From Malus domestica (taxonomy: Eukaryota > Streptophyta > Magnoliopsida > Rosales > Rosaceae), in assembly GCF_042453785.1 (NCBI RefSeq), contig NC_091673.1:5110501-5174500 (forward strand): a stretch of DNA of 64,000 nt. The letters run 5' to 3'. Position numbers and translations under genes: made by a program. The notes under the pieces were generated by a model. It saw nothing but the letters and a program-made list of their open reading frames with translations. It had not been told where the DNA came from and made no database searches. Positions 1 to 64,000 of the stretch are shown one piece after another (within the stretch, counting starts at the first letter, position 1; every line of letters starts with the position of its first letter).

Positions 1-2082
1 CCTGGAAGCCAGTACAGCGAGTCCAGGGAAAAATCACATGCCCTTGATCAAACCTTCCTAATTCCAAGAGGAGATGGAGATTTACGAAAGAAAGCTCCAG
101 TGACACATAACTCCGCTCAGGACCCCCTTGTCCTACAACTTCTTGAGGAAGTAAACAAGTTGAAGGCTGAACGTCAGGCTGAAATACCTGACTGGAACCA
201 ACCCAGGCCTGGCCCTCTTACAAGGAGGATCCTCAACACCCCCCTTCAAGCAAAGACAAAGCAAAAGCTTGGCTTGCAACTTTATACTGGAAAAGAGGAC
301 CCGATTGAGCACCTTAACCTCTTTGAGTCCACCATGGCATACCGGATGCACACCGACGAAGAGCGATGTCTTCTCTTCCCCTCCACCCTCTCTGGTGGAG
401 CTCTAAATTGGTATTGTCGTCTTACACCTGAGACGGTAGACTCATTTGAGGAATTGAGGAAACTATTTGTTTCCCAACACATTTTCCAAACCGATCGCTT
501 GCACTCTGCAGATGACTTGTACACTATCCGCCAGAAGCCAGACGAGTCATTACGTATGTATGCTGGCCGCTTCAGCCATGAATACTCCCGGTGTGCCGAG
601 GCAGATGACAAGACTGCCCTCAAAGCCTTCACGGCAGGCCTACGTGATTGTTTCTTTAAATACATGATCAATGCCAATACTTGGAAGACTTACTCTGAGG
701 TGATGGCGCAGGCTTATAACCATGCCTCCGCCGAGGCAAAGACATATCAGGAGAAACCCCCTACAACCATCATTTATCAACAAGTGGGAGGTGGAAGCCA
801 GACTCACCTAAATGAGAAGACCTCGACTTCCCAAACAGCAGTGGCACCTCCCCATGCCTTGCATAATGCTTCACCGAATCAACAGACATATCAATTTCAA
901 GGCAAGAGGAAGGATTTCCATCCTCACCACTCTCCTTTCAGTAAAAAGAGTAAGGGACACTATCCCGATAACCAAGGGTATCGCCACAATAACGCTCGCC
1001 CCCAGGCAGTCAATGCAGTGGGTCAAACCCGCGTCAAGATACCCCCTACCCCAAGGTATGAGACATACACGCCCTTGAATGCCACATGCGCGGCCATTTA
1101 CCCCAGCATAGCTCACCTGATACCAAAACCAAAGCCGAGGCACCCAGATTACACGCCCCCGAATAACGCGGGCACGTTTTGTTGCTACCATGAGCATAAC
1201 GGCCATGATAGCGAGAAATGTATCATCCTCCGTGATCGTATTGAAGCTTTGGCACGAGAAGGAAAAATTGATCAATTCCTTCTTCACCCTCAAAGGGATA
1301 ACCGTAACCAACGCCAGGTGAATGTCATATATTCCATAAGCGGCGGCACACCCATATCTGAATCTTCCAATAGGGCCATGAAAAACAGTGAACGAAGTCT
1401 GAAGCCTGGTCACCAAGTGTTTCACGTGGAAGACATCAGGGGAGGGAAGTATCAAAAACCTAACTGGGATCCGATATGTTTCTACCCTGAGGAAGAAAGA
1501 GGCATCATCTACCCTCATAACGACCCATTGATCGTGGAGGCTCACATAGCCAACTTTGATGTTCGACGAATCCTCGTAGACACAGGGGCTTCGGTCAATA
1601 TCATGTTTGCCGAAGCTTTCAGGGCGCTCAGTGTAGCTGAACACTTGCTCGATCGCTCGATTTCTCCTCTGATAAGCTTCTCCGGTGATATCGTGCAACC
1701 CTTAGGGAGCATACATTTACCCTTTACTATTGGTACAGGCCCTTACACGGCTACCATTACCACTAACTTCCTAGTGGTTGACTGCCCAACGGCATACAAT
1801 GTCATCTTTGGGCGCACAGGCATCAATGATCTCAAGGCTATGGTATCCACGCATATGCTGTTGATGAAATTTCCAACCCCCCATGGCAACGGCTACATCA
1901 GAGGAGATCAGCTTAGTGCACGATCATGTTACAACACTTCAGTTAAGCAACAACACTTGCCCGGACCCAAGGAGAATGAGAACAATCAACCGGAAGCCGA
2001 CGTCAAACCTCTGATCCTGGGTTGCTTACTTGGAAGTTTGACTGCTTACCTTGTCTGTCACCTCTTTCGGCAGATCTCCTAG
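1..2082 (+). CDS. Ty3/gypsy gag-protease ORF, 5' end outside window
   Basis: The frame is open from the first base; an in-frame GTG at 100 is not a credible start, so the ORF enters from the left. Counting from 100, a retrotransposon gag domain spans about residues 55-210, followed by a Pro/Gln-rich linker, a Cys/His knuckle-like motif (CCYHEHNGHDSEKC) near residue 365, and a retropepsin-like domain near 485-620 with the active-site triad in LVDTGAS. The ORF stops at 2082 with no reverse transcriptase, RNase H or integrase, and LTR-like sequence follows at once. This is the layout of a non-autonomous gag-only gypsy element (TR-GAG type) that would depend on pol in trans. It is intact over all that is visible, so it may be young. 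Confidence 0.85.
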   Translation, partial: PGSQYSESREKSHALDQTFLIPRGDGDLRKKAPVTHNSAQDPLVLQLLEEVNKLKAERQAEIPDWNQPRPGPLTRRILNTPLQAKTKQKLGLQLYTGKEDPIEHLNLFESTMAYRMHTDEERCLLFPSTLSGGALNWYCRLTPETVDSFEELRKLFVSQHIFQTDRLHSADDLYTIRQKPDESLRMYAGRFSHEYSRCAEADDKTALKAFTAGLRDCFFKYMINANTWKTYSEVMAQAYNHASAEAKTYQEKPPTTIIYQQVGGGSQTHLNEKTSTSQTAVAPPHALHNASPNQQTYQFQGKRKDFHPHHSPFSKKSKGHYPDNQGYRHNNARPQAVNAVGQTRVKIPPTPRYETYTPLNATCAAIYPSIAHLIPKPKPRHPDYTPPNNAGTFCCYHEHNGHDSEKCIILRDRIEALAREGKIDQFLLHPQRDNRNQRQVNVIYSISGGTPISESSNRAMKNSERSLKPGHQVFHVEDIRGGKYQKPNWDPICFYPEEERGIIYPHNDPLIVEAHIANFDVRRILVDTGASVNIMFAEAFRALSVAEHLLDRSISPLISFSGDIVQPLGSIHLPFTIGTGPYTATITTNFLVVDCPTAYNVIFGRTGINDLKAMVSTHMLLMKFPTPHGNGYIRGDQLSARSCYNTSVKQQHLPGPKENENNQPEADVKPLILGCLLGSLTAYLVCHLFRQIS

Positions 2083-2089
2083 CTCGGCG

Positions 2090-2869
2090 ACTTGGGGGAC
2101 TCCTACTATAGGGTTTGTATCACACTTGACTAAGCCCGAAACTACAACTAAGCTTCAAGTGAAATTGATACATTACCTTGTGCGTCAACATCAGCTAAGT
2201 ACACCATTCCCGGATGGAGGAAAGGTACTTCCAGAGAAGGGCAGATGAAGATCAGACCACACTTCGGTACTTAGAAGTTTCGTGATTACTCAAGGGATTG
2301 GATCTTGCAAGTCCCCAACCGAGGAGTTTCCCTCACTCGGGAACTTAGGGGAGCACTGTTTGTACCATACTTGACCAATCCCGAAACTACCGAGCACCGG
2401 CCAACGCTATACTGTCAAGGACCCAGAAGAGTTCCCCTCCGACCAGGAGGCCAATCACTACTCGACACGTGTCAAGATTAGAAGCCAATCAGAGCGCAGC
2501 ACGTGTCAACATCAAGAACCAATCATAACATGACACATGTCAATGTGACAAAGCTACAAGTTTTTCTATAAATAGGGGTCATTCCCCCACAATATTGCCT
2601 AATGCCATTTTGTGTTAAATCATTCACAAGAACTCACTAAATTGAGAGCTTGATCCTTTGTACTTATGTAAGCCCTTCACTACTAATAAGAACTCCTCTA
2701 CTCCGTGGACGTAGCCAATCTGGGTGAACCACGTACATCCTGTGTTTGCTTCTCTGTCTCTATTCATTTACGTACTTATCCTCACTAGTGACCGAAGCAA
2801 CCAAGCGAAGGTCATAAAACCTGACACTTTCTGTTGTACCAAAGTCTTCGCTGATTTTGTGCATCAACA
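2090..2869 (+). mobile_element. 3' LTR region of the gypsy gag-only element
   Basis: A G-rich polypurine-like tract (cttgggggact) lies just after the gag stop. A related motif followed by TGTTTGTACC recurs near 2340-2370, so the exact LTR start is uncertain (2090-2360). A TATA box (ctataaatagg, 2566-2576) supplies the LTR promoter. The right end is sharp: the LTR finishes ..CATCAACA at 2869, where the reading frame of an unrelated Myb/SANT ORF starts on the other strand. The expected 5-bp target duplication would be ATAGT at 2870-2874, but its partner lies left of the window. Confidence 0.65.
2566..2576 (+). promoter_or_regulatory. LTR TATA box
   Basis: The sequence ctataaatagg matches the plant TATA consensus. 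It lies about 300 bp before the LTR 3' end, a normal U3/R position. Confidence 0.6.
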
Positions 2870-3172
2870 ATAGTAATTGGCGCCGCTTTCATGTCTACTT
2901 GCGGCTGCTAATAGTGCTTGATGCCATTTATTCAAACTTGGATGAAGATGTTTCTTCCATCTTGAAGAACAACTTTCGTGGTTTCGGGTATTCGGTGGAA
3001 TGGTGCATTCATAGAACTCTAAGTATTTTTTGGACACACAAGTCCAAACACCTTCTTCACTTGTTTGAGAAATCCCTCTCACACTATCTTCTAAGACCCA
3101 TCTATAAGCCTTGCAAAGAGCTTCATCTTCTTTTCGGGTCCAAGCCCTACCCTTTATTGTAGATGAGGCCAT
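2870..3172 (-). pseudogene. Harbinger-type Myb/SANT-like ORF, truncated by LTR insertion
   Basis: From an ATG at 3172 the minus strand reads MASSTIKGRAWTRKEDEALC and continues with a Trp-rich helix pattern ending near SRWKKHLHPSLNKWHQ. This is the Myb/SANT-like DNA-binding protein that accompanies PIF/Harbinger transposases and is often annotated as NAM-associated. After about 100 codons the frame runs into the gypsy LTR at 2869 and stops. Any remainder and any transposase ORF would lie left of the window beyond the gypsy element. Upstream (3180-3376) the open frame is AT-rich low complexity and not credible protein. Confidence 0.65.
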
Positions 3173-3476
3173 TTTTTTTTTTTTGAAAAAAATGAAGGAA
3201 ATTATTGAAAAAATATTGAAGGAAATTATTGAAAAATTGAAACAAATATTATAGATGAAGGAAATATTGGAAAAAATATTGAAGGAAATATTGAGAAATA
3301 TATTGAAGGAAATATTGAAAAATATTGAAGAATTAAATATTGCAAATGAAGTGAAGAATTGAAAGAACTTCACCATATTTATAGAAGAAAAGAAATGTTT
3401 AAATTAAAAAAAAAAAAAAAAACCCCCAACAACTAGCTAACTCAGCTAGCCGTTATATTCAAAAAAATTTCAAACT

Positions 3477-3613
3477 ATTAGTGTTGGTTATAACCAACAC
3501 TAATAGTAAATAAATTTTTTTTTCCTATGAATACCTATTATTGTCGGTTATAACCGACAGTATTAAAAAATCATTCTTTAATGCTGTCGGTTATAACCGA
3601 CAACAATAGGAAA
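3477..3613. repeat. Nested perfect palindromes (GGTTATAACC cores)
   Basis: GTTGGTTATAACCAAC occurs once (about 3483) and GTCGGTTATAACCGAC twice (about 3543 and 3585). The last two also face each other in an 80-bp imperfect hairpin flanked by cctattattg / caacaatagg. Such motifs resemble subterminal repeats of plant DNA transposons (CACTA or Harbinger), and the DNA could extrude as a cruciform. Confidence 0.75.
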
Positions 3614-3768
3614 ACTATAAAAAAAAAATAGCCAGCCAGGCCCTTTGAAATTCCATGGGGCCATCCCAGATTACCGAGCCCTTTGGCCTAGCCCTCGGTT
3701 GGAGACAGTTTTAGGGCTATTTTCGGCCCTTTGACCCTCTGGACCCTTCGGTTGGAGATGACCTTACA

Positions 3769-5138
3769 TTCCAAATGTACCAAGAAATACAAAAAATCAA
3801 ATCCACTATAAAACTAAATGTGTCCATATTATAGGTAACTAGACGTAGCTATATAATCAAACAAATCTTTACTATGTGTTGGGTCTTCTAAATAATAAAA
3901 TTTGACAATTTTTTTTTATAAATATTCTACTATATTCACAAAAAAAAAAGTAAAAATTATAACAAACAATAAAAAAAAAGCATAGAGATGGATAATAAAT
4001 GCATAAATATAGGGATAATAGGAAAAGAAAAATAAAAGAAAACGAAATGCCTAGGAGATGGATAATAAATGCATAAATATAGGGATAATAGGAACTGAAA
4101 TTAATAACCAAAATTTTAGGAAAATGTTTGATCAAATTTTCAAAATTAGTGTATGTTTAGTCTAAAAAAATTAAAAAACGAGACGCTTATATCAAAATGC
4201 TCATTTTTAAAAAGTAAAATTTTCTATAAATTTTCTTTTACCTTATATTTTTTATACAATATTTTATAATATTAACATAAAATTTGACGTTAAATTATAA
4301 AATAAAATAAATTAAAAATAATCTTAATTTGAGAGAGTTTTTTACCATAATCAACGTGGTCAACAACATCGAGCTTATCGCAAATTGCAAGCGTTTGAAT
4401 CACCGACAAGTTGACTTCATTTATAATCCCAAACAAATAAAACAATGCAGAATGGTAGAAAATTACAAACTTCGAAAAAACCAGTTTGCCACTTAAAATA
4501 CTAGTTCGCGTAGCGGAGGATCGGGATGGGGTTTGTTGAAAAAACTTGTCATACATCGCTTTCGTTAGTACGTCGGTATTTCAAGTTAATAATGCATTTT
4601 ATATGAAAATAAACATGTAAAATATAGATTTATAAATTCGTGACGTTCTATCCAATAATCTAAAATAAGTGACATTGTATTACGCACACCTTATTCTGAA
4701 ACCGTTCTGTGCAGGTCCTCCTACAGATGGGTTGTCTTGCATTGTCGCTTTGCACTTGAACTGGACCGACTCCACTAAGTACCGTGCGATTCCTGCCTTG
4801 CTCCACTTCAAAAACTCTGCAATTTTAGTCTCTTCGGATCTTTCATTCCCTCGATAACAATGGCTTCCCCTCCTTTTCTTTCATGATTTCATCACCGTCG
4901 CCAGTTTTTTCTCTCACTTCGAACTGTAAAATCTTTTCTTAGTCACCTCACCTCACCTTACCAAACCAAGATCTTTCTGCTCATTACCTGCTTCCTTATT
5001 CTGAAATATTCTGCAGTATACTGAATTTAACGGCTGGACGTGCGCTCAAGAATTCAGCGGAGTTCAACGGTTGAATCTGAGCAACAGAACAACTTGGACT
5101 AACTAGCTTTTCTGGGTTAATCTCACTTTCTTCAAAAA
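3769..5138. other. AT-rich intergenic, LRR-kinase upstream region
   Basis: This stretch is non-coding. A 40-bp unit (agatggataataaatgcat and following bases) is directly repeated with a 70-bp period at about 3984-4023 and 4054-4093. No TATA box could be assigned with confidence before the ATG at 5139. The 5' UTR probably lies within 4950-5138, where base composition becomes less AT-rich. Confidence 0.5.
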
Positions 5139-7920
5139 ATGAACTTCTGGGTTCCTCTCTGTTTCTTTTTGCTCACTCTATCCATTTCGCCTCCGGTCTC
5201 AACCGCTCAGCTCACTCCGACCGAAGTTCGAATCCTCCTCCAAGTGCGGAAGCTTCTCGAATACCCCGAGCCTCTTCGGGGATGGACGAACTGGACCAAC
5301 TTCTGCTTCCTCCCTCCCTCCCCCTCCCTCACAATCGTCTGTACAAACAACCGCCTAACCGAATTAACCGTCATCGGAAACAAAACCAAAACCTCCCCTC
5401 CAAAACAGAGCACTCTGTCCAAATCCTTCTCCATCGACTCCTTCTTCACCACCCTCACCAAGTTGTCCAACCTCAAATCCCTCTCATTGGTCTCCCTCGG
5501 CCTGTGGGGCCCGCTTCCGCCGAAGATCAACCGGTTCTGGTCGCTCGAAACGCTCAACCTCAGCTCCAACTCCATCTCCGGCAAGATTCCGGCTTCTCTC
5601 AGCTTCATCAAGAATCTCACGAGCATAAATTTGGCTGACAATTCCCTCAACGGAAGCGTTCCGGATCTCAGACCCCTAACATTTCTCCAGGAAATCAACC
5701 TGGGAAACAACAAGTTGGGTCCTGGATTTCCCTCGTTGGGAAACAGTATTCAAATCATCGTTCTCAGAAACAACTCCATGAGATCTGAGATTCCGACGGG
5801 ACTGAAGAACTTCGATCAGCTGACGAAACTGGACATCTCCTACAACAAGTTTGTGGGTCCCATACCGTCTTTCCTCTTCTCGCTGCCCTCCGTTCGGTTC
5901 ATCAATCTCTCCCAGAACCAGCTCACTGGGGCCCTGTCCACCAACGCAACCTGCGGCAAAAACCTCAGAGTTTTAGACATTTCCCAGAATTTGCTGATTG
6001 GGAAGCTGCCCACCTGCGTCGGGTCGAACTCGAAGGCGTCGAACAGGACGGTTCTGGATTCGTGGAACTGTTTGTCGAGTGGGAACTCGAAGTACCAGCA
6101 TCCGTATGCCTTCTGCCACAGGGAAGCTCTGGCCGTGAAGCCGCCGGCTGAAACTGCGGGGAAGAAGGAGGAGAACAGAATAAAGCTGGGTGTGTTGCTG
6201 GGTCTGATTGCCGGCATTGTGGGTGTTGCTGGTGGTGTTGGGTTGCTGGTTGTGGTGATTGTCAAAAGGGCAGGGAAGAGGAGCACAGAGGATCGATTTG
6301 ACAGATCCAAGATGGAGAAAATCTCAGTCAGAAGCTCCCCAAAGCATAATGTCAATGCAAGTAAGTGGCTGTAGAGTGAAAAGTCTCTGACTTTATTGGC
6401 TGAAAAAATGAAATCAAAGTAAAAAGTGATTAATATTTGCATTTGGGTTTTTTAGGGCGTGTGCCCCAGTTGACGAGGCTGCTAACACTCGGGCTCCCCC
6501 CGTATCAAGTTTTCACGCTTGAAGAAATCGATGATGCAACAAACAATTTCGACGCTGCGAATTTGATCGCGGAAGGACCTCAAGGACAGGTATTGCATTG
6601 AATTTGAACTTGTTTGTCATTCATTTAGGACAATATCAGTATCACATGGATGAACGTCGGTTAATTAAATAAAAGAACGAACATCATGCACAGAGAATTT
6701 CTATTGAAACGAGATATTGCATTATGCAACATTAACAGGTGTACAAGGGGTGGCTGAGAGATGGTTCACAAGTGCAAGTGAAATGTGTGAAGTTAAAGCA
6801 GAAGCAGTTGCCACAAAACTTGAAACGGAGCATGGAAGGCTTGTCAAAGATGAGGCATAAGCATCTGGTCAGCCTTATTGGACACAGTGCTGTCACGTAC
6901 CAGGACCATCCCACCGCATCTAACACGGTATTTATTGTTCTTGAGAACGTCACCAACGGGTCGCTGATGGACCATCTCACTGGTAAAGAACAGACGTCCT
7001 GCACAGAGAACTGTAATTGGATTAACTGAAACAGTTCTAATATGCACGGTTTGGTTTTGTAGATTGGAGAAAGAAGGAATGGATGAAATGGCCGCAGAGA
7101 ATGGCGGTTACCATTGGCATTGCCAGAGGAGTCCAGTTCTTGCACACCGGCGTGGCTCCCGGCATCTTTGGGAACAATTTGAAGATAGAGAACATATTGT
7201 TGGATGAGAGTGTTTCTGCTAAAATCAGTAACTACAATCTTCCATTGCCATTTCAGGTGAGAATTGGCAAAAAGTAAACGAGCTTGAAAATTTTGAAAAG
7301 AAGGTGAAGTGTTTGTAGTCATTAACAATTGCATTCTCTAATTTGCAGGTTGGTTCGGAGAGTCATCTTCATGGAGAAGGGATTAATAGTAATTCCCATC
7401 TAAGCAGGTATTTACTTTTCTTCATCTTCTTCTGCTCCACCGCGGCATCTAAGTTTTCTTACGAGAATGGTACAAACGCAGTGCCGAAGCAGAGAAGGAA
7501 GATATTTACCAGTTGGGCATTATTCTACTTCAAGTTCTTACTGGTAGATTGACCAAATCAGCTACTGAATTGGATGAGCTTAGGATTCAGGTAAATCTTG
7601 TAGAAAAGAGTTGTTCTACTAACATTTTCCGTTGTCGCAGGAACTGAACTAATGTAGTGCGTTTCCTTTTCATTTCTAATTAACAGTTAGAAGAGAGCTT
7701 GATAGAAGGACCATCGACGCTACGAGAAATCGTAGATTCATCAATGATTGGGAGTTTTGCGTATCAATCACTGAAGACGGCGGTTGAAATCACCGTCAAT
7801 TGTTTGAGCAGAGATCCGAGCAAGCGTCCTTCAATAGATAACGTTCTTTGGAATTTGCAGTATTCGATTCAAGTTCAAGAGGGATGGACTGGCAGTGGAA
7901 ACCTCAGCGCACAAATGTAG
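5139..7920 (+). CDS. Probable inactive LRR receptor-like protein kinase
   Basis: Seven exons join in phase: 5139-6360, 6456-6589, 6739-6982, 7063-7256, 7349-7407, 7482-7590 and 7687-7920, giving 731 aa; every junction is GT-AG. Residues 1-24 form a signal peptide, then come leucine-rich repeats (about 75-320), a transmembrane helix (about 348-374) and a C-terminal kinase-like domain. The kinase domain keeps a beta-3 Lys context (VQVK), but the catalytic HRD loop is replaced by APGIFGNNLKIENILLDE and the DFG motif by SNYNL, so phosphotransfer is unlikely. This matches the Arabidopsis At3g03770/At5g14210 group of plasma-membrane pseudokinases by recall. The seven in-phase exons and absence of stops indicate an intact gene. 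The fifth intron (75 bp) is the least certain boundary but is fixed by phase. Confidence 0.9.
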
Positions 7921-8473
7921 TAGTTCTTTCGCGGGATTTACAGTTTCACTTGTTACTTGTTAGGCAAGGTGTCTATATGAATAAATCAAAGGCTATAAAT
8001 TTTGCGTTTACTGTTTTCCGTTCACTCAATATTCTAAACTCTCTAATCTACGGCAAACATAAGCAGAACCAAACATGAATGCAAGGGGGCGGACGCATCA
8101 GACCCGGAAAAAAAGTGTACAACCGCCATGGATTCATGGTACAGAACTTCGCACGCGATGGTCGCGCGGCGATGTAGTGAGAGGCAAATGTATACAGCAA
8201 ATGCATATCAATATTTACTTCATACCCCAGTCTACATGATATGATAGAGCAAAATTAAATGCAGTTTTAGATGGAAGAAAACTGCAAGGCAGGTGGTCCA
8301 ACGTATTAGATATACGAGGCCTAAACGCCACTGAATTAAAAGACCAAGCAAAATATTTCACAAGATCGGAAAGCTGAGTTCTTCACAACACAAATGGTTT
8401 TCAAATTTCAAAGTTATTTAAACAGAGGCTGATTCAACTGATCTTCGAAAGCTCTCCATCAGGAGTCTGCATT
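7921..8473. other. Convergent intergenic gap
   Basis: This holds the 3' flanks of the LRR kinase (+) and the E2 gene (-). The ORF at 7848-8078 is a shadow. No further gene or repeat is seen. Confidence 0.6.
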
Positions 8474-10525
8474 TTAATCGGCAGTCCAACTCTGCTCCAC
8501 AATCTCGCGGACTCTCCTATTGTATTCACGCTTGTTCTCGCTAAACATCCGTGCGGCTTCTGAATTTGCTGGAGAGTTTGGGTTTGGATCACACAGCAAA
8601 GACTGCAATAAGAAGAGACATATTAGGAAATAAAAAACAACATGGATAAAAAGGCCATTAGAAACAGAGTGAACTCCCTCAACAATCTTATATTTCATTC
8701 ATCTATATTGACTAAAAGCCATATATCCACATAAACATATGAATATGTGTGTGCGCCTGTAAACGTATGAGAGAAGTAAAGTTCGGTTGTGTTGTTAAAA
8801 GAGAGTATAATCAGATAGTTTTGTATTAAAAACAATTCCCATGCATATAGTTATGGTAATAATTATGGGAAAATGGAAGTGTGGTTAGATACTGAGATGA
8901 TTACTAATTTTATGCAACATGAAGCGGTAGCCAAGATCTGAGAGAGGTCCTATAAGAAGCACTTGATTGTCCACATGCTTTTAGAATTCTTGTTCTTTGA
9001 AATGAAAGGTGAAACAGACAGGGACACATGAAAATTCCATGTGGATAGAAGTAATAGACATAATTAGGCGTGAGGTGCATGTGCATGCATTGGCACGATG
9101 GTTGAAAGAAAACAGAAAAGATGGGATATTTTCTTGGAGGAAGAACTCAAATCAGTACAATCAATGCTTCCTTGCTCTCGTAGTACTCAAATAAATGCTA
9201 CAAAACTTAGTTTTGGATTGGAATGAACAAGATGGGGCAGTTAGACCAAATTTGTGTGACGCAAAAGACAGCAACTTATCCTTTCATATATGGTGTGTGG
9301 CCTCTTACAAACATAGCATATGACACACGTAAACAATAGGTTCTCAATAAATCAAAGGATCAGAAGTAACCAAGCAATAAATAGAACATAAACAAATACC
9401 TGAATGGAGGTAAGTATAGCTGCTACATCATAGATAGGGCTCCACTGATTCTGTAGGATGTCCAAACAAATGCTTCCATCCGCATAAACTGAAATGGTAA
9501 GACAGACAGCTTAAAACTTGAAACAGCTGAAATCTTTCCAATTAATTGCATTCTGGTTAACTTGTTAAAACATATTCACAAATATGAGTGAACAACCAAG
9601 GCAACAAGCTGTGAAGGTAAAGATGATCAGTGATTCAATCTAAATTAACACATGTTTGCAAAAATAAAAATAAAAAATAAAAAATTAAATACTTCCATTT
9701 CCTCAGCTCCTTTTTCACCCATAAAAAGCTAGTTTGGCTAAGTAAATGAGTGTATGACCATTAAAAAGAAATAATGAAAGACATAGTTTTCTTCCAAAAC
9801 AAGGTAATGACAGGATATGCCACATAAGAAGACTAAACCCTGATAAAAGCACAACACCAGAGAACAAGCTGCGCTATGATTACATATGCACAAATCCAAG
9901 AGGAAAACTGAGATAATGGATCCAAACACAATAAACTCCTCTACTAATTTAAGAACCTTCATAATTAACAATTATTGCAGTTTGTATTTGTATGTGCATG
10001 CATATGTACCAACTCATGTAAAAACGCAAAATGTGCATGCAGGTATGGGTGTGCAGTTTCTGTTTGAACTTACTATTTGGATGAAACATTCGAGAAACGA
10101 AACGCACAGTTGGTGGCTTATTTGGATAGTCCTCTGTGAATTGGAGTGTCAACTTAAACGTACCTGGGAAACACAAAAATATTTTTAAAGATGTAACTTA
10201 AAAGTTACACATGCAAGAAGAGAAATCCAATTGCAACATGATACAAAGTTCATCTCAGTTTTTACCTCCATCCCATGGGGTGTCATCGGGCCTGCAGTTC
10301 AAACAATGAAGTGCATAAATAAAATTATACGAGATCTCAAGAAAAACAATCAAACTAAACTGAAATAGGCAACAAAACACAATCTCCTTCGGAGACGTAC
10401 CCAAATATAACAGCATTCCAAAGCATAATATTGTTGTCTTGAGGGGCACCGCTTATACCAGCAGGAGGATCCTGTTGCAACCTCTTGAAATCCCTCATCA
10501 GTCTCTTCCTTGAGGGAGTCGACAT
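8474..10525 (-). CDS. UBC2: Ubiquitin-conjugating enzyme E2, RAD6/UBC2 type
   Basis: Minus-strand exons 10401-10525, 10266-10291, 10074-10163, 9400-9488 and 8474-8602 join in phase to a 152-residue protein, exactly the length of plant RAD6 homologues. It begins [20 protein letters not shown], carries the HPN motif (RMFHPN), the catalytic Cys in [14 protein letters not shown] (near residue 88) and ends [11 protein letters not shown]. This E2 family charges ubiquitin for histone H2B monoubiquitination with HUB-type E3s and for post-replication repair, in nucleus and cytosol. All splice sites are GT-AG; one exon is only 26 bp. It is intact and surely functional. UBC1, UBC2 and UBC3 paralogues are too alike to separate here. 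Confidence 0.96.
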
Positions 10526-11422
10526 CCTCACCGCCTATATATTAGGACAACCAAAGAAATAAAAACACTCAGTCATGGTCGAATACTTTTCCAAACATGG
10601 GTGCCCAAACGTAAACATGCAGGCGGCGTTGGAAGCAAGTAATCAATTCATAACTTGCATCAACAGCGAATTGCAGAAAGTACAACCCAACCAACATGTT
10701 TAGGCATTCGAGCAACATAATTGAGGTTAAACAAAAACTTACCTAAAGATTAAACCTAGAAATGAACACAGATTCAAAGACTTCAATCCGAAAATCTCGA
10801 GTAACCTCTAAATTATAAACCAATATCAAAGCCCAAATTATGCCATATCCAAATTATTAAACAAAATATAATTGATTCCTATAAATAATTGACTGAATTT
10901 TGATGCACCTGAGCTCAAATAAAGTCTAAATCCAACACTAAATGGATCCAATTGCACACAAAATCTTAGTCAACTGGTTGCTATACAAGTTCGAGCTATA
11001 AACAAAAACAAAAACCACAACCATGCATAATCAAAATCCAAGATCCATATTCCAATCAGCTAATCACGTCAAGCTAAAATCATTAACGATAAAAAATGAA
11101 TCAAACAAAAAATTAGGGTTTATTTTCTTGTATTACAATTAAGAAATTAGATCTTCTACGAAATCAAATTCCACACAGCCCACAAATCGGAGGAAAATTC
11201 AAATATTGCATCTGTTATAAGATGGCTGAAGAAATAAACCCAGAAATTAAGAAAAACCTGTTAGCCGACGGCAAGAGAATTTGATTCTCAAAGACAGATG
11301 TCCAGAACCGCGGGAACGGATGGGAAGCTCAGGAATTTTCCCGCGAAACAAACAGATGGATGTTAAGATAGAGAAAACGGTGTCGGAGGAGGATTTCCGC
11401 GGTGGCCGGAGGATGAAGAGAA

Positions 11423-11464
<42 letters not shown>

Positions 11465-11510
11465 GGAGAGATAGAGGTGGAGAGAGTATTTTTAGGTTAA
11501 CAGGTTTTTA
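10526..11510 (-). promoter_or_regulatory. E2 gene 5' UTR with leader intron and promoter-proximal GA tract
   Basis: Minus-strand splice signals suggest a 5' UTR intron from about 11257 down to 10535 (donor CAG|GTTTTT at 11258/11257, acceptor ATATAG|GCGG at 10534), leaving a nine-base leader piece before the ATG. The first untranslated exon would lie upstream, about 11258-11400, and reads into a CT-rich tract on the minus strand. Leader introns are common in plant ubiquitin-pathway genes and often raise expression. The boundaries are inferred from consensus only. Confidence 0.5.
11419..11470. repeat. GA microsatellite
   Basis: About 50 bp of (GA)n with a few interruptions, in the likely 5' UTR or core promoter of the E2 gene. 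Confidence 0.9.
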
Positions 11511-11588
11511 AGCTGGGATTGATTTGGTTTTATATTTACAGGCAATTAAAAACGCTATTGGAATTTGGAAGTCTCTCAGGTCAGCGCT

Positions 11589-11591
<3 letters not shown>

Positions 11592-11624
<33 letters not shown>
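11592..11624. repeat. CT microsatellite
   Basis: About 33 bp of uninterrupted (CT)n, 120 bp from the GA tract and on the opposite strand sense, so the pair could form a hairpin. Confidence 0.9.
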
Positions 11625-11627
<3 letters not shown>

Positions 11628-13320
11628 TGGCGCGTCTTCTTCTCTTTGCCAACTTGCAAAAATGCCAACATGACAATGGGGTGTCATCATTCATCAACCA
11701 TCACCACATCAACTTCATGTATGGTACCATATCATTTTCATGTGTAGCGTAGGGCCATTAAGGTATTGGTGTTTATTATATTGTCGTACTATGAATCTGA
11801 TTATACAATTGAACATAAAGTAGTGGTTGGAATAAGGAAGTGCGGCTTCCCTGAGTCGAAATAAGTTGCAGTAACTCAATTTCAATTTATTGTGCAAGTT
11901 TTGTAGTCACTTTGAAGTTTGTGTTTTTAACTTAATTACATGTTAACGATAACCATGCATACTGGATTTTTGCAGTATATGTGACCCTGTTTGAGCGTTG
12001 TTATGGCGTGAGGAAGATGTTGTATTCTAGTGTTGTTGATGAATCCGCTCGTGGATTATGCATTTGACATATGGCTAGAAGCGTTGTGGCGACTACGAAT
12101 GCAATTTTCTTTTAACAAAAACAAACAATCTAGCATAATTTACTACGGTATGGTAACTTTTTACATTTATTGTTACGATGTTGACATGCTACACTAAGAG
12201 CCAGTTGGTACCTTGTGTAAAGAAAATTATAGCATTGATCCTTGAACTTTGACCAATTGAAATTTTGATCTTTGAACAAAAAATCTATGAGTATTAATCT
12301 ATGAACTTGTTTCAACGTGAAGCAATAATTCTTATGAGCAACTCTGTTAAAACTTGCATGACTTATTTGCCCCTTATAGCCCTTCATTTTGAACAAAAAT
12401 TCTAAACAAAGAATGACTATTATTCAATTTATTCTACATTGTGACAAAGTATTTTTCCAACATTAGGCAAAGCATTTTTCTTTAAAATGTAATGTTTATC
12501 AATGACTTGTGCGTGAGAACGCCAAATAAATATAATACGGAAACTAATTTCGTTGTTGGTACCGGGAAACTTCCTCATTTGGAAAGCCGTGTTGAAAGCG
12601 AATTGGCAAAATTAAATTAGCAAAAGTATGAATGTTGGACTAAAATGATGAACCAAACATGTCAACGATACTTCTAGATGTGGACCCCCCATATGCCATT
12701 CCTAAATATACATGCACGTATACGTTACCATTTGAGAATCCAGATTCTCGCCGGATTCGTGAATTATATTCGTTCATCGTACGATTAAAAATTATTTTAA
12801 ATATTTTTATTTAAAATTAAATATAAACAGTACCTGATAAAAACTGATCACATAATATATGATGAACGAATATAATTTTACAAATTCCTAAGATCGTCAC
12901 CAAAAGAATCTGAAGAAGATCATGTTGGTACCATTTGCATTCACAAAGTCACAATATCATTTGTTAATTTTATCAAATGGGTCCAACTAGTCACTTTATG
13001 TGTCAAATGTGGTAATCATTAATCCCAAATTTAATCTTAGGTTAAAATGCATAAATCATATGGTGAGTTTATAGTTATGGAGTCTGATTTTCTCTCTTCC
13101 TAATTCTCTCTCCTTTCCTCTTATTTTCTCACAGTTTCTTTCTTCTTTTTTTTTTTGTCTTTTTTTGTCTATAAAAAAATTAATATAAAATGCTAACGTG
13201 GCTTAATCGTAACCGTTTAAATAGGAGAGGAAGGAAGCAGAGAAAAATTAGGAGGGGAGAAAATTATACTTCGTAAATTATTACTAATAAATCTCTGTAC
13301 ATGGACAAAAAGTTAATCTA
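11625..13320. other. AT-rich intergenic with one MITE
   Basis: Nothing coding is supported here. The only structured part is the inverted-repeat element near 12734-12918, listed separately. Confidence 0.5.
12734..12918. mobile_element. MITE with long inverted ends
   Basis: attatattcgttcatcgta (about 12764) and its near-complement tatgatgaacgaatataat (about 12860) face each other. Outside them gagaatccagattct pairs imperfectly with agaatctgaagaag. The element is about 185 bp, non-coding and AT-rich in the middle, and resembles an abundant apple-type MITE from recall. Confidence 0.6.
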
Positions 13321-14265
13321 TAATATATAAAGCCAGAGCCCCACTTTGGGGTCACGGCTTCAACAAAAAACAATAGGACAAAATTGCCCCTCAACCAAAA
13401 AAATAAAAAAGAGCCCAATATAATACATCAAATAATGCATAGATAATTTGGTAATTTGATCATTTTAAAATATAATATAAATATTAGTGGGAAAAGATAA
13501 AAGAATAAAAAAATTGAAGGATTAGTGAAAATTGATGGTGCCCACATGAATGGGAAAGAAAAATCATGAATATTGTGTTTAAAATATATTAAGAGGCGTG
13601 TAATGTTGGTTATAAAAAAAGTCATTCGGATGCGGATAATAATGTGATTAAACAAGTTGTCAAATTATTGTTTTTTTTTTAACAAACAATGTCATTGTTG
13701 TGTTTAAAATATCTTGAGAGGCGTGTAATGCCGGTTATAAAAAAGGTCTTTCAGATGCGGATAATAATATGATTAAATAAGTTGTCAAATGATTGTTTAT
13801 TTTTTTAACAAATGATATTATTCACACTAAGGGAAATGAGGTGGGTTTAGCCTCACAATGAGCTAACAATAATTTGATTCAATCAGTTGTTTATTAAATA
13901 TTAATTTTTTTAAAAGACCTTTTGAACGCGGATATTAATGTAATTAAATTAATTGTCAAATAATTATTTTTTTAACAAACGATATTTTCTACACTAAAGG
14001 GCGGGTGGGCTTAACCTCACAATAAGCTAGCAATAATGTAATTCAGTCAATTGTTTATTAAATATTATTTTATCTATTCTTAATGTAAATTATATAAAAC
14101 CGATTTTATTATGTGAATTCAGTTGCTTTAATTGGTTTATGAGGGGTTTATTCTAATATGGTCTAAAATTATTCATTTACTTTAAATATTTGACTTTTCT
14201 TTTGTCAATTTACGCATATAAATACATTTAAAATGTGTAAGTCGTGCGTAACACATAGTGATTCA
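13321..14265. repeat. Two tandemly duplicated modules, possible Helitron
   Basis: A module of about 125 bp (containing ttaagaggcgtgtaatg and gcggataataatgtgatt) starts near 13571 and again near 13694. A second module (caaacgatatt, cactaaggg, gggcttaacctcacaa) of about 165 bp starts near 13810 and 13976. The left edge begins A|TCTATAATATATAAAG, a Helitron-like 5' end, but no clear 3' hairpin plus CTRR end was found near 14265, so the family is unproven. Confidence 0.45.
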
Positions 14266-14749
14266 AAAAATGCTTTCTACACGCGCTCATTCGAGTGCAT
14301 GAAGGTGAGTACTAAAAAGAGTGTGAATTAAATATACGACTTCGAGTGCATAGAAACACAATTTTAAATATTTGAGTTACATATGTTTTTGAAAAGATTG
14401 AAAGCAACTTGATTAGTAGTACCAATGATATCTTATCTTTCCACCCCACCTTATATTCTCAACCATCACTAAAAGTTGAAAAATGAAAATTATCTTTTCT
14501 CGGCCACTCTAATTACTAAAATAACCTTGATGTGTTTTTCCTTTAACATGAAACAAATAAAATAAATAGAAAACTTCATTTTAATCCTTGGCAAATATGA
14601 CTTTTTGATTAAAACCATAAGTAATTTTAGTAACTTGATACATTAATAACCTCATTTATTAATTATATTTTGATTTATTAATTATTTATCTTTTTCTTTC
14701 TAATTTTTAATGTATTAATTTTATTTCATTATAATTTTTATTTTCATTT
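14266..14749. other. AT-rich intergenic
   Basis: No gene or convincing repeat is seen. Confidence 0.4.
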
Positions 14750-15340
14750 CATTCATCGTAATATATTTTGTTGTGAACATTTAGATAAACTAATTTTTGT
14801 TATACAATATATTTTGATGTACTTTATCTTCTTCATTTAGGTATATTAAATTCATTATAATACATTTCGGTGCATATATTTAGGTACACACATTTCGATA
14901 CAAATATTTAGGTACATTAATTCAATATAATACATTTTCGGTACTAACATTTCAATGCATACATTTCGGTACATACATTTAGGTATATTAATTTAATATT
15001 AATACATTTCGGTACATATATTTAGGTACATACGTTTCGGTACTAACATTTAAATAGATTAGTTCAATATAATATATTTCGGTACTAGCATTTATGTCAC
15101 ATCCTGGCCCGAGGCGGATCACTTCCCCGGCCCACTCTATCACCGTAGCACGATATTGTCCGCTTTGGGCCCCAACCACGCCCTCATTCTCATTTAACTT
15201 CAGAGTTCCTACGGAACCCGAAGCCAGTGAGCTCCCAAAAGGCCTCGTGCTAGGTAGGGATGAGAATATACATTTAAGGATCACTCCCCTGGACGATGTG
15301 AGATGTCACAATTTAGGTACATTAATTGAGTCTTTCAAGT
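14750..15340. repeat. Minisatellite of ACATTTCGGTAC/TTTAGGTAC units
   Basis: Degenerate units built on acatttcggtac, acatttaggtac and attaattcaatata repeat over about 340 bp and resume after the Cassandra insertion (15311-15340). The array therefore predates that insertion. Confidence 0.75.
15095..15310 (-). mobile_element. Cassandra-type solo LTR with truncated 5S-like segment
   Basis: Ends are TGTCACATCC...GATGTCACA, flanked on both sides by ATTTA (15090-15094 and 15311-15315), a perfect 5-bp target duplication. The minus strand contains blocks I recognise from Rosaceae Cassandra TRIM LTRs, including the 5S-RNA-like core GGAACTCTGAAGTTAA. The part that should follow (5S boxes IE and C, with GGGTGACC) is missing, so the copy has an internal deletion and the Pol III promoter is broken. 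There is a single LTR with no internal domain. Confidence 0.8.
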
Positions 15341-15433
15341 TTGAAGAATGTTAAATAAAATTAATAAATTAAAAAACTCTTTTTTGGTCAAAAAATAAAT
15401 TAAAATTTGTGTATTAATAAATTTAAATATTTA

Positions 15434-16276
15434 TGTGAACACGGAAAATTCCTGAAACGAAAGAGACAAGAACAACGTGCACAAACAAATATTATGTATT
15501 TGATGATTTTGGGTTACAATCTCTCTCTATTTTGATCCTCTGATTCGATCTCCGTAAGGTGTGTATTTGTGGATGTGTGATTGATCCAAAGGGCCGTTGG
15601 GCTTGATCTAAGGATGAACGTTCTTCAAGGGCCGTGGACTTGATCTTGAAGGTGGCTTTGAGCGGATCTTCAAATGGGCTTTTGGGCTTGATCTTTGAAG
15701 AACAGTGATGAACGGATCTCCAAGGGCTTTTGGGCTTGATCTTGAAGAACAGTGATGAACGGGTCTTCAAGGGCTTTTGGGCTTGATCTTGAAGAACGGT
15801 TGGATGTATGGATTTGTCGACGTTCGTTGATCCAAAGGGTCGTTGGGGCTTGATCTTGGGTGAACGATGAACGAAGAACACTTTCTTCAAGGGCCGTCGG
15901 GGCTTGATCTTGAAAGAACGATGAACGAAGAACGAAGAAGGCTTTCTTGATTCTTCGGGAACCTGGATGCTTGAGAGCTTCGGAGTTTCAGAGCTTCAGA
16001 GCTTCAAGAGTTTTGCCTAATGATTTTCATTCCCCTTTCAAATGAATGAAATGGGCTTGTATTTATAGAATTTTCCAAGGCCTAATTTTGAATATAATAT
16101 CCCAGATGAAATAAGTCGTTTCTGCCAGGTGTTGACACGTGTCCTATTTGATGACTTTTCCAACTCATTTCAATTTTCGTTTAGTCACACGCCACGTGTA
16201 AAATTTATGTAATACATGAGCGTTGACACTTTGATTTATCGGTCAACATTTATTTACCGAAATTTCGATGTCTACA
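15434..16276 (-). mobile_element. Solo LTR, about 843 bp, minus orientation
   Basis: The copy begins TGTGAACACGG and ends GATGTCTACA on the plus strand, so on the minus strand it starts TGTAGACATC. Flanks are ATTTA and ATCTA, a 5-bp target duplication with one mismatch. A minus-strand TATA box (ctataaataca near 16055-16065) fits an LTR promoter. The downstream half (15590-15920) holds repeats of about 58 bp with the core gggcttgatcttgaagaac. A 132-codon ORF across them is a by-product of the repeat. No gag or pol is attached. Confidence 0.65.
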
Positions 16277-17067
16277 ATCTAATGGGAGACATTAAATAAA
16301 ATGCACATTAATTATTTTGAATTAAGGGCACATTAGGGACTAAAATCAATATTTAATTTAACACTAGGTTTTTTTTAAATTTTAATCTTCTTGAGGGATT
16401 AAAGTTCAAAAACCCCTAAAATAAAACAAAAAACTGAAGGAAAACTCAAAGATCCTAGGATCTGTACCAGACGTGGCTACGACAAACACCCCCTTCCCTC
16501 TAGAAAGGATTCTCTCCGAATCTTTTCGTCTATAACTCGCAGATCAAGTAATTTGGGTTCTTAAAATCTGGACTCCTGATAGTTATAATAATTTTTGGCA
16601 ATTTAATCAAATTTCAAAAGGCCGGATCATTTGATCCACGAGTTTTGGAGGAAAAGATCCGAAGATGATGTCTTTCCTTTCCCTCCTAAGTTCTGCACCA
16701 GACCATGAATGCCCGACAAGGATGGATTTATATTCTCTACTTACTCTCTCTCTATATGCCTTCCTCTATTCTCTCTTACGGAATAGTTGGCAGGAGGAAT
16801 CTGGTGCACGATTGCAGTTTTATTTGGGCGATTGGATATTTCTTGGTGTCATTGAGTGTTCTTCAGTTTCTTTGTCAACAAAAGTGGTTGGGTGGGTGCT
16901 GGCTAGTGACATTAATAATTTTTTTTTTATAACTTTTTTATTTTTAGATCAGTCATTTTGTATGAGGTTAAATTTGTTAATAAAACTTTTATATTAAAGT
17001 GAATGGAAAAATAAACTAATAAGATGGGCATAGCACCTCTCAACTTTTATTGATTGATTCTTCTTAG

Positions 17068-17275
17068 ATTTATTTATTTTATTTTTTCTTAAAAAGGAGG
17101 ATAACTAGTAGCAAGTCACATTTATCTACTTCTTCGGGATTCAGAGAGGCTATGGGGAATTTGACTCTGCCTGTGGTCACAGTCAAACAGACTTAACTCA
17201 GAGCATCGAACCTAGAACTTCTCATATTTTTTTGTTTATTGAGGCTGCGTCCTTACCACTATGCTACTTATTGGT
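17068..17275 (-). mobile_element. tRNA-derived SINE, minus orientation
   Basis: On the minus strand an A box (TAGCATAGTGGTAAGG) is followed about 50 bp later by a B box (GGTTCGATGC), and the element ends in an A-rich tail (plus-strand poly-T-like run near 17068-17092). Confidence 0.6.
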
Positions 17276-17547
17276 ATTATTCTTCTTTGATTTATTCAAT
17301 TATTAAATAAAGATGTGAAAATTATTTCCGAGCTTCTAATTACTAGACTAGTATCAAACTAATAAAAAAGGAGAACGCTTCGGAATCTGCTTTGAGCACG
17401 GTGAAAACTCCATTTTTTCAATTTTGATTCCTCGCAAACTAAGTGCTTTAATTATGGTCAATTTCAAGTGATGGCATAAAGAAAATTCTTCTCCCATAAA
17501 ACGATAAGAGAATAGTGGATGACTTTATATAAAGAAAAGTTTTTTTG

Positions 17548-17796
17548 CGCCAACAAGGATTGGCTCAGTTGATAAGATCTCTATTTTGTGTGTCGCTTAA
17601 CCAAAGTTTGAATTTTATTGCCAATAGTTTTCGTTGGTGCGTGATATGTAAATTTTTACGTAAACCAAAACTAGAAATAGTTGGCAGTTAAGTGTTATGC
17701 GTAAATCTTTCTAACTCGAGGCTGCATATATACTTGACACTGATTGGGAGAATAACCAATCTCTCCGTACACTTTTGTGAATAAAAAAAAAAAAAA
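17548..17796 (+). mobile_element. tRNA-derived SINE, plus orientation
   Basis: The A box TGGCTCAGTTGATAAG is at 17561, a degenerate B box (AGTTTGAATTT) near 17604, and a poly-A tail at 17783-17796. Confidence 0.6.
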
Positions 17797-17997
17797 GATT
17801 CTTGCACAAACCCTACATTTTGTTGGCTCATATTGAGTATGCATTTAAAACCATCTGCCCTAGTTCACCAGCACCCTTGATGTTGCGATGCATGAATTTT
17901 ATATGCGAAGCTATTCGTCATACACGTGACACTATTACTTGATTTATACGTATATTGGTTAGAAAAGTCTTAAGTTAGATAACTCGATTACATATTG

Positions 17998-18155
17998 TCA
18001 CTTAATAAGATGCTACTATGTCAGTTACTTTTCATCTAAAATTAAATAAAGCATCATTTCAAAAAATTAAATTAAATAAATAAATAAAGCAAGCATATGA
18101 TTAAATGAAACATTTAGGTAGAAAGCAAATGACATAGTAGCATCTTATTAAGTGA
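17998..18155. repeat. 26-bp perfect inverted repeat (MITE-like)
   Basis: The 26 bases at 17998-18023 are exactly complementary to 18130-18155, with an AT-rich 106-bp loop. The arm core is cttaataagatgctactatg. Confidence 0.75.
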
Positions 18156-18159
18156 ACGA

Positions 18160-18425
18160 TATAGTAGCATCATAAGTTCGATGACAATTATAATGTGAAC
18201 CATGTCAATTATAGTAATAATATACGGACATGGATGTTGATATTAAGTAGTTAACGTACCACGTGATTAGACAACCTAAGAGAATTTCTCGCCATAATAG
18301 CATCGTAAGTTCGATAATAATAATAGTGTGAACAACATGTCAATTATAGTGAATAATATGTCGAGATGCATGTTGATATTAAGTAGTTAATGAACCACGT
18401 GATCAAACAGCCTGAGCGAATCCCT
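18160..18425. repeat. Tandem duplication, about 135 bp unit
   Basis: Two units share atagcatc(a/g)taagttcgat, catgtcaattatagt, atgttgatattaagtagtta and accacgtgat in the same order, at about 85-90% by eye. Confidence 0.75.
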
Positions 18426-18741
18426 CCACCATACCAAGTATGCCATGTATACACTATGCCATACCACAACCCTTCAATATCCCATCATCATGATATTTTA
18501 ATTATTTACTGAATATGCCAATGGGCCAAAAAAAAAAAAAAGCTGGACAGCATAGTACCCAATTGCACAACGAATCTTTGATTCGCTGACCCCACGTGCT
18601 ATGCTTGTCGGCCGACTCAAAATGTCTTGATATCTAAACTGGGCCGGGCCGAACTCTGAAGCCCATTTATAAACCCAGTTTCCCAAAATAAACACAAAGA
18701 AATGGTAGCAGAATGACGTCACCCATTTTTGAATCCAACCA

Positions 18742-19606
18742 ATGAGGCGCGAAGTTGCTAAGCTAGACGCGAGTGGGTCGTACAGAGAAGCCCTCTACTT
18801 ACACGCGCAGCCCGTCTCTGCGTGTCCTCGCGAATTCACATTCCCGCCTCTTCTCAAAGCCTGCGGAAAGCTGAGCTCCGATCAGCTCCGCAGGCACAAA
18901 TTCTACATACCCATCTCGTCAAAACCGGGTTTTCGGCCGATGTTTACTCCGCCACGGCTCTCACCGGTGGTTGCATGAAGCTTCGTTTTATGGAAGATGC
19001 ACTCAAGGTGTTTGAGGAAATGCCTGAACGGAACTTGGCTTCGTTGAACGCAGTGATCACTGGGTTTTTGAAAAATGGGTACTGTAGAGAGGCTTTGCGA
19101 TTGTTCAAGAACGTGGGGATTGGAGGGTTCAAGCCCAATTCAGTTACAAACAAAAACTAGTATGATATTGGCGTGTGGGAGTGCAGAACACGGCGTGGAA
19201 ATGCATTGCTTGGCAGTGAAGCTTGGCATTGAGAGCGATGTTTATGTTGCCACGTCTGTGCTGACTATGTATTCGAACCGCGGAGAGTTGGTTTCTGCGG
19301 CAAAGGTGTTTGAAGAAATGCCCACCAAGAATGTTGTGAGCTACAATGCTTTTGTTTCAGGGCTTCTGCAGAATGGGGTTCCAATGTGGTGTTGGATGCG
19401 TTTAAGAAAATGAGAGGATGTACAGGTGAAAACCCCAATTCAGTTACGTTGATTTCGGTTGTTTCTGCCTGTGCTAGCCTTTCGTATCTTCGATTTGGCA
19501 AGCAGGTTCACGGTTTGATCGTCAAAATTAAGATCGGGCTTGACGTTGTGATTGGAACAGCACTTGTGGACGCTTATGCTATCTTCAAAGAACTAGATGA
19601 AAAGAG
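18742..19606 (+). pseudogene. Pentatricopeptide-repeat protein pseudogene, 5' part
   Basis: From ATG 18742 the protein has the PLS-class PPR style (FTFPPLLKACGKL, DALKVFEEMPERN, SYNAFVSGLLQNGV, KQVHGLIVK). The frame is broken at least three times: near 18885, where agctccg is duplicated around atc; near 19150; and near 19385. Coding runs up to ..ELDEK at 19606 and resumes at 26884 after a Copia insertion. The order resembles Arabidopsis At2g02750-type PPR proteins (organellar RNA binding), by recall. It cannot encode a full protein. Confidence 0.85.
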
Positions 19607-20553
19607 TGTTGTGCCTTGGCCCGTTTATCAGTGCGGAAACGAGATTCAGATTACAACCTCACCAAATCACACTCAGTTGAACAGAATAAAATACAAGAAA
19701 TAAAGACACCGAGAAATTTACGAGGTTCGGCAAAAACCTGCCTACGTCATCCGAGAGATGTTGCTATTCACTATGAGAATAACTAGTACAAGATACACTT
19801 GAGTTAAATCGACATAACCCAAACCCCAATCCCTTTGTACCCTCACATAATTTTACTAAGAGACTCACTCTCCCCAAGAGTTTCTCACTCTCACTTTATA
19901 TTTTTCTACCACCCGTTCTCATCCGAATGCACTTTCAATTAGGGCTGGTTCGGGTCGGGATCCCGAACCGAAACCCCAAACCCGATTCCCAAACCAAAAC
20001 ATTTCGGGATGGGATTTTATATCCCGAAACCGAACCAAAACTATTGGAATCCCGAAATTCGGGATTCCCGAAAGTGTTTCGGGATTTTCGGGAAACTTCG
20101 GGATTGGGCCTTGAAGCCCAAAATGTTGGGCTTTTATAACTTTTTACAATTTTAACCTTTTTACAATTTGAAGCCCAAAATGTTGGGCTTTTAAAGAGTA
20201 AGCCCACCATTTAAAGGGTAAGCCCACCCTTTTTTCATAAAAAAAAAAAAAAAAAAGGTTACAATTGGCAATTGCAACCAGCCATTGCCCGCACAAGCAC
20301 AGGCAGCCCACTTGTTTCAATTTCATCACAATATCACAGATTCACAATACCACACCTGTTTCAATTTTCATACCAAGAAAGCAACAACTAACAAGTTAAG
20401 CTTAAGTTTATAAACGTCTAACAAACTAGTTAATTAAAAGTGCATGCAACCAAAATGAAATAAGTTAAATTTTACAAACCAAACTTCCGAATGAATTTAG
20501 ATTAAATTACAAACCAAAAGCAAAACATAGTTTATAAACGTAGTTCATTTCCT

Positions 20554-23189
20554 TTAGCCCCTTCGACCTCTTCCCCTTGTTGATGAATGACCCGTTGACG
20601 TTGGTGTTGATGGTGGTGGTGGACCCCTTCCTCTTGTTGATAATTGAACCCTCCTTTGTGTTGGATTAGATGCTCTTGAAATGGGTGGTCGTGGAGGTAA
20701 TGATGGGCGGCATTGAACTTGAGGTGGTGGAGGAGGTGGCATTTCACCTTGTGTGGGATTCTCCTCACCTCCCATATTAGGCAACTCTAAAACGATAAAA
20801 ACAATAAAACACAAAATATATTTAGAAAGTGAATGCATAAATTTTAAAACTAAGAAAATGAAAACATGAAATCAAATATTTCACTTACCCTTCTCCAACT
20901 CTTCAAGTTCCTTGTAGAACATAAGATCGTCAATTGTAGGCTCCTTGTAGAAAGACATTTCATTCCCCCTTAGCCAATCACTTGTACACACCAAAGCCTC
21001 AACTGTTCTCGGTGTTAGGGAAGCTCTAAAAGGATCTACAACTCTCCCACCAAGACTAAAAGCATTCTCACTAGCAACGGTGCTACTAGGAAGAGCAAAA
21101 ATGTCCTGGCAACCCTACTAAGAGTTGGATATATTCCAGAATTGACTTTCCACCAATCCAAAATATTGAAACCCTCATAAGTTAAGCTTTGGTGAGGATC
21201 ATTGAAATACATATCCACTTCATTGGATATCTCATTTTGTTGGGCCGCTGCTCTTTTTTGTTGGATCTTCCTTTGCATTCTTGTAGCAACATCATCATCT
21301 TCCAACCCCGAAGAATCATCTACCACAACACTTGGCCTTTGATCCACGGTAACACTACTACTACTACTAGAAACCTCTCCCTCCTTATACGCCTTAAACA
21401 AATCTGTCAAGTTTTTTTTAATAGTCGTCTTCACATCCAAGATTGCATCACATGAATAGCGGAGTTCCTCTAGACTTGCCTCCAACATTTCAAACTTGTA
21501 CCTCGGGTCGAGTGCTTGGGCTATAAAGAGTATAGGGTTAACCTTTTCAATGTCCCCCCAATACTTGTCAAACTTAAGCTTCATGGAAGTTGCCACACTT
21601 TGCAAAGTGGCATTAGAGAAAGTGCAAATCTTTTCTTCTATCTCCACTTGCAATGCCATCACCGTGCCAAGTATTAAGTTTGAAGTTGGTGTCAAGGTTG
21701 CACTAAGTGTCAAGGTGGCATCATAAAACTTTTTAAGAAAGTGAGCAAAACTCACCGCCCTCTCCCAATCTTCCACCACCGGAGGACCCACCCGTTTCAC
21801 CTTGGTTGTGACCCCATTAATCTCTTTAGATACTTCCTCTTGAAAGTAAGAGATGAAAGTGTTGCACTCATCTGCCATCCTTGAGAACACTTGCTTAAAT
21901 TTGAAGGCACTATTGAGCATTTCATAGGTGGCATTCCACCTTGTGACAACATCAAAAGGAATATTCGACATCCTATCAAATCTCATCAAGACGCAATACT
22001 CCCTAAAAGTCTCCAACCTCGCGGGGGATGAGTGTATGAACTTGACACAATTCCTTATCCCTTCAATCTCACGACTAAGCTCCGTCATTCCATCTTTAAC
22101 TATCAAATTGAGGATGTGACAAGCACACCTCATGTGCAAGTGAGCCCCATCAAGTAAAAGAGTACCATTGGACTTGAGTCTTCTCTTCATGTAGGCAATG
22201 GCAGTGTCATTGGCACTAGCATTGTCAACGGTAATGCTAAATACCTTGTCTATGCCCCAAGTATTCAAGCATACCTCTAGACACCTCCCAATATCATCAC
22301 CCTTGTGAGACGTAATTTGAACAAAATTTAGGATCCTCTTATGCAAAGCCCAATCATTATCCAAAAAATGTGCCGTCACCACCATGCAATTAATATTTTG
22401 GATTGAGGTCCAAGTATCGGTAGTGATACTCACCCTCAAACCATCAACCACCCTCTTGATTTTTTCCTTCTCTGTAAAATACAATTCTAAAACCGCCGCC
22501 GCCACCTTGTGCCTATTTGGAAGCTTGTACTTTGGATTCAAGTCATGGATCCAATCTCTAAAGTCCTCTTGATCAACCGCCCTAAAAGGCATCTCCGCTT
22601 TTATTATCCACTTCACACATTTCATATCAAGTCTTTTTTGATTAAACGTGTGAGCGACAACTTGACCCCCCATCACCCCTTGTGACAACAATGGTTGTTT
22701 CGAATCCGGAGCCTCGTAAAGACTAGAATCCGGGCATTTCTTCAAATGATTAAGAATACCTTTCGTCCCATGTCTAGAAGACTCCGCTGGCACTTGCACT
22801 TTGCAATGATTGCACTCCGCCATAACCGTTGTAATTCCAAATTCATTGGTCACTTTTACCTTAGTGGCATCATTCCAAGCCGGACTTGGCCCCTTAGTCC
22901 TATTACTTCTTTTCTGTTGACCCACCCTACTTGCTAATGTGGCCACCGAAGGCATCTGCCGCCTGTCCAATTCAACACTATCCTCCTCCTCCTCACCTTC
23001 TTCTTCCTCTATTTCTTCATCTATTTCTTCTAACCCTATATCAGCATCCATATCCGGATCATCATCACAATAATCTTCAAAGTATTCTTGAGTTCGAATG
23101 TACTGTGGTTTTCGTTTTACTAAAACCGAGATCCTAGGTGTACTAGTAGATTGTGATTGGCTACCACTACCACTACCAGAACCATCCAT
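20554..23189 (-). pseudogene. hAT transposase (BED zinc finger), one-base frameshift
   Basis: The chosen start is MDGSGSG at 23189; the longer ORF to 23300 adds only a hydrophobic, AT-derived leader. An acidic N terminus is followed by a BED zinc finger (CNHC...HLKKC, about residues 110-160), the RNase H-like hAT core and the C-terminal dimerisation region. Near 21104-21107 one G is missing after GCCAGG, shifting the frame just before the HATC motif; the other frame continues with SSTVASENAFSLGGRV. A GT-AG intron (20787-20888) leads to a last exon, 20554-20786, that is Pro-rich and then Gly-Arg-rich (ending STRGRGRRG). A single lesion suggests recent inactivation or a sequencing error. Confidence 0.85.
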
Positions 23190-23229
23190 CCTGACAATGC
23201 ACAATAATATATCACAACACAGTTCAGCA

Positions 23230-23470
23230 TATATATAATATTCATAAACTGATCCATAAATAAAAGTGTATATAAACTCAGATGGCAGATATATAAACAC
23301 AGTTCAGCATACATATATTGACAGAGTGCACATATATAAAAGTGTATATAAACTCAGATGGCAGATGTATACCACATTATATATATCAGATTACATATAT
23401 TGACAGAGAGTGCAGATGTATACCACATTATATATATCACATTACATATATTGACAGAGTGCAAAATCTG
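23230..23470. repeat. Tandem repeats upstream of the transposase
   Basis: Units containing tatattgacagagtgca, gtgtatataaactcagatgg and gcagatgtataccacatta recur two to three times. They lie in the 5' region of the minus-strand transposase gene. Confidence 0.7.
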
Positions 23471-23619
23471 ACCTGTTTGTTATTGAGCTCTTGTTTAAAC
23501 TTAGAAGTTAGAACCTCCCTGCTACTTATCTATGATAGCTGCTTTAAAATCTGACCTGAATACAAAATCAAATTGCCAAAATTAAGTATCACACACACTA
23601 ACCAAGTCTTCACAATCGT

Positions 23620-23710
23620 TGCAGGGCATACAAATAGCAGGGCATGCAAAAATAGCAGGGCATGCCAAATAGCAGGGATTGAAAAATGAAAAATGGCAGG
23701 GCATCCAAAT
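23620..23710. repeat. Short tandem repeat, AGCAGGGCATGCAAAAAT-like
   Basis: About five degenerate units of 16-20 bp sharing gcagggcat(g/c)caaa. Confidence 0.75.
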
Positions 23711-23836
23711 GAAAAATGTACCGGAGAAAGCAAAAACAAATTAAAACTTAACATCCATATGAATGAGTAAAATGTGTTCGAAATAAAGAGTACGGAACCT
23801 GCAGGAACTACGCAAGCCGATTACAAATTAAATTAC

Positions 23837-24065
23837 CGAGAGAATCGATGTAATCCCCGAGCTTCTGGCACCAGAGCCTGTGCGAGTCCTCAGAGAGAGG
23901 CTCGAACACCAAGTCCTTCCTCGCCACAGCTCCTCTGTTCGCGCCACAGCAGATTCCAGCTCCGCCTTCCACAAAAGCTCTTATCCTAATCTTCGGACCT
24001 TCCGCCGCGAACCCCAGGACCTCCTTCTCGACAATCAAGCTCCGTTGAAGAAGAAGTGAGATGAT
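23837..24065 (-). pseudogene. Captured exon resembling sphingosine kinase N-terminal region
   Basis: The minus strand encodes VLGFAAEGPKIRIRAFVEGG, then a Gly/Cys-rich turn, RKDLVFEPLSEDSHRLWCQK and GDYIDSLG, and meets a GT donor at 23836/23835. This matches what I recall of the region before the catalytic domain of plant long-chain-base (sphingosine) kinases, including the exon end after DSLG. No kinase catalytic part follows. It sits inside the hAT termini, same strand as the transposase, so transposon capture of a host exon is the simplest reading. Confidence 0.6.
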
Positions 24066-25019
24066 TTCTTTCTCATTCTCTCTCAAGGCACAGAGATGAA
24101 GCGTTGCATGCAACTGGGAAAGCTTCTAGGCCTACTAACCTGGATTTTGGGACTCGATTGGTGTCGGATTCGAGTGTGTGAGTGAGTCGATGGAGAAGCG
24201 TCAGTCCATGGAGAAGCGGCGTGAGTCAATGGACGACGAGGACCGGCATGGATTCCTTTGTTCCAAACTTGTCCGATCAGGCTGGAGTCGACGGAGGAGT
24301 GGAGCGGCGTGAGTCAATTGAGTGATGGACGATGAGGAGCGGCGTGGATTCGACGGAGGAGTGGAGCGGGGGGACTGTGAGAGTGAGTGAGGTGAGCGGC
24401 GCCAGTGAGGTGAGAGAGCGAGAGCGACTGAGAAAGTCTGATGATAACCTAACTTCTAACAAACAAATGACCTAACTATGGACGGTTGGATTTGATTTTA
24501 ACAAATCCAACGATTCAAGTAATTCCTAATTAAAAATTAAAAATAAATATATATATATATATATATAAATTATTCGGTTCGGTTCGGGATTCCCGAAAGA
24601 TTTCAAAGCAGTGGCCAAATCCCAAACCGAAAATTTCGGGTCGGGATCGGTTTCGGGTACCGAATGTTTCGGGATATTTGTTTCGGGAATTTTTCGGGAT
24701 AATTTCGGGACGGGATCGGGATGGTTCGGGATTTTCGGGAAAAAATTCCACCCCTACTTTCAATATAAGGTCACTCACACTCATATTTTATTCCCAACAT
24801 CATGATGTCTTGAATAATCATTAAAGAAAAAGCACCACCTTTTCTCTTTTCTTACAATGATGATGTCCTTACTCATGATTATGTCTTTACATGATGATGT
24901 CCACTTTTTTGTTTAGTTTACAAGCCGAAAGTCATTTGGATTGTGGTAGTCACCATGTCTTCAATTGTTGTGAACACATGACTCATAATTACTCACAAAT
25001 GTATGAGCCAAACACAACA

Positions 25020-25429
25020 ATCTCCACCTTGGCGAATACACCATGCAAAAATCCTTGCACCCATCACCAAGGCTCATTGGCCTTACGTATCAGCATACAC
25101 ACCTTGAATCAACCTCGTTGGTTCTGTTCAGATTCAGTTATTGCAAATGCATGTGCAGCTGCTGCAAGCTAAAAATGACAATTTAGCTTCAGACAGGATC
25201 TCAACACATCATCGTCTCCTCCAACAGGTTTTTCTCCTCTTCATTGTCTGCAACCTGGAAACTCGTCAGCGCGCCCGTTTCCAGCAACACTCGTCGAGCC
25301 AGACAAAATTCTCACACTTCCTTTCCTCAGGACCATCTGATCACCTGTGAATCCTATAGCTCCACCTGCTGCAAAACCCCTGCAACACTTTAGACTATAC
25401 ATCACCAGGAGAAGTGTTGCTTCGAGTAC
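25020..25429 (-). other. Copia internal remainder, non-coding
   Basis: Between gag and the 3' LTR. No conserved pol motif is visible in any frame, so pol is deleted or was never present. Confidence 0.6.
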
Positions 25430-26230
25430 CTAGAGGGCATACTCGAAGTCTTCCGCCACAAAATTGCTACTACACGGACCAAGATCATCCTTTCTTTTTC
25501 TCAAAGGACAATTTTTCCTTTTATGCCCGAATTCTTTGCAGTTGTAGCATTGTAGACCCTTGCCTCCGGAACCGGATTTGAACCTGTTGTCTCTCTTAGA
25601 TCCTTCTCCCAATTTTCTTCCACGATTCCAACCTTGAACAGCTAAAGCAGTCTCGTGCCCACCATCAACAATGGTCTTCTTCTTTTGTGTATCATAAGAC
25701 ACCAAAGAAGCCTGCACCTGCTCCAAACTTACTGTATCTTTTCCATGCAGTAAGGTTGTCACAAGATTTTCATACGAATCTGGAAGTGAGGTAAGAAGTA
25801 AGAGGGCTTTGTCTTATTCCTCAACCTTAACATCAACTTTCCGCAATTGATCCAAGTATCAGTTGAACTCATTCATGTGGTCCATGAGATTCCCGCCTTC
25901 ATCCATCTTTAGCTTGTACAGCTTCCGCTTCAGATGTAACTTGTTGGTCAAACTCTTAGCAATATAGAGTTTTTCCAACTTCTCCCAGAGTGCAGGCGCA
26001 TAATCTTCATCCATAACATTATTGATAATGTTGTCAGCTATACAGTGTTGAATTGTGCTAACACAACGCGACTCCAGCTCCTCCCACTGGTCATCTGTCA
26101 TTTCTTTAGGCTTCCCATCTTTTCCCTTTAAAGCTCTAGCCAAGCCTTGTTGAGTCAAGACATCCTTTACTCTCATCTGCCAGAGAGTAAAACTACCTTT
26201 CCCATTAAACTGCTTAACTGAAAATTCCAT
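25430..26230 (-). pseudogene. Copia gag remnant with zinc knuckle
   Basis: A minus-strand ORF from ATG 26230 (MEFSVKQFNGKGSFTLWQMR) has the UBN2-type Copia gag fold signature and continues to a CX2CX4HX4C knuckle (CYNCKEFGHKRKNC) near 25510-25550. Two in-frame stops break it, TGA at 25859-25861 and TAA near 25812. The frame ends at 25430 with no protease, integrase or reverse transcriptase after it. Confidence 0.85.
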
Positions 26231-26290
26231 GGTGAACAACAAATCTGGACCTCCAACGAACCAAGCGTCCAACGATGCTCTGATACCAAT

Positions 26291-26878
26291 TGTTGTGCCT
26301 TGGTCCGTTTATCCGTGCGGAAACGAGATTCAGATTACAACCTCACCAAATCACACTCAGTTGAACAGAATAAAATACAAGAAATAAAGACACCGAGAAA
26401 TTTACGAGGTTCGGCAAAAACCTGCCTACGTCCTCCTAGAGATGTTGCTCTTCACTATGAGAATAACTAATACAAGATACACTTGAGTTAAATTAACATA
26501 ACCCAAACCCCAATCCCTTTGTACCCTCACAAAATTTTACTAAGAGACTCACTCTCCCCAAGAGTTTTTCACTCTCACTCTATATTTTTCTACCACCCGT
26601 TCTCGTCCGAATGCACTTTCAATATAAGGTCACTCACACTCATATTTTATTCCCAACATCATGATGTCTTGAATAATCATTAAAGAAAAAGCATCACCTT
26701 TTCTCTTTTCTTACAATGATGATGTCTTTACTCATGATTATGTCTTTACATGATGATGTCCACTTCTTTGTTTAGTTTACAAGCCGAAAGTCATTTGGAT
26801 TGTGGTAGTCACCATGTCTTCAATTGTTGTCAACACATGACTCATAATTACTCACAAATGTATGAGCCAAACACAACA
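26291..26878 (-). repeat. Copia 5' LTR (right copy)
   Basis: 588 bp, uninterrupted, TG..CA ends, adjacent to the primer-binding site. This is the upstream LTR in element orientation. Confidence 0.92.
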
Positions 26879-26883
26879 AAGAG

Positions 26884-27674
26884 GAACTTGTTTACATGGA
26901 ATGCCATGATCGCCGGAATGATATTGAATGCGCAAGCTGAGAATGCCGTTGAGCTATTTGAACAGCTAGAATTCGAAGGATTTGAACCCGATTCCGTTAC
27001 TTGGAATTCAATGATCAGTGGGTTTTCGCAGCTAGGGAAGGGCATTGAAGATTTCAAGTGTTTTAAGAGAATGCAATCAGCTGGTGAAGTCCCCAGTTTA
27101 AAATCTATCGCAAGTCTTTTACCAGCGTGTGCAGATTTATCTGCTCTGCATTGTGGAAAAGAAGTTCATGGGCACGCAATTTTGGCAATGATCTGTTCAT
27201 TTCACACTGGTTTGGTGGAGAAAGGATGGTAAGTTTTTAGGATGATGAACAAAGATTTTGGTCTAAAACCAAATCCTAAGCATTTCGGTTTGCATGGTTG
27301 ATCTTTTGGGTCGGACTGGCAGGTTGGATGAAGCCCGAGAATGAATAAAAGAATTACCAGAGCCTTCCGGAGCAGTTTTTGATTCTTTGCTAGGTGCCTG
27401 TGAATGCCATTTGGATTCAGAAATGGGGAAAGAAGTGGCTACACAACTTTCTGAATTAGAGCCAGAGAACCTGGCACCTTTCGTCATCCTTTCGAAGATG
27501 TACGCTGCACTTGGCAGGTGGGAGGACGCAGAAAAGATTAGAGGATTGATGAATGATAAAACACAAAGAAAGCTCCCTGGCTTTAGTTTATTAAGACTGC
27601 ATGAGAAGAAGATACATGAAACAAAAACTGCAACTCAATGTCCACTGTTTAAAAGTCCCAAACCAAAATTTTGA
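26884..27674 (+). pseudogene. PPR pseudogene, 3' part
   Basis: Directly after the second AAGAG the PPR frame resumes (RNLFTWNAMIAGM, SVTWNSMISGFSQLGKGIE, LHCGKEVHGHAI). At about 27185 the sequence jumps to CSFHTGLVEKGW, a deletion of roughly a hundred codons compared with a usual PPR protein. Stops and shifts follow to 27386, then an open stretch (27387-27674) encodes the E-motif-like tail LGACECHLDSEMGKEV to the final stop. It is oriented toward the gamma-subunit gene, whose stop is only 43 bp further on. Confidence 0.85.
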
Positions 27675-27716
27675 GACTCTCTGCTTCTCGGTAGAAGTTT
27701 TGGGCAAACAGAAATC

Positions 27717-29629
27717 TCACTGATTCAACATCTCCTTCACCGCAAACCCCATGTAGTTATTGAGGTGGTCTGGTGGTTCGTAGATGAAGCAAGAGATCAC
27801 ATCTCTGAGTGTAATGACGCCGACAACTTCACCTTCCTCCCCAGCGACTACATGGATCCTATGAACGGACTTGGAAGCAAGACTTTCAATCACATTGCCA
27901 AGAGGCGACCCCAGTTTGCATGTAATTGGTTGGATAACTTTTCCAATTTCGTTGGTCGTTGCGATGGTGCTCATGAAGTCCCTAACAGTGAGCTTCCTGA
28001 AAGCAATTGGCACACAAATTAAGTACCTCATCAAGAATGATTGTCTTTGTCAAGTGATCAAAACAAGCATTGGTTTTGTTTCTTGACAGAAATCAGCTTA
28101 TGCAGATTAGTTCAAATTCACAACTGGATGAGTTCAGTTTCATAAGTAGGTATTTCAGATCCTTCCTACTAGCAATTTGAAGTAAATGGCGGAACGTCCA
28201 ATGGTGTTTTCAACCTTGAAGTTGAGAGGATTAGAGCACTCTACAGTCCATCGTGAGGACCTCTACAACGGGAATGGTTCAAAGTTTATTTTTGAATACC
28301 TGAAATTGGAGAAAAGCTCGGGTTTGAGTAGCAAGTATCTGATATCTCTGATGCTGACATTACCGACTATGTTTTTCTTGGGCCCCTCTACAACGGGAAG
28401 ACCACCGATTTTGTTATCTCTCATCCTCTTGAAAGCTTCCAGTATTAGATCATTGCTCGTGATGCTAATAACCTAGCCAAGAAAACAAGGGAGCAATAAT
28501 ATTGAGACTCCAAATTCACTGTTTATGAAGAATATTGTTTCGGAAACCAGGCAACCTTACCTCTTCAGAGGACATGAAAGGAAGTCCGAAATCAGAGATA
28601 GGCTTTGCTGCTATGCAGTCGAACCAGTCTCTTCCTCTGCATCTCTCAAGACCCTGAACAAGTCCTGATTGAGTAATGTAGTTCTTAATGTTGGGTTGGC
28701 CTGGTTCTATTACAGGTACATTCCTCAGCCTATATTTTGAAAGTAGTAGCATAACGCTCAACATCGAACTATCTGTTGCCACTGGAATGAATGGCGCCCA
28801 GCGGAAGGATTTAAGTATTGACCTCACCTGAAACATACAAGTACATATCACATTCGGTTCACCCAGTCAAATAACTCGCAAGAAACCAATACTCTACACA
28901 GAATCTTCTTACTGTGGTTGACTTGAAGGGTTCATCATTCAGTATAACATTGTAAAAGTCTTTGCCCAATTCATCAGCAGCTGTGGGAGCATCTTTGGCT
29001 ATTCCTTTCTCTGCAGCCGCACCGCCAGCCACGGCAGCTCCAACAGCAGCAGCAGTTAGCCCTACAACTGCAGCAGGACCAGTCACCCCCAATGCTAGAG
29101 CCCCAATGGCCCCTACCGCACCCGCGCCGACTCCAGCCGCTGTTGCTGACGTAGCTGATATAGCAATCGCCGCCAGCTCTGCACTCTCCAACACCCAAAG
29201 AATAATGGCAGAGTAATCTATGAGACCTAGGTACCTGCCTCTCCAATCTGAACTTGTATCTGCTTCTGGGTTGCTCACAGGAGCTGACAAAATGTTGTTT
29301 TCAGACAGAATCTTAACCGCGTCGCCAACGGATGTATCTGCCGGAATCTCAATTACTGCACATAATAATGTAACAAGGCACTGCTTTTAGCTAACCATTT
29401 ATCTCAGTCAATTCATATCTCATCCATAAACACTGTAATCGCGGATTAAATAGTGATTTCTGTCACCTTTGCCTCCAGGTACTGCTGGGAAAGATGAAAC
29501 CGGAATTTTCGCAAATGCATTTGTCAAAACCTCCTGTAGGGGACGAGGTAATTTCTTCCTGGATTGGATGGTTTCGAAGTAGGCATCGTAGCTTGAAAGT
29601 TTAGATCTTTCCTTAACCTCTTGTGCCAT
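27717..29629 (-). CDS. SnRK1 gamma-type four-CBS protein, copy A
   Basis: Exons 29467-29629, 28913-29355, 28561-28827, 28300-28472 and 27717-27996 join in phase to 441 aa, all GT-AG. Four CBS repeats are visible, for example IEIPADTSVGDAVKIL, the stretch around SILKSFRWAPFIPVATDSSM, ILEAFKRMRDNKIGGLPVV and VIESLASKSVHRIHVV with GVITLRDVISCFIYEPP at the end. The layout matches plant SNF1-related kinase regulatory gamma subunits (KING1-like), which sense adenylates or scaffold kinase complexes. Unusual is an Ala/Gly-rich hydrophobic insert at about residues 115-170 after the first CBS half. Copy B lies about 900 bp upstream in the same orientation. Kinase-complex membership is inferred. Confidence 0.88.
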
Positions 29630-30536
29630 ATCTACTCTGGAGACAGAAATCGAAATCTTAATCCAATGTCTTCACATGAAGTCGTAGAATCATTATACAA
29701 GAATTTTCTTAATGTAGTTCGAATTAACCAGGATTAATTTGTTTTGTGCAATTTCTGTCTCCCATCTGGGTTGAGATCCTATTAATTCGCTCTTAGATTA
29801 TGTTAATTTGACATAATTAATCTAAATAGATGGCTAAGAAAACATATTCCAGAAACATAAATTGTTAGCAAAATACAAGATTAAAGAGGCTGGTGTAGGG
29901 GGTACCTCCAAATGTGTGCTTCCAATGGATTCAGAAACTGCTGTCGGACTCTGTTTCTTTGGAAACTTTGAGGATTCTCTCTTCCCTAGTAACCTCTGCA
30001 TGTATGGAACCCATACTTTTGACACGTGTCACTACCTGAAATGTGTTGCATTTCTGACTCACCACTTGTCACGAGTTGGTAAGAGTTCAGTTGGGCCTGG
30101 CCCAGGATACACAAACCACTGTGAAGTTTTAGCTCTGCATTTGTTCTGTTTTTTGCCCTTGCCCAAAACTTTGGTTTCCCATTTATTTGGATTTGAGATT
30201 CTGTAGCTTTAACTTATAACTATGTAATTTGTATAATAATTTTGTGTTTAGTAGAAGTTGGTGTTCAATTTTTGACATGATTATTGAATATTAGAATTGT
30301 GATTAGTGGATTATTGGAAAATTAGAATTGTGATTAGTGGATTGTTGGAATATTAGAATTGTGATTAGTGGATTGTTGGAATATTAGGATTTTGATTAGG
30401 AGAATAGAAAATGGTATGAATTTAAGCTGATTCGATAAAATTTTACAACTTGAAATAGTAAAGAAGATAGAGAGATTGATGGGTTTTTGTTACTTTCTCT
30501 GCATCTCCCACACGTTCTGTTTAACAAACAGATGTC
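29630..30536. other. Intergenic between tandem gamma genes, copy A promoter
   Basis: A tandem repeat of about 31 bp (attagaattgtgattagtgg core, three units plus a partial) lies at 30289-30392. The rest is AT-rich with no coding potential. Confidence 0.6.
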
Positions 30537-32574
30537 TCACTGCCTCATTATCTGCTCCTTAGCAAACCCCAAGTAGACATCAAAGTGATTGGGTGGTTCA
30601 AATATGAAGCAAGAAATCACATCTCTGAGTGTAATCACACCAACAACTTCTCCTTCATCATCCACCACGTACACTCTGTGAACCGATTTGGAAGCAAGAG
30701 TTTCAATCACATCGCCGAGAGTCGACTGCAGATTGCATGTAATTGGTAATATTTGTCTTCCCTGCCTTTCTGAGATTGTGTTCATGAAGTCCCTAACACT
30801 GAGATTCCTGAAAGAAAAGGGTAACAAGTTAAGTTCGATTTCACATTGGGAAGTGATTTCCACGCACGGTAAACCCTTTTCTCCTCAGGCGCACGCCTGT
30901 TTGTTTCTGGCCTTTAGATTGAGTAAATCTAGGGAAATCAAGGGACAAGATAATAACGTGCTGAAGGAGAAAAAAGGGTGTGCGGATATTATTTCCCTTT
31001 CGTGGTTGATTGACTCTGCCGAGTGGTAAAAGTAAAACCACGCATTGATTTTATTTCTTTGACAGAAATCAGTGCATGCAGATGAGGTCCAGAGTTTGGT
31101 TTCGGTACCTGAAATTGTTGAAGAGCTCTGGTTTCAGAAGAGAGAATCTGATATCGCTTATGCTTACATTACCAACTATCTTCTTCTTTGGCTCCTGCAC
31201 AACTGGAAGCCCACCAATTTGGTTCTCTCTCATTTTCTTGAACGCTTCAAGTACCAGATCATCGACATTGGTGCTAATAACCTGCCCAAGAAACAATGCA
31301 ACATTCATATCGAAATTCCAGATTCGCTAGTCAGCCAGAACCAGAAGAACGTTATGGTAACACGGCCAAGATTACCTCAATGGAGGACATAAAAGGAAGT
31401 CCCAGGTCAGAGATGGACTTTGCAGCAATGCAGTCGAACCATTCCATTCCTTTGCATCCCTCAAGACCCTGAACAACTGCTGATTGTGTGATGAAGTTCT
31501 TAATATCGGGTTGGCCCAATTCTATTACAGGCACATTTCTCATCCTATATTTTGAGAGTAGTAGCAAGACGGTCAACATTGAACTATCTGTCCCTACCGG
31601 AAGAAATGACTCCCAGCGAAAGGATTTCAGTATTGATCTTACCTGAAACAGTCAAGTAAATATTGTCGGCTTCGAAACTAATACTCTTGGATATAGATCG
31701 ATGCAGCAATGTTGTTGTCATCTTCTTGGTAAAGAATGAACTTACTGTGGTTGTCTTGAAGGGTTCATCTTGTAGTATAACGCTGTCGAGTTCTTCGCTC
31801 AGTTTATCAGCATCTGTGGGAGAATCTCTGCCCTCTCCTTTGTCTTCAGCTGCACCTGTTAAACAATACGGCTTTCACCAATGAGGTGTTTGGCTAACGT
31901 TGAGTCATAATCGTGCGGATTTAACAAACCATTCGAGTCACATTTCACCTATTTTTCCAACTGCGCTGCCAGCCACGGCAGAGCAAACTGCTGCTGCAGT
32001 TAGGCCTGCAAGAGCAGCAGGACCAGTGACGCCCAGAGCAACTGCTCCAATAGCGCCCATGGCTCCTGCACCGCCAACTACAGCCGCGGTTGAGTGAGCC
32101 GAAGGAGAAAATGCACTGGTCTCCAACACCCAGAGAAGAATGGCGGAATAATCCACGATTCCCAGGTACCTCTCCCTCCAATCTGCACTTGCATCTGCTT
32201 CCGGGTTTCTCACAGTAGCTGACAAAATGTGGTGGTTAGACAGAGTCTTTACTGCTTCAGCAATTGATGTATCCGCTTGAATCTCCACCACTGCAAATTA
32301 TAATTCATGATATAATCCTAGTTTTAAAGGGCACTGTTTCGTTTTGGCCAATCATTGATTAAAGCAGCTAATCGTTGGTATTATTATTACCTTTGCCTCC
32401 AGGAACTCCTTGGAAAGATGAGACTGGAACTTTTGAAAATGCAAATGTTAAATTTTCTTGTAGGGGACGAGATAATTTCTTCCGGGACTGGATCGTGTCG
32501 AAGTAGGCATCGTAGGATGAAATTTTAGGACTTGTGCCCTTCACCTCTTGTTCTTGGGGTTGTGCATCTGCCAT
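30537..32574 (-). CDS. SnRK1 gamma-type four-CBS protein, copy B
   Basis: Exons 32391-32574, 31949-32290, 31746-31855, 31376-31642, 31109-31281 and 30537-30807 join in phase to 448 aa. It is clearly paralogous to copy A along its whole length (ISSYDAYFDTIQSRKKLSRP, YRMRNVPVIELGQP, SVHRVYVVDDEGEVVGV). It also keeps the Gly/Ala-rich insert (VVGGAGAMGAIGAVALGVTG). An additional intron (31856-31948), absent from copy A, falls just after that insert. Same-orientation tandem pair indicates local duplication, old enough for intron and sequence divergence. Both copies look intact. Confidence 0.88.
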
Positions 32575-33474
32575 GGTACACTAGAGGCAGAATTTGGGAT
32601 ATTAAATCCCTAAATCATAGAACAATGTAGCAGAATACCACAGCGGAATTGTTCTTAACACTCAAAATAGTCGTCATCGTGCATTTCTCCTATCTTATTT
32701 TTGCCTTACGGAATAATGCATAATGACTATTTCTAAATGCCGATAACAACTCCGTAGTAGAATGCAGTAATCACTATCAATTTGATTTGTAGAAAGGACC
32801 TTAATTATCTAACTTATCAAATTGTTTAACATCAGAAGATCAATGGATCAGATCGGAGAGAGAGAGAGGAAAAAGAAAAGAAAAAAGATCAAGAGATATA
32901 ACTGAGGATTTGTCGATATTTTGATACCTCAAATGTCTGTGCTGCCGATGGCTTCAGAAATAGGATTTTGGATTCCCAGATCGTTCTCCTTCCATAAAAC
33001 AATTAGCTTATGCCTCTGCATGCATGAAGTCGCAGCTTTGCCAAGTGTAGGCGCTGGACACATGTTGGGCTTATAATTCCCAATTAATTAAGTTGGTAAC
33101 TAATCTTCATTTGGGTCTACTGGTTTATTGGGCCTGGCCTAGAAATCATGACGTGAATACATAGGAGAAAAATGGCATGAATGAATAACTTATCTAATCA
33201 TGATGTGAATTTATTATAATTGTATAAAGTTCGGGAATAGTTATTGGCACTTCAAAAATGTCATCATGCACTCTTTTTATGAATATACATAAGGGAATGT
33301 ACATATAACATTTTTGGAGCGCCAACAAAAGTTTTACAGTCTGTATTAGTTCTTACATTATGTGTATATAACACCTTATCTAATTTACACTACACCATGA
33401 CTTGCTTGGTTTATGGATTTTTCTAGATGCCAAGACTTGTAGCTAGTAACTCATCAAAGATAATGAATCAAAAA
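32575..33474. other. Intergenic; copy B promoter and WRKY 3' flank
   Basis: It contains a short GA tract near 32860 and a small inverted-repeat element at about 33239-33330 (ggcacttcaaaaatgt facing acatttttggagcgcc), MITE-like. No gene. Confidence 0.55.
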
Positions 33475-36400
33475 TCACAAAGATTCGTTCAAGTAGCTTG
33501 ATGCACACCCTATTCCATTTTGGCCTGATGGGAATATTGAATTCGACGTCAACGACTCACCCCGCTTCAATTTCAGCCCAGAAGCACTTTCTACAATAGT
33601 CCCAGTACTTAGATGACTTTCTCTGATCCCAGTGGTACTACTTGTACTCCCATTGCCAACAAATGATGTGAGTGCAGCTGCCAAAGCCGATTGAAAATTT
33701 GGATTCGATGTGATTGCCTTTGTGGCGGTGGCCATTGAATCGGTGAACATCTGAGGATGATGAAGAGGAGGAGGAGAGGGTTTTTTATTTTGTATGTAGG
33801 AATAGGATTGGTACAATATGTTATGTTCTTGAAATATTGGTTGCTTTCCAACGTTTAGGGCTGATCCAACTTGATTAATTCTATTCCCATAGTTGAAATA
33901 TCCAGAAGCTGTGTGATTGATGTTGTTCCAAGGAGATTGCAATTGCAATGCGTTATTGTGGTCTAAAGAAGACGAAAAGTTGAGAGATGTTGAGGGATAT
34001 CTTGGGTTGGAAGAAAAGCTGCTCCCCGACGCGGAGGGGAATATTCCGAAATGAGAAGGAGATGGGACGGTGAGATCAAGAGTGATAGTTGGGTGGGAAT
34101 TGTTGGTTGAGATCGAACTGTTGGGGAAGTAGAAGTGTTTCTGTGGTAGCCTTGAATTTTGAGAGAGAGTACTAGTACCACTGAAGTTTACTCCTTCGAG
34201 ATTAGTGGAGGCAGAGATGGGAGCGGTGGTGGAGTTGATGAGGTCTTGTTGGGAGGTGGATGAGTGAGACTGAAGCATGGAAGCAGCGGCGGAGGTGGTG
34301 GAGGCCATGGCTGTGGCTGACATGGGAAGTGGGTGGTTGTGGCTTCCTTCGTAGGTTGTGGTTAGTATGGACATGTCCTCGGAACTTCTTTGCACCTGAA
34401 AAATATTGAACAAGCTTTAATATTACACATAAGAAACTAAGAAAGTAAAACATAGTGGTGCAAGCTGAATTTAACGAATTAAGCAGAAATGCATGCCTGT
34501 TTTCTCACAGGGCAAGATGCTGAGACACTGCAACGATAGTACGCTCTAGGGCATGGATTTCCTTTTGCTATTTTCTGTCCATATTTTCTCCATTGACATC
34601 CATCATAAATCTGTAGTATAAAACATATATAAGATATTAATCCATAATAACACGAATAAAATATAAGGAGAATCATTTATATAAAATGACTGTTTCATAA
34701 TCTGCTTATATTGTCAGATGTGAATTTCTATCCTTCGTTAGGTTAATTCTTTAAATATGCATGCTGCCTAAGTCTGCAATCTACGTATTTGTTGAGCAAC
34801 GTGACCTTATGTATAACAATACCTAATACCTACTTACCAAACGTCGTATTTAAATAATCAATTTGCTGGCAGTGACTTTCAATGTATATAATCGAGGTTA
34901 ATTTATGGAATGCATGAAACATCTGGTTTGAAAGGTTAAGTTTGATATACTAACCGTGTGATCATCGCATCTAACTCTGACAGAAACCCTAGCTTTCTTC
35001 AAATGGGTTTGTTGCGAAACCTCATCATCTCTACTTCTCGTTGTCTTCAACGTCTTACTAGGCGGCCATATCTCAGCCAGGTCGTCTTCCTTCGGGCCTC
35101 CAGAGCTATTATCAGTTGACTGATCAGCAGCCGGCTCAAATTTGCAGCCCAACTCCAGTGCAAGTCCAGCTCCATTCAGCATTCCATTATCATCGTCATC
35201 ATCTTTTCCATTAGTATTTAGTTGGCTAATCTTTTTTATCCGACCATCCTTTCTGGGCTGATCAATACTACTTGAGGTTCTCCCAAGACTAAGAGACACT
35301 AGGTCAGCTTCTTCAGTATTTTGCTCATGCGTAAGATCAAGAGCAGTACTACCACTAGTATCCGTACATTTCTTAGTTTCTCCTCCATTTTGAAGAAGGC
35401 CATGAAAATGCATCTGCAGAGACTGGTAATCCTTAGAGATTTGGGATAATAACAGCTTTAGCCTTTCGTTTTCTTCCGTAGCCTCTACCATTTCTGCTTT
35501 TGCTGATTGCAGCTCATCCTGCTAGGGCAACACAAAGGGAACATATTTACACAACGATATATTTAAGCAAAATTTGAACGATATATTTAAGCAAAATTTG
35601 AATGTAAGACATCTCACCTTTAAATGAAAAAAATATTAAAATGGAAAACTAACCAGTTATGATATACATTTAGCGGTAACGTTATGTTAAATAGGACTTG
35701 CTAAATTCTTGTGGGGACAGAGTTCAAAATGCAGAGATTTATTTTATTAATATCATTGCACATGTAAAAGTGCACCTATATCAGATGGAATCTATGTGGA
35801 TTAAAAATAATATAATGTATATAATGTGTGTGTGTATATTTGTGTAAATTTTGTAGAGAAGAATTAGGCTAGATTAGTTTTTTGTCAATAATTGTGTGTG
35901 AGGCACCAACCTTCTCCCGAAGGAGAAAATGCTGTTGCACCCAGAAAATTCCCGTCCGTCCTCCCTCCATTAGATTTTATTAATAATATGAAATGAAAAG
36001 TAAAACGAACGGGAGGCTAGGCTAATACCCGCTAAAACCAATTAATGAAAGCGATATGTGAGCACACCATTCATTCGGTGTATTAAGATATATGATTCGA
36101 TATCATCTGGAATCTATATCTATAAATTGACTTGGTGGGCTGTGGTAGATTCTTGATCATCTTAATTAATTCGTAGACTCTGATGATAAGTCAGATCTAT
36201 CACATGATATTGATGATTGAGATATCATCATAATATGGATAAATATAGCATATTACTAAATAATTTTCTTCAACTGTGAGTAGTACTAAGTGGTACGAAA
36301 AAATGAATAAAAGCTATAAAATCTGAGTGTTATATAACATTGAAGCCACACCCATAAGTAAGATCAACTATATTTGATAATAAAATAAAAAATTAAAACT

Positions 36401-37241
36401 AGATCAGCTTAACATATATAAATATAGAGAATATTTTAAGGTAAATTGATGTTTTCTATTTTATCATTCAAAAGGAAGAAATTACTATAACGCTAAAATT
36501 ATCCACATCCGCTTAATTTCCTTGGTTCTTTCCCATTCTTTATCTAGTTTTGCCTGTTTGTGGTTGACAAGGGCTCTATTTTTTCCAGTCGAAGGATGCT
36601 CCAAGTCTGGTTCAACATGCCACCCATGTCCTCCCTGAATTATGATATATTCATGGGGATTGAGAGGAAGACTAAGATCAATAAAACCCAATATATACAG
36701 TACGAGAAATATTTTGTAGTATCATATCAGAAGAGAAAGAAGAATCAAACATCAGAAGACAGACACGGAGATAAACAGTGAAAAAAGGAAGATTAATTAA
36801 TTAATTTCCCGCCGGCCTTCAGGGTGCAATATTCTTAATCTCATATTAACTACCAAACTTCATCATCAATCCAGTTAGAATATATTTACTAAGCTAGCTT
36901 AACTCATATGTAATGATTATTTCATCAAATACCAAGTTTTGGTATTTGGTCGATTATTGTAAAACAATTTTAAGCGATATCCCAACTCATAAATTCATCT
37001 TAAATTTGAATTTTGAATATAAGATAATAAGAACAGTCCAGAAAAGAAAAGGATAAGCGAATTTCATATAGTAAATAATTAAATGAAATATTTTCACCTT
37101 GGTTATCTCCATGGGAGTACCCTCTTCATGATCACCATCAGATTTCACAGTTTTGTCTTCCAAAATTGTTTTGCCAAGAGAAGACGATTCCTCATGAGTA
37201 TTATCGTTCTCCATTAATGCTTTTGAAGGCCTCTTTGGCAT
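33475..37241 (-). CDS. WRKY transcription factor, group IIb (WRKY72/61-like)
   Basis: Exons 37098-37241, 34955-35518, 34497-34610 and 33475-34395 join in phase to 580 aa. A leucine-rich coiled-coil region (about residues 50-80) precedes an acidic linker, then the WRKY domain starts [20 protein letters not shown] with a C-X5-C...H-X-H zinc ligand set (CSVSASC ... HNH). Downstream is the group IIb signature [15 protein letters not shown]. It binds W-boxes in the nucleus and regulates defence or stress genes in related plants. Exon 3 ends AAACAG|GC, so the intron inside the WRKY domain has a GC donor (GC at 34496-34495) with a normal AG acceptor at 34397-34396. Intron 1 is about 1.6 kb. Confidence 0.9.
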
Positions 37242-37518
37242 TTCTATGGCTGCAGTTTGGCTTCTTGTATGTGTAGGGAGAGATATATAAAGCCTGCAGA
37301 TTTTGACTTTCTGTGTCTGTTTTCAATATATAACCATGCCAGTGCTTATCTATAATTTTAAATACACACACAAATAATATATATGCGTGTGTGTGTGTGT
37401 TATTAGTTACTAAAGAAAAAGAAGCTAGCTCATTGAGATATGTCAACAACGCGAACACATTTTTTCAAGGAGGAGCCGGGTGCTAGCCAAATACCCCCCA
37501 GGAAGCAAGTCGATATTA

Positions 37519-39059
37519 TAAGTTTAGACCATTTTTGGGTGCTTTAGATTTTGGCCCTTGGAACTCAATATTTCTAGATAAAAACCCATCTATCTTTAAA
37601 GATCCATTTTAAGCCCAAATTTAAAATTTGCAAACATATGGGAACACTATTGACCTATTAATACAATTTATTTACACTCATGCCACTCATACTTTATGGT
37701 CCTTTTTCCAAATTCCTAAATTTATGCCAAATTAATAGTAGAAAAAGTGAAATAAAATGTAAAAAGTGTTTGCATTAACCGTATCCATGTCAAACTAGAA
37801 AAGTAGTTTTTTTTTTCATGATATATTTTGTAACAATTTTACCTATATTAATTGGTAGGTAAATTAGTTTGTTCCAATTATTTAAAAAAAAAAATACTAC
37901 ACCTATATTATATATTTTGAATCAAATAACATTCCTCTAACTTGTAGGTAAATTATTTTCTATGTATTGTTATATATGTTAGACAAGTTTTGTTGTTGTA
38001 TAAACATGAGTGGAACATAATATTGTTGATTTTATACATCAAACTGCATTTCTTTTGTTATAGGTAAATTATTTTCCATGTACAAGTACTTATGTTAGGC
38101 ACGTTTTGTTGTTGGTACATACAATATTTTGTATCATTGTAAAGAAAGATATTACATTACACCCATGGTATAATTGTTGTAGGTAAATTATTGGAAATTA
38201 ATTTGTAGTTAGGTAATGAACATTTTGCATCATTAGAAATGAACATTTCAAATAGTAGGTAGGTAAATTAATTTGTTCTAATTATATAAAAAAAAATTAC
38301 ACTACACCTAGTTATATTTAATTTTTCCAATTATTAAAAAAATTTATACTACACCCAACCAAATAACATTTATCTAACTTGTAGGTAAATTATTTTCCAT
38401 GTATTGTTAGATATGTTAGGCACGTTTTATTGTTGTATAAACATGGGTGTAACATAGTTTTTTTAATACTATGCATCGAACTACATTTCTTCTTAATATA
38501 GGTAAATTATTTTTCATGTATTAGTACATATGTTAGGCACGTTTTGTTGTTGGTATAAACATTATTTTGCATCATTGTAAAACAGAGATATTATATTACA
38601 CCCATGGTATAATTGTTGTAGGTAAATTAATGTGCATGTAGATAATGAAATACACTGTTCTAATATATTAATAAAAAAAAGATAAATTCAAAAGTATTCA
38701 AGAGTAGGGTGAAAAAAACCGAATCGAATAGTTTTATGAAAATTCAAAGCCTTTCTAAAAAATTAATATGCAATAAATTTTTGACATTAATGTCTTTTTT
38801 TTTTTTTTGTTGCAAAATCATTTAGTCTCTCCTTACAATTAATTGTCTACATCAAATATGTAATAGGGGTATTTTAGGAATGTGAAAAATGTAAAATGTG
38901 TGAAGTAATATGAAATTAATGAATTTTCTTATGTGGATCCTAGTTATTGGGTTTTCTTTGAGTAAAAAAGTGATGTAGGGTTTTATATGAAGAAAATTGA
39001 GTTAGAAGGGCTAAAATCATATTTTCAGTTTTTTTTTCCCAGTTTAAGTTTAGACCATT
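37519..39059. mobile_element. Candidate Mutator-like non-autonomous element with internal duplication
   Basis: The 15-mer TAAGTTTAGACCATT occurs at 37519-37533 and 39045-39059. Inside, gattttggcccttggaactc at the left faces gattttagcccttctaactc on the minus strand at the right. The interior is a tandem duplication of about 400 bp built on aggtaaattattttccatgt and atgttaggcacgttttgttg (about 37860-38190 and 38270-38640). No ORF. The long direct flank and modest inverted ends fit a MULE-type element. Confidence 0.55.
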
Positions 39060-39424
39060 GTACTTATTTATAATAATTGATTAACTATGTATAAAGAAAC
39101 GTAGCTAGTTAGCTAGCAAGCTAATAAAAATTAAATTAAATAGTACGATTTTAATGAAACACTAACTTTACGAGACCATGCTTCAAATATCCGAAAAATT
39201 AAACTAAAAAGATATAGAGAATCGTAATCTTTATCTTTGATAATATATTCACACAAAAAAGAGAGTGTATGAATATATTATTTACACATTTTTTTTTTTT
39301 TACTTTCTACATATTTCTCTTAATTTTTGAGACTCACATTAAATAAATTGAATAACATAAAACCACAGAAACTAACATAAAATGTATAAAAAAATAAAAA
39401 ATGATGTGTGAATAACATTACTTT

Positions 39425-39585
39425 TTTTTTTAGGAAACCTAATGAAAAGGGCTTGAAAACTTTGAGTTTTAATGATACGGACAAAATAAAGGGTAAAGTG
39501 AATAGTACCATGATTGACTTTTTAGTGTAAAAATATGATTTTTCGTTAAAATAAACAGTACCGGGTGCTTTTCGTTAAAGTTTTT
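39425..39585 (+). mobile_element. MITE, family GGAAAACTAATGAAAAGGGC
   Basis: This non-coding block (gacaaaataaagggtaaagt, tgaatagtaccatgattgac, ttttcgttaaaataaacagt) recurs near 49781-49933 (reverse), 50136-50295 and 60575-60735 (forward). Confidence 0.7.
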
Positions 39586-40519
39586 TTTTTTTTTTTTTAC
39601 ATAATCTTTCAGTCATGTTGAAAGATTTGCTTGCAATTGTATGCAAAAAAGTCACACGACTACCTACCTATACTATTCTAGTCAAACCTCATCCGCCGTC
39701 ATCAAACATTTGACTCCAGTGACTTCCTTCAGATTTTAGGTGCATTTTCAGTGTACGTAGTTTCTAAATTTTTTTACGCCATTATTGGTTCATAGTTGAA
39801 AGTTTTTCAAAACCAGGGGGGATGTTTATTTATTTTAAAACAAATATGTCACAGTTCACAACATAAAAAAAATAAGGGTGGTCGACTATTGTGCTTATAA
39901 TACGTGATCATGTTCAAAAACCTATTAAGTTGCGGACAGTATTTTTTGTGACAGATTCTTGTGCTAGTCAAATTTGAAATGATAAGCCAATTCGCTATGG
40001 TGAACTATTGGGTTTCTTTTAGAGTAATGCTAGGTAGATCATTTTTTAGATCAAATTTGTAAATCATATGATATGCCATCAATAAAAAATAAATATGTTA
40101 ATCAACATTTTTGTAATAAGTATCAATACTCATGTCATATAATTTTACAAAATTTAGTTTAAAAAATTGACCTCCTATTATTATCCTTTGTAGGTCAACC
40201 AAGCAAAATGTTTTTTTTTTCTTAACACATGATAGCATTAGTGGATTAAATTATTAGTTGTCAAATAAGATAAGGAGGATCGGTAACCGTACCAGAGTTA
40301 GATAATGTTTATACCAACAAGGTGTCATCTATTGAAATGATTTTGTTAGTGTATAATTTTTTTTTTATTAACACTATGGAGTGGGAAGATTTAGGCTGAG
40401 CCAGTAACCTGTAGTATTTAGTGACAAGGGTTGCATAGATCGATATTTTTTTTTTATACAAGATAAATTTTTGAAGATATATTGATAAATTTTGAGTTCT
40501 TTTTTTAGTTTTTAGTTAT

Positions 40520-40655
40520 AGGTTTTTTTTTAAGTGAAAGGTGAAGTTTTGGGGATAAATTTGAAGTCGGTGGCCGCAAGTGAAAATTCGAACTCGGATT
40601 ATTGAGAGTTCCAAACATTTCTTCGTTTTCACACTTATACCAACCGTAAGATTTG
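40520..40655 (-). mobile_element. SINE-like element, minus orientation
   Basis: Minus strand: A-box-like GGTTGGTATAAGTG, then B box GAGTTCGAATTTTC, ending in an A-rich tail (plus-strand T run near 40522-40532). Confidence 0.45.
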
Positions 40656-42489
40656 AAATATGCAACGGGCCACCATCATAACATCAATAACTTGGGTTGC
40701 ATCAACTAATTATTAATTTCCTTTATAAAAATAAGGCATATTTCTGTAACAAATTTTTTTAAAATAATAAACCTTTTCCGACCTTTCGAAAGCCATATAG
40801 TTGTCGAATGTGGACATAGTTGTCAACATAGAACATATATAATTATCAATTGGCCTTTGAAAACAAATTAATCCTCGGCGTATGATGAAAGCATATAAAT
40901 ACGATGAGCTTCCTCTTATTTTTGTATTAATTTCTTTGCTTAAATATTAAAGTCCTCGCTGTATGATGGACGCATCAAATTAATCCTTTGTAAATCAGTC
41001 GTTTACAAAGACTTCAATCTTTGGCCAAAGTTCATGAGTGAGTGAAAGAACAAATTTAAAGTTGGTGATTTTTATACAGCCCTTTTACTTCTCACAGATC
41101 TTTTAATCGCTTGAACACAATTTTATATGTATATATATAATTGATTACCGTTTGAACGCTACTTATTATACATGTATGTGACCAAAAAAAGTTGGCCGGC
41201 AGCCACAATAAAAAATAGAAGATGATGAGTTTAGTACGGTTAACACGACCCTGAGGCTCTTTCTTTTTATCCACATCATTCCGTGTAGAGTTTATAAGCC
41301 AAACTTAGTGGACTAATTATCGTTATTTAATTAGTAAACGAATAGTTCAAAACTGCAACTTTCATTACAAAAGACAAAGTAAAAAAAAAAAAAAAAAAAA
41401 AAAACCAAACGACAGCAGCCAGCGAGGTATATACTATATCTTAATATCAGCAACCAGCAGATGAAAATCAACTTAAAACTTAAGAACTTGTTTCATTAGC
41501 TTATCGACGATGACTTGATTAAATCTAACTAACTTGTCACACAGTACAAGCATTTTATTATTAATTCTGGCTTTAGAAATCTGATAAACATGATTACAAA
41601 TCTATCTAATTAAGAAAAATAACAACTGGTAATTAAATATAAAACTAAAAAAATAGGGTCAAGGGTGTTGTACATGTTGACAGCTCAAGCCAACGGGTTT
41701 GATGGTTCACAGGGCACATGATTAAGGAGCCACTCACTAATGAATCTCAAGAAACAGATTTTTATTTTTAGGTATAAGAAAATTTTGAAACTTTTTTTTA
41801 TATAAGATTCTTAATTAGTAAATAAATCAAGTGATTGTTATTGTATAAACTTAGGTCAATGGATGCTGATGATCATTCAAGTATTTGAAACTAAATTAAC
41901 CTTATCTATATACACATTGAATAATTTAACACATTGACCTCTAGTAATATAATAAGATCATAGATATAGAAAATTGCCAATGGGATTGGAAATATTCTTA
42001 ATTAATGACGTAAATCATCTACTTAATCACTTGTGTCTGTTTAATTAGATAAATCTTAATGTAGCAAACTTCCATAAGTCTACTTTATGCCAAAATTCAT
42101 ATTTTAAATTTTTAGAGAAAAAAAGTTATGTTGATGATCATTTAGCTAACTGGAACTACAATATAGATATGAGGGTTTGCAGTTTTCATGATCCTTCCAA
42201 TATAGATCTGAGGGTTTGCATCTTTGATGATCCTTCCATGTGGATTGGGATGGTGTTGATGGATGGTTGCTTAGGGATCTCCTAAGGCTCGTTTTGTCTG
42301 TCCGTGTGTTTCTTAGTTTTGTTTGGGGTTTTTGACCCCCTTATTTTACAATTTACACAAACAAAATTTTCATATTATGATGAAATTGGTCCATCCATTG
42401 TCATGTCAGTCAACGTCCAACTATATAATTGAATCGTACCATGTATAAATTAAAATCAAAATATATAAAAGTTAAAACAACAATATATT

Positions 42490-42925
42490 AGGAAGGTGTA
42501 TTCAATTGAGAATTTGAGATATTTTAATATATTTATAAATTCATGGATTTTTATGAAGTTTAATTGATTTGTAGAGATTTCATATAAAATTTTGATTCAA
42601 TTATCTCGAAATCTCATAGGGAGATGTGAGATTTGTGGATGCTTAAAATACACTACGAAATCTCTCTAATTCTCTCTAATTCCTCAACTTTCTCAAATTC
42701 TTTAAAATCAATTTCTAATTGAATACACCTAGAATGTTATAAATTTATTTAAAATCCTAATTGAATACACCCGGATTTCTAAGGATTTTAATAAACTATT
42801 TTAAAATTATAATTGAAGACACCTTAAATTTCAGAGAATCACTTAAAATCCTCATTGAATACCCTTAGATTCATTAAAAGAATTAAAATCCTTCAAAATC
42901 CCAATTGAATACACCCCCTTAGTCT
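42490..42925. mobile_element. MITE with TGTATTCAATTG ends
   Basis: The left end aggtgtattcaattgaga faces cccaattgaatacaccccct at the right. Internal aattgaatacacc units recur, so the element is partly self-repetitive. Confidence 0.65.
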
Positions 42926-42954
42926 TTGAGATAGTGGTATAATAAATTGATATT

Positions 42955-43195
42955 TGTTTGTAGCTACTTGGAGGATATTTAAAGTTGGGATCACAAATAA
43001 AAAATAATATTAATAGTGATTTCGATACATTTATAGTTACTTTGAGGATATTTCTAGTTCAGATCACAAATCACAAATAATGTTTACAGTGATTTCGACA
43101 TTTGTAGTTACTTGAAGAATAATTCATGTTCGGGTCACAAATCACAAATAATTTTATAGTGATTGCGACACATTTGTGGCTAGCTCACTGTAGTA
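42955..43195. repeat. Three tandem units of about 80 bp
   Basis: Units share tagttact(t)gaggatattt, cacaaatcacaaataat and agtgatttcgacat. Confidence 0.75.
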
Positions 43196-44170
43196 GTAGT
43201 ACGTGAATTATATTTATTTTGTAAGTTTTTTCTTTAAAAGTAAATATTTAATAAAGTAGGTTAGCAATCGGATTAATCTAAAGAGGGACCAACAAATTTG
43301 TCTTTCTTGTCTAATGAATTATCACATAATTGCATGAAGTTTTGTGGAGTAGGCGATTTAAAACAATATATTAATCAGTCGAGTTAGATCATGTATAAAG
43401 AATACAGCCAATTATAAATTATTAGAATATTAACTAGTAACAAAGTCCCAACCGTTTTCTGCAAGAAATCATAATAAAGTGTTGCACCGAAAATTTATGG
43501 ATACACGCATGCCAATTGTTTCTTCCATTTGTTTACAAAATGATTTCTAACATTTAAATTATTTCCATATATAGGATGAAATGTTGACACATCGCATTTT
43601 TTTTGTACTAAAATCTCAAGGCTAGGGTTTCTGTATCCAATAAGAGAAATAGTCCTATAGATGAATTAGGACTCATGGGTTGCTCTGAAATATAACTCTA
43701 TCCATATTAGAAGGGCAAGAAACTTGCTTATAAGAAGTTAGACTATTTTATTTAAGCCAATTAATTTTAGAGTAGAACGTCTTTCTTCAATACCGTTGTA
43801 TTTGCAAAGAACTTAATTTTTGTTTTTTTTAGGTCAATTTTAACAAAAACCATCATATGGAACATTCAAAACTGACACGGGATGTGCCTAAATTTTGGGG
43901 TTAAGGTGATGCATGGCTTATAACAATATAAAAGATATGGAGGGAAATGTGGATGCACCCTCATCCTCATGAGTCTTAAAACAATACACACGTTAATGAC
44001 TAAATAACACGTGCAAATGTAGTCACTCAATACTACGATTTGGTGGTTAATTCAAAACACTTGCAAATGTAAATTTTGTTGTCTTCAAAATTAAAAAAGG
44101 AGTTGTTATAACGAAATTCATTATTATCACCTTCACAAAAAACTTGAAAATAAAATAAAACGTCGGTGAT

Positions 44171-45135
44171 AGTGTCTAATTCAAAACGATACTCCCCAAT
44201 GGAGCCCAAGGAGGTAAAATGGTTAGACCACTAACGTTACAATAGTGTGTTGATGCAGGGGCAGGGTTCCAACCTTTTATGGCTTGTAAATTTGTGCTCC
44301 TATCGACTATCTCAATAACTCTATACTTCTCCACCTGAGCAAACAAATAAAATGGATTAAAGATTACCAAAAAAAAAAAAAAAACTAGATGGAACGATGA
44401 ATATACAAAAGTTTAAATTGATGAACTAATCAAATTAAGTATCGGTAACATATCAATGATATATTTAAAAATTGATGATTTCAGTAAATTAAATTCGCAA
44501 ATTTACGATTTCAGAAATTTGTAAATTCACAATTTCATCCGGTTTTCCTAAAAATAAAAGAGAAAGTACAAAATAATGTTTTACATACCAACATTTCTAC
44601 ATGAGGATCGTATTGTCGATAATACGCGGGGATAACCTCTGGGTTCAGACGGGATTCTCGCATTTTATAAAGTCGGTTCGCCGCATGGAAAGGGTCAAGT
44701 GCTCGTCGCCGACGAGGCACCAGTAGGCGTATGGAGAACATGGTCTCTTCTTGTTGTCATCCCTTTCTCTGTCGGAGTTAATAAAGAAGATAGCAGTACT
44801 TATAGCTCCATGTTTAAAGAAAACTGAGAAATAAATTCATAAATTGAAATAGTTAGGAAAATGTTAAAAATATACAAGAAAAAGAAGACGTATACTCAGC
44901 TTATCAAATTACCAGCAGGGATTTCGATAGGGGATGGCGGCAATTGTTCTTTTAGTGAGATTATCTCACAAATTAAATCTGTTATGGGCATTATATTATC
45001 ACTAATTTTGTTCCACAAGTATTTAATTAACAACATGTCTAGTTCTGGCCGAAAGACAGCGGATCTATAAACTTGAGCCTCCGTGAAATGGGTGTTAAAT
45101 CTGGCAGCTATCAAGTTGAAAGGTACAGCCATTGA
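44171..45135 (-). pseudogene. Divergent NAC-like gene remnant
   Basis: An ORF from ATG 45135 (MAVPFNLIAARFNTHF) continues with LLIKYLWNKISDNIMPITDL to a candidate GT donor near 44913, the same pattern as YLWNKIIGNPCPV in the NAC-like repeats near 46.9 and 57.4 kb. Further exon-like pieces are at 44715-44560 (NRLYKMRESRLNPEVIP, comparable to the FRMTEYRLNP end of a NAC domain) and at 44340-44176. The join between pieces is not certain, and the last piece overlaps a tRNA-like motif. It is best read as an old relative of the palindromic NAC-like copies. Function unknown. Confidence 0.45.
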
Positions 45136-45312
45136 CACTGAAATAATGAAATAAAACAATTAAGGATGACCTCAAGCAAGGTTTCTCACTTTACAAGGTT
45201 AGAGGAAACATCTATTGTATTCAGCCTTATTGGAAAAATAAGAAATAATTAAAATATTATAGAAGCAAAAAAGAAAGTAGAAGCCAAAAAGTGTAGAAAT
45301 TGAGAGTAAATA

Positions 45313-45329
45313 GGGGGGGGGGGGGGGGG
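45313..45329. repeat. Poly-G tract, 17 bases
   Basis: Seventeen consecutive G, rare in plant DNA of this composition. It is an obvious site for slippage or sequencing error and could form a G-quadruplex. Confidence 0.95.
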
Positions 45330-45544
45330 ATTTGGCATTTAGCCTTGGGTTGGAGAGAGTCTTAGGGTCCGCGGTGCAGATACATGACGTAAATGTATGA
45401 AAAATGGTATTGGAGTCTCGTAGGCGATGGACAAAATACCGTTTTAATCCAGATATTATCCTTGTGTAACTCATCAATATATATAGGTTGCTTTAATGGT
45501 AACTCATCAATGTTTTCATCCCACTCAAGATTCAATTGCATACA

Positions 45545-45765
45545 GTACTTGAGTTTAGTTTCATAAATAATGTGGTATTTGTGTTCAATTTTAGAAATAG
45601 TGTGGCACTTGTTTTCAATTTCAAAAATAGTGTAATACTTGTTTTTAGTTTAAAAAATAATTAGTGCTTAGTTTCCAAAATAGTGTACTACTGTTTAGTT
45701 TCAAAAATAGTGTAGTGACGTTTAGTTTTCGAAATAGTGTAGTACTTTTCAGTTAGAAACAGTGT
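45545..45765. repeat. Minisatellite, AGTTTCAAAAATAGTGTAGTACT-like
   Basis: About seven or eight degenerate units of 27-35 bp sharing tttagtttcaaaaatagtgt. Confidence 0.8.
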
Positions 45766-46029
45766 GTGCGATGGACATAGGAGTGTGTTAGCTTTTTATT
45801 ACTTTTTTTCTATTTTTTATTATATTAAACTTTTGTCATTTATTAAATAAAGTAAAAAGATGATTTTTTGTTAAAATAAAATTAATTCAAGTTTTTTTCA
45901 TTAATACTCCTAATTAAATCACGAATCTCAAAAATTAAACTAATTTAACGACAATTAACGAAGTGGCGAGCATCAAAGTATTCCTATTGTTTTAAGAGTC
46001 AGGGTGCAGCCACAGTTATGGTTTTTGTT

Positions 46030-46710
46030 AAAGGGTGTGCTATCCACACACCTCAAATTACTTCTCACACACCCTTTGTTAATTTTTGTCCGTTGATCTT
46101 CTTTAATTAATCCGATCCGACAGCCAAAAATTAGAAGGGTGTGTGAGAAGTAAAATAGGGTGTGTAGATATCACACCCCTTTGTTAATATTGACCCAAAG
46201 AGAAGAAAAATTAGTAAATTACAATACTTTGCAAATACAATAGAATAGAGTTACAATATTAGTTATTATATTATTGGGCCAGCCCAATTAACAAAAGGGT
46301 TGTGATATCCACATATCAATTTTTTCTCACACACCCTTTGTTAATTTTTGTCCGTTGATCTTCTTTAATTAATCCGATCCGACATCCGAAAATTAGAAGG
46401 GTATGTGAGAAGTAAAATAGGGTGTGTGGATATCACACCCCTTTGTTAATATTGATCCAAAGAGAAGAAAAATTAGTAAATTACAATACTTTGCAAATAC
46501 AATAGAATAGAGTCTTACAATATTAGTTATTATATTATTGGGCTAGCCCAATTAACAAAAGGGTTGTGATATCCACACATCAATTTTTACTTCATACACA
46601 CTTTTCTAATTTTCGGTCGTCGGATCGGATGAATTGAAGAAGATCAACAGATATAAATTAATAAAGGGTGTGTGAATAAAAAAGGTGTGGATAGCACACC
46701 CCTAAACAAA
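46030..46710. repeat. MITE in three copies, two within a 263-bp tandem duplication
   Basis: A hairpin-like element (gggtgtg...ggatatcacacccct ends; ttaattaatccgatccgaca centre) occurs at about 46032-46188, 46298-46441 and 46560-46708. The first two share identical flanks (ttagtaaattacaatacttt), so they arose by tandem duplication of MITE plus flank. The third is inverted or recombined internally. Confidence 0.7.
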
Positions 46711-46748
46711 ATAGTCTAGACGTTTCCCCTTCCAGCCTCCTGCTTCCC

Positions 46749-46757
46749 TATATAAAT
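46749..46757 (+). promoter_or_regulatory. TATA box of NAC-like copy
   Basis: tatataaat lies 30 bp before ATG 46787, next to cttccctata. It indicates that this copy kept a promoter, though a 30-bp gap leaves almost no 5' UTR. Confidence 0.5.
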
Positions 46758-46786
46758 AATTAAGAATCACTTGTTACAGAATAAAA

Positions 46787-47445
46787 ATGGCAGGTTTTGA
46801 TTTGATGTATGTTGCACATGTACCAGAGACTCTTTCGTCTGCTGGGTTTACTGGTGTTGGGAGCAACTTCACACCATATGAAGAAGACCGGCTAGCCGAG
46901 TACCTATGGAATAAAATAATAGGAAACCCATGTCCAGTGACAGAGGCAACTTCCGAGATATCGTTGGGAGGGTAGGCTCTGTGTCCTTTGATGATTCGTG
47001 TAGGTAAACAAAAATAAACTACAACATTATACTATTTTTGTTATTGTTTAATTAACTCATGAATTGCTATTTTATTAGAGTTGTTCAAGTTTGGAGTTAT
47101 GAAGAATACGGGTATTTCTATATCCTGCTCGAGGCTGGGATTGAAGAAGCAAGCTTAAGGCCGTGCTATTTTGGGCTCTGGAAGCTTGCAGGTGAACGGA
47201 CTGTGCAGCAACAGAGTATTACAGTAGGTCATGCCAAAGAATGGGATTATCATATGTTTGGGGTGCCTCCAGGTCTGAAACCTGCATTTCGAATGACCGA
47301 ATACCGCTTGAATCCGGCCATTGTTCCTCTGGAAGCAAGCGGTATTCGGTCATTCGAAATGCGGGTTCCAGACCTGGAGGTGCCCCAAACATATGATAAT
47401 CCCATTCTTTGGCATGACCTACTTGCAAGCTTCCAGAGCTCATAA
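46787..47445 (+). pseudogene. NAC-like fragment, left arm of palindrome A
   Basis: ATG 46787 opens MAGFDLMYVAHVPETL and runs through FTPYEEDRLAEYLWNKIIGN to SLGG, where CAG in sister copies has become TAG (premature stop). After a consensus 80-bp intron-like gap, coding resumes as ASLRPCYFGLWKLAGERTVQ, HAKEWDYHMFG and AFRMTEYRLNP, the order of NAC subdomains B to E in very divergent form. It then reads straight into the reverse arm of the palindrome. NAC proteins are plant transcription factors, but the DNA-contacting WKATG core is not conserved (WKLAGER), so activity is doubtful. Confidence 0.5.
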
Positions 47446-47746
47446 TAGCACGGCCTTACGGCTTGCTTCTTCAATCCCAGCCTCGGGAAGGATATAGAAA
47501 TACCAATATTCTTCAGAACTCCAAACTTGAACAACTCTAATAAATAGCAATTCATGAGTTAATTAAATAATAAAAAAAAAGTATGATGTTGTAGTTTATT
47601 TTTGTTTACCTACATGAATCATCAAAGGACACGTAGCCTGCCCTCCCAACGATATCTCGGAAGTTGCCTCTGTCACTGGACATGGGTTTCCTATTATTTT
47701 ATTCCATAGGTACTCGGCTAGCAGGTCTTCTTCATATGGTGTGAAG
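46867..47746. repeat. Palindrome A: inverted NAC-like repeats
   Basis: Left arm 46867-47310 and right arm 47336-47746 are reverse complements with high identity around a 25-bp spacer (aatccggccattgttcctct...). The centre reads cgaataccgcttg / caagcggtattcg. Confidence 0.9.
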
Positions 47747-48070
47747 GAGTTGGCTTTGCTGGCGGTTCGACAGTCAATCCTGGTGGTGGCTTTGCTCGTG
47801 GTGGGGGTGTCAGTGAAGGTGGCGGCTTTGGTGGTGGTTCTGCTGTGTCTCGAGGTGGTGGCTTTGCTCGTGATGGGGGTGTCAGTGAAGGTGGCGGCTT
47901 TGGTGGTGGTTTTGCTGTGTCTCGAGGTGGTGGCTTTGCTCGTGGTGGAGGTGTCAATGAATGGGGTGGCTTTGGTGGCGGTTCTGCTTTGTATCAAGGT
48001 GGTGGAGGTGTCAACGAAGGAGGTGGCTTTGCTGGCGGTTCGACCGTCAATCATGGTGGTGGCCGTAATA
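47596..48070. repeat. Minisatellite open in several frames (Gly-rich / Thr-Ala-rich)
   Basis: Repeats of about 66 bp (ggtggtggctttgctcgtgg, gtcagtgaaggtggcggctt) occupy 47760-48060. The plus strand reads a glycine-rich protein (SRGGGFARGGGVSEGGGFG). The minus strand reads either a Pro-rich frame or a Thr/Lys/Ala-rich frame fused in frame to the NAC-like FTPYEEDLLAEYLW (152 codons, 48054-47596). Which strand was coding is undecided. The glycine-rich frame looks most like a known protein class (cell-wall or RNA-binding glycine-rich proteins). Confidence 0.55.
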
Positions 48071-49001
48071 TCAGGCGTATACTCGAGTACGTATATTATT
48101 CCGTTCAGTCAGTTCTGTATTTGAGAGCAATGATCACCGTTAGATTGCTGTAATGAAATGAACCCATGAATTTTCCAGACAGTTACTTTTGGGTAATCGA
48201 TAGGAATCAATTCGTATTGGATCGAAAAGAAAAAAAAAAGAAAAAAAAATGGAAATTATCCCTTTTTCACGTAGTGTTTCCCTCCCACATCTAATTCGTA
48301 CTCGAAAGGCTAACACGTTTTGCACACGCGCGGCACGAATAGGTTATACTTTTATCTCCCGTTTTGCACACGCGCATCAGGACTCATAAATCAAGTTGCT
48401 GTCATAGCAATCATGTGTGCCGTTATATCGAAATGAAATGGAGTGCCTTTCTCTCTCTTCAGCCACTACCAAAATTTTGGGTCAACAAACTAAAATCATC
48501 ACTGACAACGTGGACCCCCCAGTTAATAATAAACTAGCATATAGACACACACAAACTGTGTGAGAAAATTTTTTATTTTTATTTTTGAAATAAAAGGATA
48601 AAAGAAGAGAGTAATAAATAAGGTGGAAGTGGGTAGTTTATTTATTTATTTTAGAATAAAAATAAAATTATTTTCACACACAAAGTGTGAGACATATGCT
48701 AGTTAGTTATTACTTTGTCGAACAATTGTTTTAGTCTATTTTTTTTATTAACTTTTCTGAAATGACTTTTAGGGAGTTATATTAATTTAATTTTACAACC
48801 ATTTGTCGAACAATTATTTTGGTCTAATTTTTATTGGATTAATTTTCTGAAGTGAATTTTAGGGAGTTATTTTAATTTAATTTTAAGAATATTATAGCTA
48901 AAAGAAGTTAAATTTTTACATAATTTGCAAAATCACACACAGAAAATGTTTGACTATGAAAAAGCCAAAAATGTTTGTTAAAATTGTTTGAGAACAAGTA
49001 A

Positions 49002-49171
49002 GGGTAATGTTAGAGAGATTAAATTTGTAAACAAAGTTTTGAAAACTAAAAGACATGAAAGTTGATGATTGATTTATTACTTAAACGTTGATAAACGTAT
49101 TCATTCTTATTGGTAACACGTTATTTAGTTTTCAAATTTAGTCTCTAAATTTAGTCTTCCTAGCATTACCC
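49002..49171. mobile_element. MITE, GGGTAATGTTAG ends, 9-bp duplication
   Basis: The target duplication AACAAGTAA lies at 48993-49001 and 49172-49180; the ends are GGGTAATGTTAG / CTAGCATTACCC. 170 bp, non-coding, Mutator-type by duplication length. It is also present at the equivalent site near 59435-59600, so it predates the segmental duplication. Confidence 0.8.
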
Positions 49172-49334
49172 AACAAGTAATCGTCAAGTCTACAAGAAAT
49201 TGAGTTGCGGCTCTGGGTTCGATAACTATTGGATCCGGATTTTTTTTCCTCATTTTCTTAATAGAGTTGGGAATTGTGATCGATGGAGCCAGCTCGATAA
49301 CAGTTTCAACTCTCGTGTGCAACGTGTAAAAAAA

Positions 49335-49530
49335 TCATCACCAATGCCAGTGGTTAATGACAAATTTTATGCTCGTATTTCATACGGCACGTCTTGAGTT
49401 TGATTTCTGGTGTGGTGAATCATAAGATGATGGCCAAAGGAAGCTGAAATGCATTTGTGAGTCTTTCTAGCCCCGAAAAGGTAGACGACCATGACGAAGC
49501 CACCAATTGGTCTCATTAAAAAAACAAAAA
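49335..49530 (+). mobile_element. SINE-like element
   Basis: A-box-like TGCCAGTGGTTAATGAC, B-box-like GAGTTTGATTTC, and an A-rich tail (ttaaaaaaacaaaaacaaaa). The counterpart is near 59765-59965. Confidence 0.5.
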
Positions 49531-49780
49531 CAAAATCTTAATCTAGCAAACTTCCATAAACAAAATCTTAATCTAGCAAACTTCCATAAGTTAACTTTAT
49601 GCCAAATCCAAAATTCATGTTATGATGAAATTGGTCCTTCCATTGTCATGCCAATCAACCACTGGCAGGGCCAATAAAGGCATAGGAGAGTCGCTTGATT
49701 TTTCTCACTTTTATTTGTATTTTGTTTTTTAGTATATCAAATTTCTCAAAATTTAGACCCGTCTGGTCCATTTAAAAATA

Positions 49781-49933
49781 GGGAACTTTAACGAAAAGCA
49801 CCTGGTACTATTCACTTTAACGAAAAACCACATTTTTACACTAAAAAGTCAATTCTGGTACTATTCACTTTACCCTTTATTTTGTCCTTATCATTAAAAC
49901 TTAAAGTTTTCAAGCCCTTTTCATTAGTTTTCC
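49781..49933 (-). mobile_element. MITE present only in duplication copy 1
   Basis: Starts GGGAACTTTAACGAAAAG, ends TTAGTTTTCC, with a perfect 10-bp duplication TTTAAAAATA (49771-49780 and 49934-49943). The equivalent site in copy 2 (near 60395-60410) reads catttaaaaatatgat with a single TTTAAAAATA: a clean empty site. Confidence 0.9.
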
Positions 49934-50135
49934 TTTAAAAATATGATACTTTGATTCTTTAAACTATATCATTAGCTATACAACAAATGAATGAACATTA
50001 ACGATTATACAAATTTCTCTTTATTTATAGAATTACTAACATATACTTTCTAAAAATTATTACTAATTGAAATATCCCTTATTCTTTGATCCATATCAAG
50101 CTCTAACTCTTCTTAGACGAAGTTGGTTTTTTTTT

Positions 50136-50295
50136 TTTTAGGAGAACTAATAAAAATAACTTGAAAACTTTGATTTTTAACGATGAAGACAAAATAAAAT
50201 GTACAGTGAATAGTACCAAGATTGACATTTTAGTATAAAAATATGATTTTTCATTAAAGTGAACAGTACCATGAGCTTTTAGTTATAGTTCCCTT
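50136..50295 (+). mobile_element. MITE of the same family, shared by both copies
   Basis: aggagaactaataaaaataa to agttatagttccc. The counterpart is at about 60575-60735, so this insertion predates the duplication. Confidence 0.65.
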
Positions 50296-50765
50296 TTTCT
50301 TTTTCTCTTTATTATATCAGCTAATCACTGATTAATGTAATCAACTAACACTTATTATGCAATTCCTTACGAGATCAGAGTAGCAACATGCTTCTGGGCC
50401 TCAGACGGGGCCTCAGACGGGGTATTTTGATATGGGTAAAAAATAACTAAAAATTGAACTTATTTCAAAAGTAAAAAATCACTAAAAATTGAACTTATTT
50501 CAAAAGTAGCCCTATAAAATTGGACCTATTTCAAAATTTCCCATCAAATATCACAGAATACTAGGGCTCCATCTCCTGCTAAAAAAACTAAGACTACTAA
50601 TAGTCAACAGCTCATTTGGTTAATTACTTCACTCTTTAATCTGCACTAAATTTTCCATAATGTTGTACCCAAAATTTGGAGACACATAATAACAGGACAT
50701 ACACAACGAACGATTAACATCAAACCATCATCATTTGCACTTTTAAGGTTCCCTTAGTGTCCCTA

Positions 50766-53639
50766 CTATCTGCTCCATTCAAAATCTCCTCCGTATTTAA
50801 TACCAGAGTTAATGGCACGGCCCGAATCTTCTGGTTTTATGGAGTTTGCATAGGCATGCCAACCTAAAATGTACGGCAAGATAAACTGCAAAGAACAGAA
50901 AACGTATGAGTCCTAACCAGTAAGGATTCAGCAAATGCAGGTATGTTTTATACAAGGATAATTGGGTGGGTGGATGAGTGTGTGAGAGATGGAGGAGGAG
51001 GAGAGAGAGACATCACACATTGAAAGCTGATTTGAGAACAGCAAATTCTGCTCTGGTGATAGGAATATAAATGCTCTCGTCCAAGTTGATAAGCTTGTTT
51101 TGAACACCTTGATTATGCCATAATGATAACAGCAATATATGTTAAAAAAACTTAAGCACCCTCCAATAAGTATAGTAAATGGCTTGTGTGCAATAAAATT
51201 GTGCTGATTTAACAGAAACTATACGTTGGAAACAGACCTCGCCTAAAAAAACGTCATCACCTAAATTTCTTCCATGTATTGCATATCCATTGTTTAAACA
51301 TGCAGCATAATGGTGTTTAGTTATAAACTTTACCGCTGAAAAGTCTATAGCTTGATGAATAAATGGGAAAAGTTTGCCAAAAGCATTGATGTACCAACGA
51401 TTGACTATACTTTAAATGACTGAAAATTTAAAAATCGCAGCATCAACTTACATATTATGGCATAATAAGGTGAAGATAAATATATGTAATGTTCGCCACC
51501 AAGATTTCAAGGATAAGACAATTACTGAGGTTAAAGAAATGGCCAGATCCGTCTGGAAGAGGCTCCACCTTCAATACCTTCCTGACCTTGCCCTCATCAC
51601 TGCAAAACAAAACATTTTAGTACATATTACATCACTTACATTCTGCACCATCAACAAGTCGGAGATGCACGAAAGTATAATCATGTATATTTACATATCT
51701 GTCATCAGATGTTCATATCATTAGGGATAGACTATCAAACTTAGTACAGTCACAATGAACAAATACTTGTCCCACTCTGCTTGTCTAGATATCTTAATAA
51801 TTTCAAAGAGAAAATGAAGACATTTGTATTGAATACCAGATTATTACTGTTCCATATATCACCACATGAGACCACCGGTTATTGCAGTCACTCAGATTCA
51901 ATGAATGCTGATTAAGAGAACCATATACAAATAATCCAACACAGGCAACACCACCACTGTTACTGAAATCCATGATAACACAAAGAAAGGGGGAGAGTGA
52001 AGGAGTTACCTTTTCCCCTTATAAGTATCATGGAAAAATTCAAGGGACTCCTTTGAGCCAAGGCTAACCAGGCTTCCAATTTCTGTCACTGATAGCGAGA
52101 ATACCTACACAAACCAATTGTTGTTTTGCATAATTAATGATCATTATAATTACAAAGTTACAATTATAGTAAGTGGCCATATGCACTTAACAAAAGGTTT
52201 TATTAACGGTGGACTGGTATGCGGTAGCCATACACCTCAATGTTTTTAATGGAAGTATTATGTAACGACTAGCCAATAATCAAAGTTATAGGATTTCACA
52301 ATTTGGAAACAGAGGCTATACAAAGGAAATATTTGACCATTGACATTACTAAAAGTTTTCAGTTCTTATCATTCTTGTAAATTCATTATTCATATGAGCA
52401 AACGCAGCATGAATCACCTGCTTTCTGCTCCAGTCATATACACGAACACCTGCTGCTGGAGCAAACTGAAGTAGCACAAAACCTTCCCGGGAAAGTTTGA
52501 ATGCCCCTGACTGTCCGGGACACCAAACCATCAAAGAACCATAACATATTAACGGTTGAGAAATTATAATCTGGCCAAAGAACCATATTCTTACAACGAA
52601 CTAAATAAGGCATCAATCAAATCAAACATACATCCAAGGGGGTGAACTCTGGAGCTTTGGGCTCTACAGTAAGAGCTGCCTTTCCCTTGTATATCGAGTG
52701 ACCCACGTAAATCCTAGGTGCCATCCCAGTCACTACACACATAAACCAAACAAATACATTTATGAATCACACTATAAAAGGTCGTACCCAGTGCACAAGG
52801 CTCCCGCTTTACGCAGGGACTGGGAGAGGTGAATGTCGGCTAGCCTTACCCCATTTATGGAGAGGCTGCTCCCAAGTCTCGAACCCGAGACCTACCAAAT
52901 TCTGCCTAGCCATCATTAAACTGGTTCATCAATTTGTAAGCTTTAATCGCTCAATATCCCTGTTTGGTTGCACAGAAATTAAGTTCCCGTTTGGAACTGC
53001 TTCCATAATAAGCACTTCTAATCATGCAGAAAAATTTATTAAAAACCCAAGTGCTTCACAGAGCAGGTGCTTCTCCCGAAAGCATTTCTACAACCAAGAA
53101 GCGCTGTCGATTGTCAGAAAGCACATTTAGAGATTGCATAAACAATCCCAAACCGGCCCTAACTTCAAAATGGTCAAATTCAACCCTGTCCTTCATGCTA
53201 ATTGGGCTCCTAATCTAGCCAAACAGCTACACAACACTCAATCAAGTGCAAAATTTTCATGCTTTCTTACTCTTCATTCGCTCAGCTACATGTAACCAAA
53301 CAATCCCTTAACTCTATCCATTTCCAAACCATTTTTCTACAGCAGCACAGGATAAAATAGTCCAAGGACAGAGTAAGTACCTCCGGCGGGAGTTTGCGAA
53401 GCAGGAGAAGGCTTGTTCGGGGAAGCGGCGGTGCTGGTTCTCTGCTGGTCGAAATACTCCGACTGGCGACATTTCAAGGAGAGCCTCTTCGTCGACGAGC
53501 TCGGACTCGGAGCGAAGCCGAAGGTGTTGGTGCTGAAAACCCTACCTCTACTGGAGAGCTGCGAAGACAGGAACTGGCTAGGGCTTTTGTGAGGGCTTTG
53601 TGCTGTCACAGGGGAAGATAGCGAGTGTAGTTTCAGCAT
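50766..53639 (-). CDS. WHY1: WHIRLY1-type ssDNA-binding protein, copy 1
   Basis: Exons 53381-53639, 52632-52732, 52418-52510, 52010-52104, 51526-51599, 51019-51107 and 50766-50885 join in phase to 276 aa, all GT-AG. The start is the second ATG (MLKLHSLSS), because the ten codons before it are arginine-rich and unlike a transit peptide. Exon 1 is a Ser/Pro-rich plastid transit region. The Whirly domain has the ssDNA-binding KGKAAL motif (residues 102-107), SGAFKLSREGFVLLQFAPA, YDWSRKQ, and VEPLPDGSGHFFNLS, and it ends with an acidic-aromatic tail (GGDFEWSR). Whirly proteins form tetramers on ssDNA, stabilise plastid genomes and can act in the nucleus on defence promoters. Introns carry an Au-type SINE and a MITE. 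It is intact. Confidence 0.95.
52778..52920 (-). mobile_element. Au-type SINE in WHIRLY1 intron 1
   Basis: Contains blocks I recall from Au SINEs (ggtcgtacccagtgcacaag, cccgctttacgcaggg, ggagaggctgctcccaagtc). On the minus strand the B box is GGTCTCGGGTTCGAGAC and the A box TGGCTAGGCAGA. An identical copy is at 63204-63346. Confidence 0.75.
52957..53165. mobile_element. MITE-like block in WHIRLY1 intron 1
   Basis: Left ccctgtttggttgcac and right aacaatcccaaaccggccct resemble ends of a MITE family that inserts widely in plant introns; inner aagcacttct / agaaagcac segments pair imperfectly. Identical in copy 2. Confidence 0.45.
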
Positions 53640-54470
53640 CCTGAACACTCTCCCCCTCTCTCTGTGCAACTCTGTCTCTTCCCCTGTATTATGCTTTAAG
53701 GAGAAAATTGTAGCACTATTTTCTTAATTTTAACTCAATTTAAACGTTGATATTTTAACTAAAAGAGAAAATTGCAGCACTAGTCCCAATTGAAGCGTTG
53801 GTCTTTTAATTAAAAATTCGTGATTGTTGGTTTCTTGACTCATCCAAATATACACCTATGGTCATTTTTGTAAATTCTATCGAAACTTCAATCAAAATTA
53901 GTCATGTTGGAATGATTATTGTTACAATTTAGTTAAAGTAGAGTGATCATTTCTTCAATTAGATTAAGGTTGGGGGATCATTGCTCTAATTGAGCTAAAG
54001 TTAATGGGTCATTTCTATTATTTTCTCATTTTTGTTTTTCATATTTGCCTTTTGATTCAACCTCACGTGTGTAGCACGTATCTTATTTTGACGAAAGTTC
54101 TGACGGAGTTAACTTAAAAGACCATAGCTGCACGTTTGATGAGTTAAAAGGGCAATCAGTTGAAAGACCATTGCTCTAGTCAGTTATAATTAAAGGGATC
54201 ACTGCTACAATTTTTCTTGTTTTAAAACAATGGCGGGCCGGATTTTAGGCTGGTTGCTGACGTTTTATTTTTACATTTCGGCCCAAGATGATTAACTAGT
54301 GGGCTGGTTGATAATGGCATGCCATGTCGACACATAAGGAGGGGAAGAGGCGCGTGTTGTCTAATTTTCAGCCACACGCGAGACGTCAGTGTAGCAACGC
54401 GACGCGACTCTCCCACTGTCAAAGCCGCTTGCAGCCTGCAAGGTCTCGGAGCTTTTGTTTTTCATGTCAA
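53640..54470. promoter_or_regulatory. Divergent promoter region, WHIRLY1 and DnaJ-like gene
   Basis: The two genes start 831 bp apart on opposite strands. Most of the gap (about 53702-54220) is a MITE-like block whose ends aaaattgtagcactatttt and, on the other strand, aaaattgtagcagtgatccc are inverted, with inner repeats of the form ttaaagttaatgggtcattt. The bases 54230-54470 are GC-richer and probably contain the DnaJ-like gene's promoter and leader. Confidence 0.5.
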
Positions 54471-56606
54471 ATGTCGTCGCTTTGTTGCTCTGGACTCGCA
54501 CTGCAATGGAGGCACAGGAGCGTCCGCTTCTTTCTTTTTCTTCGCTCCAACACAAGGACTAGTTGCAGTCGCAGCAGTATTACGTTCGTGCCCAGAGTCA
54601 CTTCATCTTCAACCAACGACGACGCCGTCTCAGCCCCCAAACCACCGCAGGTACCCTCTCTCTCTTGAATTTCCCGGAAAATCTGACTGCATTTTTTTTT
54701 TATTGATGGTGTTTTGGGATTGGTATGGCGGTTGGGTTATGATCCTTCCGAAGACTTATTCGGGCTCGAGGCCAATTCAAAGCCGAGGTTTGTAAATTTG
54801 TAAAATTTCCACCTCATATAATTCCATTTGTTTATAGTATCTCACTCTTATTTCATAATTAACGGACGATATTCTATTTTAATCTAATCTAAACTACGGA
54901 GGTTAACATGACCCGACACACCTTGGACACATGAAATAAAATTCCAACATTGACCCTTGGTGTATCGGGTCGTGTTGCTGGCACACCTGCTCACTGGAAA
55001 ATTTCTCGGTAGATAGGGGCACATCCGCTCTAGCTAACGTGGCTGCGCGCACTGTCTGCTTAGATTATGTCTAAGTTGGCACTTAGACTTAAAAAATGTA
55101 TCTTAATTTCAGGAATGTTAGTCTGGGTGCGCGCAAACCAAGGTCGTGGTTTGGTCCAAACGGGCAGTATATCAGGGAGCTGCCTTGCCCGAGTTGCCGG
55201 GGGAGGGGATATACTCCTTGTTCGGAGTGTGGTATAGAAAGGTCCAGATCAGATTGTTCACAGTGTGTTGGGAAGGTTTGTGCTTTTTCTAAAGCTTATT
55301 GTGAAGAGTTGCTTATAGATAAGATAATGTGCTATTTTGCTGTTGGTTATCGGTTCGGACATTATTGTTCCTGAATCTTTTATCTTTCGTTTGCTTCGGT
55401 TAGATGATTAAGAATGTGCTATAGCTATGAATAAAGCATAAGGCATTGATTTTCAAGGGAAACTCGACGCGTTAACCTTTCACTTATCGTAACAGGGCAT
55501 AATGACTTGTCGTCAGTGTTCGGGAGAGTGTGTCATATGGGAAGAGTCGATTGATGAACGACCATGGGAGAAAGCCCGCTCAATGTAACTTCTTAGCCTT
55601 CCTACTTCATCTTGCACTCTTGGTTTGTATTTAGTATCTAGTTTATAACAATTTAATCACTGCTTTTTTATCTGGTCATTTTAGTTAGACTTTAGTTTCG
55701 GAAATGATGTCTTAAACCGAAAGATTGACATGATCACTGAAGCAAGTATTTCTACCTAAATTTTGCTTCGTATTTTCTTCTGTTTAGCTTTTACATGTCA
55801 AGTATTTTGAGTTCTTTCATGATGCAGTGTAATTTTGGATTTCTTATTTTAACTTTTCCCCCTCCCAGTTCTCCGCTCAGAGTGAAGGAAGATGATGAAG
55901 TTGACAATTTAGACGTAAAGCTAGTAAAGAGAAAATCGAAGCGAGTGTACCAATCACCACCACCTGAAGTTGGACTGAAGATCAGCCGGTCTCTAAAAGT
56001 TAGTTTATCCGCTTCAACCTTACCAGAAATGTTGCATGTAAATTGGATGACATGAATACGTATAAGATCACGTATTAATTGCAACCTAGAGCTATACCTA
56101 TATATGATACCTGCAATTGTAGCTATCAGAACTCTACAGACGCTTGTTATTGTTATTGGCTTGATGCTCGGTTTTGCAATTGATATATTAGTTCATAAAC
56201 TGTTACTTAATAGAGGACACGGCATAAATATTGAGTTCCATATCATGAATTTAATCTTCTTTGTCTAGTTGGATGATTGCAGAGTCTGAATGCCAAAACC
56301 GGTGTATTTAGTAAGAGAATGAAGATCATCCATCGCGATCCTATGCTTCATGCTCAAAGAGTGGCTGCAATTAAGGTCCAGATTTTAAGATTAAGTACTT
56401 TTGGGAACTTCCAATATTTAACTTTGATGAATTTTGTGCTCAAACATTCATTTCGAACTTCAAAATAAAGAGGATTTAATTGCATTGGTTTTATATGTAT
56501 TGCAGAAAGCCAAAATGAACTGCTGCAGCAAGAAAGCATACTTCGGAGGCTTTAAAAGCTTTCTTTAGTGACCCAGAAAACCGTCGCAAAAGGAGCTCCA
56601 TGACGG
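54471..56606 (+). pseudogene. DnaJ-type Cys-rich zinc-finger protein, frameshifted and 3'-truncated
   Basis: Exons 54471-54650, 54771-54787 (a 17-bp micro-exon), 55113-55275, 55496-55584, 55869-55998, 56283-56375 and 56506-56606. The N terminus is transit-peptide-like. Four CXXCXGXG-style motifs follow (CPSCRGRGYTPCSECG, CSQCVGKG, CRQCSGEC), as in plastid BSD2-type chaperones, then a basic C-terminal region (KTGVFSKRMKIIHRDPMLHA). In the last exon one extra base in AAAATGAAC (56512-56520) shifts the frame and gives a stop at 56566-56568. The other frame continues as RKHTSEALKAFFSDPENRRK to a GT donor at 56607. No further exon is found before palindrome B begins at 56737, so the 3' end appears lost. 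A short 244-residue product is still possible. Confidence 0.7.
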
Positions 56607-56736
56607 GTAAGTTCTCATACTCCATTGTAGATTTACTGTTGGTAGTTTGTCACTGAATCTGCATACTAGGATTACATCCATTCTTTAGTACAGGCACATT
56701 TTGTAACCTTATTTTCCATCTGTTCTATTGCCTTAT

Positions 56737-58916
56737 TTTGTTGACCCAAAATTTTGGCAGTGGCTGAAGAGAGAGAAAGGCACTCCATTTCATTTTGATA
56801 TAACGGCACACATGATGGCTATGACATCAACTTGATTTGTGAGTGCTGACGCGCGTGTACAAAACGGGAGATAAAAGTATAACCTATTCGTGCCGCGCGT
56901 GTGAAAAACGTGTTAGCCTTTCGAGTACGAATTAGACGTGGGAGGGAAACACTACGTGAACGCAGAAAAAGGGATAATTTCCATTTCTTTTTTCTTTTCT
57001 TTTTTTCTTTTCGATCCAGTACGAATTAATTCCTCTAGATTACCCAAAAGTAACTGTCTGGAAAATTCTTGGGTTCATTTCATTACAGCAATCTAACGGT
57101 GATCATTGCTCTCGAATACATAACTGACTGAACTGAATAATATACCTACTTGAGTCTATGCCTGATATTACAACCACCACCAAGATTGACAGTCGAACCG
57201 CCAGCCAAGCCACCTCATTCATTGACACCTCCACCACCTTGATACAAAACAGAACCGCTTCCAAAGCCACCCCATTCATTGACACCTCCACCACGAGCAA
57301 AGCCACCACCTCGGGACACAACATAACCACCACCAAAGCCGCCACCTTCACTAACACCCCCACCACGAGCAAAGCCACCACCAGGATTGCCTATCGAACC
57401 GCCAGCAAAGCCACCTCCTTCACACCATATGAAGAAGACCTGCTAGCCGAATACCTATGGAATAAAATAATTGGAAACCCATGTCCAATAACAGAGGCAA
57501 CTTCCGAGATATCGTTGGGAGGGCAGGCTTCGTGTCCTTTGATGATTCCTCTAGGTAAACAAAAATAAACTACAACATCATACTATTTTTGTTATTATTT
57601 AATTAACTCATGAATTCCTATTTTATTAGAGTTGTTCAAGTTTGGAGTTCTGAAGAATACTGGGTATTTCTATATCCTGATCGAGGCTGGGATTGAAGAA
57701 GCAAGCGTAAGGCCGTGCTATTCTAGGCTCTGGAAGCTTGCAGGTGAACAGACTGTGTAGTAATCGAGTATTACAGTAGGTCATGCCAAAGAATGGGATT
57801 ATCATATGTTTGGGGCGCCTCCAGGTCTGGAACCTGCATTTCAAATGATCGAATACCGCTTGGATCCGGCCATTGTTCCTCTGGAAGTATTTGGTCATTC
57901 GAAATGCGTGTTCCAGACCTAGAGGCACCCCAAACATATGATAATCCCATTCTTTGGCATGACCTATTGTAATACTCGGTTGCTGCACAGTCCGTTCACC
58001 TGCAAGCTTCCAGAGCCCAGAATAGCACGGCCTTACGCTTGCTTCTTCAATCCCAGCATCGGTCCCAGCATCGGTCAGGATATAGAAATACCCAGTATTC
58101 TTCAGAACTCCAAACTTGAACAACTCTAATAAAATAGCAATTCATGAGTTAATTAAATAATAACAAAAATAGTATGATGTTGTAGTTTATTTTTGTTTAC
58201 CTAGAGGAATCATTAAAGGACACGGAGCCTGCCCTCCCAACGATATCTCGGAAGTTGCCTCTGTCACTGGACATGGGTTTCCTATTATTTTATTCCATAG
58301 GTACTCGGCTAGCAGGTCTTCTTCATATGGTGTGAAGGAGGTGACTTTGTTGGCGGTTCGACAAGCAATCTTGGTGGTGGTTTTGCTCGTGGTGGGGGTG
58401 TCAGTGAAGGTGGCGGCTTTGGAGGCGGTTCTGCTTTGTATCAAGGTGGTGGAGGTGTCAATGAAGGAGGTGGCTTTGCTGGCGGTTCGACCGTCAATCC
58501 TGGTGGTGGCCGTAATATCAGGCGTTGACTCGAGTAGGTATATTATTCAATTCTGTATTCAAGAGCAATGATCACCGTTAGATTGCTGTAATGAAATGAA
58601 CCCATGAATTTTCCAGACAGTTACTTTTGGGTAATCGAGAGGAATCAATTCGTACTGGATTGAAAATAAATGGAAATTATCCCTTTTTCTGCGTTCACGT
58701 AGTGTTTCCCTCCCACGTCTAATTCGTACTCGAAAGGGCTAACATGTTTTTCACACGCGCGGCACGAATAGGTTATACTTTTATCTCCCGTTTTGCACGC
58801 GCGTCAGGACTCACGAATCAAGTTGCTGTCATAGCCATCATGTATGCCGTTATATCGGAATGAAATGGAGTGCCTTTCTCTCTCTTCAGCCACTGCCAAA
58901 ATTTTGGGTCAACAAA
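56737..58916. repeat. Palindrome B: 2.2-kb inverted repeat with NAC-like arms
   Basis: Left arm 56737-57862, spacer 57863-57887, right arm 57888-58916. The arm ends (ttgttgacccaaaatttt / aaaattttgggtcaacaa) and the flank around cacgtagtgtttccctccca are reverse complements. Each arm holds, from outside in, an AT-rich flank, the Gly-rich minisatellite and the NAC-like piece. The spacer is the same as in palindrome A apart from one base. The minus-strand 58123-57626 and plus-strand 57158-57568 NAC-like frames remain open but are fragments. Confidence 0.9.
57158..57568 (+). pseudogene. NAC-like fragment fused to minisatellite frame, palindrome B left arm
   Basis: 136 open codons: a Thr/Ala-rich repeat-derived stretch runs in frame into SFTPYEEDLLAEYLWNKIIG and ends SLGGQASCPLMIPLGKQK before a stop inside a probable intron (donor CTAG|GTAAAC). 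It corresponds to 48054-47596 on the minus strand of copy 1. Reading-frame conservation across copies may simply reflect recent origin. Confidence 0.4.
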
Positions 58917-61191
58917 CTAAAATATTCCACTGACAACGTGGACCCCCCAGTTAATAATAAACTAGCATATAGGCACACAAACTGTGTGAGAAAAGTTTTT
59001 ATTTTTATTTTTGAAATAAAAGGATAGAAGAAGAGAGTGATAGCGAATGTGGAAGTGGGTAGTTTTTTTTTTTTTTATATTTTAGAATAAAAATAAAATT
59101 ATTTTCACACACAAAGTGTGGGACAATGCTAGTTAGCTATTACTTTGGCGAACAATTGTTTTAGTCTAATTTTTTTTATTAACTTTTCTGAAATGACTTG
59201 TAGGGAGTTATATTAATTTAATTTTACAACCATTTGTCGAACAATTATTTTGGTCTAATTTTTATTGGATTAATTTTCTGAAGTGAATTTTAGGGAGTTA
59301 TTTTAATTTAATTTTAAGAATATTATAGCTAAAAGAAGTTAAATTTTTACATAATTTGCAAAATCACACACAGAAAATGTTTGACTCTGAAAAAGCCAAA
59401 TATGTTTGTTAAAAATGTTTGAGAACAAGTAAGGTTAATGCTAAAGAGACTAAATTTGTAGACAAAGTTTTGAAAACTAAAGGATATGAACGTTGATGAT
59501 TGATTGATTACTTAAACATTGATAAACATATTCATTCTTATTGGTAACACATTATTTAGTTTTCAAATTTAGTCTCTAAATTTAGTCTTTCTAGCATTAC
59601 CCAACAAATAATTGTCAAGTCTACAAGAAATTGAGTTGCGGCTCTGGGTTCGATAACTATTGGATCCGGGTTTTTTTTCCTCATTTTCTTAATAGAGTTG
59701 GGAATCGTGATCGATGGAGCCAGCTCGATAACGGTTTCAACTCTCGTGTGCAACGTGTAAAAAATTATCACCGGATGCTAGTGGTCAATAACAAATTTTA
59801 TGCTCGTATTTCATACGGCACGTCTTCAGTTTGATTTCTGGTGTGGTGAATCATAAGATGATGGTCAAAGAAGGTTGAAATGTTTTTGTGAGTCTTTCGA
59901 GGCCCGAAAAGGTGGACGACCGTGATGAAGCCACCAACTGATCTCATTTAAAAAAAAAACAAAATCTTAATCTACCAATCTTCCATCAGTTAACTTTATG
60001 CCAAATCCAAAATTCATGTTATGATGAAATTGGTCCTTCCATTGTCATGCCAATCAACCACTGGCAGGAGAAATTTTTAGGTGTTCCCGTCACCCCACAT
60101 CACCATCACACTTGGTGTACCCATCTAATCAGGGGATGCCACGTTTCCCATTAAAGTGTTTTTTTAATTGATTTTCTTAAAAAATAAATCAGAAATATTT
60201 TTTAATGGAAAACGTGGTATCTCCTGATTGGATGGGTACACCAAGTGTCCATGGCGATGTGGGGTGACGGGAACACCTAAAAATTTCTCTACTGGCAGGG
60301 CTAGTAAAGGCATAGAAGAGTCGCTGGATTTTTCTCACTTTTATTTGTATTTTTTTTTTGGTATATCAAATTTCTCTAAATTTTGACCCGTCTGGTCCAT
60401 TTAAAAATATGATACTTTGATTCTTTAAACCATATCATTAGCGATATCAAGCTCTAACTCTTTATTTATAGAATTACTAACATATACTTTCTAAAAATTA
60501 TTACTAATTGAAATATCCTTATTCTTTGATCCATATCAAGCTCTAACTCTCCTTAGACGAAGTTGGTTTTTATTTTTAGGAAAACTAATAAAAAAGACTT
60601 AAAAACTTTAAGTTTTAACGATAAGGACAAAATAAAGGGTGCAGTGAATAGTATCATGATTGACTTTTTAGTGTAAAAAGATGATTTTTCATTAAAATGA
60701 ACATTACAAGAAGTTTTTCGTTAAAGTTCCATTTTTCTTTTTCTCTTTATTATATCAGCTAATCACTGATTAATGTAATCAACTAACACTTATTATGCAA
60801 TTCCTTTTGAGATCAGAGTAGCAACATGCTTCTGGGCCTCAGACGGGGTATTTTGATATGGATCAAAAGAAACTAAAAATTGAACTTATTTCAAAAGTCA
60901 AAAGTCACTAAAAATTAAACCTATTTCAAAAGTAGACTTATAAAATTGGACCTATTTCAAAATTTCCCATGAAATATCACAGAATACTAGGGCTCCATCT
61001 CCTGCTAAAAAAACAAAGACTACTAATAGCCAACAGCTCCTATGGTTAACTACTTCACTCTTTAATCTGCACTAAATTTTCCATTAATGTTGTACCCAAA
61101 ATTTGGAGACACATAATAACAGGACATACACAACGAACGATTAACATCAAACCATCATCATTTGCACTTTAAGGTTCCCTTAGTGTCCCTA
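58917..61191. other. Intergenic, WHIRLY1 copy 2 3' side
   Basis: Homologous to 48490-50765. No gene; it holds shared MITE and SINE copies plus one new MITE. Confidence 0.6.
60068..60289. mobile_element. MITE present only in duplication copy 2
   Basis: The ends GAGAAATTTTTAGGTGTTCC and its exact complement at the right continue inward as an almost perfect hairpin (gtcaccccacatc / gatgtggggtgac, ttggtgtacccatc / gatgggtacaccaa). ACTGGCAG flanks both sides (60060-60067, 60291-60298), with one extra T at 60290. Copy 1 has a single uninterrupted accactggcagggcc near 49660-49675. Confidence 0.92.
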
Positions 61192-64000
61192 CTATCTGCT
61201 CCATTCAAAATCTCCTCCGTATTTAATACCAGAGTTAATGGCACGGCCCGAATCTTCTGGTTTTATGGAGTTTGCATAGGCATGCCAACCTAAAATGTAC
61301 GGCAAGATAAACTGCAAAGAACAGAAAACGTATGAGTCCTAACCAGTAAGGATTCAGCAAATGCAGGTATGTTTTATACAAGGATAATTGGGTGGGTGGA
61401 TGAGTGTGTGAGAGATGGAGGAGGAGGAGAGAGAGACATCACACATTGAAAGCTGATTTGAGAACAGCAAATTCTGCTCTGGTGATAGGAATATAAATGC
61501 TCTCGTCCAAGTTGATAAGCTTGTTTTGAACACCTTGATTATGCCATAATGATAACAGCAATATATGTTAAAAAAACTTAAGCACCCTCCAATAAGTATA
61601 GTAAATGGCTTGTGTGCAATAAAATTGTGCTGATTTAACAGAAACTATACGTTGGAAACAGACCTCGCCTAAAAAAACGTCATCACCTAAATTTCTTCCA
61701 TGTATTGCATATCCATTGTTTAAACATGCAGCATAATGGTGTTTAGTTATAAACTTTACCGCTGAAAAGTCTATAGCTTGATGAATAAATGGGAAAAGTT
61801 TGCCAAAAGCATTGATGTACCAACGATTGACTATACTTTAAATGACTGAAAATTTAAAAATCGCAGCATCAACTTACATATTATGGCATAATAAGGTGAA
61901 GATAAATATATGTAATGTTCGCCACCAAGATTTCAAGGATAAGACAATTACTGAGGTTAAAGAAATGGCCAGATCCGTCTGGAAGAGGCTCCACCTTCAA
62001 TACCTTCCTGACCTTGCCCTCATCACTGCAAAACAAAACATTTTAGTACATATTACATCACTTACATTCTGCACCATCAACAAGTCGGAGATGCACGAAA
62101 GTATAATCATGTATATTTACATATCTGTCATCAGATGTTCATATCATTAGGGATAGACTATCAAACTTAGTACAGTCACAATGAACAAATACTTGTCCCA
62201 CTCTGCTTGTCTAGATATCTTAATAATTTCAAAGAGAAAATGAAGACATTTGTATTGAATACCAGATTATTACTGTTCCATATATCACCACATGAGACCA
62301 CCGGTTATTGCAGTCACTCAGATTCAATGAATGCTGATTAAGAGAACCATATACAAATAATCCAACACAGGCAACACCACCACTGTTACTGAAATCCATG
62401 ATAACACAAAGAAAGGGGGAGAGTGAAGGAGTTACCTTTTCCCCTTATAAGTATCATGGAAAAATTCAAGGGACTCCTTTGAGCCAAGGCTAACCAGGCT
62501 TCCAATTTCTGTCACTGATAGCGAGAATACCTACACAAACCAATTGTTGTTTTGCATAATTAATGATCATTATAATTACAAAGTTACAATTATAGTAAGT
62601 GGCCATATGCACTTAACAAAAGGTTTTATTAACGGTGGACTGGTATGCGGTAGCCATACACCTCAATGTTTTTAATGGAAGTATTATGTAACGACTAGCC
62701 AATAATCAAAGTTATAGGATTTCACAATTTGGAAACAGAGGCTATACAAAGGAAATATTTGACCATTGACATTACTAAAAGTTTTCAGTTCTTATCATTC
62801 TTGTAAATTCATTATTCATATGAGCAAACGCAGCATGAATCACCTGCTTTCTGCTCCAGTCATATACACGAACACCTGCTGCTGGAGCAAACTGAAGTAG
62901 CACAAAACCTTCCCGGGAAAGTTTGAATGCCCCTGACTGTCCGGGACACCAAACCATCAAAGAACCATAACATATTAACGGTTGAGAAATTATAATCTGG
63001 CCAAAGAACCATATTCTTACAACGAACTAAATAAGGCATCAATCAAATCAAACATACATCCAAGGGGGTGAACTCTGGAGCTTTGGGCTCTACAGTAAGA
63101 GCTGCCTTTCCCTTGTATATCGAGTGACCCACGTAAATCCTAGGTGCCATCCCAGTCACTACACACATAAACCAAACAAATACATTTATGAATCACACTA
63201 TAAAAGGTCGTACCCAGTGCACAAGGCTCCCGCTTTACGCAGGGACTGGGAGAGGTGAATGTCGGCTAGCCTTACCCCATTTATGGAGAGGCTGCTCCCA
63301 AGTCTCGAACCCGAGACCTACCAAATTCTGCCTAGCCATCATTAAACTGGTTCATCAATTTGTAAGCTTTAATCGCTCAATATCCCTGTTTGGTTGCACA
63401 GAAATTAAGTTCCCGTTTGGAACTGCTTCCATAATAAGCACTTCTAATCATGCAGAAAAATTTATTAAAAACCCAAGTGCTTCACAGAGCAGGTGCTTCT
63501 CCCGAAAGCATTTCTACAACCAAGAAGCGCTGTCGATTGTCAGAAAGCACATTTAGAGATTGCATAAACAATCCCAAACCGGCCCTAACTTCAAAATGGT
63601 CAAATTCAACCCTGTCCTTCATGCTAATTGGGCTCCTAATCTAGCCAAACAGCTACACAACACTCAATCAAGTGCAAAATTTTCATGCTTTCTTACTCTT
63701 CATTCGCTCAGCTACATGTAACCAAACAATCCCTTAACTCTATCCATTTCCAAACCATTTTTCTACAGCAGCACAGGATAAAATAGTCCAAGGACAGAGT
63801 AAGTACCTCCGGCGGGAGTTTGCGAAGCAGGAGAAGGCTTGTTCGGGGAAGCGGCGGTGCTGGTTCTCTGCTGGTCGAAATACTCCGACTGGCGACATTT
63901 CAAGGAGAGCCTCTTCGTCGACGAGCTCGGACTCGGAGCGAAGCCGAAGGTGTTGGTGCTGAAAACCCTACCTCTACTGGAGAGCTGCGAAGACAGGAAC
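61192..64000 (-). CDS. WHY1: WHIRLY1-type ssDNA-binding protein, copy 2, cut by window end
   Basis: Exons 63807-64000 (partial; the start codon would fall near 64065), 63058-63158, 62844-62936, 62436-62530, 61952-62025, 61445-61533 and 61192-61311. Each lies exactly 10,426 bp from its counterpart in copy 1, with the same splice sites and identical residues wherever compared, introns included. All visible exons are open. It would be a second functional WHIRLY1 if the duplication is real and the promoter is included. Confidence 0.92.

What the first reader, a model, noticed from the sequence alone, without database searches (positions are those of the whole stretch)
50600..64000. Sharp identity step inside a direct segmental duplication carrying WHIRLY1
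From about 50,755 to 53,574 the first copy matches 61,182-64,000 with constant spacing and no visible difference, introns included. Just to the left (48.5-50.7 against 58.9-61.1 kb) the copies differ by many substitutions, indels and two mobile-element insertions. One duplication event should give even divergence. The step suggests gene conversion homogenising WHIRLY1, two different events, or an assembly join of two haplotypes.
Basis: partly seen in the sequence, partly recalled or inferred. Interest (0 to 1): 0.8.

Follow-up and report, generated by a model that had tools for sequence, protein, structure and literature searches.

The report
Recently homogenised tandem pair of WHIRLY1
An apple-like plant carries two side-by-side copies of the gene WHIRLY1; the DNA on one side of them has long been drifting apart, yet the genes are letter-for-letter the same, most likely because one copy recently overwrote the other, which is a known kind of event seen here at a new gene.

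Summary
The step is real. Two direct units, A (46,867-56,734) and B (57,418 to 67,216, past the window), differ at 214 of 3,340 aligned bases (6.4%) left of 50,625, at 2 of 4,678 between 50,625 and 55,303, and at 24 of 1,430 (1.7%) at the right end. Within this, 50,742-54,389 (3,648 bp) shows no difference. It holds the seven-exon, 276-aa WHIRLY1 gene, introns and upstream region included. Constraint cannot explain it: WHIRLY1 non-coding DNA differs by 16% from the chr16 homeolog. An allelic mosaic is unlikely: left-flank divergence is 5 to 7.5 times published apple heterozygosity and 36-54% of homeolog divergence, and the junction is N-free with almost no shared sequence. Best reading: an old tandem duplication whose WHIRLY1 core was recently homogenised by ectopic recombination, with an older event at the right end. 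This is a clear example of a known process. Without reads or other Maleae genomes, an assembly contribution is not excluded.

The parts
46867..56734 (+). Unit A of the direct tandem duplication
   Evidence: Self-BLAST and MAFFT: matches B 57,418-67,216; left end truncated inside an inverted repeat
57418..64000 (+). Unit B, part inside the window (continues to about 67,216 = C13:5,177,716)
   Evidence: sequence beyond the window read from L009
46867..50624 (+). Diverged left flank of unit A (partner 57,418-61,050): 214 of 3,340 aligned bases differ, many indels
   Evidence: apart from short MITE-like pieces, 48,500-50,740 matched only A and B among the 40 candidates scored of 8,745; a 96-bp piece is also near the chr16 gene
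50742..54389 (+). Perfectly identical block, copy A: 3,648 bp, no substitution or indel
61168..64000 (+). Perfectly identical block, copy B, part inside the window (continues to 64,815)
50625..55303 (+). Homogenised segment found by segmentation: 2 substitutions and 2 one-base indels, 4,678 aligned bases
   Evidence: Best model by BIC has 3 segments; indels
55304..56734 (+). Right end of unit A, 24 of 1,430 aligned bases differ from B (1.68%)
50766..53639 (-). WHIRLY1 copy A: 7 exons (53639-53381, 52732-52632, 52510-52418, 52104-52010, 51599-51526, 51107-51019, 50885-50766), 276 aa, intact
   Evidence: Splice model made by hand; Pfam Whirly E 2.3e-60; nearest solved chains potato p24 1l3a and WHY1 4koo
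61192..64000 (-). WHIRLY1 copy B (starts at 64,065, beyond the window): CDS identical to copy A
54471..56734 (+). Second, divergently placed gene-like sequence, copy A: exons with CxxC pairs, frameshifted relative to B near 56,516 and cut off at 56,734, so probably a pseudogene. In B an open frame with CCHC zinc knuckles follows at 67,241, taken here to be its 3' exon
   Evidence: zf-CCHC hits on the B frame, but no Pfam hit on the upstream exon in either copy
52779..52896 (+). SINE-like insertion in a WHIRLY1 intron, in both copies, absent from the chr16 homeolog
56733..58920 (.). 2.2-kb inverted repeat with glycine-rich repeat frames at the left end of unit B; partial counterpart 46,867-48,493 in A. 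The A/B junction (56,734/56,735) lies at its outer tip
49771..49943 (+). MITE-like insertion in A only, flanked by a 10-bp direct repeat, empty site in B
60060..60290 (+). Fold-back MITE-like insertion in B only, with a 9-bp direct repeat at its edges, empty site in A

Best explanation
An old (post-genome-duplication) direct tandem duplication of about 10.4 kb on chromosome 13 of an apple-like genome gave two WHIRLY1 copies. Their left flanks have evolved apart since. A stretch of at least 3.65 kb and probably 4.7 kb, covering WHIRLY1, its introns, the region upstream and the start of the neighbouring gene, was recently made identical by ectopic recombination between the copies, most likely non-reciprocal gene conversion. 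An earlier homogenisation affected the right end. Shown: the duplication, the three divergence tiers, intact identical genes, lack of constraint. Inferred: that the low tier is due to transfer, its direction, single or repeated events, and the dates.
For: Segmentation 6.41% / 0.04% / 1.68%, strongly preferred over one rate (BIC 1,914.6 against 2,246.0, and 1,127.8 against 1,242.9 with clustered differences merged). Not constraint: chr13 against chr16 WHIRLY1 non-coding DNA differs at 327 of 1,998 sites. Left flanks carry copy-specific mobile insertions with empty sites in the other copy, so they have evolved separately. The intronic SINE in both copies shows 1 substitution and 1 one-base indel from the family majority over about 118 bp, against about 3.8 substitutions expected per lineage if it were older than the duplication; suggestive only. 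Tandem plant genes kept alike by conversion in the coding part are known: Arabidopsis halleri HMA4 (PMC3749932, passages).
Against: The block is long for one conversion: experimental mitotic interlocus means are mostly 50 to several hundred bp, one data set over 1 kb (PMC3924818, passages); an indirect Arabidopsis meiotic estimate is 379-830 bp, though the same paper cites 1.8-2.0 kb for yeast meiosis (PMC3464199, passages). No second genome, reads or population data were available. The step falls within about 125 bp of the end of homology to chr16 and 24-141 bp beyond the WHIRLY1 stop codon, a coincidence that plain random conversion does not predict. The SINE test is weak (P about 0.12 for at most 1 substitution).
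Confidence: 0.72

Rival explanations
1. Unequal crossing over: a transient three-copy (or one-copy) chromosome arose by misaligned crossing over and shrank back to two copies, leaving a segment of one unit copied into the other. The outcome is the same as conversion but the tract can be of any length.
For: The tract is long for conversion. The direct tandem arrangement allows it, and several tiers of divergence fit repeated exchanges.
Against: Only two full-length copies were found (40 of 491 candidates scored), and self-comparison of 143.5 kb shows no third unit beside them. It needs at least two events for what one conversion does.
Confidence: 0.14
2. Assembly artefact: the two units are the two alleles of one locus laid end to end, and the step is a mosaic of a homozygous core and a highly heterozygous flank.
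For: Apple genomes are heterozygous (0.85-1.28% in PMC7728601, passages), and false duplications from diverged haplotypes occur widely in assemblies (PMC9516828, passages). Neither reads nor a second assembly could be examined here.
Against: Left-flank divergence (6.4%) is 5 to 7.5 times that heterozygosity and 36-54% of the homeolog divergence. No N lies between the units, whereas gaps between copies are listed as a mark of false duplications. The two sides of the join share almost no sequence, so an overlap assembler had nothing to merge on.
Confidence: 0.09
3. Assembly collapse: the two WHIRLY1 cores really differ slightly, but one consensus was used for both places in the assembly graph or by polishing.
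For: Exactly zero differences in 3,648 bp, bounded by differing flanks, is what a shared graph segment would give.
Against: Collapse needs copies that already differ by little, so the step from 6.4% would remain and only the age of homogenisation would change. Two substitutions and two indels inside the low segment show the copies were not forced to be the same throughout.
Confidence: 0.05

Closest known systems
Ectopic (interlocus) gene conversion and concerted evolution in tandem duplicates; plant example HMA4 of Arabidopsis halleri (PMC3749932, passages read)
   Same: Tandem copies whose gene body is kept alike by exchange
   Different: HMA4 has three copies, population data and promoters that were analysed separately; here there are two copies in one assembly, no population data, and the identical block also takes in the upstream region. 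Inter-copy HMA4 coding identity was 99-99.3% against 100% here
Exchange among the RPP8 resistance genes of Arabidopsis thaliana (PMC6771003, passages read)
   Same: Direct tandem duplicates in which exchange and divergence are both at work
   Different: RPP8 is a highly polymorphic resistance gene and its tandem pair exchanges only little; WHIRLY1 is a conserved single-strand DNA-binding protein gene
WHIRLY1 of other plants (WHY1 chain 4koo, potato p24/PBF-2)
   Same: Full Whirly domain; the KGKAAL motif that a review gives as common to higher-plant WHIRLYs (PMC9070903, passages) is present in the protein
   Different: Two identical tandem copies plus a chr16 homeolog; [quoted passage not shown]

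Membership tests
Interlocus gene conversion between tandem duplicates | Segment of the duplicate far more similar than its surroundings, not explained by constraint | tested here: met
Interlocus gene conversion between tandem duplicates | Older divergence on both sides of the tract | tested here: met
   6.41% left and 1.68% right against 0.04%; the right side is lower than the left
Interlocus gene conversion between tandem duplicates | Tract length in the usual range (hundreds of bp to about 2 kb) | tested here: not met
   At least 3,648 bp against published values; overlapping events or unequal exchange could lengthen it. Length is typical, not strictly defining
Interlocus gene conversion between tandem duplicates | Copies group by genome, not by position, across related species | not testable with these tools
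   Only this one genome is held; one search states that it has no relatives here
False (haplotype) duplication in an assembly | Gap between the copies | tested here: not met
   No N in 143.5 kb spanning both units
False (haplotype) duplication in an assembly | Half read depth or single-copy k-mers | not testable with these tools
   No reads available
False (haplotype) duplication in an assembly | Divergence in the allelic range | tested here: not met
   6.4% against 0.85-1.28% published heterozygosity; the right end (1.68%) and the identical core alone would not be far out of range
WHIRLY1 gene | Complete Whirly domain and intact reading frame | tested here: met
   PF08536 positions 1-136 of 136, E 2.3e-60; 276 aa without an internal stop in both copies
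WHIRLY1 gene | Closer to chloroplast WHY1 than to mitochondrial WHY2 | tested here: met
   4koo WHY1 316.7 bits, 4koq WHY3 305.4, 4kop WHY2 184.7
WHIRLY1 gene | Plastid transit peptide and expression | not tested
   No predictor or RNA data used

The most novel reading that the evidence does not exclude
WHIRLY1 in Maleae is kept as a dosage pair by recurrent, gene-sized conversion: each event is bounded by the gene's own terminator on one side and by the neighbouring gene's start on the other, so that the gene and its upstream region stay identical while the left flanks, once broken up by mobile insertions, escape and diverge. The step at the end of WHIRLY1 would then be a stable border between concerted and independent evolution, not the chance edge of one event.
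Probability: 0.2. Interest if true: 0.5.

Novelty: new member of a known kind. Interest (0 to 1): 0.36.

Why it matters
It is a clean natural case in which one pair of duplicates shows three divergence tiers, so an age estimate from the genes alone (zero divergence) would miss an old duplication by millions of years. It makes a sharp prediction for the phased apple and pear genomes: WHIRLY1 copies should group by genome while their left flanks group by position. It also warns that the two WHIRLY1 genes of this genome cannot be told apart by coding sequence in expression or editing work.

Tried and rejected
Constraint as the cause: rejected, since WHIRLY1 non-coding DNA differs at 327 of 1,998 sites from chr16.

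A multi-copy mobile element as carrier of the left flank or the inverted repeat: no support. Apart from its short MITE-like pieces, 48,500-50,740 matched only A and B among the 40 candidates scored of 8,745 (a 96-bp piece at 82-85% also lies near the chr16 gene). 56,733-58,920 matched only this locus plus 36 bp on C15 (3 of 3 candidates scored).

Polarising the tract (which copy was donor): not possible, because the copies are identical. At the left edge the chr16 base agrees with B at 50,624, and chr16 has the base that A lacks at 50,657; the 50,741 indel is not settled.

A paralogue of the second gene as outgroup for the right end: none with useful coverage among 40 scored of 4,228 candidates; matches beyond A and B were pieces under about 420 bases, 64-90% identical. 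Pfam gave no hit for the exon tested from either copy, nor for one frame of the inverted repeat (3 of 5 proteins).

Apple WHIRLY copy number in print: searches for WHIRLY + apple + tandem (20 papers, 15 listed), MdWHY names (2 papers, off-topic by title, not opened) and WHIRLY + Malus domestica + gene family + Pyrus (12 of 1,066 listed) showed no tandem WHIRLY1 pair in the titles and starts of abstracts listed. In PMC7285031 a find gave 12 uses of WHIRLY and no MD13G or MD16G identifier. Most listed papers were not opened, and most papers of subscription journals are not held. Searches on conversion in plants, false duplications and Maleae dates served only to pick papers; a find in PMC11581945 gave no use of 'gene conversion'.

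Haplotype-mosaic artefact: judged unlikely, not excluded (see rivals).

Full report
WHERE IT IS. The window lies at C13:5,110,501-5,174,500 of a 651-Mb, 19-contig genome. From contig sizes, the collinear match between C13 and C16 and recalled knowledge of apple chromosomes I take it to be Malus. To see past the window ends I read C13 from 20 kb before the window to window coordinate 123,500, and 40 kb of the C16 homeolog.

THE DUPLICATION. Unit A (46,867-56,734) and unit B (57,418-67,216) are direct copies about 10.4 kb apart. Two full-length matches of WHIRLY1 were found in the genome, both here; the next is the chr16 homeolog at 82-84% (40 of 491 candidates scored). The A/B junction at 56,734/56,735 falls at the outer tip of a 2.2-kb inverted repeat that matched nothing else apart from 36 bp on C15. 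A's second gene-like sequence is cut there, while in B an open frame with zinc knuckles follows. No N is present in the 143.5 kb of C13 read.

THE STEP. A MAFFT alignment of the two units was binned and segmented. Of 9,448 aligned bases 240 differ. The best model by BIC has three segments: 46,867-50,624 with 214 of 3,340 (6.41%), 50,625-55,303 with 2 of 4,678 (0.04%), and 55,304-56,734 with 24 of 1,430 (1.68%). Merging differences within 10 bp (114 events) gives the same borders within 20 bp. The block with neither substitution nor indel is 50,742-54,389, 3,648 bp. Permutation gave no substitution-free run above 535 (1,088 for merged events) in 10,000 trials, against 3,764 observed. The left change is sharp (8 substitutions between 50,510 and 50,624, then none); the right is graded. 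Right against left differs at Fisher p = 7e-14, and 3e-4 for merged events. A further zero run of 186 aligned bases at 48,770-48,955 inside the left flank appears only in models with a worse BIC.

WHAT THE BLOCK HOLDS. The complete WHIRLY1 gene on the minus strand, 7 exons by a hand-made splice model, 276 aa, with the same intact CDS in both copies; Whirly domain E 2.3e-60; WHY1 and WHY3 score far above WHY2. The perfect block starts 24 bp past the stop codon (CDS end 50,766) and ends about 80 bp before the putative ATG (54,471) of the neighbouring gene. That neighbour looks broken in A: a one-base indel near 56,516 shifts the frame relative to B, and the end is missing. Pfam recognised the zinc knuckles in B but not the upstream exon of either copy, so the gene is not named here.

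WHY CONSTRAINT AND CHANCE FAIL. Against chr16, WHIRLY1 non-coding DNA differs at 327 of 1,998 aligned sites (16.4%, Jukes-Cantor 0.185) and CDS at 47 of 831; 11 neighbouring collinear blocks differ at 965 of 8,373 (Jukes-Cantor 0.125). A/B left flanks are at 0.067, i.e. 36-54% of the homeolog distance. With the rate of 3.9e-9 per site per year that PMC7728601 uses to date LTR elements (passages), the left flanks would have parted about 8.6 My ago, the right end about 2.2 My, and the perfect block less than about 0.1 My ago. These are rough: the same rate puts the homeologs at 16-24 My, younger than the 30-45 My given for the Maleae genome duplication in PMC10681005 (passages), so all dates may be too young by a factor of about two.

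ARTEFACTS. Published apple heterozygosity is 0.85-1.28% (PMC7728601), against 6.4% in the left flank; the right end (1.68%) and the core alone would not be far out of range. Gaps between copies are one mark of false duplications (PMC9516828, passages), and none is present. The two sides of the junction share almost no sequence, so an overlap join of two allelic contigs has no anchor. Consensus sharing in the identical core could hide small differences but would not create the step. None of this replaces reads.

MECHANISM. Conversion explains a segment overwritten inside an older duplicate. The length is unusual: mitotic interlocus means in yeast and rodent systems are mostly 50 to several hundred bp, with one data set over 1 kb (PMC3924818, passages); an indirect Arabidopsis meiotic estimate is 379-830 bp, and the same paper cites 1.8-2.0 kb for yeast meiosis (PMC3464199, passages). 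So either one long tract, several overlapping ones, or a crossover-driven expansion and contraction is needed. The three tiers favour more than one event. The left flanks carry two copy-specific short insertions with direct repeats and empty sites; such breaks in homology could end tracts there (inference). That the left edge lies so near the gene end and the limit of chr16 homology (50,617-50,625) is unexplained; recalled work places plant meiotic breaks preferentially near gene starts and ends, which might account for it.

SUPPORTING HINT. A SINE-like piece in a WHIRLY1 intron is present in both copies, absent from chr16, and differs from the family majority (18 sequences, the window's included) by one substitution and one one-base indel over about 118 bp; beyond that stretch the window copy departs from its relatives at the 3' side. 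If it predated the duplication about 3.8 substitutions per lineage would be expected at the left-flank rate; P for at most 1 is about 0.12. The relatives are 17 of 38 non-window hits, all among the best matches, so this is weak.

VERDICT. This is a known process at a gene for which I found no earlier report in the limited searches made.

Noticed in passing
L004 (C7:8,870,257), L005 (C2:12,903,310), L007 (C12:19,253,639): Fragments of WHIRLY1, up to about 1 kb, introns included, on three other chromosomes. Their long pieces are 92-94% identical to the chr16 gene and 95-97% to each other, and they share flanking sequence, so a piece of the chr16 gene was probably captured by a mobile element and multiplied.
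   Followed up: partly
56733-58920 and 46867-48493: Inverted repeat of about 2.2 kb found only at this locus, with 72-bp tandem units that read as glycine-rich repeats; the partial counterpart in unit A lacks the outer 685 bp of the left arm.
   Followed up: partly
46023-46711: Another palindromic repeat just left of unit A, with relatives elsewhere on C13 and on C16; it may have removed the missing part of the inverted repeat.
   Followed up: no
50617-50766: Three borders coincide within about 150 bp: the WHIRLY1 stop codon, the identity step between A and B, and the limit of homology to chr16.
   Followed up: partly
48770-48955: 186 aligned bases without difference inside the 6% diverged left flank, possibly a small separate conversion patch (not favoured by BIC).
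   Followed up: no
27705-29624 and 30525-32551: A second, older direct tandem duplication in the window, pieces 77-82% identical.
   Followed up: no
19607-19939 with 26291-26623; 24756-25020 with 26615-26879: Two direct repeat pairs at 96% and 98% identity whose right-hand members adjoin, possibly mobile-element ends.
   Followed up: no
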